From NCBI RefSeq assembly GCF_023509035.1, contig NZ_CP075583.1, positions 1,488,001-1,552,000 on the forward strand: a stretch of DNA of 64,000 bases, given 5' to 3'. The position numbers and the translations under genes were made by a program. Every line of letters begins with the position of its first letter. Within the stretch, counting starts at the first letter, position 1. This DNA is from Janthinobacterium lividum. GTDB lineage: Bacteria > Pseudomonadota > Gammaproteobacteria > Burkholderiales > Burkholderiaceae_D. Of this stretch, positions 1 to 64,000 are shown piece by piece. A model generated the notes under the pieces. That model did no database searches. It was given only the letters and a program-made list of their open reading frames with translations, and was not told where the DNA came from.

Positions 1-485
1 GCTGTAGCCGCCCGGCACCTTGCGCGCGCGCGTGACCATGCTGCCGGGATCGGAGCCATGGTTTGGTTCCGTCAGGCCGAAGCAGCCGATGAATTCGCCC
101 GTTGCCAGTTTCGGCAGGTACTTCTGTTTGGTTTCCTCGTTGCCGAAGGCGTTGATCGGCACCATTACCAGCGACGATTGCACGCTCATCATCGAGCGGT
201 AGCCCGAATCGACGCGCTCGACTTCGCGCGCGGCCAAACCATAGCAAACGTAGTTCAGGCCGGCGCCGCCGTATTCTTCGGGAATGGTGGTACCCAGTAA
301 GCCCAGTTCGCCCATTTCGCGGAAGATGGCGGCATCCGTGCGGCCATGGCGGAACGATTCGAGTACGCGCGGCACCAGGCTGCCCTGGCAATAGTCGCGG
401 GCCGCTTCCAGCACGGCGCGTTCGTCGCCCGTCAGTTGTTCTTCCAGCAGCAGGGGGAATTCCAGTCGAATACGGTTTTGCTCAT
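1..485 (-). CDS. gcdH: glutaryl-CoA dehydrogenase, 5' part, apparent frameshift
   Basis: Acyl-CoA dehydrogenase family flavoenzyme that would oxidatively decarboxylate glutaryl-CoA to crotonyl-CoA in lysine, tryptophan and glutarate breakdown. The reverse strand reads as a typical GcdH N-terminus: [17 protein letters not shown], then [20 protein letters not shown], then [16 protein letters not shown]. The gene runs off the left edge. The start at 485 gives MSKTVFDWN, but that frame is lost at a run of five G (five C on the coding strand) at 453-457. One extra base there would give [11 protein letters not shown] and restore the frame. The divergent LysR gene is the usual neighbour. Family call is strong; choosing GcdH over other acyl-CoA dehydrogenases is moderately sure. 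Confidence 0.8.
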
Positions 486-644
486 CACAGGCCTCGCAGG
501 TGAGCGCCGGTGATCGGCGCAAGATTGAATATGGCTCATGGTAGGTTTTTGCCTAGCCTTGCGCAAACGATTTTTTCGCACCCAGACATGCGTGTTGCGC
601 ATATCTTGCGGCATACTAGGGGTCTTTCACCGGCCGGATACTCC

Positions 645-1550
645 ATGTCACGCAAAATTCCCATGCTGCAGGCGCTCAATTGTTTCGAGGCGGCCGCGCG
701 GCACCAGAGTTATACGCACGCGGCGCGCGAACTGTCGCTGACGCAAAGCGCCGTGTCGCGGCAGATTTCATCTTTGGAAACTTTTCTTGGCGTGCAATTG
801 TTTCAGCGCACACGTCACGGCGTGTTGCTGACCAGCGCCGGCGCCGCGTATGCGCGGCAGATCGCGGCCCGCCTCGATGGCCTGGAGCGCGACACGCTCG
901 ACACCATGGCGCGCCAGGGCGGTGGCGGCGCCTTGCAGATCGCTTCCGTGCCCACGTTTGCCACGCGCTGGCTGATGCCACGGCTGTCTTCGCTGGCGGG
1001 CTTGCACCCCGACATCGTCGTGCATATCGATGCCTACACGAAACCGTTCATGTTTGCCGATACGGAATACGACGGCGCCCTGTACGCGGGCACGCCCGAG
1101 CAGCTGGCGCGCTGGCCCGGCACGCGCGCGACCTTGCTCATGCATGAAGAAATCGTGCCCGTCGCCAGCCCCCACCTGCTGGCGGCGCGCAGCCAGTGGC
1201 AGCCGCAGGATTTATTGGAACTGACCTTGCTGCAACAAAGTACGCGCCCGGGCGCCTGGCGCCAGTGGTTTGACGCCATGCAGGTCGAGGGAGAGGGGCG
1301 CGATGGGGCGCATTACGGCGCCCGCTATGAACTGTTTTCCATGCTGGCCATGGCGGCCGTGCAAGGGCAAGGCGTGGTCTTGCTGCCGCGCATGCTGGTC
1401 GAAGCGGAACTGGCGCGTGGCGAACTGCGCATCGCATGCGAGCGCCCACTGCGCGGGCAGCGGGCGTATTACCTGATCACGCCAGAAACGGCGCATGAAA
1501 AGACGGCCTTGCAGCAATTGCGCGCATGGCTGCAAGGCGAAGCCGCTTAG
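645..1550 (+). CDS. LysR family transcriptional regulator (GcvA/GcdR-like)
   Basis: DNA-binding regulator of 301 residues. The N-terminal winged helix-turn-helix has the LysR pattern: ALNCFEAAARHQSYTHAARE, then LTQSAVSRQISSLE at about residues 12-50. A LysR substrate-binding domain follows. An in-frame ATG at 510 exists, but the 45 residues it adds do not resemble a LysR N-terminus, so the start at 645 (MSRKIPML) is preferred. It is divergent from the glutaryl-CoA dehydrogenase gene with about 160 bases between them, the layout expected of a regulator of that gene; this role is inferred. Its stop codon overlaps the stop of the convergent VOC gene. Confidence 0.88.
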   Translation: MSRKIPMLQALNCFEAAARHQSYTHAARELSLTQSAVSRQISSLETFLGVQLFQRTRHGVLLTSAGAAYARQIAARLDGLERDTLDTMARQGGGGALQIASVPTFATRWLMPRLSSLAGLHPDIVVHIDAYTKPFMFADTEYDGALYAGTPEQLARWPGTRATLLMHEEIVPVASPHLLAARSQWQPQDLLELTLLQQSTRPGAWRQWFDAMQVEGEGRDGAHYGARYELFSMLAMAAVQGQGVVLLPRMLVEAELARGELRIACERPLRGQRAYYLITPETAHEKTALQQLRAWLQGEAA

Positions 1551-1912
1551 AGAACCTTGGCGGTATCGAAATGGGGATTGTCGATGAGGCCGATCTGGTT
1601 GCCGAACGGGTCGAGCAATTCCACCGTGCGGATGCCGTCACCCACGTCCGTGATCGGGTGGTGCAGGCTGCCGCCCAGCGCAACGATGCGCTCGACTTCC
1701 TGCTCGATGCCGTCCACGCCCCAGTACGTCACGCTGCCCTGCGTACCCGGTTCGCCACCGGGCATCAGCCCAAGTTCGAAGCCGCCGATGGCAAAACCGA
1801 CATAAAACGGTTGGTCGAAATAGGGCGTGGTATTGAACACCTGGCTGTACCAGGCCTTGGCCTTGTCCAGGTCGGGGACGGGATAGGTGACGGTACGTAA
1901 ACCCTTGATCAT
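1547..1912 (-). CDS. VOC family protein (glyoxalase/bleomycin-resistance fold)
   Basis: Small 121-residue protein beginning MIKGLRTVTYPVPDLDKAKA, the typical opening of a vicinal-oxygen-chelate fold, with the repeated beta-alpha-beta-beta-beta unit ending in DPFGNQIGLIDNPHF. These proteins usually bind a metal and act on small molecules (lyases, dioxygenases, resistance proteins). The substrate cannot be told from the sequence. It lies downstream of the AraC gene on the same strand with a gap of about 90 bases, so co-transcription is possible. Confidence 0.85.
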   Translation of the reverse strand: MIKGLRTVTYPVPDLDKAKAWYSQVFNTTPYFDQPFYVGFAIGGFELGLMPGGEPGTQGSVTYWGVDGIEQEVERIVALGGSLHHPITDVGDGIRTVELLDPFGNQIGLIDNPHFDTAKVL

Positions 1913-2003
1913 GTTCTGCTCCTGTTGGTTGAAATAGTCGGCGAAATACCTGGCGCCATCATGCCACTGGCACGCGCCGCGCGATTGGAAAAATGGAAGG
2001 TGC

Positions 2004-2768
2004 TCAAGCGCGCCGGCCCGTCAGCCACGCCTCGGGCGAACTGCGGGCGAAATCCTGGAAGTCGTGGATCAGGTGTGACTGGTCGAAATAGCCAAACTGC
2101 AAGGCGACTTGCGCCCAGTCCGGCTGTCCAGCCAGGCTTGTCAGCCCCTGGCTGGTGGCGCGAAAACGGCAGATGCGGGCAAACAGCTTCGGACTGATGC
2201 CGACTTGCTGGCGAAATTGCAGCGCCAGGTGCTGGCGGGATACGCCCAGTTGCCGCGCCAGGCCATCCACGCGCACCTGGCCCGATGCTGCCTCGATGGC
2301 CGCGATGGCGTATTCGGCCGCGCCGGCCTGGCGCCGTGGCGGCGCGGTGCGCAGGCGCAGCAGCAGATAGTCCTGCATGATGGCGATGCGTTGCAGGCTG
2401 GACAAGGGCTCGCTCCACAGGGCGTCACCCAGGCGCGCCGCCAGTTCGCTGCCCCACAATTGCTGCAATCCCGTGCGGCCATCGCTGAGTTCGCACAAGG
2501 GCAGCTGGAAGAAACGGGCCGCCGCGCCCGGCTTGAAGCGGGCCGCCACCGTCTGCACCAGCCCTTGGCTGACGACGGCAATGGGCGCCGTCATCATGCC
2601 CACGGCAAAGCTGGCATCTTGCTGGTCCTGGCACAGGATGTCGATGCAATTGTCCGGCAAGACCTGGTGCGTCAGGGGCGTGGCGCCCGTCTGCACGCGG
2701 CAGGTCCAGACGCAGTCCAGCCACGGCCGCAGGGCGGGGATGGGCATATATTCCTGGTAGACGATCAT
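2004..2768 (-). CDS. AraC family transcriptional regulator
   Basis: Regulator of 254 residues. The N-terminal part (MIVYQEYMPIPALRPWLDCV, then LPDNCIDILCQ) resembles the sensory domain often found with this class. The C-terminal third carries the double helix-turn-helix: VDGLARQLGVSRQHLALQFR, then GISPKLFARICRFRA, then ALQFGYFDQSHLIHDFQDF. The start at 2768 is the ATG nearest the conserved N-terminus; the frame stays open further upstream antisense to leuS but has no coding meaning there. It probably regulates itself or the VOC gene downstream. Ligand unknown. Confidence 0.86.
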   Translation of the reverse strand: MIVYQEYMPIPALRPWLDCVWTCRVQTGATPLTHQVLPDNCIDILCQDQQDASFAVGMMTAPIAVVSQGLVQTVAARFKPGAAARFFQLPLCELSDGRTGLQQLWGSELAARLGDALWSEPLSSLQRIAIMQDYLLLRLRTAPPRRQAGAAEYAIAAIEAASGQVRVDGLARQLGVSRQHLALQFRQQVGISPKLFARICRFRATSQGLTSLAGQPDWAQVALQFGYFDQSHLIHDFQDFARSSPEAWLTGRRA

Positions 2769-5576
<2,808 letters not shown>

Positions 5577-5578
5577 TC

Positions 5579-6187
5579 ATGACGACTTCCTCTTCCATAT
5601 CGCTGTTGGGCCGCCGTGCCGTCCTGGCTTTGGGTCTGACGGTTTTGCTGTCGGCCTGCGGCTTTCATTTGCGCGGTTCGAACGGCAGTTTCATGCTGCC
5701 GTTCGCGACGATGTACATCGGCTTGCCCGACACGTCGCCGCTGGCGATCGGCCTGAAGCGCTATATCCGCGCCATTGGCAGCACGGAGGTGGTCGACACC
5801 AAGGATGGCGCCGACGCCGTCCTTGAAGTTCTCAACGACCCGGAGAGGAATCGTACCAAGACCATTTTGTCGCTGAATAAAAATGGCCGCGTGCAAGAAT
5901 ACCAACTCGGCTATTCGATCAATTTCCGCGTGGTGGACAAGGCCGGCAACCAGTTGCTGGCACCGACCACCATCAGCCTGGTGCGTCCGATTACCTTCGA
6001 CGAATCGCAGGTACTGGCCAAGGAAACCGAGGAAGCGGCGCTGTACCGCGACATGCGCAACGACCTGGTGCAGCAGATCATGCGCCGACTGGCCGCCATC
6101 AAGCCGGTGCTGCCGGCCATGTCGGTGGCGCCGGTGGCGCCAGTGGCGCCAGTGACGCCGGTCGCGCCGGCAGCCCCGCAGCAGTAA
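5579..6187 (+). CDS. lptE: LPS-assembly lipoprotein LptE
   Basis: Outer-membrane lipoprotein that plugs the LptD barrel and helps deliver lipopolysaccharide to the cell surface. Of 202 residues, the first 30 form a lipoprotein signal peptide with lipobox LLSAC followed by the family hallmark GFHLRG. The body has the LptE pattern (ILSLNKNGRVQEYQLGYSIN, later RDMRNDLVQQIMRRL). The C-terminus is a low-complexity Ala-Pro-Val tail that varies in the family. The start ATG lies two bases after the leuS stop, and holA follows 10 bases downstream, the order seen in many proteobacteria. Confidence 0.95.
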   Translation: MTTSSSISLLGRRAVLALGLTVLLSACGFHLRGSNGSFMLPFATMYIGLPDTSPLAIGLKRYIRAIGSTEVVDTKDGADAVLEVLNDPERNRTKTILSLNKNGRVQEYQLGYSINFRVVDKAGNQLLAPTTISLVRPITFDESQVLAKETEEAALYRDMRNDLVQQIMRRLAAIKPVLPAMSVAPVAPVAPVTPVAPAAPQQ

Positions 6188-6197
6188 CGGGGTCGCC

Positions 6198-7214
6198 ATG
6201 CAATTGCGGATAGACGCGCTCGATGGGCATGTGGCCAAGCCGCTGGCGCAGCTGTATGTGATCACCAGCGACGAACACCTGCTGGCGCTGGAAGCGGCCG
6301 ACAAGATCCGCCGCGCGGCGCGCGCGCAGGGTTACTCCGAGCGCGATGTGCTGACGGTGGAGCGCAGCTTCAAGTGGGGCGAACTGCTGGCGGCGAACCA
6401 GGAGCTGTCGCTGTTCGGGGACAAGAAAATGATCGAGCTGCGCATCCCCACCGGCAAGCCGGGCAAGGATGGCGGCGCGGCGCTGCAAAGCTACGCGAAA
6501 AACCTCAGTCCCGACAACCTGACCCTGATCACCTTGCCCAAGCTGGACTGGGCGACGCAGAAGGCGGCCTGGGTCGCCAGCCTGCAGCAGGCGGCCGTGT
6601 ATATCGAGATTCCGAATGTGGAGCGGGCGCAGTTGCCGGCCTGGATATCCCAGCGCCTGGCCGCGCAGGGGCAAAGTGCCGAACGGGCCAGCATCGACTT
6701 CATCGCCGAACGGGTGGAAGGTAACTTGCTGGCGGCACACCAGGAAATCCAGAAACTGGGCTTGCTGCATGCCGCGGGCAAGCTGACGTATGAGCAAGTG
6801 CAGGACGCGGTACTGAACGTGGCCCGCTACGATGTCTTCAAGCTGTCCGAAGCCATGCTGGCCGGTGACCCGGCGCGCCTGGTGCGCATGCTCGAAGGCT
6901 TGAAGGGCGAGGGCGAGGCGCTGCCGCTGGTTTTGTGGGCCGTCTCCGAAGAAATCCGCACGCTGTTAAAATTGAAGGCTGGCATGGCGCAAGGGCGCCC
7001 ATTGGGCGCGCTGCTGAAGGAATACCGCATCTGGGGTCCGCGCGAGCGGATGATGGAACCGGCCCTGCGGCGCATTTCTCTACCCGTGCTGGAAGCGGCG
7101 CTGCAGCAGGCGGCGCAGGTGGACAAGATGATCAAGGGCTTGCGCGCCAAGGGCTACGCGGGCGATGCCTGGGATGCCATGCTGCAGTTGGGCCTGAAGA
7201 TCGCCCGAGGCTAG
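6198..7214 (+). CDS. holA: DNA polymerase III subunit delta
   Basis: Delta subunit of the clamp loader, which opens the beta sliding clamp; 338 residues, the usual length. Family landmarks include YVITSDEHLLALEAADKIR near the start, the clamp-contact region around LSLFGDKKMIELRIP, and a C-terminal helical collar domain (ALQQAAQVDKMIKGLRAKGY). It follows lptE closely and precedes proA, so it probably belongs to the leuS transcript. Confidence 0.95.
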   Translation: MQLRIDALDGHVAKPLAQLYVITSDEHLLALEAADKIRRAARAQGYSERDVLTVERSFKWGELLAANQELSLFGDKKMIELRIPTGKPGKDGGAALQSYAKNLSPDNLTLITLPKLDWATQKAAWVASLQQAAVYIEIPNVERAQLPAWISQRLAAQGQSAERASIDFIAERVEGNLLAAHQEIQKLGLLHAAGKLTYEQVQDAVLNVARYDVFKLSEAMLAGDPARLVRMLEGLKGEGEALPLVLWAVSEEIRTLLKLKAGMAQGRPLGALLKEYRIWGPRERMMEPALRRISLPVLEAALQQAAQVDKMIKGLRAKGYAGDAWDAMLQLGLKIARG

Positions 7215-7225
7215 TTTTTTACACT

Positions 7226-8507
7226 ATGGATACGAGCATGGACATCACAGAATATATGCAGGACGTGGGCGCGCGCGCGCGCCGCCTCGCGCGCCATGGC
7301 GCGTGCCGACAGCGCCACGCGCAACCGCGCCTTGAGCCTGATCGCCGCCGCCATCGTGCGCGATGCCGATCTGCTGCGCGCGGCCAACCAGCGCGACCTC
7401 GACGCGGCCGCTGCCGCCGGCCTGGCGCCGGCCATGCTCGACCGCCTGACCCTGTCCGACGCCGCCATCGCCACCATGGTCGAAGGCTTGACGCAAATCG
7501 TCGCGCTGGCCGATCCGATCGGCGAGATATCGAACATGAAATTCCGTCCGACGGGCATCCAGGTGGGCCAGATGCGCGTGCCGCTGGGCGTCATCGGCAT
7601 CATCTATGAGGCGCGTCCGAACGTGACGGTGGACGCGGCCGGCCTGTGCATTAAGAGCGGAAACGCGACGATTTTGCGCGGCGGCTCGGAAGCCATCCAT
7701 TGCAACCGCGCGCTGGCCAAGCTGGTACAGGAAGGGCTGGCTGGCGCCGGCCTGCCAGCCGATGCCGTGCAAGTCATCGACACCACCGACCGCGCTGCCG
7801 TCGGCTTTCTCATCACCATGCCGCAGTACGTGGACGTCATCGTGCCGCGTGGCGGCAAGGGCCTGATCGCGCGCCTGATGAACGAGGCCACCGTGCCGAT
7901 GATCAAGCATCTCGATGGCATCTGCCACGTCTACATCGACGCCAAGGCCGATATCGGGAAAGCGGTCGATATCGGCTTCAATGCGAAGTGCCACCGCTAC
8001 GGTACCTGCAACACCATGGAAACCCTGCTGGTGTCGCGCGCCATCGCCGCTACCGTGCTGCCGCAACTGGCCGAGCTTTACCTGACCAAGCAGGTGGAAC
8101 TGCGCGCCGATCCGGAAAGCCATGCGATCCTGGCCGCCGCTGCTTATCCGCACCTGGTGCCCGCCACCGAGGAAGACTGGCGCACCGAATACCTGGCGGC
8201 CATCCTGTCGGTGAAAGTGGTCGACGGTATCGACGAAGCGATGGACCACATCAACCAGTATTCGTCCAAGCACACGGAAGCTATCATCACAGAAGACTAC
8301 AGCGATGCGCTGCGCTTCCTGCGCGAAGTCGATTCCGCCTCGGTGATGGTGAACGCGTCGACGCGTTTCGCCGACGGTTTTGAATATGGACTGGGCGCCG
8401 AGATCGGCATCTCGAACGACAAGCTGCATGCGCGCGGTCCGGTGGGACTGGAAGGCCTGACCTCGCTCAAGTACGTGGTCTTTGGCCACGGCGAAGTACG
8501 CAAATAG
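7226..8507 (+). CDS. proA: gamma-glutamyl phosphate reductase, apparent frameshift near the start
   Basis: NADPH-dependent reductase of proline synthesis (glutamyl-5-phosphate to glutamate-5-semialdehyde). The body from 7296 ([16 protein letters not shown]) to 8507 is intact, with the aldehyde-dehydrogenase core [27 protein letters not shown], and the catalytic Cys region [11 protein letters not shown]. The true N-terminus ([19 protein letters not shown] at 7226 or 7238) lies in another frame. The two join if one base is gained or lost in the GC-repeat tract at 7269-7290. Either a sequencing indel or a real lesion; the MARAD start alone would drop about 20 conserved residues. Confidence 0.92.
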
Positions 8508-8577
8508 TCTCTTTCGCGGGCGGCTCACGAGGCGGCCCGCGCTCTCCTTTTTCGATACCTCTGACACTGGGAACCCC

Positions 8578-9015
8578 ATGCTCTTTCTCTGGACCAAAGC
8601 CTTCCACATCATCTTCGTCATGTCCTGGTTTGCCGGCCTGTTTTACTTGCCGCGCATTTTCGTGAACCTGGCGATGGAGACGGAAACGGTGGCCACCGAG
8701 CGCCTGCTGCTGATGGCGCGCAAGCTGTACCGCTTCATGTCCCTGCTGGCGCTGCCGGCCATGGTGCTGGGGCTGGCGTTGATGTGGATGCTGTACGGTG
8801 GGGGCGAAGGCCGCATGAAGATGCCGGGCTGGATGCACGCCAAGCTGACGTTCGTGGTGCTGCTGCTCGGCTACCACCACGCCTGCGGTTCCATCCTGCG
8901 CAAGTTTGAAAAAGGCATCAACAAGCGCAGCCATACCTGGTTCCGCTGGTTTAATGAAGTGCCGGTGGTGATGCTGCTGGCCGTCGTCGTGCTGGTCGTG
9001 GTCAAGCCTTTCTAA
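8578..9015 (+). CDS. hemJ: HemJ-type protoporphyrinogen IX oxidase
   Basis: Inner-membrane protein of 145 residues with four hydrophobic segments. The conserved first helix LWTKAFHIIFVMSWFAGLFY carries the family His, and a third-helix motif MHAKLTFVVLLLGYHH follows. HemJ oxidises protoporphyrinogen IX to protoporphyrin IX in haem synthesis. The ATG at 8578 is preferred over an upstream in-frame start because the protein family begins at the first membrane helix. Its gene lies 70 bases after proA, and a DsbA-fold gene starts 10 bases later. Confidence 0.88.
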   Translation: MLFLWTKAFHIIFVMSWFAGLFYLPRIFVNLAMETETVATERLLLMARKLYRFMSLLALPAMVLGLALMWMLYGGGEGRMKMPGWMHAKLTFVVLLLGYHHACGSILRKFEKGINKRSHTWFRWFNEVPVVMLLAVVVLVVVKPF

Positions 9016-9025
9016 GGGAGTCGAG

Positions 9026-9640
9026 ATGAGTGCAAGTCAGAGCAAAGTCGTGCAATATTTCTTCGCCCCCCACTCGCCATGGACCTACCTGGGTCACGCG
9101 CGCCTGATGGCCATCGCCGCAAAGACGGGCGCACAGATCGACGTGCGCCCCTTCGACCTTGGCAAGGTTTTCAGCGTTTCGGGCGGCCTGCCGCTGGCCA
9201 AGCGCGCACCGCAGCGCCAGGCGTATCGCCTGGCCGAACTGGCGCGCTGGTCGGCCTTTTTGCAAGTGCCATTGACCTTGCAGCCAAAGTTCTTCCCCGT
9301 GTCGCCGGAAGCCTCGGCCAAGCTGATCGTCGCCACGCGCCTGGCGCACGGCGTGGAGGCATCGCTGAACCTGGCCCACGCCATCATGCGCGGCCTGTGG
9401 GCTGAAGAGCGCAACATCGGCGATGAGGAAACCCTGGTGCAGATCGCGCTGGATGCCGGCTTCGATGGCCGCCAGTTGCTGAAAACGTCGGAAACGGCCA
9501 GCGTGCAGGCCGAATACGATGCCAATACGGAAGCGGCCACCGCCGCCAGCGTGTTCGGTTCGCCGTGGTACATCGTCGATGGCGAAGGGTACTGGGGCCA
9601 GGACCGCCTCGATTTTGTCGAGCGGGCGCTGGCAGGGTAG
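9026..9640 (+). CDS. DsbA-fold 2-hydroxychromene-2-carboxylate isomerase-like protein
   Basis: A 204-residue thioredoxin-fold protein with the kappa-class GST/HCCA isomerase pattern: QYFFAPHSPWTYLGHARL at residues 10-28, where SPW replaces the CxxC of true DsbA proteins, and a C-terminal SVFGSPWYIVDGEGYWGQDR. Known relatives isomerise ring-cleavage products of naphthalene-type compounds using glutathione. No aromatic degradation genes are nearby, so the substrate is open. Likely co-transcribed with hemJ. Confidence 0.82.
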   Translation: MSASQSKVVQYFFAPHSPWTYLGHARLMAIAAKTGAQIDVRPFDLGKVFSVSGGLPLAKRAPQRQAYRLAELARWSAFLQVPLTLQPKFFPVSPEASAKLIVATRLAHGVEASLNLAHAIMRGLWAEERNIGDEETLVQIALDAGFDGRQLLKTSETASVQAEYDANTEAATAASVFGSPWYIVDGEGYWGQDRLDFVERALAG

Positions 9641-9654
9641 TCAAGGAATAGCAG

Positions 9655-9682
9655 TTTTTTAACGTAGTATTTTTTAACGTAG
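9655..9682. repeat. short tandem repeat TTTTTTAACGTAG x2
   Basis: Two identical 13-base copies at 9655-9667 and 9670-9682, two bases apart, in the 100-base gap before the RNA methyltransferase gene. It could be part of a promoter or simply slippage; nothing else is recognisable there. Confidence 0.7.
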
Positions 9683-9740
9683 CAAACAGCGCCTGTAATT
9701 TAGCGGGCGTTCAACACAATGGAATAAGGGTACACCAACC

Positions 9741-10946
9741 ATGGCTTCATATTTTTGCCCATGCCCGCGCGGCATGGAAGCGGCGCTGGCCGAGGAACTG
9801 GGCGAGATCGCCCAGGATAGTTCGACCATGAAGGTCCATAACCAGGTACCGGGCGGCGTACACTGCTCGGGCGACCTGCTGGACTCCTACCGCATCAACC
9901 TGCATTCGCGCATCGCTTCGCGCGTGCTGATGCGCATGGCCCATTCCGGCTACAAGACGGAAAATGATATTTACGATCTGACCCTGGCGCAATCCTGGGA
10001 AGACTGGTTTGGCGTGCACCATACGATCCGCGTCGACGTCACGGCCGTGAAATCGCCGCTGCGCAGCCTGGAATTCACGACCTTGAAAATCAAGGATGCG
10101 ATCTGCGACCGCTTCCGCGACCAGTTCAACGAGCGTCCATCGGTCAACACCAAGACGCCGGACATGCGTATCGTCGGCTTCCTCGACGCACATACGTTTA
10201 CCGTCTACCTCGACACTTCGGGCGAAGCCCTGTTCAAGCGCGGCTGGCGTGAAGAGACGGGCGACGCGCCGCTGCGCGAAAACCTGGCCGCTGGCCTGCT
10301 GCGCGTATCGGGCTGGAAGCCTGGCATGGTGCTGTTCGACCCGATGTGCGGTTCCGGCACCATCCTGGCCGAAGCGGCGCAGATGCTGCAGGGGATTCCG
10401 CCGGGCGCCTCGCGCCAGTTCGCCTTTGAAAACTTCCACGACTTCGATCCGGCACCGTGGAATGCCATGAAAAACGCCATCAAGGTCAATCCGCTGCCGG
10501 CTGAACCGACCATTTTCGGCAGCGACATTTCGGGCGACATGGTCGCCATGACGCGCCATAACCTGCGCTGCGCCGGCGTGCGTTTCGACGTGCCGCTGAA
10601 ACAGATCGAAGCGCAGGAAGTCAAGCCGCCAAGCGACGTGCCTGGCATCATGCTGACCAACCCGCCGTATGGCGAGCGTATCGGCGTGCGTGGCGACAGC
10701 ACCATCCCGGAAGATGAACTGTCGACGTCCTTCTATTCGGCCATGGGCACGACCCTGAAGCAGCGTTTCGCCGGCTGGACCGTGTTCCTGTTCACGGCCG
10801 ACCTGGGCCTGCCCAAGCTGCTGCGTTTGAAAGAAGCGCGCAAGACGCCATTCTTCAACGGCGCACTGGAATGCCGTTTGTTCCGCTTCGATATGGTGGC
10901 GGGCTACAACCGCCGTGAAGAAGCCAAGCCCAAGCCACAGCAGTAA
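9741..10946 (+). CDS. THUMP-domain class I SAM-dependent RNA methyltransferase (RlmL N-domain-like)
   Basis: A 401-residue enzyme of the COG0116 type: an N-terminal ferredoxin-like/THUMP RNA-binding part (about residues 1-160) followed by a Rossmann methyltransferase. Visible motifs are the SAM-binding segment VLFDPMCGSGTILAEAAQML near residue 198 and the catalytic LTNPPYGERIG near residue 305, the NPPY type used for exocyclic-amine N-methylation. E. coli RlmL makes m2G2445 in 23S rRNA with a homologous domain fused to a second methyltransferase; here only the first half is present, as in many betaproteobacteria. Confidence 0.9.
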   Translation: MASYFCPCPRGMEAALAEELGEIAQDSSTMKVHNQVPGGVHCSGDLLDSYRINLHSRIASRVLMRMAHSGYKTENDIYDLTLAQSWEDWFGVHHTIRVDVTAVKSPLRSLEFTTLKIKDAICDRFRDQFNERPSVNTKTPDMRIVGFLDAHTFTVYLDTSGEALFKRGWREETGDAPLRENLAAGLLRVSGWKPGMVLFDPMCGSGTILAEAAQMLQGIPPGASRQFAFENFHDFDPAPWNAMKNAIKVNPLPAEPTIFGSDISGDMVAMTRHNLRCAGVRFDVPLKQIEAQEVKPPSDVPGIMLTNPPYGERIGVRGDSTIPEDELSTSFYSAMGTTLKQRFAGWTVFLFTADLGLPKLLRLKEARKTPFFNGALECRLFRFDMVAGYNRREEAKPKPQQ

Positions 10947-11019
10947 GCGTTCACCGCAAGACACCCGCAGTAACCCCGCGCGCGGACCAATGCCGGTCCG
11001 CGCGCCACTTTGATCCGCC

Positions 11020-12300
11020 ATGTTTCCCACGCCTCCGGCCGATGTGCCGCCCGACCCGGTCACGCCCGTTCCGCCTCCCACACCTAGCCACATGGCGCCG
11101 CTGAGCCGCGGTGCGCTGGCCATGATGCTGGCCGGGCTTTCGATGCTTGGGCCCCTGTCGATCGACACCTATCTGCCAGCGTTTGGCGCGATCCAGGGTT
11201 CGCTGCAAGCCTCGCCGTTGGAAGTGCAGCAGTCGCTGACGTTCTACATGCTGGCCTTTGCCGGCATGGTGCTGTGGCATGGCGCGATCTCGGATACCTT
11301 CGGCCGGCGCAACGTCATTCTCGTGTCCTTGCTGATGTTTGCCATCGGCTCGCTCGGCTGCGCTTCGGCGCACACGGTGCATTATCTGTGGTTCTTCCGC
11401 ATCATGCAGGGCGTCTCGGCCGGCGCCGGCGTGGTGATCAGCCGCGCCATCATCCGCGACCTGTATGCCGATGCGGCGGCGGCGCGGCTGCTGTCGCTGG
11501 TGACGATGATCTTTTCCATCGCCCCGGCCGTGGCGCCGATTCTCGGCGGCTGGATCGTCATCTGGTTCGACTGGCGCTCGATCTTCCTGTTCCTCGCCTT
11601 TTACACGGTGGTGCTGCTGGCGTTCTGCTACTGGCGCCTGCCCGAAACCCTGCCGATGGACAAGCGCCAGCCGTTCAATCCCCGCTTCCTGGCCTCGAGC
11701 TATGGCCAGATCCTGCGCTCGCCCCTGTTCCACATCAAGGCGGGCATCGTCGCCCTCAATTTCGCGGGCCTGTTCCTGTTCATCACGGCCGCGCCGGAAA
11801 TGCTGCCCAAGCAATTGGGCCTGGGGCCATCGCAATTCGGCTGGTTGTTCATTCCCTGCGTGAGCGGCATCTTCATGGGCGCCGCAGCGGCCAATCGCAT
11901 CGCCGGCAAGGTCACGTTCGCGCGCCAGATCGGCATCGGCTTCGCCTTCCTGCTGTGCGCCGCCAGCGTCAATGTCGTGTATCACCTGTTCCTGCCGCCA
12001 TCCTTGCCCTTGTCGGTGCTGCCCCTGTTCTTCTACACCTTTGGCATGTCGCTGGTGGGGCCGGGCGCGACCTTGCTGGCGCTCGATCTGTTCCCGCATA
12101 TCCGCGGCACGGTGGCCTCGTGCCAGTCGTTTGCCAGCACCTTGCTGGGCGCCGTGGTGGCTGGCGTGATCTCGCCGCTGCTGTCCGGTTCCGTGCTGTG
12201 GCTGGCCTCGGGCCAGCTGGCGTTTACGGGTCTGGCGCTGGCCCTGTGGCTGATATCGCGGCGCTTCCGCCACCGTTTGCTGGGTTCCTTCAAGGCATAA
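11020..12300 (+). CDS. Bcr/CflA family drug-resistance MFS transporter
   Basis: Inner-membrane efflux protein of 426 residues with about twelve hydrophobic segments. The Bcr/CflA signature is clear: SIDTYLPAFGAI in helix 1, GMVLWHGAISDTFGRRNVIL (motif A) between helices 2 and 3, then VISRAIIRDLY and MIFSIAPAVAPILGGWI. Proteins of this type export bicyclomycin, chloramphenicol or sulphonamides in other species; the substrate here is unknown. The first 24 residues are proline-rich, so translation may start at the ATG at 11092 (MAPLSRGALAMM). Confidence 0.9.
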   Translation: MFPTPPADVPPDPVTPVPPPTPSHMAPLSRGALAMMLAGLSMLGPLSIDTYLPAFGAIQGSLQASPLEVQQSLTFYMLAFAGMVLWHGAISDTFGRRNVILVSLLMFAIGSLGCASAHTVHYLWFFRIMQGVSAGAGVVISRAIIRDLYADAAAARLLSLVTMIFSIAPAVAPILGGWIVIWFDWRSIFLFLAFYTVVLLAFCYWRLPETLPMDKRQPFNPRFLASSYGQILRSPLFHIKAGIVALNFAGLFLFITAAPEMLPKQLGLGPSQFGWLFIPCVSGIFMGAAAANRIAGKVTFARQIGIGFAFLLCAASVNVVYHLFLPPSLPLSVLPLFFYTFGMSLVGPGATLLALDLFPHIRGTVASCQSFASTLLGAVVAGVISPLLSGSVLWLASGQLAFTGLALALWLISRRFRHRLLGSFKA

Positions 12301-12491
12301 GTTTCCATGGCAGAACGCTGGATTTATTTCAACTTAATTTTCTATATTGCAAGTAATATTCGGCGCTTATGATAAGATGACTTTTTTTCCCGGCATCCTC
12401 TCAGGCGACATTTTTTTGGGTTACAGGAGTAGAGGATTCTTCTGACGTGGCCGCGCTTCGCTGCTAAGCGCTCATCCTTTTTGAACCGGCA
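12301..12491. promoter_or_regulatory. AT-rich intergenic region before the HDOD kinase gene
   Basis: 191 bases, clearly richer in A and T than the flanking genes, with TTGCAAGTAATATTCGGCGC followed by TTATGATAAGATGAC. It probably holds the promoter of the downstream signalling operon. No gene is seen in it. Confidence 0.35.
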
Positions 12492-14657
12492 ATGCCTGAT
12501 ACGATGCATCAATCTGATCAAGATATTCGCAATCGCCTGCTGATTGCCCGCCTGCCGGCCATGCCGCAGATCCTCATCAAGCTGATCGCCCACTTGCAGG
12601 CCGACGATGCCGGCATGCCGGAGCTGGCCGCCCTGATCGCCAAGGATGCGGGCATGACCAGCAAGATCCTCGGCGTGGCCAACAGCTCGGCCTACCATCG
12701 CCAGAGCAAGGTCGTCAGCCTGGAACAGTCGCTCGTGTCGCTGGGCACGGACATGATCAAGACCCTGGTCATCAGCGAATCCGTGTTCCAGACCTTCAAC
12801 AGCTTTCCCCATTCCGGCAGCACGGATTTGCGCGCTTTCTGGAAAAGTTCGCTATCGGCTGCCGTCATGGCGCGCGCCCTGGCCAAGGCCATGGCGTATC
12901 CGCACGTCGAGGAAGCGTATCTGGCAGGCTTGCTGCATAACGTGGGCCGCCTGGCCTTGCTGGCCACGGCGCCGAAGGAATACGCGTTCAATTTCGCGGC
13001 GCGCGACGATGCCTCCCTGTGCGCGGTGGAGCAGCGCACCTTGCAGATCACGCATGCCGAAGCGGGCGCCTGGCTGATCGAGCGCTGGCATCTCGATTCC
13101 TTCCTGGCCGACAGCGTGCTGTATCACCATGAACCGCTGGCGCGCCTGGAAGCGAGCCATCCCCTGATCCGCATCGTGCGCCTGGCGCACCTGCTGTGCT
13201 GTCATGCCGACGATGCGGAGTCGATCACGCAGGCGGCAAGCCTGTGCGCGCTGGACGTCGGGGTACTGGAAGACCTGACCGGCAGCGTGGCGCGCCAGGT
13301 GGCGCAGGCCGCGCAGCACCTGGGCATCGACCTGACCGGCGCGGACGATATCGCCACGCCGCCCGCGTATGCGCCGCCATCCATCGATCCGGTGCAGCAG
13401 CGCCTGTCCGACGAAGTGCGCAACATGGTGCTGGTTTCCGAAGTGGGGCAGACCTTTGCCCGGCAACAGGGCGAGAGCAAGCTGCTCGAAGCCATCACGC
13501 GCTCGGCGCGCATCCTGTTCGATTTCGACACTGCCGTCATCCTGCTGCAAAACCCCACCGGTCATGCGTTGATCGGCGTGGCCGCGGGAGAACATCAGCA
13601 GCGCCTGGCCGGATTCTCGATCCCGCTGGCCAAAGGTGGCCCCTTGGCTGCCTCGGTGCTGGAGTGTCAGCTGGCTTTCCTGAAACGCGACTTGCCGGCG
13701 CTGGGCATCGTCGAGGAGCAGCTGTTCCGCATCTTGGGCACAGACAGCCTGGTCTGCGTGCCGCTGGTGGCAGGCCAGCGCAGCCTGGGCGTGTTGATTG
13801 GCGGCGTGGCGGCGTGGCAGATTCCCGCTTGCCAGAAGCGCGAGGGTTTCCTGCGCGCCTATGCCAACCAGGCCGCCACGGCGTTGGAAACGGCCCTCAG
13901 CGCGCGCGGCTTGGCACGGCGCCAGCTCGATCACGTGGCCGAGGAATACCGCGCCGCGTCGCGCCGCGTCGTGCATGAAGTGAATAACCCGCTGTCCATC
14001 ATCAAGAACTACCTGAGCGTGCTCGATCACAAGCTGGAGAAGCAGGAGCCGGTCACAGGCGAGATGGCTATCCTGAACGAGGAAATTGACCGCGTCGGCC
14101 AGTTGATCAGCGGCCTGGCTGATCTGCAGCCGGTGGCGGTAAGTGGCGTGACCGATTGCGCGCGTGTGGTCGACGATGTGCTGCGCCTGTTCCGCGCCAC
14201 CGATTTCCTGCCGCCGAAGATCGAGGTGGTCACGCACATGCAGGACGCGCCATGCGAGGTGGAGGCCGATGCCGACATGCTCAAGCAAATCCTGCTCAAC
14301 CTGCTGAAAAACGCCGTCGAAGCCTTGCCTGATGGCGGGCGCATCGAAGTGGCGAACCGCGGCCACGTCAACCGCGACCGTCGCCTGTATCTGGAATTGT
14401 GCGTCAGCGACAATGGCGCCGGTCTGGCGCCGGAAGTGCTGGCCAATCTGTTTTCCCCTGTGCGCAGCAGCAAGGAAGGGGCGCATCACGGCCTGGGCTT
14501 GTCCATCGTGCATGACCTGGTCACCCGCCTGCATGGCGTGATCGGCTGCCGCAGCAGCAAGTCCGGCACCTCGTTTGAAATTCTGCTGCCCGTTCCCTTG
14601 CCTGCGAGCGCTGCAGCCGCGCTGCCCGCGCCCGGCAATATCGCCTTGTCTTCGTAA
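12492..14657 (+). CDS. HDOD-GAF-histidine kinase hybrid sensor
   Basis: A 721-residue cytoplasmic signalling protein without membrane segments. Domains in order: an HDOD domain (about residues 15-215; LPAMPQILIKLIAHLQADDA, then AGLLHNVGRLALL), a GAF domain (about 300-460), then a histidine kinase. The kinase has an H-box with His495 (VVHEVNNPLSIIKNYL), an N-box (LKQILLNLLKNAVEAL) and G-boxes (DNGAGLAPEV and HHGLGLSIVHDL). The response-regulator gene starts five bases after its stop, making them a likely cognate pair. HDOD domains often link to motility or c-di-GMP control; the signal is unknown. Confidence 0.92.
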   Translation: MPDTMHQSDQDIRNRLLIARLPAMPQILIKLIAHLQADDAGMPELAALIAKDAGMTSKILGVANSSAYHRQSKVVSLEQSLVSLGTDMIKTLVISESVFQTFNSFPHSGSTDLRAFWKSSLSAAVMARALAKAMAYPHVEEAYLAGLLHNVGRLALLATAPKEYAFNFAARDDASLCAVEQRTLQITHAEAGAWLIERWHLDSFLADSVLYHHEPLARLEASHPLIRIVRLAHLLCCHADDAESITQAASLCALDVGVLEDLTGSVARQVAQAAQHLGIDLTGADDIATPPAYAPPSIDPVQQRLSDEVRNMVLVSEVGQTFARQQGESKLLEAITRSARILFDFDTAVILLQNPTGHALIGVAAGEHQQRLAGFSIPLAKGGPLAASVLECQLAFLKRDLPALGIVEEQLFRILGTDSLVCVPLVAGQRSLGVLIGGVAAWQIPACQKREGFLRAYANQAATALETALSARGLARRQLDHVAEEYRAASRRVVHEVNNPLSIIKNYLSVLDHKLEKQEPVTGEMAILNEEIDRVGQLISGLADLQPVAVSGVTDCARVVDDVLRLFRATDFLPPKIEVVTHMQDAPCEVEADADMLKQILLNLLKNAVEALPDGGRIEVANRGHVNRDRRLYLELCVSDNGAGLAPEVLANLFSPVRSSKEGAHHGLGLSIVHDLVTRLHGVIGCRSSKSGTSFEILLPVPLPASAAAALPAPGNIALSS

Positions 14658-14662
14658 CGTCC

Positions 14663-16867
14663 ATGAACTCCTCCGCCATTCCCTTTGACCTGGAAAACAG
14701 CCCGCGCATCTTGCTGGTCGACGACGAGCCCCGTCTGCTCGCTTCCCTCCACGAATTGCTGAAGGACCGCGGCTACCAGCTGTACACGGCCACCTGCGGC
14801 AGCGAGGCGCTGGCGCAGTTGTCGAAACTGCGCTTCGACCTGATCCTGCTGGACTTGCGCCTGCCCGACATGAGTGGCCATGAAATCATGGACCACATCA
14901 ACCGGCGCGGCATCGAGGGCGACGTGATCGTCATGAGCGGCGACGTCGGCATCGAGGCGGCCATCGGCGCCCTGAAGCGCGGCGCCTACGATTATCTGCG
15001 CAAGCCGTATAGCCGCGAGGAGCTGCTCAAGACGGTGGAGAACGCGCTGCAAAAGCGCAAGCTGGCGCTGGAAAACGAGCGCATCGCGCTGCAGCTGGAA
15101 AACTCGGAAAAGATGTACCGCTACCTGGTCGACAGCTCGCCCGACATCATCTATACCCTGAATCACGAAGGCCGCATCACCTTCATCAATGACCGGGTGC
15201 ACCAGCTGCTTGGCTTTAGCCGCGAGGAGCTGATCGGCAGCCATTATTCCATCCTCGTGCACGACGAGGACCAGGAGCGGGCGCGCTATGCCTTCAATGA
15301 ACGCCGCCTCGACGAGCGCGCCTCGCGCAACGTGGAGCTGCGCCTGAAGTGCCACAGCGGCAGCGGTAGCGACCGCACCTTCAACAACACCCTGATGACG
15401 ATCCCGCTCAACTCGATCGGCGTGCACAGCCACGATCACGAAGCCCGGAAGCAGGAGTACTTCGGCACCTACGGCGTGGCGCGCGACATCACCGACCGCA
15501 AGCGCGCCGAGGAAGTCATCTCTTACCAGGCCTATCACGACATCCTGACGGACCTACCGAACCGCATGCTGTTCAAGGATCGCCTGGGCCTGGCCGTGAT
15601 CCAGGCGCGGCGCAAGCTGACGGAACTGGCCGTGATGTTCATCGACCTGGACCGTTTTAAACTGGTCAACGATACCCTGGGCCACGTGAAGGGCGACGAG
15701 TTGCTGCAGCAGGTGGCGCTGCGCCTGAAGGATTGTTTGCGCCGCGGCGATACCCTGGCGCGCCAGGGTGGCGATGAATTCACCATCGTGCTGCCGGAAT
15801 TGCGCGACCGCCAGGATGCGCGCCTGATTGCCGACAAATTCCTCGAATGCCTGCACCAGCCCTTCGACCTCGATGGCAACCAAGTGCACATTTCGGCCTC
15901 GATTGGCATCGCCATCTATCCGGGCGACGGCGAGACCATCGACGAGCTGCTGCGCCACGCCGACATCGCCATGTACCAGGTCAAGGCGCTGGGCAAGAAC
16001 GGCCACAGTTTTTATCACGAGTCCATGCTCGATGTGTCGCACCAGAAGATCGCGCTCGAACAGAGCCTGCGCAAGGCGTTGGAACTGAACCAGCTGGAGA
16101 TGTATTACCAGCCGCAGGTGGACGTGATGACGGGCCGCATCGTTGGCGCCGAAGGCCTGATGCGCTGGAATCACCCGCAACGGGGCTTGCTGACGGCCGG
16201 CGAATTCCTGCCATTTGCCGAGGAAAACGGCTTGATGCTGCCGATCTCGGACTGGATGCTGGGCGCCCTGTGCCGCGACCTGGTGCAGTGGAACGCGGCT
16301 GGCGGCGAAGCCGTGCGCCTGTCGCTCAATTTGTCGCCGCAATACCTGGACCGGGGCGACTTTTTCGAGAAGATGCGCGGCGCCCTGACGCGCTATGGCA
16401 TCGCGCCGGAAAAGATCGAAGTGGAGATCACGGAAAACATCTGCATCCGCAACCCGCAATATGCGATCGAGCAGTTGAACAAGCTGTGCCAGCTGGGCGT
16501 GTCGGTGGCCATCGACGATTTCGGCACCGGCTATTCCTCGCTGTCGTACCTGCACCGCTTCCCCATCCACACGATCAAGATCGACCAGTCGTTTGTGAAG
16601 GAAATCCACGACGAGCACGGACACTATCCCGTCATCCTGGCCATCATCTCAATTGCGCGCGGCCTGGGCCTGCACCTGATCGCCGAGGGCGTGGAAACGG
16701 AAGGGCAGGCGCGCTATCTGCAGGACAAGGGCTGCACCACGATGCAGGGCTATCTGTACCACCGGCCCATTTCGCTGGGCAGCTTCATCGGCGTGCTGCA
16801 GGAGCAGAACCGCCTGATCGCCGATGCCGCCCCCGCGCTGCCGCGGACGCTGGCCATCGAGGCCTGA
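14663..16867 (+). CDS. receiver-PAS-GGDEF-EAL c-di-GMP protein
   Basis: A 734-residue response regulator. The N-terminal receiver has the phosphoacceptor Asp64 in LILLDLRLPDMSGHE. A PAS domain (about 145-285; YLVDSSPDIIYTLNHEG) follows. The GGDEF domain is canonical (ARQGGDEFTIVLPE), with an RxxD inhibitory site (RRGD) five residues ahead. The EAL domain carries an EGL variant (VGAEGLMRWNHP) but keeps EITENI, IDDFGTGYSSLSYLH, TIKIDQSFV and AEGVETEGQ. Both synthesis and hydrolysis of c-di-GMP look possible. Probably phosphorylated by the adjacent HDOD-GAF kinase; the Sel1-repeat gene follows after three bases. Confidence 0.93.
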   Translation: MNSSAIPFDLENSPRILLVDDEPRLLASLHELLKDRGYQLYTATCGSEALAQLSKLRFDLILLDLRLPDMSGHEIMDHINRRGIEGDVIVMSGDVGIEAAIGALKRGAYDYLRKPYSREELLKTVENALQKRKLALENERIALQLENSEKMYRYLVDSSPDIIYTLNHEGRITFINDRVHQLLGFSREELIGSHYSILVHDEDQERARYAFNERRLDERASRNVELRLKCHSGSGSDRTFNNTLMTIPLNSIGVHSHDHEARKQEYFGTYGVARDITDRKRAEEVISYQAYHDILTDLPNRMLFKDRLGLAVIQARRKLTELAVMFIDLDRFKLVNDTLGHVKGDELLQQVALRLKDCLRRGDTLARQGGDEFTIVLPELRDRQDARLIADKFLECLHQPFDLDGNQVHISASIGIAIYPGDGETIDELLRHADIAMYQVKALGKNGHSFYHESMLDVSHQKIALEQSLRKALELNQLEMYYQPQVDVMTGRIVGAEGLMRWNHPQRGLLTAGEFLPFAEENGLMLPISDWMLGALCRDLVQWNAAGGEAVRLSLNLSPQYLDRGDFFEKMRGALTRYGIAPEKIEVEITENICIRNPQYAIEQLNKLCQLGVSVAIDDFGTGYSSLSYLHRFPIHTIKIDQSFVKEIHDEHGHYPVILAIISIARGLGLHLIAEGVETEGQARYLQDKGCTTMQGYLYHRPISLGSFIGVLQEQNRLIADAAPALPRTLAIEA

Positions 16868-16870
16868 CCC

Positions 16871-18430
16871 ATGCCGCTTGCCGCACCCCGCTACACGGCT
16901 GATTACCTGCGCCTGAAAGGGCTGGCCGAGAAGGGCAATGCGAATGCCCAGCACAGCCTGGGTTTCATGTATTTCAATGGCCAGGGGATCGAACAAAGCT
17001 ATGCGCTGGCGCTGCACTGGTATGGCCTGGCCGCCGCGCAGGGGCTCGAACACGCGCAATACAACCTGGGTGTGATGTGCCAGAAAGGGCAGGGCGTGGC
17101 GCAGGATTTTGCGCAAGCGGCGCACTGGTACCAGAAGGCGGCCGAGCAGGGCTACGCGGCGGCGCAATACAACCTGGGCTGGCTGTATGCCAAGGGCCAG
17201 GGGCTCGCGCAAGATAGCGGGCTAGCCATGCTGTGGTTCAGCCGCGCGGCGGAACAGGGCGACGCGGGCGCGCAAAACAATCTGGGCATGATGTATGACA
17301 ATGGCAAGGGCGTGCCGCAGGACTTCGTGCAAGCCATCGCCTGGTACCGCAAGGCGGCCGAACAGGGCTATGCACGGGCGCAGTTCAATCTGGGCCTGCG
17401 CTACGACAATGGCCAGGGCGTGCGCCAGGACCGCCAGCAGGCGACGGCCTGGATGCGCAAGGCGGCCGAACAGGGCTATGCGCCGGCCCAGTTCAACCTG
17501 GCGCTGCGCTATGAAAATGGCGACGTGCTGCCGCAGGACAGCAGGCAGGCGATCACTTGGTACCGGCGCGCGGCCGAGCAGGGCCACGCCAGTTCGCAGT
17601 TCAACCTGGGCCTGATCTACGACAATGGCCAGGGCGTGCCCTGCGATAAACAGGCGGCACTTGAGTGGTACGTGAAGGCGGCCGGCCAGGGGCACGCGGC
17701 GGCCCAGCACAACCTGGGCCTGCACCATGAACATGGCGCGCAGGACTATACCCGGGCGCAGGTCTTCTACCGCCAGGCGGCAGAGCAGGGCTTTCCCGCC
17801 GCGCAGTATCAGCTGGGACTCCTGCATGAGCACGGGCAGGGCATGCCTGCCGATGCGCAGGAAGCCATCTTCTGGTACCGCAAGGCGGCCGACCAGGGAC
17901 ATGTGCGGGCGCAGTTCGATCTGGGCCTGCGTTATGAACATGGCCAGGGCGTGCCGCAGGATCTATCGCTGGCGCTGGAGTGGTACCGCCGCGCCGCCGA
18001 GCAGGATTACGCGCCGGCGCAATACATGCAGGGCGTGTTGCATGACCGTGACGACGGCCCGGCGCCCGACAGCCAGCTGGCCTGCGCCTGTTACTGCCGC
18101 GCCGCCGCGCAAGGCCACAGTCTGGCCCAGTTTGCGCTGGGCCTGCGCCATGACAATGGCCAGGATGTGCCGCAGGATTATGCCGCCGCTTGGGACTGGT
18201 ACGCGCTGGCCGCGCGCCAGGGCCATGCGCGGGCACAAATGAATCTGGGCCTGATGGCGGCCAGCGGCCAGGGTGGCCCGCTCGATTTGCAGCAGGCGTA
18301 TATCTGGCTGTCGATGGCCGTGGCGGCCGGCGTGGCCGGCGCGGAAAAATCCTTGCGCCAGACCGCGGCGCGCATGCGCGAGACGGATCTGGCGCGGGTA
18401 CGCGAACAGCTGGCGGCGATAGCAGGCTAA
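16871..18430 (+). CDS. Sel1-like repeat (TPR-type) protein
   Basis: A 519-residue protein made almost wholly of 36-residue Sel1-like repeats, more than a dozen, each of the form AQFNLGLRYDNGQGVxQD followed by AxxWYRKAAEQG. There is no signal peptide. Such solenoids are protein-binding scaffolds. Its gene starts three bases after the c-di-GMP regulator and is surely in the same operon, so it may be an adaptor for that pathway; this is inference. The highly repetitive DNA makes this stretch prone to misassembly. Confidence 0.9.
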   Translation: MPLAAPRYTADYLRLKGLAEKGNANAQHSLGFMYFNGQGIEQSYALALHWYGLAAAQGLEHAQYNLGVMCQKGQGVAQDFAQAAHWYQKAAEQGYAAAQYNLGWLYAKGQGLAQDSGLAMLWFSRAAEQGDAGAQNNLGMMYDNGKGVPQDFVQAIAWYRKAAEQGYARAQFNLGLRYDNGQGVRQDRQQATAWMRKAAEQGYAPAQFNLALRYENGDVLPQDSRQAITWYRRAAEQGHASSQFNLGLIYDNGQGVPCDKQAALEWYVKAAGQGHAAAQHNLGLHHEHGAQDYTRAQVFYRQAAEQGFPAAQYQLGLLHEHGQGMPADAQEAIFWYRKAADQGHVRAQFDLGLRYEHGQGVPQDLSLALEWYRRAAEQDYAPAQYMQGVLHDRDDGPAPDSQLACACYCRAAAQGHSLAQFALGLRHDNGQDVPQDYAAAWDWYALAARQGHARAQMNLGLMAASGQGGPLDLQQAYIWLSMAVAAGVAGAEKSLRQTAARMRETDLARVREQLAAIAG

Positions 18431-18610
18431 GCCATACCGCCGGCGTTAGCGTGCGCGGATACAACAGCAGGTGCCGTATAGTCCTTCCCTCCGCTATCTG
18501 TAGCACCCCTTGTTTCCCCCAAGCGCAAAAAATTGCTGCAGTATTTGCAGTTTTGATGTGCTAAGGTTCCAGCAAAAGGTGGTCTGTCTATTATTTAGAA
18601 AAGGAAAACT
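18431..18610. promoter_or_regulatory. intergenic region before the DUF4197 gene
   Basis: 180 bases without a gene. An AAAGGAAAAC ribosome-binding site lies just ahead of the downstream ATG. No strong hairpin with a T-run follows the Sel1 gene. Confidence 0.3.
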
Positions 18611-19315
18611 ATGCGCCTGAACCCTTTCCCTGGCCGTTCGGCCGCCATCCTGTGTGCGCTGGTGTTGCTGTCGTCCGGCGCAGGCGCCGCCGGCCCCCTG
18701 GATGCCCTCAGCAACCAGGATGCCAGCAATGGCTTGAAGGCCGCGCTGGAAGCCGGATCGGCCGCCGCCGTTGCCAAGTTGGGCATCGAAAATGGCTTCC
18801 TGAACAATGACAAGGTCAAGATCAAGTTGCCTGGCATCCTTGAGCAAGCCAAACCCTTGCTGAAAATGACGGGCCGCGGCCAGCAACTGGACGACTTGGT
18901 GGTGGCCATGAACCGTGCCGCCGAGTCGGCAGTGCCTATGGCCAAGCCCTTGCTGCTCGACGCGGTCAAATCGATGAGCGTGAGCGATGCGAAAAATATC
19001 CTGTCCGGTGGCGACACTTCCGTGACGGATTTCTTCCGCCAGAAGACCTCGGCACCCCTGGCCGTCAAATTCCTGCCCATCGTGAAATCCGTTACCGACC
19101 GTTCGGGTCTGGCCAGCAAGTACAACAGCACCATGAGCCAGATCGGCAAGACAGGACTGGTGCCGCAGCAGCAATCGACGGTGGAAGGCTATGTCACGGA
19201 CCGTGCGCTTGACGGCCTGTACCTGATGATCGGCGAGGAAGAAAAATCCATCCGCAGTAATCCGCTCGCGTATGGCAGCAAGATTATCGGCAAAGTATTT
19301 GGCAGTTTGAAGTAG
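18611..19315 (+). CDS. DUF4197 domain-containing exported protein
   Basis: A 234-residue protein with a clear signal peptide (hydrophobic core AAILCALVLLSSGAGAAG), then GLKAALEAGSAAAVAKLG and KIKLPGILEQAKPLLKMTG, the pattern of the DUF4197 family. A conserved C-terminal YVTDRALDGLYLMIGEEEKS is present. Likely periplasmic. Function of the family is not known. A good ribosome-binding site (AAAGGAAAAC) precedes the ATG. Confidence 0.88.
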   Translation: MRLNPFPGRSAAILCALVLLSSGAGAAGPLDALSNQDASNGLKAALEAGSAAAVAKLGIENGFLNNDKVKIKLPGILEQAKPLLKMTGRGQQLDDLVVAMNRAAESAVPMAKPLLLDAVKSMSVSDAKNILSGGDTSVTDFFRQKTSAPLAVKFLPIVKSVTDRSGLASKYNSTMSQIGKTGLVPQQQSTVEGYVTDRALDGLYLMIGEEEKSIRSNPLAYGSKIIGKVFGSLK

Positions 19316-19705
19316 GCCCCCCACCGCCGCCGCGAAGATTTGCTAGCGGCGTTCGATTCAGGTGTTTGCATCATAGACTTGCATGGCATCGATTAAGTCC
19401 GCTCCCATAGGCGGACGCTCAATCTGATCCATCGGTTTGTCATACCCGTCTTCAGAGGAGAGCGCAGCCGTTCCAGTATGTCGAATTCGATTGGTGTTGG
19501 GCTGGCCTACTTGGGTAGTCAGGATGTCGATTGCAGTAATGATATCGCTGCCAGGGACAGCGCAGCAATGGGCAGAGCGTTTCGTAGAATCCAGCTCTTC
19601 ATGCTTGATGACTCGTTTAATGCCGCATTCAGCTTGTTGATGAGGTCTTCCGCGAGTCTGCATCGCCACCTGTGCCAGCTCAAGTTTATCGTTATGCTGT
19701 CAAGT
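19316..19705. other. non-coding or decayed DNA between DUF4197 gene and IS remnant
   Basis: About 390 bases. Several short antisense readings exist on the minus strand (for example around QVAMQTRGR and DLINKLNAALNESSS) that look like pieces of one decayed protein split over frames, but I do not recognise it. No supportable gene. Confidence 0.4.
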
Positions 19706-20166
19706 TGCACTGAAAATTGCCCCATTTTCCCCATGAATTTGCAACGGAATCTGCCCCACGCTTGTAGCACAATTTCACCTGTCCTATCGGCAGGAGATCG
19801 GAGTGATCAACGTGGCACTACTCGGTATTATTCGACGCTGGCACCTTAGTGACCAGATTCCAATACGAGAAATCGCCCGGCGACTGGATATATCCACGCA
19901 ATACCGTCCGACGCTGTCTGCGATCGGAAACCACTGAGCCCTCCTATGCGGAGTGGCGATCAGTTAGCGGATTAGACAAATACTCGTTGCAGCTATCCGG
20001 GTGGCTCAAGGCCGAGACGACTAAGCCGCGTAAGCAGCGGCGCAATTTGAAGCAGATCCATGAGGACCTGAAAGAGCTGGGTTATGCAGGGTCATACGAC
20101 CGCGTAGCAGCGTTTGCCAGGCAGTGGCCTGCGGGTCAAACAGAGTGGATCAATTCTGCGAGCAAA
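19706..20166 (+). pseudogene. IS21-family istA remnant A (left IS end plus N-terminal part)
   Basis: Begins with an IS end-like segment (CACTGAAAATTGCCCCATTT) and the ATG-proximal part of an IstA-type transposase: HLSYRQEIGVINVALLGIIR, then HLSDQIPIREIARRLDIS, an HTH. An extra C near 19893 shifts the frame, after which RSETTEPSYAEWRSVSG and KAETTKPRKQRRNLKQIHED follow. The reading ends at TEWINSASKRTS. It matches the remnants at 55.3 and 56.7-57.2 kb and stops at the same codon as they do. No catalytic DDE domain is left. The tRNA-Gly gene starts about 70 bases on. Confidence 0.85.
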
Positions 20167-20233
20167 CGAACATCACAGCAACCATGCTGCAACGTTGCCA
20201 ACAGTAGTGAAAGCCGCGTAAAATACAGGCTTC

Positions 20234-20307
20234 GCGGGTGTAGCTCAATGGTAGAGCAGAAGCTTCCCAAGCTTACGACGAGGGTTCGATTCCCTTCACC
20301 CGCTCCA
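20234..20307 (+). tRNA. tRNA-Gly (anticodon CCC)
   Basis: A 74-base cloverleaf including a genomic CCA. The acceptor stem GCGGGTG pairs with CACCCGC; the D-arm is GCTCAATGGTAGAGC; the anticodon arm GAAGC-TTCCCAA-GCTT gives anticodon CCC; the T-arm is AGGGTTCGATTCCCT. It closely resembles E. coli glyU. It lies between an IS remnant and trmB. Confidence 0.95.
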
Positions 20308-20360
20308 TTTTTCGCTGGCGCCTGGTTTGATGTGGCGCAGCCACTTATTTCTCCATTCCC

Positions 20361-21080
20361 ATGTCCTCTGATACCCCAGCAAACGGCCCGGCGCGGCCGA
20401 TGATGTACGATCCGACCGAACACCGCATCCGCAGTTTCGTGACCCGCGCGGGACGGCTTTCCGTGGCACAAGCGCGCGCGCTCGAGACTCTGGGGCCGCA
20501 GTTCCTGTTGCCTTTCGCCAAAGATACGATGGATTTCGAGCAGGTATTCGGCCGCAAGGCGCCCGTCATCCTGGAAATCGGTTTTGGCATGGGGGCGACG
20601 ACTGCGCATATCGCCAAAGCCATGCCGGAGAAGGATTTCATCGGCGTCGAAGTGCATACGCCCGGTGTCGGCAGCCTGTTGAAGCTGATTGGCGAGGAGT
20701 CGCTGACGAATTTGCGCCTGCTGCAGCACGATGCGGTGGAAGTGCTCACGCACATGATTCCCGCCAATTCGCTGGCCGGCATCCACGTTTTCTTCCCCGA
20801 TCCATGGCACAAGGCGCGCCATAACAAGCGCCGCCTGATCCAGTCGCCGTTCGTCAAGCAATTGACTGATCACCTGGCGCCGGGCGGCTATCTGCATTGC
20901 GCCACCGATTGGGAAGATTACGCGGTGCAAATGCTGGAAGTGCTGGGCGCCGAGCCGCAGTTGCGCAATAGCGCCGACGGTTATGCGCCACAACCGGCGT
21001 ACCGTCCGCTGACCAAATTTGAAAACCGTGGCTTGAAGTTGGGCCATGGCGTGTGGGATCTGGTGTTCATCAAGAAATAA
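20361..21080 (+). CDS. trmB: tRNA (guanine-N7-)-methyltransferase
   Basis: Methylates G46 in the variable loop of tRNAs. 239 residues, the usual size. Motifs: the SAM-binding segment [19 protein letters not shown] near residue 72, [15 protein letters not shown], and the signature [20 protein letters not shown] near residue 148. A rho-independent terminator follows at 21121. It lies directly downstream of tRNA-Gly, from which it may be partly co-transcribed. Confidence 0.96.
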
Positions 21081-21120
21081 GCTGGTGCTTTGCCCACCTG
21101 TGCCGTTTGCACGACAACAA

Positions 21121-21151
21121 GCCTGCCGCGGCGACGCCGCAGGCTTTTTTT
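21121..21151 (+). terminator. rho-independent terminator after trmB
   Basis: GC-rich hairpin (arms GCCTGC and GCAGGC around a further paired GGCG/CGCC core) followed by seven T, 40 bases after the trmB stop. Confidence 0.85.
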
Positions 21152-21218
21152 ATGTGCGCGCTAGCTAGGCAAGGCCGCGGAATTACGGTAGTCTTATCTT
21201 TTTGCATTGATTGAGATT

Positions 21219-22237
21219 ATGTCCAAAAAATACTCGTGACGGGCGCATCCGGTTTCATCGGTTCGCATACTTGTGTCGAATTGCTGGCTGCCGGCTTTGA
21301 TGTCGTCGCGGTGGATAATCTGTGCAATAGCGCGCGCGAAGCGATGGCTCGGGTGGAGCGCATCTCCGGCAAAAGCGTGCCCTTCTATGTAGCGGACGTG
21401 CGCGACCGCGCGGCCATGGCCGCCGTTTTGCGTGAGCACGCCATCGATGCCGTGATCCATTTCGCAGGCTTGAAGGCGGTGGGCGAATCCGTGGCGCAGC
21501 CGCTGATGTATATGGACAACAATGTGTCGGGCACCGTGGCGCTGCTGGAAGTGCTGGCGGAGGCGAATGTGAAGCGTTTTGTCTTCAGCTCGTCGGCCAC
21601 CGTGTATGGCGATCCGGAAGCCTTGCCGATCCTGGAATCGTCGCGCCTGTCCGTGACCAATCCATACGGCCGCTCCAAGCTGATGGTCGAGCAGATCCTG
21701 GCCGATCTCGTGCATGCCGATGCTCAATGGCAAGTCGGCGTGCTGCGCTACTTTAATCCGGTGGGCGCGCATGCCAGCGGCTTGATCGGTGAAGATCCGG
21801 CCGGCATCCCGAACAACCTGATGCCCTTCATCGCTCAGGTGGCCGTGGGCCGCCGCGAGCGCCTGGCCGTCTTCGGCAACGACTACGATACGCCGGATGG
21901 CACGGGCGTGCGCGACTACATCCACGTGGTCGACCTGGCGCTGGGCCATGTGGCCGCGTTGAACCGCCTGTTTTCTACCGAGGGCGGCTTTACCGTCAAC
22001 CTGGGTACGGGCCACGGCTACAGCGTGCTCGATACCGTGCGCGCTTTCGAGGCCGCCAGCGGCCGCACCGTGCCGTACGACATCGTGCCGCGTCGCCCGG
22101 GCGACATCGCCAGCTGCTACGCCTCGGCCGACAAGGCGAAGGAACTGCTGGGCTGGCAAGCGCAGAAAAACATCGACGACATGTGCCGCGACCATTGGCG
22201 CTGGCAGCACCAGAACCCGCAAGGCTACGCGGCGTAA
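21219..22237 (+). CDS. galE: UDP-glucose 4-epimerase, apparent frameshift at codons 3-4
   Basis: NAD-dependent short-chain dehydrogenase interconverting UDP-glucose and UDP-galactose. It has the Gly-rich motif TGASGFIGSHTCVELLAAG, catalytic S..YxxxK as SSATVYGDPE and NPYGRSKLMVEQ, and a C-terminal RRPGDIASCYASADKAKELL. The natural start ATGTCC at 21219 leads into six A (21225-21230) and then a stop; seven A would read MSKKILVTGASGFIG, the normal N-terminus. As given, translation would need the GTG at 21236, which loses the first beta strand. Probably a homopolymer sequencing error. Terminator at 22257. Confidence 0.92.
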
Positions 22238-22256
22238 AAAAGTCCGCAGATACAAA

Positions 22257-22293
22257 AAATCCCGCTCACACGCAAGTGTGGCGGGATTTTTTT
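22257..22293 (+). terminator. rho-independent terminator after galE
   Basis: Near-perfect hairpin AATCCCGC-T-CACAC with loop GCAA and GTGTG-GCGGGATT, then a run of seven T. It begins about 20 bases after the galE stop. Confidence 0.9.
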
Positions 22294-22327
22294 AGAGCGC
22301 CATCAACCCAATGGCGTCAAAGGTATC

Positions 22328-22433
22328 AATGGCGCCTGAAAAATGTCGGGGGCTAGGCGCCGCCCCGAAGACAGTACGCCAGTACGACGAGGGGCAGGCA
22401 ACAACGCCCCAGGCATTTTCTCAGGCAGCCATT
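22328..22433. repeat. long imperfect inverted repeat at the gdhA 3' end
   Basis: Arms AATGGCGCCTGAAAAATG (22328-22345) and the complement of AATGGCTGCCTGAGAAAATG (22414-22433) can pair with two bulges. The about 68 bases between them contain further pairing runs (CGGGGGC with GCCCCG, GCCCC with GGGGC). The right arm overlaps the gdhA stop codon. It could be a terminator for gdhA, an mRNA-stabilising structure or a dispersed palindromic element. Confidence 0.6.
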
Positions 22434-23718
22434 ATGGATACAAGCCGCGTACTTCGCGAGCTTGCAGGACGCGCGTGCACGCCAGGATGAAGGTGGCGGT
22501 ACGCATCGATACTTTCTTCTCTTGCGACACTTGCCATACCGAATCGAACGCTTCGCGCATGATGCGGGTCAGGCGGCTGTTGATTTCTTCTTCCGTCCAG
22601 AAGAAGCTCGAGAAGTTCTGTGCCCACTCAAAGTAGCTGACGGTCACGCCGCCAGCGTTGGCCAGCACGTCCGGTACGATCAGCACGCCGCGGTCAGTCA
22701 GGATGTCGTCCGCTGCCGGCAGGGTCGGGCCATTGGCGCCTTCCAGGATGATCTTGGCACGGATGACTTGTGCGCGTTCGGCGGTGATCTGCTGTTCCAG
22801 TGCGGCCGGGATCAGGATGTCGCAATCGATGCCCCAGAAATCTTCGCGCGGCACGAATGCCTCGGCGCCCGGGAAGCCTTCGACGCTGCCCACTTCGGCC
22901 ACGTGTGCCAGCAATTGCGGGATGTTCAAGCCACCGGAATGCACTACGGTGGTTTTGTGGTCTTGTACCGCGACCACTTTCGAGCCGGCTTCTGCGAACA
23001 TGCGGGCAGCGACGCCGCCCACGTTGCCGAAACCTTGCACGATGACTTTCGCGCCTTCGAGCGACATGCCGACCTTGGCGGCCGCATCGCAACCGACGAC
23101 GAATACGCCGCGGCCCGTCGCATCGCGGCGACCCAGGCTGCCGCCCAGCGAGATCGGTTTGCCCGTCACCACGCCGGTCGACATATTGCCGCCGATCATG
23201 GCGTAGCTGTCCATCATCCACGCCATGACTTGTTCATTCGTGTTGACGTCCGGCGCCGGGATATCCTTGTTCGGTCCGATGATCATGCTGATCTCGCTCG
23301 TGTAGCGGCGGGTCAGGCGTTGCAGTTCGTTGCGCGACAGAGTCTTCGGATCGACACGGATACCGCCCTTGGCGCCGCCGTATGGCACGTTGACGGCTGC
23401 ATTCTTGACTGTCATCCAGGCCGACAGAGCCATCACTTCCGACAGGGTCACGTCCTGGTGGAAGCGCACGCCGCCTTTACCCGGGCCGCGCGACAGATTG
23501 TGCTGCACGCGGTAGCCTTCGTAGTGGGCAATGGTGCCGTCATCGCGCTCGATAGGCACATCGACCGTCAGGATGCGCTTTGGACGCTTCAGCGTTTCCA
23601 CCCAGCGCGACAGGTTGCCCAGGTACGGCGTAACGCGGTCGATCTGCTCGAGGTAGACGCCCCATGGGCCCAGGTCTTCAGGATTAAGGTAGGAAGGAAG
23701 TGCGTGCTTGCTGGTCAT
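22432..23718 (-). CDS. gdhA: glutamate dehydrogenase
   Basis: Glu/Leu/Phe/Val dehydrogenase family enzyme (428 residues) converting glutamate and 2-oxoglutarate. It has the substrate-binding segment [20 protein letters not shown], catalytic Lys region [14 protein letters not shown], Asp region [16 protein letters not shown], and NAD(P)-binding [20 protein letters not shown]. The start [14 protein letters not shown] at 23718 fits the family; an upstream in-frame ATG at 23811 adds residues that look non-coding. A LysR gene is next upstream on the same strand. The GdhA2/NAD-type pattern suggests a catabolic role; coenzyme use cannot be settled by eye. Confidence 0.95.
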
Positions 23719-23880
23719 GCTTGATAAGCTCCTGGACAATACGAATACGTTAGAGGCACAGCCGAGATGCAGCTGCGCGCAGCGGAACCGCATCGTAGGC
23801 CATAGCCTCATGCCCCGGCCAATGCTTTGTGCGCATCCGGTTATGCATTTATTGCATAGTTGTGTTGCCAGGATAGCCAG
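23719..23880. promoter_or_regulatory. gap between LysR gene and gdhA
   Basis: 162 bases, likely holding the gdhA promoter on the minus strand. No clear -35/-10 pair or hairpin stands out. Confidence 0.3.
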
Positions 23881-24858
23881 TCAGGATGCGACGGTCTCGA
23901 TGGTGCGTTTGCGGCGCTTGCCGGCGCGCGCCTTGCCATCCTGCGCCTGCACCAGGTATTGCCACAGGCTTTCGACGATCTGCTTGCCGGGACGCAGGCT
24001 TGACGGGCGCTCGCGGTACAAACGGATTTCCAGCTCGATTTCCCAGCCTGGTGCGCCGCCGTCGGCGCGTGCCAGATGCTTGTATTTGACGTCGCGCATG
24101 ACGGCCGATTCGGGCAGGAAGGCGATGCCGCGGCCTTCCAGCGCCATCATTTTCAAGCCTTCGGCCATGTCCGTTTCGTAGCACGTCTCCAGGAACAGAG
24201 GCGCCTTGGCGTCGGCCACCAGCAATTCCACCATGCGTCCCAGGTAGGCGTTGTTGGTGTAGGAGAGGAAGGGCAACGGTTCTTTGGCGCTGCCCGGCAG
24301 GACGAAGTCCGGCACCCTGTCCTGGCCGCAGCGCGCATAGGCGCGCAGGGTTTCGCGGCCCATCACCAGCATGTCATAGCGGCCCGGGTCCAGCTGCACC
24401 GGTTGGCGCGGATGGTGGTAGCACAGCAGCAGATCGCAGCCGCCGTCGACCAGCTGCAGCACGGCGTCGTGCACGTTCAGTGCCATCAGGCGGCTGTTGA
24501 TCGGCGCGAAACCTTCTTCCAGCGCCGTCAGCCACTTCGGCATGAAGGTCAGCGACAGGGTATGCGGCACGGCAAAGTCGACGCTTGTTTGCGTGGCCGC
24601 CCGCTTGCCGCGCAACAGGGCGCGCACGCCGTTGATCTGCCCCAGCATTTCCAGCGCCTGCTCGTAAAACACGGCGCCGGCCGGCGTCAATCGCGTAGGG
24701 TAGGAGGTGCGGTCGACGAGGTCGATGCCGAGCCAGTTTTCCAGCGACTGGATGCGCCGCGAGAAGGCCGGCTGGGTCACGTGGCGCAGGGCCGCGGAAC
24801 GGCTGAAGTTATGCGTTTCAGCGAGTGAAATGAAGTCTTCCAGCCATTTGGTTTCCAT
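23881..24858 (-). CDS. LysR family transcriptional regulator
   Basis: 325 residues. The N-terminal HTH is typical (WLEDFISLAETHNFSRSAAL, then VTQPAFSRRIQSLENWLG), followed by a periplasmic-binding-like effector domain. The C-terminus ends in a basic tail (GKARAGKRRKRT). Encoded just upstream of gdhA in the same direction, so it may control nitrogen or glutamate genes; this is inferred from position only. Confidence 0.88.
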   Translation of the reverse strand: METKWLEDFISLAETHNFSRSAALRHVTQPAFSRRIQSLENWLGIDLVDRTSYPTRLTPAGAVFYEQALEMLGQINGVRALLRGKRAATQTSVDFAVPHTLSLTFMPKWLTALEEGFAPINSRLMALNVHDAVLQLVDGGCDLLLCYHHPRQPVQLDPGRYDMLVMGRETLRAYARCGQDRVPDFVLPGSAKEPLPFLSYTNNAYLGRMVELLVADAKAPLFLETCYETDMAEGLKMMALEGRGIAFLPESAVMRDVKYKHLARADGGAPGWEIELEIRLYRERPSSLRPGKQIVESLWQYLVQAQDGKARAGKRRKRTIETVAS

Positions 24859-24902
24859 CGCGGGACCGTTCTCTTATCAAGGACGCATGCAAGGTGTGGC
24901 GG

Positions 24903-25384
24903 TCAGGCCGTGCCGGGCGATGCCGCCGGCTGGTACAGGGCGGCGGGCAGGCCGAAGAACGACGGCGGGCCCAGGGTCGTGCCATCGAGCGAGCCGCCCG
25001 CGTTCAAGCTCTTGTTGATGGCCGACAGCAAAGAGCTGCGGCTGGCCAGGTTTTGCATCAGCGCGCGCGGGCCGTTGTGGAAGGTGTGCTGGGCGATATC
25101 CGCGGCGACGACAAAGATCGGTTCGCGGCGCAGGGGGAATTCCACCCATTCGCCGTCCTCGTCCTGGGCGCGGAAGGTATCGGGCAGGGTCATGGTATCG
25201 GAGTCGGGAAGGTGCGACGCCAGCACCAGGCCGAAGGCTTCCGGCACCACATCGGCCAGGCGGCGCATGGTGAGGTCTTCGCCGACCAGGGCACGGACTT
25301 GCGCTTCCACCGCGTCGTCGGCGTCGGGCTGGGCGCCGAGAATTTTCACTGCCTGATAGATCAGGTCGGACGAGAGTGCTTCCA

Positions 25385-25385
<1 letters not shown>
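24903..25385 (-). CDS. hypothetical protein translationally coupled to recQ
   Basis: A 160-residue protein I do not recognise. It starts MEALSSDLIYQAVKILGAQP and has EAFGLVLASHLPDSDTMTLP and VEFPLRREPIFVVAADIAQH; no signal peptide, membrane segment or known motif is visible. Its ATG shares bases with the recQ stop (TGATG), so it is read from the recQ message. Codon use and composition match its neighbours, so it is probably a real gene. Confidence 0.75.
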
Positions 25386-27208
<1,823 letters not shown>

Positions 27209-27214
27209 AGTGCC

Positions 27215-28060
27215 TTATTCTGCCCAAACAACCCAGCCGTAGTGGGCGCTGGCCAGGACCAGCAAGCCAAACACAATGCGGTACCAGGCAAAAAACGTGA
27301 AGTCGTGCGAACTGATGTAGCGCAGCAGCCAGCGCACGCACAGGAAGGCGGAGATGAAGGCGGCCACGGTGCCCAGGCCGAACAGGGGCACGTCAGTGGC
27401 CGACAGGATGTCGCGCGCTTTATACAGCGAATAGAAGGTGGCCGCCAGCAAGGTCGGGATAGCCAGGAAGAACGAGAATTCGGTGGCCGTCTTGCGCGAC
27501 AGGCCCAGCAGCATGCCGCCGATGATGGTCGAGCCGGAACGGCTGGTGCCGGGAATCAGCGCGAACGCCTGCGCGCAGCCCACTTTCAAGGCGTCGAACG
27601 GCGTCATTTCATCGACCGAGTTGACGCGCACGGTGACGGGATTGGTGCGCGCGCGGCGCTCCACCAGCAAAATCACGATGCCGCCGATGATGAAGGCCAT
27701 GGCCACGGGCACGGGCTTGAACAGCGCATGCTTGATCATCTTGCCGATAGCCAGACCGATGATGGCCAGGGGCAGGAAGGCGATGGCCACGTTCAGTACG
27801 AACTTGCGCGACTTGGCTTCGCTGCCGAAGGTGCTCAGCACGCTGCCGATGCGTTGGCGGTATTCCCAGCACACGGCCAGGATGGCGCCGGCCTGGATGG
27901 CAATCTCGAAGACATCCATGACTTCTTTCGATACATCTTTGGTAAAGTCGAGCAGGCTGCCGGCCAGGATCAAATGTCCCGTGGACGAAATCGGCAAGAA
28001 TTCGGTAAAACCTTCGACCAGCCCCATGATGATGGCTTTTAAAGCAAGAATGAGATCCAT
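27215..28060 (-). CDS. uppP: undecaprenyl-diphosphatase
   Basis: Integral membrane BacA/UppP phosphatase that recycles undecaprenyl pyrophosphate for cell-wall synthesis and can give bacitracin tolerance. 281 residues with about eight hydrophobic helices. The family signatures [20 protein letters not shown] near the N-terminus and [20 protein letters not shown] near residue 170 are both intact. The start [13 protein letters not shown] at 28060 fits; the longer reading frame upstream is not needed. Confidence 0.96.
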
Positions 28061-28168
28061 AGATGTATAAAAGGGTATAAGTGACAGGATGGGGTGAGTG
28101 CGTGGCGCCAGCAATGTGCGCGGGGTCGAAGCTTACCATGCCGGAGGCACATCGAGCCGATTTGGGCG

Positions 28169-28203
28169 CTGGCGGGCAGCGGTTTTTTACCGCTGCCCGT
28201 CAG
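28169..28203. terminator. strong hairpin between uppP and MFS gene
   Basis: CTGGCGGGCAGCGG and CCGCTGCCCGTCAG form a 14-bp stem around a T-rich loop, in the gap between the MFS stop and the uppP start. It probably ends the MFS transcript; there is no T-run after the stem on the minus strand. Confidence 0.55.
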
Positions 28204-28216
28204 GCAAGGGGAGGGT

Positions 28217-29365
28217 TCAGGCAGCCTGTTTTGCCGGCGCCACCAGGCGCGCGCTGGCCGCCACGAGCAGCAGGGCGGCGCCCAGCATGGCGAAGGCGAT
28301 ATTCAGGCTGGTAGCGTGGGCGATGAAGCCGATCACGGCAGGGCCGGCCAGGATGCCCGCGTAGCCGATGGTGGTGATGGCCGCCACCGCCAGACTGGCC
28401 GGCATGGCATGTTGCTGGCCGGCCGCCGTGAACAGGATGGGCACGATGTTCGCCGCGCCCAGGCCGATCAGCACGAAGCCAAGCATTGCCAGGCTGGTGT
28501 GCGGCGCCAGCACGGCCAGGAAGAAGCCTGCTGCTGCAAACAAGCCGCCGAAAGTAAGCACCCGCTTTCCGCCAAAGTGGCTGACCACCTTATCACCCGT
28601 GAATCGGCCCACCGTCATGGCAATGGCGAAGGCGGCGTAGCCGAGGCCGCCCTTGGCTTCTTCCACGCCGCGCGTGGTGGTGAGGAACAGGGCGCTCCAG
28701 TCGAGAATGGCGCCTTCGGCCAGGAAGACGATAAAGCACAACAGGCCGATGAAAATGACGGCGCCATGCGGCATGACGAACAGCGGCGTCCTTTCGCCGG
28801 AGGCGGACGCCGTTGGCAACAGATGGCCTTGCGCCGCGCCCAGCACGCCACACAGCAGCAGCATCACCACCACGCAGGACCAGGCCGGTGTCAGGCCCAG
28901 CCACAGCAGCAAGGCCATACAAGCTGCGCCGGCAAAGCCGCCCACGCTGAACAACGCATGAAAGCCCGACATCATGGCGCCGCCGTTGGCCTTTTCGATG
29001 ATCACGGCCTGGATGTTGATGGCCACGTCAAAGGTGCCCATGGCCGCGCCGAACACCAGCAGCACCAGGCCTAGTTGCGGCGGCGTGGCGGCCAGCGCCA
29101 GGCCGGGCAGCACGGCGATCAGCAGCAGGCCGGCGCCAACGATGACTTTGCGGCAGCCGAAGCGGGCGGAGAGCATGCCCGTAAACGGCATTGCGCATAG
29201 CGAGCCGGCGCCCAGGCACAGCAGCAAAATGCCGAGAGTCGCTTCATCGAGGCCCAGGCGCGACTTGGCGTAGGGAACCAGCGGGGCCCAGGCGGCCATG
29301 CCGAGGCCGGCAGCGAAGAAGACCAGGCGCGTGGCGCGTTGTTGCAGGGTGCCGGTGAGATGCAT
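28217..29365 (-). CDS. MFS transporter (YbjJ-like)
   Basis: A 382-residue inner-membrane transporter with about twelve hydrophobic segments. Helix 1 is LVFFAAGLGMAAWAPLVPYA, and a motif A-like GMLSARFGCRKVIVGAGLLL lies after helix 2. It resembles the YbjJ/sugar-type branch of the major facilitator superfamily. The DeoR-type regulator lies 33 bases upstream on the same strand, so the two likely form one transcription unit concerned with a sugar or sugar derivative; the substrate is unknown. Confidence 0.85.
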   Translation of the reverse strand: MHLTGTLQQRATRLVFFAAGLGMAAWAPLVPYAKSRLGLDEATLGILLLCLGAGSLCAMPFTGMLSARFGCRKVIVGAGLLLIAVLPGLALAATPPQLGLVLLVFGAAMGTFDVAINIQAVIIEKANGGAMMSGFHALFSVGGFAGAACMALLLWLGLTPAWSCVVVMLLLCGVLGAAQGHLLPTASASGERTPLFVMPHGAVIFIGLLCFIVFLAEGAILDWSALFLTTTRGVEEAKGGLGYAAFAIAMTVGRFTGDKVVSHFGGKRVLTFGGLFAAAGFFLAVLAPHTSLAMLGFVLIGLGAANIVPILFTAAGQQHAMPASLAVAAITTIGYAGILAGPAVIGFIAHATSLNIAFAMLGAALLLVAASARLVAPAKQAA

Positions 29366-29398
29366 GGGGGAGCTTTTCTAGAGTCGGGGTGGATAAAA

Positions 29399-30171
29399 TC
29401 AGGCGCGGGCGCGCAGCACTTGCACGCCCAGCCGTTCAAAGGCGGCCACGTGGGCCGCATCGGCATCGGCTTCCAGCACCAGGTGCTGCAGCAAGCCCGT
29501 GGCCAGCACGCCGAAGGGCGCGGCCGTGCCCAGCTTGTCGCTGGTGACGGCGACGATGACGGCTTTGCTGGCGCCGGCGATGCTGCGCTTGAACTCGGCC
29601 TCGTCATAATTGAACGCCGTCACGCCCGCGTCCGCGCTCGGCGCCGCAGGCACCGAGGAAGCACAGGTCGGGATGCATGCGTTCGACGGTGCGCAGCGCC
29701 TGCGGGCCCAGGCTGGCGCCGGCGCGGCGGTCGACCCTGCCGCCAGCCATGATCAGTTCGATTTCCGGGCGTTCCATGAGCGCCAAGGCAATCGAGGGCG
29801 CATTGGTGATGACAGTGAGCGCCAACTCTGGCAAGGCGCTGGCGATGGCAAGATTGGTCGACCCCGCATCGAGAAACAGCACCTGGCCCGCGCGCACGAG
29901 GGAGACGGCGGCCTGCGCCAGGCGCGCCTTGCGTTCCGGCGCTTCCTGCTTGCGCTGCGTCAAGCTGCCGCCGTCGGGCGCCAGCGGCAGGGCGCCGCCA
30001 TACACGCGCTGGCACAGGCCGGCCGCCGCCATCTCGCGCAGGTCGCGCCGTATCGTATCTTCGGACACGTCGAGCTGGCGCGCCAGGTCCAGCGCCAGCA
30101 CCCTGCCGTCGGCCTGCAATTGTTGCTGGATCAGCGCGTGGCGTTGTTTGAGGAGCAGGGTGGTGGACATG
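29399..30171 (-). CDS. DeoR family transcriptional regulator, apparent frameshift
   Basis: N-terminal DeoR HTH (MSTTLLLKQRHALIQQQL, then DLARQLDVSEDTIRRDLREM) followed by the ligand-binding DeoR C-terminal domain (LFLDAGSTNLAIASAL, then MAGGRVDRRAGASLGP). The reading continues DLCFLGACG and is then lost; the correct C-terminal part (SADAGVTAFNYDEAEFKRSI to VQVLRARA) is in another frame. Removing one base at about 29640-29648 (GGCG to GCG) joins them as FLGACAPSADAG. About 257 residues when repaired, normal for the family. Probably controls the MFS gene. Confidence 0.88.
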
Positions 30172-30401
30172 GGTATATTTCTGAAACGTGCATGAATGCG
30201 CATAAATATACGCAAACGTGCAAAGTCCGTCAATGTTTACCTGATGCGGGCATCGTGCTCAGGATCGGAGCGGGCAGGGACTGCCCACCATATCCCTGTT
30301 GCAAATCAATTTGCAAAAAAGATAAATTTACGTTTATGCTCATCGCCGATATCTTGATGCACCTTGGTGTTTGCTTGCCGAGGAATAAGGGAAACAGACG
30401 G
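30172..30401. promoter_or_regulatory. divergent promoter region, DeoR gene / NucS-like gene
   Basis: 230 bases between two divergent starts. The stretch nearest the + strand gene is AT-rich (AAAAAAGATAAATTTACG). The DeoR-proximal side has ACGTGC/GCATAAATATACGCAA words that could be operator half-sites. Confidence 0.3.
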
Positions 30402-31385
30402 ATGAGCGACATTAAACTTTTCAAGTTGGCCCATGGCCAAGCCCAGGAACTGCAAGGTAGCGCGTCGGACCTGGAAAAACCATTGCAAACCTTGATTGAG
30501 GCAAACCTCGATACTTTGCTGAGTATCCGTTTTCTGGCGAGCGAGTATTCGACCGGCAAGACGCATGCTGGCCGCATCGATTCCCTTGGATTGGATGAGA
30601 ACAATTGCCCGGTCATTCTTGAGTACAAACGTTCGGTTGGTGAAAATGTCATCAATCAAGGCTTGTACTATCTGGACTGGTTGATGGACCATCAGGCCGA
30701 CTTTCAACTACTGGTCCTCGATAAGCTGGGCAAGCTTGCATCAGAGGCAATCGATTGGAGCGCGCCGCGGGTGATTTGCATTGCGGCTGACTTTACCAAG
30801 TTTGATAGCCATGCCGTCCAGCAGATAGGCAGGACGATCGAACTTATCCGCTACCGCCGATTTGCAGAGGATCTGCTTCTGCTTGAGTCCGCCAGCGCCG
30901 GCATGGATCCAGCAACAAAGAAAGGCCCCGTCAAGCGGCAGACGTCGGCGCCAGCCAGGTTGGACACCATGGCTGCTGGACCCGCCGAGGTGGGCACGAA
31001 CAAGCCGACGGGACCAGACAAGGCATTTGTACAAGTACTGGCAGGTCTGTCGGAAACCATGCGTCAGTTGTTGGCCTCGCTGGAGGATTACACGATGTCG
31101 CTGGGCGATGACGTTGAACGTAAAGAGCTACGCTTGTACCTGGCTTTCAAACGGCTGAAGAACTTTGCGACGGTGGTAATACACAAGAAGAACTGCCTCG
31201 TACTGTATTTGCACATCGACCCGGTTCCCGTATTGCACGTCTTGCCAAAAGCGCGCGACGTGACCGCCATCGGGCATTGGGGCACGGGTAACCTGGAGAT
31301 CAGCATCAGCACGCTCGCGGAACTTGATGCGGCAAAGCCGTTCATTTTTGCCGCGTATGCAGGTCAGAGTGCAGTGAAAACGTAG
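30402..31385 (+). CDS. NucS/DUF91-like nuclease-fold plus DUF5655 protein
   Basis: 327 residues. The N-terminal half (about 1-160) looks like a restriction-endonuclease-like fold as in DUF91/NucS relatives: RIDSLGLDENNCPVILEYK has the D...E-x-K arrangement (D and EYK near residues 65-85), followed by INQGLYYLDWLMDH. The C-terminal part (about 215-325; KELRLYLAFKRLKNFATVVI) fits DUF5655. Such two-domain proteins are widespread and mostly uncharacterised. The ATG at 30402 has an upstream AGGAATAAGG. The true start could not be 29610, where the same frame lies antisense to the DeoR gene. Confidence 0.75.
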   Translation: MSDIKLFKLAHGQAQELQGSASDLEKPLQTLIEANLDTLLSIRFLASEYSTGKTHAGRIDSLGLDENNCPVILEYKRSVGENVINQGLYYLDWLMDHQADFQLLVLDKLGKLASEAIDWSAPRVICIAADFTKFDSHAVQQIGRTIELIRYRRFAEDLLLLESASAGMDPATKKGPVKRQTSAPARLDTMAAGPAEVGTNKPTGPDKAFVQVLAGLSETMRQLLASLEDYTMSLGDDVERKELRLYLAFKRLKNFATVVIHKKNCLVLYLHIDPVPVLHVLPKARDVTAIGHWGTGNLEISISTLAELDAAKPFIFAAYAGQSAVKT

Positions 31386-31407
31386 CGGACGGTGACCTGT
31401 GCGCGTA

Positions 31408-31689
31408 TCAGTTGTGCGGTGTCGTTGCCTGTTCCAGTTCGTCCAGCCAGCGGATGGCATGTTCGCGGCTGTCGCCGCACATCTCCTCGGATGGCTGCAA
31501 GCCGCCGCAAAACGCGGGCCGCTCCGGGCGGCCAAAGATATTGCAGCGGTTATCGTCGGCCAGTTGCACGCAGCGCACACCTGCAGGCTTTCCATCCGGC
31601 ATGCCAGGAATCGGGCTGGTGATGGACGGTGCGGTGCAGCAGGCGCCGCAGGATGGGCGGCATGCCAGGGAAACGGCGGGGGACGGCAT
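31408..31689 (-). CDS. YkgJ family cysteine-cluster protein
   Basis: A 93-residue protein with the YkgJ-type pattern: CRPSCGACC near the N-terminus, a middle [16 protein letters not shown], and [13 protein letters not shown] near the C-terminus, eight or so Cys likely to bind a metal or Fe-S cluster. The start at 31689 (MPSPAV) is the nearest ATG to the first Cys pair. Function of the family is unclear; it is convergent with the nuclease-like gene. Confidence 0.82.
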
Positions 31690-31759
31690 GGCGATGAGTG
31701 AAAAGGGACAGGGGCCGACAGTATAGCAAGCCGGCCCCCGTGCGTCGCCAGAGGCGCGT

Positions 31760-32629
31760 CTAGCGCAAGATGCTGACGCGCTTGCCGGACAAAGTACGGC
31801 GGGCCGGATCGCCATGCACGGTGATGCGGCCGGAACCGCTGGCGCGGGCATTGACTTCATTCTGGACGGTGACGTCGATGTCGCCGGAACCGTTGCTCGC
31901 CAAATAAGCAACGTCGCTGCGCAGGGCGGCCAGGTTGATATCGCCCGAGCCATTTACGTTGGCGTCGAGGCGCTGCACGGCGCCGCTGGCGCTGATGCTG
32001 CCCGAGCCGTTGACGGCCACGTTGATGCGTTCGCCGCGCAGGTTGCCCAACTGGATGTTGCCTGAACCGTTCTGCACCGCGTCCGTGTTGCCGCTGGCGA
32101 GGGCCGCCGCGTTGATGCTGCCCGAACCATTGTTGGCCACGTCGAAGCGCCCCACCGTGCCTGACAATTCGCTCTTCATCGAACCGCGCTGCTCCAGGCT
32201 GAAATCTTCGCCATTGAAACCACTGGCCACCAGGCGGCCAGAGCCGGAAATATTGATCTTCTTCAATTGCGGCGTCGTATAAATGACGTGGATGCCATTG
32301 CTGCTGCGAATGTTCGTATCGCTCCAGATGCGCAGGGTATTGCCGCTCACTTCGCTATGGATACGCGGCTGCAGATTGCTGTCCGCTTCGATCACCAGCG
32401 ATGTTGCCGGCCCGACGCGCACGTCGATCTTCATATCGATGCGCTTCATGCTGTCGATGTCGAGCGTGTTGATATTGCTGACCTGGCGCACGTCGCGGCT
32501 CACTTGCTCGTTGCCCAGGATGGCATTGCCACCCGAGTCGGTATAGCGCACTTCGCCATCGTTGGGGTTGATGACGATGGCGCAACCGCCAAGGGCAACG
32601 GCACAGCACAGGGCCAGCAAGGTACGCAT
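31760..32629 (-). CDS. DUF2807 (head GIN domain) putative lipoprotein
   Basis: 289 residues. Starts with a lipoprotein-type signal peptide ([19 protein letters not shown]). The rest is a right-handed beta-helix-like array with recurring NGSGSI and NGSGDI turns, typical of the DUF2807 putative auto-transporter adhesin head domain. Likely anchored in the outer membrane. Function unknown. An AAAGGAAACACC ribosome-binding site precedes the ATG. Confidence 0.86.
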
Positions 32630-32895
32630 GGTGTTTCCTTTATGATTGTTGTAGTTCAGGACAAGAAAAAGCCGGCTGCCGCGCCGCGGCTGCCGTGCTG
32701 TCGATGACAAGGTAGCAAATCCGACACGCTTGTTGAGTGGAAATGCGATGAACTGCGCAAAATGGGGGCTGAAACGCATTCTGGTTCACTCTGCGCCGCA
32801 GGTCCGGCGCCAGAAGGTCGTGCCGCCAACGCCTGCACGGAGCGTACAATGCCTGTGTTCGGCGTGCCGGGCGGCGCCCCGCGCTGCGCGCATGA
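32630..32895. other. intergenic DNA upstream of the DUF2807 gene
   Basis: About 266 bases with no convincing gene; should contain the DUF2807 promoter on the minus strand. Confidence 0.4.
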
Positions 32896-32954
32896 CTGTT
32901 ACGTCGGAAAAGAAACTTGAATAATGGTCCCCAGAAATCAAGGGCTTACCGCTC
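32896..32954 (+). repeat. diverged direct repeat, left copy
   Basis: CTGTTACGTCGGAAAAGAAA followed by CTTGAAT, a short variable stretch, then GAAATCAAGGGCTTA. The same series occurs at 56000-56059 in the same orientation with one mismatch over the first 27 bases. The two copies bracket the pig cluster. They may be the ends of an old element or of a duplicated locus. Confidence 0.75.
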
Positions 32955-33329
32955 CCACCCCGGTCGCGGGCAAGGCATAAATTCTTGAACAGCGACTTTT
33001 CTGAGCTTCTCTTTGATGTGAAATTTCAATATATTCTTGAATGATCGCCTCAAACAGACAAGCGAATTCACTCCTTGGATGGTCGGAGGGAGGTTGGCCC
33101 CCAGCGCTTCAACACAAGTTTTGCCTGTGCGTCGCCCGGCCTGAACTCGACATGGCTGGCAAATTTCCGCACCTACCCTTGTAAATACTGTGGCGTTTTC
33201 GCGTTTCCTCACGTCTTTTGGGTGACGTGTTTGTTGGCGCCGACCCAATAATGACCACCGTTCTGAATGAAGAAATACCCAGGGAGGGGCGTTGCGTTTT
33301 TGAGTAGCAGTTGTGGATAAGTGCACCAA
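32946..33329 (-). pseudogene. possible decayed ORF with a relative at 56.06-56.2 kb
   Basis: An open minus-strand frame of 127 codons with no recognisable domain as a whole. Its C-terminal part (LRRSFKNILKFHIKEKLRKV) resembles a minus-strand reading at 56.06-56.19 kb (CRALFKNILKLLGKTTFTHD), each lying next to a copy of the direct repeat. This suggests two diverged copies of one unidentified coding piece. I cannot name it, and it may not be expressed. Confidence 0.35.
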
Positions 33330-33516
33330 ATAAAGAAGGGTAATTCGTGGAGGGCGTAGCCCGGAACGAATTCCTCTTCTTCTTCCTTGCGTAAATTAAC
33401 GATATAAACGATTTATCCTGCTATGTAATTTTTTCCTTGTTTTACCTTCCGATCCATGGTCATCTGGAGCCCAGTCACCAGACTTGCTTTTGTTCTCTCG
33501 TACCTTGATTCTACCC

Positions 33517-33745
33517 TTAGCCGACGTGCTGGAAACGGTACGACTCGTTGTCCTTCTCCACGATGTGACAGTGGCGGGCGAGCCGGTCGAGTAACGCCAT
33601 GGTCATCTTGCGTCGCCGAACACGTTCGACCATTCAGCGAAGCTCAGGTTGGTGGTGATGACGACGCTGGCATGCTCGTACAGCTTCGACAGCCGTCGGA
33701 ACCGCAAGGCGCCACCGGCCTGACTGAACGGCCAGTGCCTTCGAA
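33517..33745 (-). pseudogene. IS21-family istB remnant
   Basis: C-terminal part of an IstB ATPase: FSQAGGALRFRRLSKLYEHA, SVVITTNLSFAEWSNVFGDA, then after a one-base loss KMTMALLDRLARHCHIVEKD and NESYRFQHVG with a stop at 33517. The Walker A half is missing. It is the left-hand mobile-element scar next to the pig cluster. Confidence 0.85.
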
Positions 33746-34444
33746 GCCGTGTCTCGCAGCGAGTCGGTAAAAGCCCGGCCCAGCTGATGACCGGCCAAGA
33801 CCATTCCCACTGGCTCACGCTCCCTGGCCTGGGACCGCTTCAGCCACAGCGAGCCTGATCAACCGGAGGCATCTCGCCTCCTGGACTCACTTCCGGAATG
33901 CTGAAATTCCATTGCTTAAGTGGAAGGAATACGCTCGGCATCTGTTACCTAAAAATGACCGTTTTTGAACCACGCCCAATTTCTTTACATCTTCATTTAG
34001 TTTGATAATTATCAACATAATGTTGCGCCATGTCGTTAATCTAGTTTTTGCGGCGCCTTAGGATATGGTCGGAATTAACTTCCCGATTTTGACGCACCTG
34101 ATGGGCGCGCTACGGCGTTACGCCTTGTTTGTGTGGCCCGTTCTGCTACGACGAACAACGCAGCCAGGGAGCCGAAAAAGTGTGCAATCGACCCTGTAGC
34201 GCTCTCACCCAACTGGTGAACGGTATCGAAGCAGCGAAAGTCAATGCTCATGCGGATCTCCAGACGAAATTGAGCGGTCAACTGCCGTCTCTAGGTTAAA
34301 AGATCTCGAACAGGCTCTTAGGCAGTAGCACAGTGCAATTGTAGCGGTATGGATCGTGCAGGCGTGATGATGCATTGCCAAGGGAGCTTCCAATAAAAAC
34401 ATTTGCAGCCGCTATTGCCGCTGCACCAAATATAGGGTAGGTGC
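33746..34444. other. leader region upstream of pigA, no gene recognised
   Basis: About 700 bases. Its left 150 bases may be more IS debris. From about 33950 it becomes AT-rich and should contain the promoter of the pig operon. A minus-strand reading of 68 codons at 34075-34281 has no recognisable similarity. The pigA ATG at 34445 is preceded by AGGGTAGGTGC. Confidence 0.4.
34002..34015. promoter_or_regulatory. perfect 14-bp palindrome TTGATAATTATCAA upstream of pigA
   Basis: A perfect inverted repeat in AT-rich DNA, about 430 bases before pigA. It has the size of a dimeric regulator operator and a Fur-like GATAAT half, but no regulator can be assigned from sequence alone. Confidence 0.4.
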
Positions 34445-35593
34445 ATGGATTTTTGTCTCAGCAGCGAGCAGCAAGAAGCTGTCTCACACATCCATCGTTT
34501 TGCCCGCGAAGTGTTGTCCGCCTCGGCCAGCGAACGCATCGCGTCTTCCCATTTCGACCGCAACAAGTGGACGCAGGCGTCAGAGATCGGCCTGGCCGGT
34601 TTGCCGTTGCCTGAAGAGTGGGGCGGTTCCGGCTTTGGTGCGCTCGATACCATGCTCGCGGTGGAGGCGCTCGGCCAGGGTTGCGTCGACATGGGGCTGG
34701 TGTTCTCCTTGTGTGCACACATGTTCGCTTGCGCTGTGCCGCTGTGGCGCCATGGTTCGCGCGAGCTGCACGAGCGCTACCTGTCTGGTATGGCGAAAGG
34801 CAGCCTGATTGCCGCCAATGCGATCACCGAGCCTGGCTCCGGTTCCGACGTATTCGCAATGCGCAGCAGCGCGCGGCGCGACGGCGAGCACTACATCCTC
34901 AACGGCGAAAAATGTTTCGTCACCAATGCGCCGGTGGCCGATGTCTTCCTGCTGTATGCGAAGACCGATGCGCACCAATCCTATTTCGGCATCAGCGCCT
35001 TTTTGATCCCGCGCGGAACGCATGGCCTCACAGTGACTACCGGTGAGCGCAAGTCGGGCCTGTGCACCTCGCCCTGGGGCAGCGTCCATTTGGAAGACTG
35101 CAGAGTACCCGTATGGGCGCGCGTGGGCGACGAAGGCGCGGGCGCGACCATCTTCCATGACTCCATGATCTGGGAGCGCGGCTGCCTGTTTGCCGCCTAT
35201 GTCGGCGCGATGGAGCGCGTGCTTCAGCAATGCGTCACGCATGCGCGCGAACGTAAGCAGTTCGGCCGTCCGATAGGACACAACCAGGCGGTGTCGGACC
35301 GGCTGGTCGACTTCAAGCTGCGCCTGGAAACATCGCGCCTGCTGCTGTACCGCGCCGGCTGGCTCTATGACCAGGGCCTGCCGCATGAAGAGGCGATCGC
35401 ACAAAGTAAGCTGTGGGTGTCCGAGTGCGCGGTGCAATGTGGGCTGGACGCGGTACAGATCTTTGGTGGCGCCGGTGTCTGCAGCGAGACCGGCATCGAT
35501 CGCTTGCTGCTGGATGCACTGCCGGCGCGCATCTTCTCCGGCACCAATGAAATACAGCGCGAGTTCATCGCACGGCACATGGGGCTGCGTTAG
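34445..35593 (+). CDS. pigA: L-prolyl-[PCP] dehydrogenase PigA
   Basis: Flavin-dependent acyl-CoA dehydrogenase-fold enzyme, 382 residues. In prodigiosin synthesis PigA oxidises L-prolyl bound to the carrier PigG to pyrrole-2-carboxyl-PigG. Visible family motifs: ITEPGSGSDVFAMRSSARRD (FAD-binding region, near residue 120), LSSEQQEAVSHIHRFAREVL at the start, and HARERKQFGRPIGHNQAVSD. The usual catalytic EGT in the C-terminus is SGT here (IFSGTNEIQ), so the base must sit elsewhere, as in isovaleryl-CoA dehydrogenase, or the mechanism differs. First gene of the pig operon; the identity rests on the colinear pathway context. Confidence 0.92.
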   Translation: MDFCLSSEQQEAVSHIHRFAREVLSASASERIASSHFDRNKWTQASEIGLAGLPLPEEWGGSGFGALDTMLAVEALGQGCVDMGLVFSLCAHMFACAVPLWRHGSRELHERYLSGMAKGSLIAANAITEPGSGSDVFAMRSSARRDGEHYILNGEKCFVTNAPVADVFLLYAKTDAHQSYFGISAFLIPRGTHGLTVTTGERKSGLCTSPWGSVHLEDCRVPVWARVGDEGAGATIFHDSMIWERGCLFAAYVGAMERVLQQCVTHARERKQFGRPIGHNQAVSDRLVDFKLRLETSRLLLYRAGWLYDQGLPHEEAIAQSKLWVSECAVQCGLDAVQIFGGAGVCSETGIDRLLLDALPARIFSGTNEIQREFIARHMGLR

Positions 35594-35721
35594 CCCGAAT
35601 CATTCGGTTTCGCATACGCGCCGTACACATAGCTTGTCCGTGGCTAGCTGTAATCCAACGGTCCTGCAAAGCTGGCTTTTTGAAGGCAGCTGTTCAACCC
35701 GGGAAAAGGTAGAGACAGAAA

Positions 35722-38700
35722 ATGGCAACGCAGAAAAAGTTCCCCAGCAAGGATTATGAAAAAGGTGCAGCGGACATTCCCGTTGCGGAGGATAGCGGTG
35801 TGCGGGAAGGCGAAGCGGTCGGCGCTTGCGACGTGGTGGTGGTCGGCGGCGGGCTGTCCGGCCTCGTGGCAGCCTGGAAGCTTGCTGGCCATAGCGTGCT
35901 GGTGCTGGAGCGGGAGTCCACGGTGGGCGGCGCGGCGCGCAGCGGGCAGCGCGGTGAACTACGCTTCGCCACAGCAGGCAGCTGCTTCCAGGAGCCGGTT
36001 CCCGGTTCGGACACGGCGCAATTACTGAGCGGGCTCGGCTTGTCCGATGCATGGCGCTCCACCGGCAACAGTCAATTCGTGCTGTTCAACACACGCCATC
36101 TGCTGCGCCGTCTGGGGGAGGTCACGCTGGGGCTGCTGAAGCAGCCGAAGGAGTTGCTGAACCCGGCGATGTATGGACTGACATGCAACCTGCTCGGCGC
36201 CGCATTGCGCGGCAAGAAATTCATCGCGGCGCCGAAGAAGCTGGGCGATCCGGTGTTTGCGGAACTATATGCCTACCTGCAGCGCTTCCGCAAGGATGGC
36301 GGCAAGTATCCGGCGGTACCGTGGCAACCCGGATGCGGCTGGACGCGCGAGGAGATGGAACAGTTCGACTCGATTTCGCTGGCCGAACTATTGTTCGATG
36401 AGAAAGTGCGTTCGCGGCTGCCAACGGCGCTGGTGCCGGATGCGAAGTTCGGCCCGCTGGTGCGCGATGCGGTCGAGACGACCCTGAAAGTGGAATGTCT
36501 GTCGGCGGCGGATGTGTCCGCCTATGTCGGGCTGCACTTCCTGGTCGGCTACTTGTATGGCACGCTGGTGACCTTCCCCGGCGGGAACGGTTATCTCAGC
36601 GAACGTCTGCAGGCGGCGTTGCGCGAGCGTGGCAACTGCCGTATGGCAGTCGGTGCGCGCGTGCAGACGGTTGCGCGTGATGGCGAACGTTACCGCATCA
36701 CCTTTGAACGTCGCGGCGTGCAGAGCGAGGTCAGCGCCGGCGCGGTGGTGTGGGCCGCGCCCAAGCATGCAGCACTGGATGCGGTCTCCGGTTTGCCGGC
36801 GCAGCAGCAGCATGCGATACGTCAGATCCAGCACCGCGACTACTGCATCGCGAACGTCTACCTGCGCAACGCTGCCTGGACTGAATACTTCGGCGGCTAT
36901 GTGATCGAAGGAGATACCGCCGCCGCTGCGCCGCTGGCCTGGTGCCGCAGCCGCGTGTGCGTGGTCGCCAACTGGCTGGACCGCGACAACGGTAAGAAAG
37001 CCGGTGTGCTGACCTTGCTGAAGCCGGTGGCGGAACGGCTCAACCAGGGCAAACTCGGCAAGACAGATTTTGCGCAGCTGCAGCAGGTGACCTTGCAGGA
37101 AGTGTCGGAAATGCTGCAGGCGAAGGGACTATCCACTGACGAGGTGGAAGACATCCGGATCTGGCGTTGGTCGCGTGCGTTGGTGGTCGCTACGCGCGGG
37201 CAAATTAAAGCCGACTTGTTTGTGCGGGCATCGCAGCCGGTGGGTGGGGTTTCCTTTGCGAACCAGGACAGCGTCGGCATCGGCAACCTGGAGAGCGCAG
37301 TGAGCGCAGGGTTCAATGCGGCACAACAGGCGCAGGCATACCTGCAGCGCACGGCGGCGGATACGATGGTGGTGCAAGCACTGCGTTCCGGCCTGCATGT
37401 GATGGAAATTGCCGGCAACCCTGCGACCGGCGTGCAGCGTTTCGGCGGCAAGGCTAACTCGCTCAATACATTGATCGGCGCCGGCTTCCCGGTGCCACGC
37501 GCATATTGCGTAACGGTCGATGCCTGTCATGCTTTTTTGCAGGCATCCGGATTGGCGGCCTGGATCGACGGCATGGACAAGGTCGACCGCGACACCTCCG
37601 CCGACATCCGCGCACGCATTGCGCAAGCGCCGTTGCCGCCCGCGCTGCAGGATGCGATCATCGCTGCCTATCGCGAACTCGGTAGTGGCCGGGTCGCGGT
37701 GCGATCCTCCGCCGTCAATGAAGACGGCGATGCACAATCATTTGCAGGCCAGTACGACACCTTCCTGCACGTGGAGGGCGAGACCGCGCTGCTCGATTGC
37801 GTGAAGCGTTGCTGGGCGTCGCTGTGGAACGAACGCGCGCATGCCTACCAGGGGCGCAACCGGGCCGACGGCGGCATTGCGGTGGTGATCCAGCAGATGA
37901 TCGTTGCCGATGCTGCCGGCGTGTTGTTCACTGCCGACCCGATCAGCGGCGATGCCGGACGCACGGTGATCGAATCTTGCTGGGGATTGGGCGAGGGCGT
38001 GGTGTCGGGCCAGGCGAGCACCGATACCTATGTGGTGGACAGCGACAGTCATGCGCTGATGGAACGTATTGTCCGGGCGAAGCCGGTGATGTGTGCGCGC
38101 GCTGCAGATGGCGTCGCGATGCAGGAGGTACCGCCGCAATTCGTTGATCAGCCGAGCCTGAGCGATGTGCAGGCATCCGAACTGGCGGCCTGTGCCGCAC
38201 GCATTCGCCGCCATTACGGCTGCGAACTGGATATCGAATGGGCACTGAAGGATGACAGTATCTGGATACTGCAGGCACGGCCGATCACGGTGACTGCTTC
38301 CATCGCCGGTAAGCTGTACGGCGACGAGCAGGAAACCAATCAGCAGGTGCGCGACAACACTATGTTTTCGCGCATGGACACCGGTGAAATCCTGACCGGC
38401 CTGATGACGCCGCTCGGACTGTCCTTCACCCGCTTCTACCAGCACCACGTGCACGGCCCGGCAGTGAAGACCATGGGCTTGCTCGACATCGGCAGTTCGC
38501 AGTATTACGTCGGCTACCTGCAGGGTTATGTGTACCTGAACATCTCCGCATCGGCGCGGCTGCTGACGCAATGCCCTCCCACGCACGAGCCGATGAAGTT
38601 CACGCGGCGCTACGCGACCCCCGACGTCGACTTCACGCACTACAAAAATCCCTACGGCGAACCGGTGTCTGGGTTCCAATTCTTCAAGAGCAGCCTCTAC

Positions 38701-40098
38701 TGGCTGGTATGCCAGGTACATAATATGGCGACTGCTGGCGGCACGGTGAACAAGATGATCTCCTTGCGCCAGCGCGAAACCGAGCGCTTCCGCAAGCTGG
38801 ATTTCGAGAAGATGAGCCTGCCGCAGCTCAATGCCGAACTGCAGCGCATCGACCGCTACTTCCTCGAATCCTGTGCTGCCTACATGCCGTTCTTCCTGCA
38901 ATCCTTCGCGCTGTACGATGCGCTGGCGGAGCTGTGCGAGAAGTGGCTGGGGAACGAAGGAAAAGGGCTGCAGAACCGCATCAAGGCATCGATGAACAAC
39001 CTGCGTACCATCGAGGTGACGCGTGGCGTGTGCGAACTAGCAGCGCGCGTCGACCGCTCGCCGGTGCTGCGCACACTATTCCTGGAGACGCCGCTGGAGC
39101 AGTTGGCGGATAACTTGCAGCAGCATGCAGAGGGCCGCCGTTTCTGGAACGAGAATTTTGGCGCCTTCCTCGCGGACTTCGGATCGCGTGGTCGCCAGGA
39201 ATTCGAACTCAGCATTCCGCGCTGGAACGACGATCCGACCTATCTGCTGCAAATCATCCGTCTGTACCTGACCAGCGATGTGCAGCTTGAATCGCGTCTG
39301 GCGACGATAGACAAGGCGCGCGAAGAAGACACGCGGCAGTTGCTGGACAAACTGCCGCTCAAGGCAAGGATGACATTCCGCTTCGTGATCGCCGCCTACG
39401 CGAAGATGGCGGAACGGCGCGAAGCGACGCGTCCGACCCTCATCGCCGAGACCTGGTTCTACCGCAAAATCATCGTCGAGGTGCTGCGCCGCGTCGAGGC
39501 GGAGGGTGTGTCTGGCATACAGGACCTGCCGTACATCGATTTCAACGAATTGCGCGATTACGTGGCCGGGCGCAAAACGGCGCAGCAGGCATTTGCTCCG
39601 CAACTGATTGCGCGCAACCGTCAGCAGCATCTGCTCAACGAGCGCCTGAAGGAACCGCCAATGGCGCTGATCGGCGGCCATGTGCCGCACCGCGACGATC
39701 AGATGTTGCTGGACGCGGCGCAGGGCGACCTGCTGCATGGCCTCGGCGCCAGCCCCGGCGTGGCGGTGGGGCGCGCCCGCGTGATCACCGACCTCAACCG
39801 CCAGGCGGGCGAATTCCGCCAGGGCGAAATTCTGGTGGCACGCTTTACCGATGCATCGTGGACGCCGCTGTTCGTGCTGGCGGCCGGGGTGGTCGCAGAC
39901 ATCGGCTCGGCCTTGTCGCACAGCTCCATCGTGTCGCGGGAGTTCGGTATTCCGGCGGTCGTCAATGCGAAGCAGGCGACGCAGACCATACGCACCGGCG
40001 ACCTGATCTACCTCGACGGTGACGGCGGCGTGGTGCGCATCGAGGAACGCGTTGCCGATACCGACGAACCGCTGGTCGAGCAGAGAGTGATCGCATAA
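35722..40098 (+). CDS. pigBC: fused PigB-PigC: FAD-dependent MAP oxidase plus MAP/MBC condensing enzyme
   Basis: A 1458-residue reading frame. Residues about 35-545 are a FAD amine-oxidase/phytoene-desaturase-like enzyme (VVVVGGGLSGLVAAWKLAGH; C-terminal FANQDSVGIGNLESAV) corresponding to PigB, which oxidises dihydro-MAP to MAP. Residues about 565-1458 are PigC-like: an ATP-grasp PEP-synthase N-domain (FGGKANSLNTLIGAGFPVPR; LDIEWALKDDSIWILQARPI) and a swivelling PEP-utiliser domain with His1400 in ALSHSSIVSREFGIPA. PigC condenses MAP and MBC using ATP. In Serratia these are two proteins. The N-terminus lacks membrane helices. A TGATGG at the junction (about 37400) would serve as a coupled stop/start if an upstream indel existed, so the fusion needs checking. 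Confidence 0.88.
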   Translation: MATQKKFPSKDYEKGAADIPVAEDSGVREGEAVGACDVVVVGGGLSGLVAAWKLAGHSVLVLERESTVGGAARSGQRGELRFATAGSCFQEPVPGSDTAQLLSGLGLSDAWRSTGNSQFVLFNTRHLLRRLGEVTLGLLKQPKELLNPAMYGLTCNLLGAALRGKKFIAAPKKLGDPVFAELYAYLQRFRKDGGKYPAVPWQPGCGWTREEMEQFDSISLAELLFDEKVRSRLPTALVPDAKFGPLVRDAVETTLKVECLSAADVSAYVGLHFLVGYLYGTLVTFPGGNGYLSERLQAALRERGNCRMAVGARVQTVARDGERYRITFERRGVQSEVSAGAVVWAAPKHAALDAVSGLPAQQQHAIRQIQHRDYCIANVYLRNAAWTEYFGGYVIEGDTAAAAPLAWCRSRVCVVANWLDRDNGKKAGVLTLLKPVAERLNQGKLGKTDFAQLQQVTLQEVSEMLQAKGLSTDEVEDIRIWRWSRALVVATRGQIKADLFVRASQPVGGVSFANQDSVGIGNLESAVSAGFNAAQQAQAYLQRTAADTMVVQALRSGLHVMEIAGNPATGVQRFGGKANSLNTLIGAGFPVPRAYCVTVDACHAFLQASGLAAWIDGMDKVDRDTSADIRARIAQAPLPPALQDAIIAAYRELGSGRVAVRSSAVNEDGDAQSFAGQYDTFLHVEGETALLDCVKRCWASLWNERAHAYQGRNRADGGIAVVIQQMIVADAAGVLFTADPISGDAGRTVIESCWGLGEGVVSGQASTDTYVVDSDSHALMERIVRAKPVMCARAADGVAMQEVPPQFVDQPSLSDVQASELAACAARIRRHYGCELDIEWALKDDSIWILQARPITVTASIAGKLYGDEQETNQQVRDNTMFSRMDTGEILTGLMTPLGLSFTRFYQHHVHGPAVKTMGLLDIGSSQYYVGYLQGYVYLNISASARLLTQCPPTHEPMKFTRRYATPDVDFTHYKNPYGEPVSGFQFFKSSLYWLVCQVHNMATAGGTVNKMISLRQRETERFRKLDFEKMSLPQLNAELQRIDRYFLESCAAYMPFFLQSFALYDALAELCEKWLGNEGKGLQNRIKASMNNLRTIEVTRGVCELAARVDRSPVLRTLFLETPLEQLADNLQQHAEGRRFWNENFGAFLADFGSRGRQEFELSIPRWNDDPTYLLQIIRLYLTSDVQLESRLATIDKAREEDTRQLLDKLPLKARMTFRFVIAAYAKMAERREATRPTLIAETWFYRKIIVEVLRRVEAEGVSGIQDLPYIDFNELRDYVAGRKTAQQAFAPQLIARNRQQHLLNERLKEPPMALIGGHVPHRDDQMLLDAAQGDLLHGLGASPGVAVGRARVITDLNRQAGEFRQGEILVARFTDASWTPLFVLAAGVVADIGSALSHSSIVSREFGIPAVVNAKQATQTIRTGDLIYLDGDGGVVRIEERVADTDEPLVEQRVIA

Positions 40099-40150
40099 AC
40101 ATTCGGTAGTTATCTCCGCAGATTTCAATTTTCCACTAAAGGACAAAAAT

Positions 40151-42592
40151 ATGGATATGACGGCTATAGGCGTGGTTGTTGTCACGCGCCGCCGCGAGTT
40201 CTTTGAAACCGGTCTCAGTGTGTTGAACGATGTGCGCGGCGAAGTATTCCAGCACGTGGAAATTGATGCCGACATCGACTATGCACCAGCACAGTCGGTG
40301 TCGAACCCGGTATATCTCGAAGCGTGCGACAAGGCGGTGCGCTTCCTCGCCGCGCGCCAGGAACGCTTGGCGATCAAGGTGATCCAAGCCGACAGTCTGG
40401 AGGCGGCGTTCGACAAAATTACCGCCTCGCCCACGCAGGGCGGCTTCCAGATTTGCATGCTGTTCATCGATTACGCCGATCCGCTGTACGATGGCATCAG
40501 CCCGCAAGAAATCGACGAGCAGCTTGCTAGCTTCCACGCGCGCCTGCAAGAGGCGGCGGTGCCGGCATTCTGCTCTTCGTTTTCGACGGCGGTATTCACC
40601 TCGCCGCACGAGAACCGCATCCGCTACCAGCCGATGGAATACATCGAATGCATCCTGCCGTCCGAAAGGGCGGTGCTGCAGACGGAGTTGCTCTGCCTGT
40701 GGATGGATTTCCTCGAACTCAGTTATGTCAATCGCCGCGCCAAGACCGACACACGCGGCCCGCGCAGGAATACGCTGGCCTGCTTCCTGACCGGCTTCCT
40801 GTCCGGGCGCGCCTGCAGTGACTGGCTCGGTTTTTACTTCACCGGTTCGCTGGTGTCCAATCTGATCAATTATTTTGAAGTGGAAGCGAACCGGCTTGGC
40901 GCGCTGGTGCTACGTGGACCGAGCGAACACAGCCTGGCTTGCGGCGCGATGGCCAACTGGCAGCTTTACAAGAAGCCGTTCGCAGTGATCGTTACCAGCG
41001 GCATGATCGACGAATTCCGGGGTACGCTCGCCAACCTGCGCGAGGCGCGCGCCAAGGGCTTCATCGTATGCGCGGAAAACCGTGCCAGCCAGTGGTTTGC
41101 GTTCCAGGGCACGATTTCTAGCGAGGAGGATACGCGTGCGGTGCTGCAGGCGCGCGGCATTCCTTATGTGTACATGGAAGACGTCGACAATATCGCTGAA
41201 GACCTTCGACGCGCGGTGGCGCTGTACGACGCAGGGCAGGGGCCGGTGGTGCTGTTGGCGACGCAGGCAGTGCTCGACGCCGGCGACGAACTGGATCCGG
41301 CTCTGTTTGCACCTGCGGTCAACGAGTGCACGGCAGCGCCCGACGAGGCGGTGCAGGATGTTTTGCACGACGTGATGCAGATCATCAACCAAGGGCCGGA
41401 ACGGCTGCTGTGGCAATGCGGGCCGATGGATGAGGAAGAACTGGCGTTGACCTTGTCGATCGCCGAGCGTGCCGGCATCGCGCTGACCGATTCCCTCACC
41501 CATCCCGGTTCGGTGCCGAAGTACCGCGACGGCAAGCGTATTCCAAATTACATCGGCACGCTGGCAGTGTACGGCTACAGCCCGCGCGTGTACAACTATT
41601 TGCATACCAGGGACAAGCTCAATCCGCAGTCGCAGCAATGCCTGTTCTTCATGAAAAGCAAGCTTGGGCAGGTCAGTACGCCGTTTTCGGAAGGCCGGCT
41701 GAAGCGCAAGCTGAGAATCGTGCAACTGACCCGCAACGCCGCACACATTTCACCCTTTACCGACCATGGGTTGGTGATGGACTACCGTAGCTTCCTGCGC
41801 CATGTGGACCGCCACCTCGACGTGTCGCCGGCCTTGCGCGAACGCCGCTGTCGACTGATGGCCTCGGTGCCGGACACGCCGTCGGATGTGGCAAGCAAAC
41901 TGCCGGCGACACCGATGAGCCCGAACTATTTTTTCGCGCGCCTGAATCAACTGGTGGAAAAGCTGATCGTCGAGCGCGCTTACGACTACACCGGCCTGTA
42001 CGACGTCGGCCGCTGCGGCATGTCGGCGGTCCGCAACGTCGCGCGCACCCGGCGCGGCTTTTCCGGTTGGTACGGACGGGCGCTGATGGGGGATGCGCTG
42101 CAGGCCACGCTGAGCGTCGCGTACACCAGCGGCACCAACGTTGTCGCCTTCATCGGCGACGGCGCCAAGGGCCTCGTGCCCGAAATTCTGCCGAGCTTTA
42201 TCGAGAACGCGCTGAATTATCCTGACCGCATGCGTAAGAATTTCACCGTCTTCTACTTCATGAACGGCGGCCACTCGGTGATCAACACCTACCAGGAGCG
42301 CATCCTGTTCAACCGCACCTCGCGCCAGATGCGACTGGTGAACCTGATGTCCGCGGACTGGGAAGAAGACATCTGCGGTCTGCAGGTCTGCGCGCGCACG
42401 CTCGACAGCTTCGACGCCGACATGCTGGCCGAGGCGCTGCAGAAGCCGGGGCGCGTCAATCTGTTCTCGGTGGTGGTTGGGCATAACAACGAAGGCGACG
42501 GAATAAGCTTGGCGACGGCGACGGGATGGCAGCGCGATGAGATGCAGATTGAGCCGGCTGCCGTGGCGGACGATGTGCCGTTGATCGTGTGA
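40151..42592 (+). CDS. pigD: thiamine diphosphate-dependent 3-acetylalkanal synthase PigD
   Basis: An 813-residue ThDP enzyme. In Serratia PigD adds the acetyl unit from pyruvate to 2-octenal, giving 3-acetyloctanal for the monopyrrole MAP. The C-terminal ThDP-binding region is visible (VAFIGDGAKGLVPEILPSF, then FYFMNGGHSVINTYQER), with a pyrimidine-binding part around residues 225-400 (FTGSLVSNLINYFEVEANRL, ALVLRGPSEHSLACGAMANW). The N-terminal about 210 residues are the extra domain typical of PigD. An AAAGGA site lies 7 bases before the ATG. It starts 52 bases after pigBC. Confidence 0.93.
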   Translation: MDMTAIGVVVVTRRREFFETGLSVLNDVRGEVFQHVEIDADIDYAPAQSVSNPVYLEACDKAVRFLAARQERLAIKVIQADSLEAAFDKITASPTQGGFQICMLFIDYADPLYDGISPQEIDEQLASFHARLQEAAVPAFCSSFSTAVFTSPHENRIRYQPMEYIECILPSERAVLQTELLCLWMDFLELSYVNRRAKTDTRGPRRNTLACFLTGFLSGRACSDWLGFYFTGSLVSNLINYFEVEANRLGALVLRGPSEHSLACGAMANWQLYKKPFAVIVTSGMIDEFRGTLANLREARAKGFIVCAENRASQWFAFQGTISSEEDTRAVLQARGIPYVYMEDVDNIAEDLRRAVALYDAGQGPVVLLATQAVLDAGDELDPALFAPAVNECTAAPDEAVQDVLHDVMQIINQGPERLLWQCGPMDEEELALTLSIAERAGIALTDSLTHPGSVPKYRDGKRIPNYIGTLAVYGYSPRVYNYLHTRDKLNPQSQQCLFFMKSKLGQVSTPFSEGRLKRKLRIVQLTRNAAHISPFTDHGLVMDYRSFLRHVDRHLDVSPALRERRCRLMASVPDTPSDVASKLPATPMSPNYFFARLNQLVEKLIVERAYDYTGLYDVGRCGMSAVRNVARTRRGFSGWYGRALMGDALQATLSVAYTSGTNVVAFIGDGAKGLVPEILPSFIENALNYPDRMRKNFTVFYFMNGGHSVINTYQERILFNRTSRQMRLVNLMSADWEEDICGLQVCARTLDSFDADMLAEALQKPGRVNLFSVVVGHNNEGDGISLATATGWQRDEMQIEPAAVADDVPLIV

Positions 42593-42648
42593 CGACAGAT
42601 AGCTCGTGCTCGGACGGGCTCCTTTTCCCTGCCAGGAGGAGGGGATAA

Positions 42649-45219
<2,571 letters not shown>

Positions 45220-45232
45220 TGGGAACCGTAAC

Positions 45233-46255
45233 ATGGAAATGAATAAAGAGCAGATCGTTGACTTGATGATGGGATTTTTCAAGACCAAGACGATTACTTC
45301 CGCCCTGGAACTTAAAGTCTTCGACGCGCTGGAGCAAGGCCCGGCAACGGCAGAAGCCATTTGCGAGCACCGCAACATTCCGCTGCAATCCGGCAAGCGC
45401 CTGCTGATCGCGTTGACTGCCATCGGCCTGCTGGCGAAGGAGGAGGATCATTTCTGCCTCACTAAGGCTGCGAGCGAATACATGGTGAGTGGTTCAGCGC
45501 AATGGCTGGGCTGGCTCGGTCGCCATATCGATACCTTCCTGTATCCGCTGTGGTCACATACGGCGCAAGGGGTGCGTGACGACAAGGATCAGCGTCAGGC
45601 GGCTTTCGGTGATGACCGCAGCTGGTTCAGCATCCTGTACCAGAACCCGCAGGATGTAGTTGATTTCCAGGAATTCCTCGGCATTTTCGCGAAACCCTTT
45701 ATCGAGGGCATGCTGCAGGGATTCGATTTTTCCGGCTACAGGAAATTCATGGATATCGGCAGCGGCATCGGCACCTTGCCGATGGCTGTCGCTGCGCGCT
45801 ATCCACAGCTTGGCCTTAGCGTCTGCGAACTGCCGCAGGCGACTAGCTTCGTGCGCGACAAGATCGCCGAGAACGGTTATGCCGACCGCATCAAGATCGT
45901 GGCGGGCGACGTCATCAGCGGCACCATCCCCAAGGGGGAACACGACCTGATTCATCTCGGCTGGATGCTGCACGACTATGCGCCGGACATCCAGATGCAG
46001 ATCCTGCGTCACATCCACGAGGCGCTGCCGCCGGGCGGCACCTTCATCGCTAGCGAGACACCGTTGGCCGATGACGAAAGCGGCCCACTGTTCACGTCGC
46101 TGCTGTCGATCAACATGCTGGTGTCCACTGACGGCGGCATCGAATCGACCTGCACGCAATACCTGCAACGCTTCACAGAAGCGGGCTTCGTCAATGCAAG
46201 GGTGCAGGCGATACCGGGGCCACGCACCTTGTTCATCGGCGAAAAGCGGAAATGA
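45233..46255 (+). CDS. pigF: O-methyltransferase PigF
   Basis: A 340-residue class I SAM methyltransferase of the plant-type small-molecule OMT family: an N-terminal helical dimerisation domain with a winged helix (KTKTITSALELKVFDALEQG) and a Rossmann domain with KFMDIGSGIGTLPMAVAARY near residue 170 and the catalytic-region HLGWMLHDYAPDIQMQILRH. In the pathway PigF methylates the hydroxyl of HBC to give MBC, aided in Serratia by PigN. No pigN is found in this cluster. Starts 13 bases after pigE. Confidence 0.92.
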   Translation: MEMNKEQIVDLMMGFFKTKTITSALELKVFDALEQGPATAEAICEHRNIPLQSGKRLLIALTAIGLLAKEEDHFCLTKAASEYMVSGSAQWLGWLGRHIDTFLYPLWSHTAQGVRDDKDQRQAAFGDDRSWFSILYQNPQDVVDFQEFLGIFAKPFIEGMLQGFDFSGYRKFMDIGSGIGTLPMAVAARYPQLGLSVCELPQATSFVRDKIAENGYADRIKIVAGDVISGTIPKGEHDLIHLGWMLHDYAPDIQMQILRHIHEALPPGGTFIASETPLADDESGPLFTSLLSINMLVSTDGGIESTCTQYLQRFTEAGFVNARVQAIPGPRTLFIGEKRK

Positions 46256-46301
46256 GCGCGGCTGTCAGAAACCTGAAAACATCATCTAACGAGAGGACAC
46301 T

Positions 46302-46580
46302 ATGTTAGGAAACAAGCTTCTCGCGTATATCGCGGAGAACTACCTCGGCGGCGAGTGCCAGCAGTTTGCGTTGGACACGCCCTTGCTGGAATTGAACATC
46401 ATCGATTCCAGTGCGTTGTTCGATCTGGTCGACCTGCTGCGGCGGGAAGCCGGCGTGACGGTGCCGCTGAAGGCGGTCGTCCCGAACAATTTCAAATCGG
46501 TGCAGCACATGCTGGATCTGGTCGAGCGCCTGCAAAGCGAAAGCCGACCGACACTGGCCCAGGCAGCGGGGGTAGCATGA
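46302..46580 (+). CDS. pigG: peptidyl carrier protein PigG
   Basis: A 92-residue carrier protein that holds the prolyl and then pyrrolyl group. The phosphopantetheine site is Ser36 in LELNIIDSSALFDLVDLL. A GAGAGGA ribosome-binding site precedes the ATG. Its stop overlaps the start of pigH (ATGA), so the two are translationally coupled. Target of PigL and loaded by PigI. Confidence 0.92.
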   Translation: MLGNKLLAYIAENYLGGECQQFALDTPLLELNIIDSSALFDLVDLLRREAGVTVPLKAVVPNNFKSVQHMLDLVERLQSESRPTLAQAAGVA

Positions 46581-48521
46581 TGAACGTACAGGTAATCGAC
46601 CACATCGCAACGCCGGACGCAGGACTGCAGGCGTATGTGCTGGACATGTTCCAAACCCACACCGGCTACGCACGCGCCGACCTCGTGCCGGATGCCGATT
46701 TTGAGAGCGATCTCGGCATCGACTCGGTTACGCTGGCCACAACCCTTGCGGAGCTTTTACAAGGCGCTCGGCCTGTCCAGCCGGCAAAATCCGCAACACA
46801 CAAGCACGATTGCGCTCGTGCTGGCGCATATCGGGCAATGCCTGGAACAGGACGGAAAGACGCTTGCCTTGCCGCAGCGACCCTGCGTGCCGGAGCACGC
46901 AGCCGATGCGCTGACGACGGCGGTAATCGCCGCCTACAGCCGGCACACCGGTTACAAGCCGAGCGAGCTCGTGCTGGATGCCGAGCTGGAGAGTGATCTC
47001 GGCATCGACTCCGTTACTCAGGCAGCCGTGTTGTCCGAGCTTCCCAAGTTGCTTGGGATTGCCGCCGTCACCTTTCCCACAGGGTTGACCAGCATTGCAC
47101 AGGTCATCGCGCATCTGCGGCCTCTCGTGCACCTGGAAATGCTGGAACCGGCAGCTCCGGCAATTGCAGTTCCGCCGGCGACGAAAGAAAAGAAGTGGTC
47201 AGAGTTCATCGACAACCTCGGCCATGCTGACGTCAGCGCTATTTCCGTGGCGGCAGAGCCGACAGCGGACGACGCTCGTACGATGAAGGATTTCGTCAAC
47301 ATCCCGCATCGCGACCTGTTCCATAAGGCCCGCGAGTTCAATACGTTCTATCAGCGCAAGCAGCAAGAACAGTTGTACTGGTACGGCATGCCGCTGGAAT
47401 CGCGCTGCAGCAACCGTGCGGTGATCTACGACGAGGTCAGCGGCAAGCGTCGGGAATTCCTGATGTTTGCGTCGAACAATTACCTGGGCCTGGCGAATCA
47501 TCCGGAAGTGATCGAGGCGATCGTCAAGGGCGTGCGCGAATACGGTGCCACTAATACCGGCTGCCGCCTGATCGGCGGCACCAATGTGCTGCACATGGAA
47601 CTGGAGCGGCGGCTGGCGAAGCTGAAGGGCAGGCAGGCATGTATCGTCTACCCGTCCGGCTATTCCGCCAACCTGGGATGCATTTCCGCGCTGGCCGGGC
47701 AGAACGATCTGATCTTTACCGATGCGCTGAACCACATGAGCATCCAGGACGGCTGCAAGCTGGCCGGCGCAGCGCGCAAGATTTATCCGCACGACCTGGA
47801 CGGACTGGAAAAAATTCTACAGAAATATGCCGACCACGACGGCGGCAAGCTGATCGTCACCGACGGCGTGTTCAGCATGCACGGCGATGTGGTCGACTTG
47901 CCGCGCCTGGTCGCGCTGGCGAAGCAATACGGTGCGCGGGTCTTGGTTGACGATGCGCATTCCACCGGTGTGCTCGGCCGCACCGGTTCGGGCACCACCG
48001 AGCATTTCGGCATGAAGGGCGCGGTGGACCTGGAAGTCGGCACCATGAGCAAGACCTTGGCTGGCGTCGGCGGCTTCGTTTGCGGCGACGAGGAGGTGGT
48101 CGATTACCTGCGTTTCTATTCGCATTCCTATGTGTTTGCAGCCACTATCCCGGCGGCGGTCGCGGCCGGCCTGATCGCCGCGATCGACGTGATGGAGCGC
48201 GAGCCGCAGCGCATCAGCATGCTGTGGCGCAACGTCCATCACTTGCGCGGCCATTTGCTGAAAGCCGGGTTCGACCTTGAGCATTCCGCCAGCGCGATCA
48301 TCCCGGTGGTGGTCGGCGATGATCGCAAGACGCTGGAATTTGGACGCGCGGCGCGTGCACGCGGCATGTATTGCCAGACCGTCGTGTTCCCCGGCGTCGC
48401 TGTCGGCGATGCGCGTTTGCGCATCAGCGTGAGCAGCGAGCACACGGCGGATGATCTGGATGAGGCGGCGCAGATACTGGTGGATGCGGCGAAGGAGGTG
48501 GGGGTGGAGGTGCGGGGATAG
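46577..48521 (+). CDS. pigH: PigH: tandem ACP plus PLP oxoamine synthase, apparent frameshift
   Basis: Two carrier domains followed by an alpha-oxoamine synthase. The first ACP has DFESDLGIDSVTLA; the second, about 100 residues on, has ELESDLGIDSVTQAAVLSEL. The synthase part (about residues 245-647) has VLVDDAHSTGVLGRTG and PLP Lys in GTMSKTLAGVGGFVCGD. PigH condenses serine with the pyrrolyl-beta-ketoacyl thioester to give the bipyrrole HBM. The frame breaks at a TTTT run (46755-46758); removing one T gives AELYKALGL and one 647-residue protein, the expected PigH size. As written, the first ACP is cut off. Confidence 0.92.
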
Positions 48522-48543
48522 GTTTTCAGGTGAAGGACTTACG

Positions 48544-48574
48544 GTTCCTTCCCCTCTGTAAGGGGGAAGGTGCC
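48544..48574. repeat. palindromic hairpin between pigH and pigI
   Basis: CCTTCCCC-TCTGTAA-GGGGGAAGG forms a stable stem-loop without a T-run, in the largest gap inside the pig operon (153 bases). It resembles a REP-like extragenic palindrome and may stabilise the upstream message or weaken read-through. Confidence 0.6.
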
Positions 48575-48674
48575 CTATCCCGGATAGCAATGTGCGTGCA
48601 CGGAAACGGCAAAGGACCGGTTACCCTCTTTTTTACAAAGAAGTGAAGCACCTCAATCTAATTAACGGACGAAC

Positions 48675-50303
48675 ATGAGCACTCCAACCTTCACCCCAGT
48701 CATTGATTACCTGCGCACCTCCGCGCAGGAACATCCCGATCGCCTTGCATTCGTTGATCCTGATGACATCAGTTTTAGACAGTTCTACCAGGCCGTGCGC
48801 CAGCGCGCTGCACATTTTGCCCGCCATGGAACACAGCATGGCGACCGCGTCGCCATCTGGCTGCCGAAATGCCAGGACTATGCGTTGTCGCTATATGCGG
48901 CGATGGAAATCGGCGCCGTCTATGTGCCACTGGACGGCACGCAGCCGGCGGAACGCGCAAGGAAAATCCTGGACAGCGCCGAACCGACGGTGCTGGTCAC
49001 GGATGCCGCACATTTCCGTGCGCTGGACGGATGGCAGCGCGATACGCTGAAACTGATACTGATCGTTGATGATGTGCCTTGCGATTATGCGCCGGTTGGT
49101 AACACTGCGATCATGAAGGTTGCCGCAATACAGCCGTCGGTCGAACTGCCGCCACCATTCGCCGCCGGTGTGGACGATCTTGCCGCCATCCTGTTTACGT
49201 CCGGCTCCACAGGCGTGCCGAAAGGCGTGCAGATCAGCTACGGTAACCTGCACAGTTTCATCGCTTGGGCACTGGCGGAATTCAAGATGACGTCGCACGA
49301 CGTATTCGCCAACCATGCCGGTTTTCATTTCGACCTTAGCACCTTCGATTACTTCGTCGCTGCTGCAGTCGGCGGTGCGGTATGGATCGTGCGCGAGGAC
49401 GAGCAGCGCGATCTTGCGGCGCTGATCGCCGGCATCCGGCGACACAAGGTCAGCGTCTGGTACAGCGTGCCGTCGGCACTCGCGCTGCTGGCTGGCAGCG
49501 GCGAGCTGACATCTGAGGTTACTGCATCGTTGCGCCATGTGCTGTTCGCTGGCGAGGTATTCCCGATACGGCAACTGCAGGCATTGAAATCCTGCCTGCC
49601 TGCGACATGCGCGCTGTATAACCTGTACGGCCCGACCGAGACCAACGTCTGTTTGTACTACCACGTGCGCGAAGATGACATGGCCCGCGATAAGCCAGTC
49701 TATATCGGCAGCACGCTGCCCGGCGTGATTGCGGAAATTCTCGACGCCGACGGGCAGCCGGTCAGCGGCGAACGTGCGATCGGCGAACTGGTCGTTTCTG
49801 GCGCGTGCGTGACGCCTGGCTACTGGCGCCGGCAGGAACCGGCCAATCACGTCAACCATCTGCACGGGCGGCATGCCACAGGTGACTTGGTCGGCATCGA
49901 GAACGGCTTCCTGTACTACCACGGCCGCAAGGACCGCATGCTCAAGCTCAACGGCAACCGTATCGAGCTGGGCGAAATCGAAGCGGTGCTGGGCGCGATG
50001 CCGGGTATCGCAGAAGTCGCGGTCGTGGCGGAGTGCGCGGGGGATACGCAACACATCGTTGCCTATTACACGCTGCGTCATGCCGGCGAAAGACTTGGCG
50101 TGCTCGATATCAAGAGCTACTGCAGCGCCCGGCTTCCGCGCTACATGATCCCCAGGCTTGCCTGGCAACTGGAAGAATTGCCGAAGAATGCGAATGGCAA
50201 GATCGACTACCGCGCGCTGGAGCAACTGACTCGCAGCACCAGCGACACCGCAGCCATGCCGCATGCGGACGACCGCAACGACATCGTCACCGCCGATGCA
50301 TAA
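48675..50303 (+). CDS. pigI: L-prolyl-AMP ligase PigI
   Basis: A 542-residue free-standing adenylation enzyme. It activates L-proline and loads it on PigG. Motifs: AILFTSGSTGVPKGVQISYG near residue 173, FHFDLSTFDYF, YNLYGPTETNVCLYYHVRED, GRKDRMLKLNGNRIELGEIE near residue 416, and the C-terminal Lys in LPKNANGKIDYRALEQ. The stop overlaps the preferred pigJ start. It is the first committed step of the bipyrrole branch. Confidence 0.93.
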   Translation: MSTPTFTPVIDYLRTSAQEHPDRLAFVDPDDISFRQFYQAVRQRAAHFARHGTQHGDRVAIWLPKCQDYALSLYAAMEIGAVYVPLDGTQPAERARKILDSAEPTVLVTDAAHFRALDGWQRDTLKLILIVDDVPCDYAPVGNTAIMKVAAIQPSVELPPPFAAGVDDLAAILFTSGSTGVPKGVQISYGNLHSFIAWALAEFKMTSHDVFANHAGFHFDLSTFDYFVAAAVGGAVWIVREDEQRDLAALIAGIRRHKVSVWYSVPSALALLAGSGELTSEVTASLRHVLFAGEVFPIRQLQALKSCLPATCALYNLYGPTETNVCLYYHVREDDMARDKPVYIGSTLPGVIAEILDADGQPVSGERAIGELVVSGACVTPGYWRRQEPANHVNHLHGRHATGDLVGIENGFLYYHGRKDRMLKLNGNRIELGEIEAVLGAMPGIAEVAVVAECAGDTQHIVAYYTLRHAGERLGVLDIKSYCSARLPRYMIPRLAWQLEELPKNANGKIDYRALEQLTRSTSDTAAMPHADDRNDIVTADA

Positions 50304-53025
50304 GCCGCCGGCTTTCGAACCGATCGCGATCATCGGCATCGGTTGCCTGTATCCACAGGCGCGCGGTAAGGATGCGTTCTGGCGGCAGCTGCAGGCGGGG
50401 AAGTCTCACTTTGCACCGCTGCCGCTGGCACGTTACTGGGACACTGACGGCAACGTGCGCGAACAGTTGCGGGGATGGCACGGCGCCTTTTTCGACGAGA
50501 TGGAATTCGATTTCAAGCGCTTCCGCATTCCGCCGGTCTACCGCAAATCGGTATCGCAAATGATGTTGATGCTGTTACAGGTGGCGGACGAGTGCGTGCG
50601 CGATGCCGGGTATGACAAGCGCGATCTGCCGCGCGATGAAGTGGCCGTTATGTGCGGCACCTGCTTCGGCTTCGACAGCACCATCGCCAACGCACTGAAG
50701 GTGGAAGGCGTGCGGCTGGCGCATGAACTTGCTGGCAGCACCGAGGAATTTTCGCTCCTGAAGGAGACATTGCGCGAGCGCTTCGGTTCCTCCTCGCATG
50801 ACCGGGTCGGCGAAATGGCAAGCAGCATTCCGGCGCGCATTGCATCCTTCCTGTCGCTGCGTGGTCCGGTGCAGGCAATGGAATGCGCGGATGCGACCGG
50901 CTACGCGCTGCTGGAGGCGGCAAGCCTGTCGCTTCATAGCGGCCAGAGCAGGGCAGTAATCGTCGCCAGCGGACAACGCATCGAGAGCCTTCTGACGCCG
51001 TTGGCACTGGCAAGAAAGGGTTTTACTGGCGCCTGCGGCGGCCACCCTTTTGCGCAGGACGGAGCAGGCACGCCGATGGGCGAAGGCGCCACAGCGCTGC
51101 TGCTCAAACGCTTGTCCGATGCGCGACGCGACAACGACCGCATCTACAGCGTGCTGCGCGGCATGGGTGCGGCAAGGCAGGACGTGCCGGGGGCATTGGC
51201 TTATGCAGTTGATGGCACGGCGGCGTTCCATGTGATCAATGAAGCTTGTGCTCAGGCGGAAGTGACGGCGGCGGCGCAACAGTATATCGACTGCGTGCTG
51301 CCCGGCATCGGCAGCCAGGCGCCGCAGTTGTTTAGCGTCTTGAGCGATGCATGTGCGGAAGGCAAGCATCGGCCGCTGCAAGTTGGCGCCAGTGTCGCCA
51401 CATTCGGTCATACCTTTGCCAATGCGGCACTCGCCGCGGTAGCAGGCAGCAGCCTGGCGTTGCACGAAAAAACCTTGCCGCAGATGCGGAGTTCGGCAGC
51501 GCTGCATGCGCGTGCCGGTATTGCGTATTCCGATGCTGCTATTCCTTGGCCTGGCGACGCGCCGCAGCTTGCCGGCGTCTTTGGCAGTAGCCTGACCGGC
51601 GTGCAATGGCATCTGCTGCTGTCGGCACCCGAAAGTGCCAGTCATGCATTGTCGTCCGATATGTCGCCTTCGCAAGAAGAGCAGGAACCGATTGCGATCG
51701 TCGGCATCGGCGGTGCCTTTGGTCCCTGCAGCAATAGCGCCGACTTCGCGCAGCGCCTGTTCGACGGCCTTGATGCAGTGCAGCCGCTGCCGGAAAACGT
51801 GCTGCCGCGCTCCGCCTATTTTGGCGAAGGCGAGGCCGGTGTGCTGTCCAGCTATGCGCAATACGGCGCTGACCTCAAGCAGCGCGAGTATTACGATGCC
51901 GGTCTTGCCGCATATAAAATATTCCCGAAGCGCGCTGCCGCGCTGGATATCGCGCAAAAGCTGACCCTGCATGTCGCCGCCGAAGCACTGGTCGATTTCG
52001 GCTTGGCGCAGAAGCGCGACAAGCTCGGCCGCACCGCGGTGATCGTCGCCTCCAATCTCAGCCTGGGCCGCGAGCGCGAACTCGCGTGCCGGCTGCACGC
52101 GCCTGAACTGGTGCGCACCTTGGGAAGCGTGCCCGATGCCGGTACGGCGGACAACGGCATCGATCATTTCACGCTGGACGGCTACCTTGCCAGCGGCAGT
52201 GCGGCACTGGTGTCGGCCTGCTTCGGCCTTGCCGCGATGCCGGTCGCGGTGGAAGCGGCCTGCGCGTCGTCACTGGCAGTGTTCAACAATGCGGTGCTGG
52301 CGTTGCGTCGGCATCGCTACGACCTGGTGCTGGCCGGCGGCGTCGAATTGCCGGCCAACCTGCGCGATCTGGTGCTCTGTTCGTCGCAAATGATGCTGTC
52401 GCAACAAAGGATAGCGCCGTTTGCCGAGCATGCCGACGGCTTCTCGCCGGGCGATGGCGCGGCGCTGTTCGTGCTCAAGCGGCTCAGCGATGCGCTGCGC
52501 GACGGCGACCGTATTCATGCGACGATCACCGGCGTTGGCGGCTCCGCCGATGCAGTGTCGATGACCGCGCCCGATCCGGACGGGCAGGCGCTGGCGATGC
52601 GCCGCGCCTTCGCGCAGGCCGGCTATGCGGCAGCCAGCGTGCAGTACGTCGAAGCACACGGTACCGGCACGCGCCTGGGCGATCTCGCGGAACTGACGTC
52701 GATCGGCAGCGTGTACGGCGGCGCGCGCGCAGTGCCGCTGCGCATCGGTTCGGTCAAATCCAACATCGGTCATACCTTCGCCGCCGCTGGCGCCGCCGGC
52801 TTGCTGAAAACGGTGCTTGCCTTGCAGCGGCATGCGCTGCCGGCCACCTTGCTGCGCCGCCGGATCGATCCGCAGTTGCCGCTGGCGGGCATCCCGGCCG
52901 AACTGGTGACCGCCAACACGCGCTGGGATGCGATCGACGGCAGCCGGCGCGCGGCGGTCAGTTCCTTCGGCACTGGCGGCATCAATTACCACCTGCTGGT
53001 GCAAGCAGATGGCAGCGTTCACTAA
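50296..53025 (+). CDS. pigJ: PigJ: tandem beta-ketoacyl synthase
   Basis: About 909 residues with two ketosynthase-like halves. Together with PigH it extends pyrrolyl-2-carboxyl by a malonyl unit. The second half is canonical: Cys656 (VEAACASSLAVFNN), His788 (YVEAHGTGTRLGD), His826 (SNIGHTFAAAGAA). The first half has a Cys at 197 in an unusual setting (MECADATGYALL), lacks the HGTGT histidine (YIDCVLPGIGSQ stands there) and keeps only the later His372 (TFGHTFANA), so it looks like a chain-length-factor-type partner. An ATG at 50263 is also possible; 50296 is preferred because the similarity begins soon after it. Confidence 0.92.
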   Translation: MHKPPAFEPIAIIGIGCLYPQARGKDAFWRQLQAGKSHFAPLPLARYWDTDGNVREQLRGWHGAFFDEMEFDFKRFRIPPVYRKSVSQMMLMLLQVADECVRDAGYDKRDLPRDEVAVMCGTCFGFDSTIANALKVEGVRLAHELAGSTEEFSLLKETLRERFGSSSHDRVGEMASSIPARIASFLSLRGPVQAMECADATGYALLEAASLSLHSGQSRAVIVASGQRIESLLTPLALARKGFTGACGGHPFAQDGAGTPMGEGATALLLKRLSDARRDNDRIYSVLRGMGAARQDVPGALAYAVDGTAAFHVINEACAQAEVTAAAQQYIDCVLPGIGSQAPQLFSVLSDACAEGKHRPLQVGASVATFGHTFANAALAAVAGSSLALHEKTLPQMRSSAALHARAGIAYSDAAIPWPGDAPQLAGVFGSSLTGVQWHLLLSAPESASHALSSDMSPSQEEQEPIAIVGIGGAFGPCSNSADFAQRLFDGLDAVQPLPENVLPRSAYFGEGEAGVLSSYAQYGADLKQREYYDAGLAAYKIFPKRAAALDIAQKLTLHVAAEALVDFGLAQKRDKLGRTAVIVASNLSLGRERELACRLHAPELVRTLGSVPDAGTADNGIDHFTLDGYLASGSAALVSACFGLAAMPVAVEAACASSLAVFNNAVLALRRHRYDLVLAGGVELPANLRDLVLCSSQMMLSQQRIAPFAEHADGFSPGDGAALFVLKRLSDALRDGDRIHATITGVGGSADAVSMTAPDPDGQALAMRRAFAQAGYAAASVQYVEAHGTGTRLGDLAELTSIGSVYGGARAVPLRIGSVKSNIGHTFAAAGAAGLLKTVLALQRHALPATLLRRRIDPQLPLAGIPAELVTANTRWDAIDGSRRAAVSSFGTGGINYHLLVQADGSVH

Positions 53026-53040
53026 CCACGGGAGTCTCAC

Positions 53041-53361
53041 ATGCAATCCATCGTCCATAAAATCCGCCTGCTTGACATCGGCCATGCGCAGGCTTTCGAA
53101 AACTGGGTACTGGATACCGACTATGCGACCTGTCCGGAATTGCCGAGTGTGCGCAGTTTCGACGTGCACCGGGTCAGTAGCGCGCATGATGCGCCGTTCC
53201 ACTATATCGAGGTAATCAAGGTGAGCAGCAACGAGGCATTCAAGCGCGACATGGGCAGCGTGAGCTTCGCGCGGCTGGTGGCATGCTTTTCCACGATGGC
53301 GGAAGTGGTGGAGGAAGTCGCCGGCACACAGCTCGGCGCCGGTTACCGGGCGCCTGCATGA
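53041..53361 (+). CDS. pigK: PigK, HapK/RedY-like small protein
   Basis: A 106-residue protein (MQSIVHKIRLLDIGHAQAFE; PFHYIEVIKVSSNEAFKRDM) of the small REDY/HapK type found in all prodiginine clusters, probably a dimeric alpha/beta-barrel (ferredoxin-like) fold. Its role is not settled; an accessory or chaperone role in bipyrrole formation has been proposed. A GGGAGTC ribosome-binding site precedes it. Its stop overlaps the pigL start (ATGA). Confidence 0.88.
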   Translation: MQSIVHKIRLLDIGHAQAFENWVLDTDYATCPELPSVRSFDVHRVSSAHDAPFHYIEVIKVSSNEAFKRDMGSVSFARLVACFSTMAEVVEEVAGTQLGAGYRAPA

Positions 53362-54104
53362 GCGGCATTGCCGCAATCATGTTGCCTCAGACGGAAACGC
53401 CTTGCATAGTGGGCATCGGTGACTGCGTTGTCAGCGCAGTGTCGGTCGAAGCGGTAGCGCGGCGCGAAAATGATCATGTTTACCTCACACGCATGTTTGG
53501 CAATACCGAGCGCGAGCGGCTGCACGGATTGCGGCTGGCCAAGCGGCGCCGCGAATGGATGGCCGGGCGCGTCGCCGCCAAGGCCGCATTACAGCATCTG
53601 CATGCGCAGGCCGGTGCCGAATCGCCGTTGCATGCACTGGTCATCGGCAACAGCAGTGCCGAACACAATCGGGGCCAGCCGGAGGCAGCCGGTGGCCATG
53701 TCAGCATCAGCCATTCGCAAGGATATGCGGTGGCTGCGGCCAGTGCTTATCCGGTCGGCATCGATATAGAGCGTGTGAGGCCGTTTCCGGATGCAGCGCG
53801 CGAGATGGCATTTACTGCGCATGAATTGCGCGTCAGCGCCGCCGGCGGCGATGCCGTCTGTACTGCCGTCTGGGCCTTCAAGGAAGCCTTCATGAAGGCA
53901 CACGGGAAAAGCATATTCGGCTGGTTTGCCGACATCGAGCTGGAAGCAATCGGCTGCGATGGCTACTTGTCATGGCGCGTGTCGCCGCGCCTGGTGGCAC
54001 AGTTGCCGAGCAGCCAAGGATCGCAGCTTAGCGGCTACGGCGGGCTGATCGGCGATTACGCGCTGGCGCTGGTAGGACAGTGCGTGTCACACGGGTACGG
54101 GTAA
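53358..54104 (+). CDS. pigL: 4'-phosphopantetheinyl transferase PigL
   Basis: A 248-residue Sfp/EntD-type transferase that attaches phosphopantetheine to PigG and the PigH carrier domains. The signature appears as VGIDIERVRPFPDAAREMAF near residue 132 and VWAFKEAFMKAHGKSIFGWF near residue 172; the Arg/Lys-rich AKRRREWMAGRVAAKAAL lies near residue 60. The ATG overlaps the pigK stop; an in-frame upstream ATG at 53283 lies inside pigK and is not preferred. It may also serve the neighbouring FAAL/NRPS locus. Confidence 0.92.
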   Translation: MSGIAAIMLPQTETPCIVGIGDCVVSAVSVEAVARRENDHVYLTRMFGNTERERLHGLRLAKRRREWMAGRVAAKAALQHLHAQAGAESPLHALVIGNSSAEHNRGQPEAAGGHVSISHSQGYAVAAASAYPVGIDIERVRPFPDAAREMAFTAHELRVSAAGGDAVCTAVWAFKEAFMKAHGKSIFGWFADIELEAIGCDGYLSWRVSPRLVAQLPSSQGSQLSGYGGLIGDYALALVGQCVSHGYG

Positions 54105-54113
54105 GGGACGTTT

Positions 54114-55264
54114 ATGGAATTTGAAGAAAACCTGCTACAAGCAGTCGACATTGCGCGCCAGGCGCCGTCTTCGCACAACTGCCAGCCATGGAAGCTGGTG
54201 TACATCGAAGACAGGCGGATGCGGGCGCAACTTTGCCGGCACATGCTTGGGCGGAGCACGAGCAGTTGCTGCTGCTGGGCATCGATCGCAAGCGTACGTT
54301 GAGAGCACTACCCGGTCTTACGCTGGAAATGCAGCTCAGTTGCGGCATGTTCCTCGGCTTGTTGAGCGCGGCCTTCGATGCGCTGGGCTTTCACTGCAAC
54401 TGGCACTGGCTGGATATGCTGGATACGCAGACCCCGGCAGCCATGCCATTCTTGCAATCGCTGGAACAACGGTATGGCTGCCGGGGCCTGGTGTTGCTTG
54501 CTCTGCAGCCGCAGCACGTTCCAGATGCCACGGCATTAGCCGGGTTGCAAGACAGCGTCCGGCAGCGCCGTACTCATCGCGCGCCGTTTGCCGAGGGCAG
54601 TTGCAGTGACATGGTGCTCGCGCAATTGCTGGAACGGCACTGGCCGGAACAACTGACCGGGGACCAACTGCATATCCGGGTGGAACGCAGCCCGGCCTTC
54701 ATTGCCCGTGCCGCCGATTTGGTACGGCAGTTCGCGGCGCTGGACTTCTCCAGCTACCGCGCATGGAAGGAAACCTACCGCTACCTGCATTTCGATCCGC
54801 GCAAGCCGGCCGAGGACGGTTTTTATCTGCATAGCCTGATGGGACCGATGTCGCCGCTGCGTACGCGCATCATGCAATGTGTGCTGGCGCCGGAGGTCAT
54901 GCAAGTGCTGCGCATCGTGCGCGTGCCGCATAACATGGCGGCGCAACTGGCGGCGCTGGTAGAAGACTCAGCGCAACTGCTGTTGTGTAGCCTGCCGTCG
55001 GACGACGTTGCATCGACGGTGATGGTCCAGGCCGGCGCGCGCCTGATGGAAGTATGGCTGAACGCGCAGCGGCTCGGACTTGCGCTGCACCCGCTCAGCG
55101 TGATGCTGCAGCACAACCGGGCGCGCGGCGAATTGCAGCGCCTGGCCGGCGGCGACCGGCGCATCGTTTTCTTCGCGCGCCTCGGTGCGATCAGGCAGCG
55201 GCACGGCGAATGCCTGCGTAGGCCGCTTGCCGCCATCATTGAAACCCACGGCGAGACAGTCTGA
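54114..55264 (+). CDS. pigM: PigM: nitroreductase-like HBM oxidase, apparent frameshift
   Basis: About 383 residues when repaired. The N-terminus NLLQAVDIARQAPSSHNCQP is the classic nitroreductase-family FMN-binding start; the C-terminal part (VIGNS-type absent; FYLHSLMGPMSPLRTRI, then ARLMEVWLNAQRLGLALHPL) also fits. PigM converts the alcohol HBM to the aldehyde HBC before methylation by PigF. The frame breaks at CGGGCGC (54222-54228); one added G would read RMRGATLPAHAWAEHEQLLL. Last gene of the pig operon; IS debris begins about 30 bases downstream, where pigN would be expected. Confidence 0.88.
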
Positions 55265-55290
55265 TCCTCCCGCCATATATGCGGGGCGCC

Positions 55291-55503
55291 AATCGGCCAG
55301 CGCCATCGACCCATACGCTTTTCACCTCGCAGGCTTGCTCAAGACCGAGGCGGCCAAATCACGCAAGCAACGGCGCAGCCTAAAACAGCTTCACGAGGAT
55401 CTAACGGAATTGGGGTTCAAGGGGTCTTACGACCGAGTGGCGGCGTTCGCCAGGCAATGGAAGGAGGGTCAAACAGAGTGGGTCAATTCGGTGCGCAAAA
55501 GAA
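55291..55503 (+). pseudogene. IS21-family istA remnant C
   Basis: A piece of IstA without start or catalytic domain: YAFHLAGLLKTEAAKSRKQR, then RSLKQLHEDLTELGFKGSYD and FARQWKEGQTEWVNSVRKRT. It begins just after pigM and ends at the same codon (after KRT) as remnants A and B. Right-hand scar of the pig cluster. Confidence 0.85.
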
Positions 55504-55801
55504 CAACTGACATTACACGAACAAAAATTTATACGTAAATCATTGATTATGTTCATTATTTGTCATTTTGTATTTTAACAATTTACACAGAAAAATGATT
55601 TTTTGATTTCTACAGTGAGATCTTTAGTTGTCATAAATAAACAATATTTTTACTGTGCAAACCAGAAAAGCATTTGTTTTCCCCATGTGTGTGCGATGAA
55701 TTTCGATGTAGAAAACGATTTAGCTGAGAAGTTAGACATTCGGCGCACTGGCCTCATAATTCCTCGTGCTGACCTTCGGACTACGAGTTGTATAATCTCG
55801 A
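55504..55801. other. AT-rich DNA, nothing recognised
   Basis: About 300 bases, much richer in A and T than the pig genes, with only short doubtful reading frames. Confidence 0.4.
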
Positions 55802-55987
55802 TCACGCGTTTAGCGAGGTCGATAGGAATTCTTGTACTCTAGTCCATACCTCGTCTGATACTGAACTACACCTGAAATGGCTTTTCGCCACGCATAGACA
55901 GATTGCACACGGCTTGTACTTTTTGCGTGTTCCTATATCCGCTGGCAAGTTTTTGTTGCATTGCGTGCAAAGGGACGTGTCGTCCAA
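55802..55987 (-). CDS. possible small zinc-ribbon protein
   Basis: A 61-codon frame starting MDDTSLCTQCNKNLPADIGT with a second CxxC-type pair (KPCAICLC), enough for a zinc ribbon. No ribosome-binding site stands out. It may be a genuine small protein or the start of a broken one; the right copy of the direct repeat lies just ahead of its start. Confidence 0.35.
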   Translation of the reverse strand: MDDTSLCTQCNKNLPADIGTRKKYKPCAICLCVAKSHFRCSSVSDEVWTRVQEFLSTSLNA

Positions 55988-55999
55988 CGCATAACACGG

Positions 56000-56059
56000 C
56001 TGTTACGTCGGAATAGAAACTTGAATCAGGCCTCTTTGAAATCAAGGACTTAAAATTCT
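56000..56059 (+). repeat. diverged direct repeat, right copy
   Basis: CTGTTACGTCGGAATAGAAA followed by CTTGAAT, then GAAATCAAGGACTTA, matching 32896-32954 in order and orientation. About 23.1 kb separate the two copies. Confidence 0.75.
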
Positions 56060-56379
56060 CACAGTGCCAAATTTACGTTGCGCCATTCTTGAATGATATC
56101 GTGAGTAAAGGTTGTTTTGCCAAGTAGCTTTAATATATTTTTGAATAGAGCTCTGCACGCGTATGTGCTTGAGGGGAGGCGCCGTTTTGCATCCACGTCT
56201 TGTTGTCTTTCATTACCTTTCGCTTTGTAAAGTTCAGGCAGATGGCCGCGTGTAGGTCGAAAGTTTGCGACACATGTGTGCCAAGCAGGCCAATTCGATG
56301 AAGCAAGAGTGAAATGCGGTGCGATTCTTCTTAGTTAGGACACGAGAAAATCCTGCTCAGCCTTCGTTTGTTGCGCATG
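56059..56379. other. decayed DNA with a peptide related to 33.0 kb
   Basis: The minus strand carries a short frame ending at 56059 (CRALFKNILKLLGKTTFTHD, then IIQEWRNVNLAL) that resembles the C-terminus of the frame at 32946-33329. The rest holds nothing recognisable. Confidence 0.35.
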
Positions 56380-56721
56380 CTAGTTTTTCCATTGCTTCGC
56401 TTCAGACTCGAAAGCTTTGGCGCTGACGTGGTGACGCCGAAGCTCGGGCAAGCGATCATCTTGATCCGTGGAAAATACAAATCTATGTGCATTTTCAGGC
56501 GTGAATCGCTGAAAGCAATTTGCAAGCTCAAGCGACAAGACTGTACCTCTGTTCGGAGGACGATGACCTATCCTTGTGTACAGCAAATGGCGGGGACCAA
56601 GAGGCATGTAAATTTCTGTACCAACACTTCCCCAACCACCCAGAAAATCATAGCTCTTTGGCGAGTTATAGCTTAGTTTCACGACAGGGTCGTCGCTAGT
56701 AAGCCATCTCATTCCATCTGG
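56380..56721 (-). pseudogene. DUF4238-type C-terminal fragment fused to istA remnant B
   Basis: In frame with and downstream of the istA piece: GMRWLTSDDPVVKLSYNSPK, then GTEIYMPLGPRHLLYTRIGH and NCFQRFTPENAHRFVFSTDQ. The WLTSDDPV, MPLGPR and terminal pattern fit DUF4238 proteins, which are about 300 residues long, so only the C-terminal third remains. The junction with IstA is at RTS/PDG (about 56722). Confidence 0.6.
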
Positions 56722-57190
56722 GGATGTTCGATTGCTCGCAGAATTGCCCCACTCTGCTTGACCTGCCTTCCACTGCCTGTAAAACGCTGCCACGCGGTCG
56801 TATGACCCTGCATAGCGCTGCTCTTTCAGGTCCTCATAGATCTGCTTCAAATTGCGCCGCTGCTTACGCGGCTTAGTCGTCTCGGCCTTGAGCCACCCGG
56901 ATAGCTGTACCGAGTATTTGTCTAATCCGCTAACTGATCGCCACTCCGCATAGGAGGGCTCAGTGATTTCCGATCGTAGGTAGCGTCGGACGGTATTGCG
57001 TGAGATATCCAGCCGCCTGGCGATTTCTCGTATTGGGATCTGGTCACGAAGGTGCCAGCGTCGAATGATACCGAGTAGAGCCACGTTGATTACTCCGATC
57101 TCCTGCCGATAAGACAGGTGGAATTGTGACATTAACGTGGGTCAGATTCTTTTACAAATTCGTGGGGAAAATGGGTCATTTTTCAGTGTA
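56722..57190 (-). pseudogene. IS21-family istA remnant B (IS end plus N-terminal part)
   Basis: The best-preserved copy: MSQFHLSYRQEIGVINVALL, HLRDQIPIREIARRLDISRN (HTH), TVRRYLRSEITEPSYAEWRS, then FYRQWKAGQAEWGNSASNRT. It is preceded by an IS end-like segment (the complement of ATGGGTCATTTTTCAGTGTA, 57171-57190). It has the same endpoint as remnants A and C; no DDE domain. Confidence 0.87.
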
Positions 57191-57467
57191 AATTAACAAC
57201 TCAGGACAGAAAATCAATACAGGCAACATTTGCCGCAAGAACAGCGGCGGTTGTGTGGCGCGACACCATGCCTAGGATTGACTATGTAATAACGGCTACG
57301 TAACCCGCAGTGTGTAACACAAAAAATAACATTCCTAAGAATAAATTTATTTCCATCAATTGTTACAATTCGTGAGTATTTTTTATATTTTCATTGATAC
57401 ACTTCAAATTCGTTAAATTTTTGGAAATCTTGTTGAAGTTCGTTCCAAGTGATCCACCCATAAAATT
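57191..57467. other. AT-rich intergenic DNA before the NRPS locus
   Basis: About 277 bases with long A/T stretches; probably contains the promoter for the genes at 57.5 kb onward. No gene seen. Confidence 0.4.
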
Positions 57468-58043
57468 ATGAAGAAATTATGTTTTGCTTTAGTGATTATG
57501 TTCATCTCGTCCCAAGCAATTGCATCACCCATTTCACCTACAAATGCCGAGCAGAAAGCTGCGGCAGAGTCCCTTCGGGAAGTGACTCCAGACGCTTTGC
57601 AAAAATCGGTCGCAGACATCAGGATACTCTTGGCCAAGTTTCAACTTGCCATTAAAGAGAAAAATCGACTCGACTTTAACTCCCTTTTTTATCATCCTAA
57701 TATTCCATGGATAGGGGTTATGGGGGCTGAGTCGTATGCGCGCATCGTCGTCAAATATCCTTCCGTCAAGAAAGTTGAGGAATTTTCTGCCTTGAGCTAT
57801 ACATCTTTTTTCGACGCGATTGTTGCACGGCCAATTTCATTCGAAGAAAAGTTTGATGATGTCGAAATAACTACTGATGGGGAAATCGGTTCAGCGAACT
57901 TTAAATACACGTTCTATGCCGGAAATTACAAGCAGAACTGGGGGAGTGAATCATGGCACTTGCTACTTACCAAAGATGGCTGGAAAATAAGTTCAGTGAT
58001 CTATTCTGCGACCTGGAATCCGGAACCGCCTCCTGTACAGTGA
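57468..58043 (+). CDS. exported protein, SnoaL/NTF2-like
   Basis: 191 residues. A signal peptide is clear (KKLCFALVIMFISSQAIA, cleavage expected after AIA). The mature part (KFQLAIKEKNRLDFNSLFYH near residue 60, and HLLLTKDGWKISSVIYSATW near the end) has the cone-shaped NTF2/SnoaL pattern. Function unknown. It is A/T-rich compared with the pig genes and lies 24 bases ahead of the thioesterase start, so it may belong to the NRPS transcript. Confidence 0.7.
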   Translation: MKKLCFALVIMFISSQAIASPISPTNAEQKAAAESLREVTPDALQKSVADIRILLAKFQLAIKEKNRLDFNSLFYHPNIPWIGVMGAESYARIVVKYPSVKKVEEFSALSYTSFFDAIVARPISFEEKFDDVEITTDGEIGSANFKYTFYAGNYKQNWGSESWHLLLTKDGWKISSVIYSATWNPEPPPVQ

Positions 58044-58067
58044 ATCGTGCTTCCTTCTTATTTGAAC

Positions 58068-58814
58068 ATGAATTTAAAAAATTGGTTAATTCGACGAGAT
58101 AATATTAAGCGGCCAATGCGCTTATATTGTTTTTCCTATGCAGGTGGCAGCGCAGCAAATTATCTTGGCTGGCAACAGGCGATGGAACCCGATATTGAAA
58201 TATGTGCCGTACAGTTACCTGGACGTGGTACGCGCATGGGAGAGAAACCAATTGGCTCCTTGTCCTTGGTCGTGGAGCGAATAGCCGAAAGTGTCGCTTT
58301 AAGTAATCACGAAAATTTCGCCTTTTTTGGTCATAGTTTGGGTGCATTAATTGCGTTTGAAGTCGCGCAATATAACCAGCGGAACAGACTTGAAATGCCA
58401 CTACATTTATTCGCGTCCGGCTGTGCGGCTCCGCAAGCGCGCAGGCCACCACGCGGGCTCCACATGCTTCCAGATCGTGACTTTATCGAGGAACTAAGGA
58501 AATATAATGGAACACCCAATGAGATTCTTGAAAATCAAGAGTTGATGAGCTTTTTATTGCCCATGTTGCGTGCCGATTTCGGATTGGCGGACGAGTACGT
58601 CCATCGACATGCGCAGCGGCTTTCGGTTCCGATCAGCGTCCTGGCGGGACTCGACGACGACCTCTCATCTCCCGGCGTTGTATCCGATTGGCAGAAAGAA
58701 ACAAGTGCCGCGTTTGATGTGCAATGGTTCGACGGAGGTCATTTTTTCGTCAACGACAGCCAAGCGCTCATCCACCGTTTCCTCAAAACCAAATTGGAAG
58801 AACTAGTGATGTAG
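58068..58814 (+). CDS. type II thioesterase
   Basis: A 248-residue alpha/beta hydrolase of the GrsT/TEII type, which removes wrong or stalled acyl groups from carrier proteins. Catalytic Ser lies in FFGHSLGALIAFEVA; the oxyanion segment is LYCFSYAGGSAANYLGWQQA; Asp lies in VLAGLDDDL; His in WFDGGHFFVND. A GTG at 58047 would add seven residues; the ATG at 58068 is preferred. Placed just before the FAAL-NRPS gene, it almost surely serves that assembly line. Confidence 0.93.
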   Translation: MNLKNWLIRRDNIKRPMRLYCFSYAGGSAANYLGWQQAMEPDIEICAVQLPGRGTRMGEKPIGSLSLVVERIAESVALSNHENFAFFGHSLGALIAFEVAQYNQRNRLEMPLHLFASGCAAPQARRPPRGLHMLPDRDFIEELRKYNGTPNEILENQELMSFLLPMLRADFGLADEYVHRHAQRLSVPISVLAGLDDDLSSPGVVSDWQKETSAAFDVQWFDGGHFFVNDSQALIHRFLKTKLEELVM

Positions 58815-58996
58815 GCGCACACACGTCACTTGCTTTGTGTCGTGCATGGCCTACTGGCAATTCAACTACTCGGCAACACTGCCGATTCTTTCGATCGCGA
58901 CATTGTTCGGCTGTAGCGCAATCGCCCAACGACAAGGCGACGGTTTGCTAAACACGTCACGATAAGTCAGTCTAACCTCAACTTTTCCAGATTAAT
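58815..58996. other. gap between thioesterase and synthetase genes
   Basis: 182 bases without a gene; no clear terminator. Confidence 0.3.
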
Positions 58997-61900
58997 ATGA
59001 TTTCTTCTGTAGAGTCGAATTTTTCGACTTTGTTTGATCTCGTCCGATTTCGTGCCGCGTCGGCCGACAGCGCTGGTAGAACAGCGTTTACTTACTTGAA
59101 GGACGGCGAAAATGTTAGCGGTGAACTAACTTATGCGAAGCTTGACGAGCTTGCGCGCCTGCTGGCGGCGCGGCTGCAGAATCTGACGTCGCCCGGCGAC
59201 CGTGTTCTTCTGGTATACCCGCCGGGACTTGACTACATCATCGCATTTTTTGCCTGTGTGTATGCTGGTGTCATCGCGGTTCCGGCCTTGCCACCGGCTA
59301 ATCCGCGCGCACTTCCGCGCCTGCGTCTGATCGCTGCTGATGCGCAGGCGACCGTCGCAATGACCTCCAGCGAGATCCGAGACAGTATCGATAGCATCCA
59401 GTCGGAAGTTACCATTACTGACCCGCTGCGTGCGCTGACATGGGTCGCCACAAATGCACATTGTGAGGTTGCTGCTGATTGGGCCGAGCCGCAGGTTCAT
59501 CCAACCGATTTGGTATTTCTGCAGTATACATCGGGCTCGACCGGCGACCCTAAAGGGGTAATGGTTAGCAATCGCAACCTGCTTGCCAACCTTGCTCTTA
59601 GCGTCCGAACCTATGGGATGGAGGCCGGCGACGTCTTTGTCTCGTGGCTGCCCCCACACCACGACTTTGGCTTAATTGGCGCGATTATTTTCCCAGTCTA
59701 TGTCGGTGGACATAGTGTTCAGTTTCCCGCGGCAGCATTTCTCATGCGCCCCTATCGCTGGTTGAAGCTGATTTCGGATTACCGCGCAAAGATGACTGGT
59801 GCCCCTAACTTCGCCTATCAGCTCTGTGCACAGCGCGTCACGCCAGCACAGAAGTCCGGACTGGATTTGCGATGCTTATCCATCGCGGTAAACGGTGCTG
59901 AGCGCATTCGGGCCGAGACAATGCGTCAGTTCAATATGGCGTTTGCTGACGTTGGCTTGCGCGAGGGTGTGGTGACGCCGGCTTATGGAATGGCCGAGTC
60001 GGTATTGTTGGTTTGCGCAAGCATGAATCGTAGTCGCGACCAAGTGCCACTCGTTCAGCGGGTCAGCCAGTCTGGACTCGATGGCGCGTGCGCGGTACCC
60101 TCTGCTGCACCATCCGGCGGCGTTGAGCTTGTCTCGACTGGAAAATCGTTCGTCCAGGATCACTGCATCGCCATCGTGGATCCGATGCAGTCCGTTACGT
60201 TACCCGAGGGGCACATTGGCGAGATTTGGGTCAGCGGCCCATCCGTGGCACAGGGCTATTGGAATCGGGCTGAAGCGAGCCACGCGGTGTTCGGCGCACG
60301 CTTGGCAGACGACAAACGTTCATGGTTACGCACCGGCGACCTCGGATATTTTTGCGGCGAAGAGTTATACGTCACTGGCCGTATCAAGGAACTGATGATT
60401 GTCAATGGACGTAATGTATATCCGCAGGATGTCGAGTCGACGGTCGAACGCCTCAGTTCTGCCTTTCGCCCCAATGGATGTGCTGTGTTTTCTTTGGAGG
60501 ACGAGGACGGCAGCGGTATTGTCATCGTGCAGGAAGTGGAATCGCGCCAGCAGGTCGACGGTCCGGCACTACTATCGCCCCTGCGCACTGAACTCTCAGA
60601 GTTACACGATATATCTGAGTTGGCTGCCGTCGTGTTGCTCAAGCCGGGAAAACTGCCCCGCACATCCAGTGGGAAGCTACAACGTTTGCGTTGCCGCCAG
60701 ATGTATTTGGCAGAAGAATTCGAGCCGATCTGGTCTTGGCGTTGCGATGGCCGAGCTGCTAACCGCGAGCACGTTAGCGCACGCACGGAGGTTGAGGCCG
60801 AACTGCTGTCCTTGTGGTCTCAGGCGTTCGACCGCAATGACCTGTCCATTATGGATAATTTTTTTCGCTTTGGGCGGACATTCACTGCTCGCTGCTCAAT
60901 TAGTCGCCGATGTCAATGCAAAGTTTGCGACCAACTTGACACTGTCGAGTCTATTTACGGCCGCGACAATCGCAGCGCTGGCCCAAGAAGTAGCGCGGCG
61001 TGCCGGCCAGACGCCGGTGGCCGGCACGCACATCGCGCGGGTTCAACATGGTGACGTCGCTGTACTGTCATATGCCCAACGCCGCTTCTGGTTTCTCGAC
61101 CAGTACCAGTCAGGCAACGCCTTTTATACCGTGCCGATGGCCTTCAGCTTCCATGGCACGGTCAACGCGGTGCTGCTCGAGCGTGCCTTGAACGCAGTCA
61201 TCGCGCGCCATGCGGCACTGCGTACCGTGTTCCACGTGGTCGATGGTCACCCCTATCAAGCCATTCGGCCTGCACTTGAGCTTAGCCTTCAGGTTGTGGA
61301 TCTGCCCGCGTCCGACCAAGTTCGTGCCGAAATAGCACACGAAGCAGCCCAGCCGTTTGATTTGGTAAACGGCCCCCTAATTCGCGCACGACTGCTTCGC
61401 CTGCCGACCGGAGAGCAAACGTTGCTGGTGACGATCCATCACATTGTCTATGACGGCAGTTCGACGAAAGTGCTGTTGAACGAGTTAGGTGTGTTTTACG
61501 CTGCCTTGCAGGGCGGATACTCGGCGCACCTGATGCCGCTCCCGATCCAATATCTCGATTATGTGATGTGGGAACGTGAGCGTTTTGATCAGGCCAATGT
61601 TGGTGAGGATGTTGCATTCTGGAAAGCGCATCTGGCGCAATCTGCGCCGCTGTTGCCATTACGAACTGACCGCCCGCGCACATTGATCACTCACGGAGCA
61701 GGTGCGGCCTTCCATCGTACGCTGGCAGCGCCGCTAGTGGCACGTCTGAATTCGCTGAGTAGTGCTCGCCATGCCACTTTGTTTATGACGTTGGCTGCGG
61801 CCATGAATGTACTTTTATTCCGTTACACGGAGTGCGAAGACTTTTGTATTGCGACATTGGCGGCCAACCGCCCGGCCCAGACGGATGCGCTGATCGGCAA

Positions 61901-64000
61901 CTTCATCAACGTTGTGCCGCTACGGGCAACGCTGCGAGGCAGCGACAGCTTTTACGATGTCTTGGAGTCGACCAAACGCAATTTCCTTGCGTCGTACGAA
62001 CGGCAATTGCCGTTTGAGCTGATCCTCAATCATGTCGCTCCCGAAAGCGTAGCGTCCTATACTCCCTATGCGCAGGTAGCGCTAAACTTTCATACTGAGT
62101 TTAATGCATCCATGGCAAATCAGTGGTGCCAGGACACTATGATGACTGTATCTGGCCGTGAGGCCGACAGTATTCATCATGCCGCGTTCGACCTGAAACT
62201 CGAAATCACCCGGACAGCGGATTCGCTTGCTTTGGTCTACGAGTACAGCACCGAGCTTTACGACACCGCCACGATTACCCGCTGGGCTACTCAGTTCGAG
62301 GCTCTGCTGGTGCAATTGACGGACCAGCCTGCCCGGGCGGTTTCCTTGCTCGATATGCTCACTGGCGCCGAGCGCGCGGCCATGGAGGCGACGTGGCGCG
62401 CTGACCGTGCGGACTATCCCGTCCCAGCTTCGCTGACAGCCTTGCTGAATCGCCAGGCGGCGCGCAGCCCCGACGCCACCGCCGTCGTCTGTGGAGCCGA
62501 GCGGCTCAGTTATGATCAGCTGCACAGCCAAGCCAACCGACTAGCGCAAGCATTGCGGGCCATGGGAGCCAGCCAGAACGTGCGTATTGGTTTGTTCGTG
62601 GAACGCTCCTTGCCGTTGGTCGTGGGCGTCCTTGCCGTGGTCAAGGCAGGCGCCGCGTACGTGCCGCTCGACCCGGCTTACCCATCCCAGAGGTTGGCCT
62701 ATATGATTGATGACGCGAAGCCATCAATCTTGCTCACGCAACGACATCTCATAAAGGGCTTGCCACGGTCGGACTTGCCCGTGCTCTGCATCGAGGACGT
62801 AGCCGGCGAAGGTGACGTCGATACGACACGCGCAGTGAATGAGTTCATCGACGACATGCCGGGTACCCTTGCTTACCTGATCTACACCTCTGGATCGACC
62901 GGGGAACCTAAAGGTGCGATGGTGACCAAGAAGGGAATGCTGAACCTGCTTTCATGGTTTAACCGACAGTTCGCCATTAGCGAGGCAGACCGCGTTTTGC
63001 TGTTGTCGTCGTTCAGCTTCGATTTGACGCAAAAGAACATCTTTTCTGTGTTGATGGTTGGTGGGCAGCTGCACTTGGCACCTGAATACTACGATCCGGT
63101 TCAGCTGGGCGAATATATCGACGATGCGCGGATCACCTTCCTTAACTGCGCTCCGAGTGCTTATTATCCATTGCTAGGCCATCGTGCAGGAAACGCGCTG
63201 CGCCAAGTCTTCCTTGGCGGCGAGTCTATCAACGCGGCACTATTGCACCAAGCCTATCGGGACGTCGCGCACGCACCGGTGATCCACAATACCTATGGCC
63301 CAACCGAAGCGTCCGATGTGGTGGCGTTCTATTCCTGGGATCCGCGCAGCCCGATAACGACCGTGCCGATTGGAAAGGCAATTTCCAACACTCGGCTGTA
63401 TGTGCTCGATGCTCAGTTGCAGCCAGTGATGCCGGGTCTGACGGGGGAACTCTACGTGGGAGGCGATGGTGTCGGACTCGGCTATCTGAACCGATCTGAG
63501 CTTACCGCCGAGCGCTTCTTGCCGGATCCCTATGCGCGTGAGGTAGGGGAGCGCATGTATCGAACCGGCGACCTGGTGCGGCAATTGGCCAGCTCCGACC
63601 TGGAATATATCGGCCGCATCGATCACCAGGTGAAGCTGCGCGGCTTCCGCGTCGAACTAGGCGAAGTCGAGGCGGCATTGATGGCACTGCCGGAAATTGC
63701 TCATGCGCTGGTGCTCATGCGCGAGGACTGTCCAGGCGACCAACGCCTTGTCGCTTACGTCATTGCGCCCGAGGGGAGCGTCGCCGATGCGGGCGGGGTG
63801 CGCAAAGCCTTGGCTCGGATATTGCCTGCCCATCTCGTTCCGTCTCACGTCGAACCGTTGCCGGCGTTTCCGCTGACTCCGAATGGCAAAGTCGATCGCC
63901 ATGCGCTGCCGGTCCCGCGCGACGTCACCGTGGTTGGCGAAGGGGCCGAGCCGGCCAGCGACATCGAGCGGACCTTGGCACGGATATGGTCTGTCACCCT
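58997..64000 (+). CDS. FAAL-ACP-C-A lipopeptide synthetase, incomplete, apparent frameshift
   Basis: Begins with a fatty acyl-AMP ligase (about residues 1-580; FLQYTSGSTGDPKGVMVSNR, FVSWLPPHHDFGLIGAIIFP, ELMIVNGRNVYPQDVESTVE), which activates a fatty acid for transfer to the next carrier domain. The frame breaks at a run of seven T (60859-60865); six T gives DNFFALGGHSLLAAQ, a normal carrier site. Then follow a condensation domain (61070-62330; HHIVYDGSSTKVLL) and an adenylation domain (62400-63900; LIYTSGSTGEPKGAM, SFDLTQKN, NTYGPTEASD, YRTGDLVRQ, GRIDHQVKLRGFRVEL, LTPNGKVDRHAL). A second carrier domain is just starting at the edge. Hand-read pocket residues D, L, K, N, F, G, T, D, V are not ones I can assign to an amino acid. 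Confidence 0.9.

Follow-up and report, generated by a model that had tools for sequence, protein, structure and literature searches.

The window analyzed here is a 64,000-nucleotide stretch of Janthinobacterium lividum DNA, part of one 6.26-Mb contig (G000:C1:1488001-1552000). Judged from its sequence, it very probably holds a horizontally spread Oxalobacteraceae prodigiosin cluster in which PigB and PigC are fused, lying beside an NRPS region in an island at a Tn7-like site, with breaks in pigH and pigM that are most likely assembly errors. The pig block runs from 34445 to 55264, entirely on the forward strand, with its functions ordered from pigA to pigM, and both the order and the scores are far beyond chance (Table 1). 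Families were assigned with the NCBIfam equivalog models and their cut-offs, together with Pfam (0.001), and the cluster was identified as a prodigiosin cluster from the equivalog matches of PigA, PigC, PigD, and PigE combined with the gene order.

Table 1. Features of the pig block and its surroundings (window positions).
Feature	Position	Strand	Evidence
Island left edge, end sequence common to Tn7-like elements of sister genomes	32897..32922	+	26-base pattern
IS21-type istB remnant, frame-broken	33526..33731	-	DNA matches to plasmid istB; NF038214 in two neighboring frames
pigA, prolyl-carrier dehydrogenase	34445..35593	+	NF053553 683.6 bits, cut-off 500
Fused pigB-pigC: FAD H2MAP oxidase domain (aa 4-539), prodigiosin ligase domain (aa 559-1442)	35722..40098	+	NF053556 and NF052631
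pigD, ThDP enzyme (MAP branch)	40151..42592	+	NF053552 1371 bits, cut-off 950
pigE, reductase-aminotransferase (MAP branch)	42652..45219	+	NF053554 1417.6 bits, cut-off 850
pigF, O-methyltransferase	45233..46255	+	PF00891; closest solved structure 7clf, E 3.5e-134
pigG, prolyl carrier protein	46302..46580	+	Position; serine motif; colinear matches of 41-98% in other pig loci
pigH, two carrier domains and oxoamine synthase, frame broken near 46755	46577..48521	+	PF00550 (carrier piece), PF00155 (aminotransferase)
pigI, prolyl-AMP ligase	48675..50303	+	PF00501 and PF13193; matches in other pig loci
pigJ, double ketosynthase	50263..53025	+	PF00109/PF02801 in two stretches; NF053555 492 bits, cut-off 900
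pigK, HapK-like	53041..53361	+	PF11639 154 bits
pigL, phosphopantetheinyl transferase	53358..54104	+	PF01648 and PF17837; start taken as the ATG that overlaps the stop codon of pigK
pigM, FMN oxidoreductase-like, frame broken near 54232	54114..55264	+	NF047509 98 bits, cut-off 199; relatives
IS21-type istA remnant directly after the pig block	55278..55505	+	NF033546 E 2.7e-9; self-match
Second Tn7-like end copy and inner sequence	56001..56728	+	Pattern; about 725 bp, 90% identical to the G004 element end
Second istA remnant (within ORF 56380-57132)	56723..57132	-	NF033546 E 5.9e-23; self-match
NRPS region start, same island: thioesterase, fatty acyl-AMP ligase, modules beyond the window	58047..64000	+	

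The first-pass annotation had described a complete, colinear pigA-M cluster with 13 functions. The single strand, the coordinates, and the functions in pigA-M order were borne out, but the cluster cannot be called complete as sequenced, with the frames of pigH and pigM broken, and it comprises only 12 genes, given that PigB and PigC share one ORF. The MBC branch (PigA, PigF to PigJ, PigL, and PigM) is present in order, with PigA above its equivalog cut-off and PigJ below, the best stretch of the latter covering the C-terminal half. Family models match PigG and PigM weakly, and these two were placed by position and colinear relatives. For PigG, Pfam gave no match at 0.001 and the carrier-protein matches were all below cut-off; no Pfam match was found for PigM, whose subthreshold match is to the Acg-type FMN oxidoreductase model. 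The deposition title of the structure closest to PigF names a methyltransferase domain-containing protein, and we take this to be PigF itself. Motifs were also located for the phosphohistidine of PigC, the PLP lysines of PigE and PigH, the serines of the PigG and PigH carriers, the signature of PigL, the nucleotide-binding turn of PigB, and the C-terminal ketosynthase of PigJ. Scans for promoters and terminators inside the pig cluster gave nothing above chance, and the promoter scan gave two weak promoter-like sites upstream of it.

By homology to the published pathway, MBC would be made by PigI, PigG, PigA, PigJ, PigH, PigM, and PigF, and MAP by PigD, PigE, and the PigB domain, after which the PigC domain, part of one polypeptide with the PigB domain, would condense MAP with MBC into prodigiosin and its chain-length homologues. 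The presence of the MAP branch, the MBC branch, and PigC together supports well the earlier proposal of a true tripyrrole prodiginine. The argument originally offered for it, that PigC speaks against a tambjamine, fails, since tambjamine clusters have a PigC homologue, TamQ; it is PigB and PigD that discriminate, having no counterparts in the tam clusters as listed in Table 1 of the source (PMC6667630). As both PigD and the PigB domain are found here, a tambjamine identity was rejected, as far as the available part of that source describes tam clusters (PMC6667630). For the pigment itself, the available text on Massilia frigida DJPM01 reports prodigiosin at m/z 324.208 as well as propyl, butyl, heptyl, and cyclic forms (PMC10213415). 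The cluster of the M. frigida type strain is 96% identical to that in the window, and the tail of the pigment may be variable.

Frame breaks in pigH and pigM

Compared with all five relatives, pigH differs in length by one base near 46755, so that as sequenced it consists of two ORFs (46577-46996 and 46635-48521), the first encoding a product of 139 residues that ends after a partial carrier domain. Programmed frameshifting was considered for this gene and rejected, as all five relatives read straight through. A second one-base length difference, near 54232, places the first 40 or so codons of pigM out of frame, again in a position where five of five relatives read through. The start previously given for pigM, 54188, proved to lie downstream of the start used in the relatives, which is equivalent to 54114.

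These breaks could be real, in which case the cluster would be decaying and the strain would make no prodigiosin; both were seen against every one of the five relatives, and IS21 remnants lie near both cluster edges. We consider this unlikely, in view of how often such breaks occur elsewhere in the same assembly. Three single-contig genomes were compared over about 106 kb of backbone (G000 1600127-1732000), counting in each the unique indels that break an ORF left open in both of the others; the genome studied here (G000) had 12 such frame-breaking indels, against 3 in G030 and 2 in G020. At that backbone rate, the pig genes should carry approximately 2.4 frame breaks, and 2 were seen. Runs of four to seven equal bases were found at 11 of the 12 indel contexts in this genome, versus one of five in G030 and G020 combined. 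Four unique indels also occur near the island site, two of them plainly shortening ORFs, namely, a DeoR-type gene (29604-30233) and an ORF at G000 1608017, and two lying near ORF starts (21226 and 32665). Because of this excess of indels elsewhere in the assembly, an assembly or sequencing error appears likelier than decay as the cause of the pig breaks, a judgment drawn from one comparison of assembled genomes.

Two observations extend beyond the pig genes. The DeoR-type regulator, encoded on the reverse strand, has its C-terminal end shortened by the frame-breaking indel relative to five of five same-genus genomes. More generally, with indels in excess and mostly in one-base runs, gene breaks anywhere in this assembly should be read with care.

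The fused PigB-PigC protein

The second ORF of the cluster encodes a single protein of 1,458 residues comprising a PigB domain and a PigC domain. The PigC domain covered the whole of its model with 1502 bits (cut-off 1300), compared with 994 bits for the RedH model (cut-off 1350). The PigB domain, which is 40 to 52% identical to the PigB proteins of other pig loci, scored 613 bits against an equivalog cut-off of 850, with the first 127 profile positions unmatched; the score falls below the cut-off because the membrane part is absent. Among 26 loci with PigD taken from named genomes, 15 had matches to both PigB and PigC in the fetched stretch and 11 did not have the two together; the duplicate partial loci L035 and L036 were dropped from this comparison. 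The two domains were fused in all six Oxalobacteraceae clusters (that of the window and five relatives), and in none of the 10 other loci with both. An assembly artifact was rejected as the origin of the fusion, as the same ORF is open in five other genomes. Outside these clusters, PigD and PigE relatives were seen adjacent to each other in Microbulbifer halophilus (L030) and Photobacterium lipolyticum (L019), with no PigB-PigC matches in the fetched stretches, as MAP-type genes apart from any ordinary pig cluster. When 5.8 billion proteins were searched and the best 8,000 candidates scored, the whole fused architecture was found in one 90%-identity cluster of 20 members (95% identity, 100% coverage), and the nine other matches among those candidates covered at most 60% of the query.

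The membrane domain missing from the fused protein was traced in other loci. In four Vibrio and Pseudoalteromonas loci, the N terminus of PigB is a membrane domain of about 110 residues, and in Methylosinus and Methylocystis this domain is a separate ORF just upstream of PigB, matching Pfam DUF6041. The DUF6041 ORFs in the methanotroph pig clusters (L014 4935-5285 and L024 4945-5289) correspond to the membrane domain of gammaproteobacterial PigB. The three genomes searched outside the Oxalobacteraceae all yielded DUF6041, and the six Oxalobacteraceae genomes, that of the window included, yielded none. There are thus three arrangements: the membrane domain attached to PigB, split off from it, or gone with PigB joined to PigC. 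The Oxalobacteraceae H2MAP oxidase would then act without its membrane domain, tethered instead to PigC, and one predicted soluble protein would both complete MAP and condense it with MBC; the architecture is seen directly in the ORF, and the two steps may be coupled on it.

The fused ORF might also yield two proteins, through an internal start or cleavage, that act as ordinary separate PigB and PigC. The full coverage of PigC and near-full coverage of a HapB-like PigB would suit such products, as would the Methylocystis arrangement, in which the reading frame of pigC starts immediately past the stop codon of pigB. We regard this as quite improbable, because the ORF is continuous, with no stop between the domains, in all six clusters, which are up to 12% apart at 4-fold sites. 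Such a natural fusion free of the membrane domain would put two steps on one protein and allow their physical coupling to be tested directly. The titles and abstracts of the open-license literature surveyed gave no description of a PigB-PigC fusion or of the transfer discussed below.

The island site and the pig clusters of other genera

The pig genes and an NRPS run lie in an island of approximately 79.2 kb. At the corresponding site in eight of eight same-genus genomes, the left backbone match ends between window positions 32762 and 32894 and the right one resumes at G000 1600126-1600128. These sites were compared in 8 of the 39 other same-genus genomes, with element regions taken from three more. 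The left and right matches were separated by 0, 2, and 11 bases in L076, L080, and L081, and by 44, 97, and 131 bases in L077, L075, and L082, respectively, and overlapped by 8 bases in L078. The remaining site, L079 (G015), held about 7.5 kb of other DNA, consistent with an insertion hot spot.

The left edge of the island carries a 26-base pattern with one variable base that occurs twice in this genome, in the same orientation, and is found in 7 of the 40 genomes of the genus, this one counted. In G004 and G010, inverted copies of the pattern bound elements of 27 and 23 kb, respectively, at the same site as the island, with 5-bp target duplications in their flanks. Genes of the G010 element match TniQ/TnsD and AAA_22, with Mu-transpos_C below cut-off, and have relatives in G004 and G029. 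The island thus shares its insertion site and end sequence with these Tn7-like elements, but differs in having tandem ends of the same type, no transposition genes found, and pig and NRPS cargo. An inverted partner end was absent from this genome at up to three mismatches, both ends being oriented alike, and, in a search for transposition genes, five proteins used as tblastn queries gave no match over G000 1488001-1612000. Most simply, this would be a Tn7-like hot spot in which two ends remain in tandem, one before the pig genes and one before the NRPS genes, and which IS21-type elements later eroded. Site and ends place the island at a Tn7-like attachment site, and the pig genes may have been carried there by such an element. 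The NRPS run extends to about G000 1588900 with many carrier domains, and its product is probably a lipopeptide.

At the DNA level, the pig block shares 94.5 to 97.8% identity with five clusters of Rugamonas and Massilia, whose match to the window stops at 55264-55276 in five of five cases, and whose left ends differ, from 33738 to 34380. At 4-fold sites, the window and Rugamonas rubra differ at 78 of 2,312 positions in the pig genes (3.4%), but at 195 of 692 (28%) in rpoB; against four Massilia species, the corresponding values are 5.3 to 11.8% and 31 to 33%. These figures cover six of the 12 pig ORFs (A, BC, D, E, F, and I) and rpoB as the sole housekeeping gene compared; G, H, J, K, L, and M were omitted because they were short, broken, or truncated at the ends of loci. 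The combination of low pig and high rpoB divergence indicates that the pigA-M block has moved recently between this genome, Rugamonas, and Massilia. Among the Massilia species themselves, the pig values (4.8 to 9.5%) are similar to those of rpoB (5.7 to 11.8%), so that the comparison demands no transfer there. In a tree of PigC, PigD, and PigE, R. rubra is the closest neighbor of the window (support 0.994) and M. frigida comes next (0.977); some splits among the other Massilia species are weak (0.247).

Vertical inheritance within the Oxalobacteraceae, with loss in most members, would fit the pig proteins being 90 to 99% identical to those of the window in the five relatives and the block order being conserved, yet it is hardly credible given the pig-rpoB discrepancy of the window against each relative, the flanks that differ between genera, the occurrence of PigD in just 2 of the 295 relatives searched (this genome counted), and the empty site in same-genus genomes. 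Beside the R. rubra and Massilia clusters, no relatives of the Tn7-like element genes were found in eight flank stretches, and none of the 10 proteins scanned matched a transposase family. In Massilia mucilaginosa, an inverted repeat of about 300 bp, 88% identical, flanks the pig cluster (L137 945-1241 and L138 19547-19844). Recent transfer between genera remains our reading, and with rpoB so much more diverged than the pig genes, this is a clean example of a pigment-antibiotic pathway crossing genera.

Taken together, these findings allow a broader proposal, which we put forward tentatively as possible. A bifunctional H2MAP oxidase-ligase may have replaced membrane anchoring: the oxidase, which in Serratia requires its membrane domain, would have lost it here and would hand MAP directly to PigC within one polypeptide. 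The cluster encoding this fused enzyme may move among Oxalobacteraceae genera, here as cargo at a Tn7-like site that has decayed and also houses a lipopeptide-type NRPS.

Comparison with known prodigiosin systems

Prodigiosin was reportedly described in J. lividum by Schloss et al. in 2010, and prodigiosin clusters in Janthinobacterium and Massilia are already in print, so that the cluster as such is not new. The red Janthinobacterium sp. BJB412, known here by description, has pig genes and is without violacein genes, and the available text on it mentions neither a fusion nor an island (PMC5754502).

The Serratia pig cluster (sp. ATCC 39006), as far as the available portions of its descriptions go, is alike in the pigA-M order and the inferred pathway (PMC6667630, PMC7065143). 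It differs in that PigB in the window is without the membrane domain and fused to PigC, PigJ is divergent, and no pigN follows pigM in the window. The HapB protein of Hahella is also without the membrane domain, like the PigB part here, although the part of the source available reports a separate Hahella gene for that domain (PMC7065143), whereas no genomic copy was found here and PigB is fused. The closest systems are the clusters of Rugamonas rubra and of Massilia frigida, M. rubra, M. aquatica, and M. mucilaginosa, which share the same fusion and differ from that of the window in having open pigH and pigM genes and in their chromosomal flanks. Against this background of a pathway already known, what is new here is the enzyme architecture, that is, the PigB-PigC fusion.
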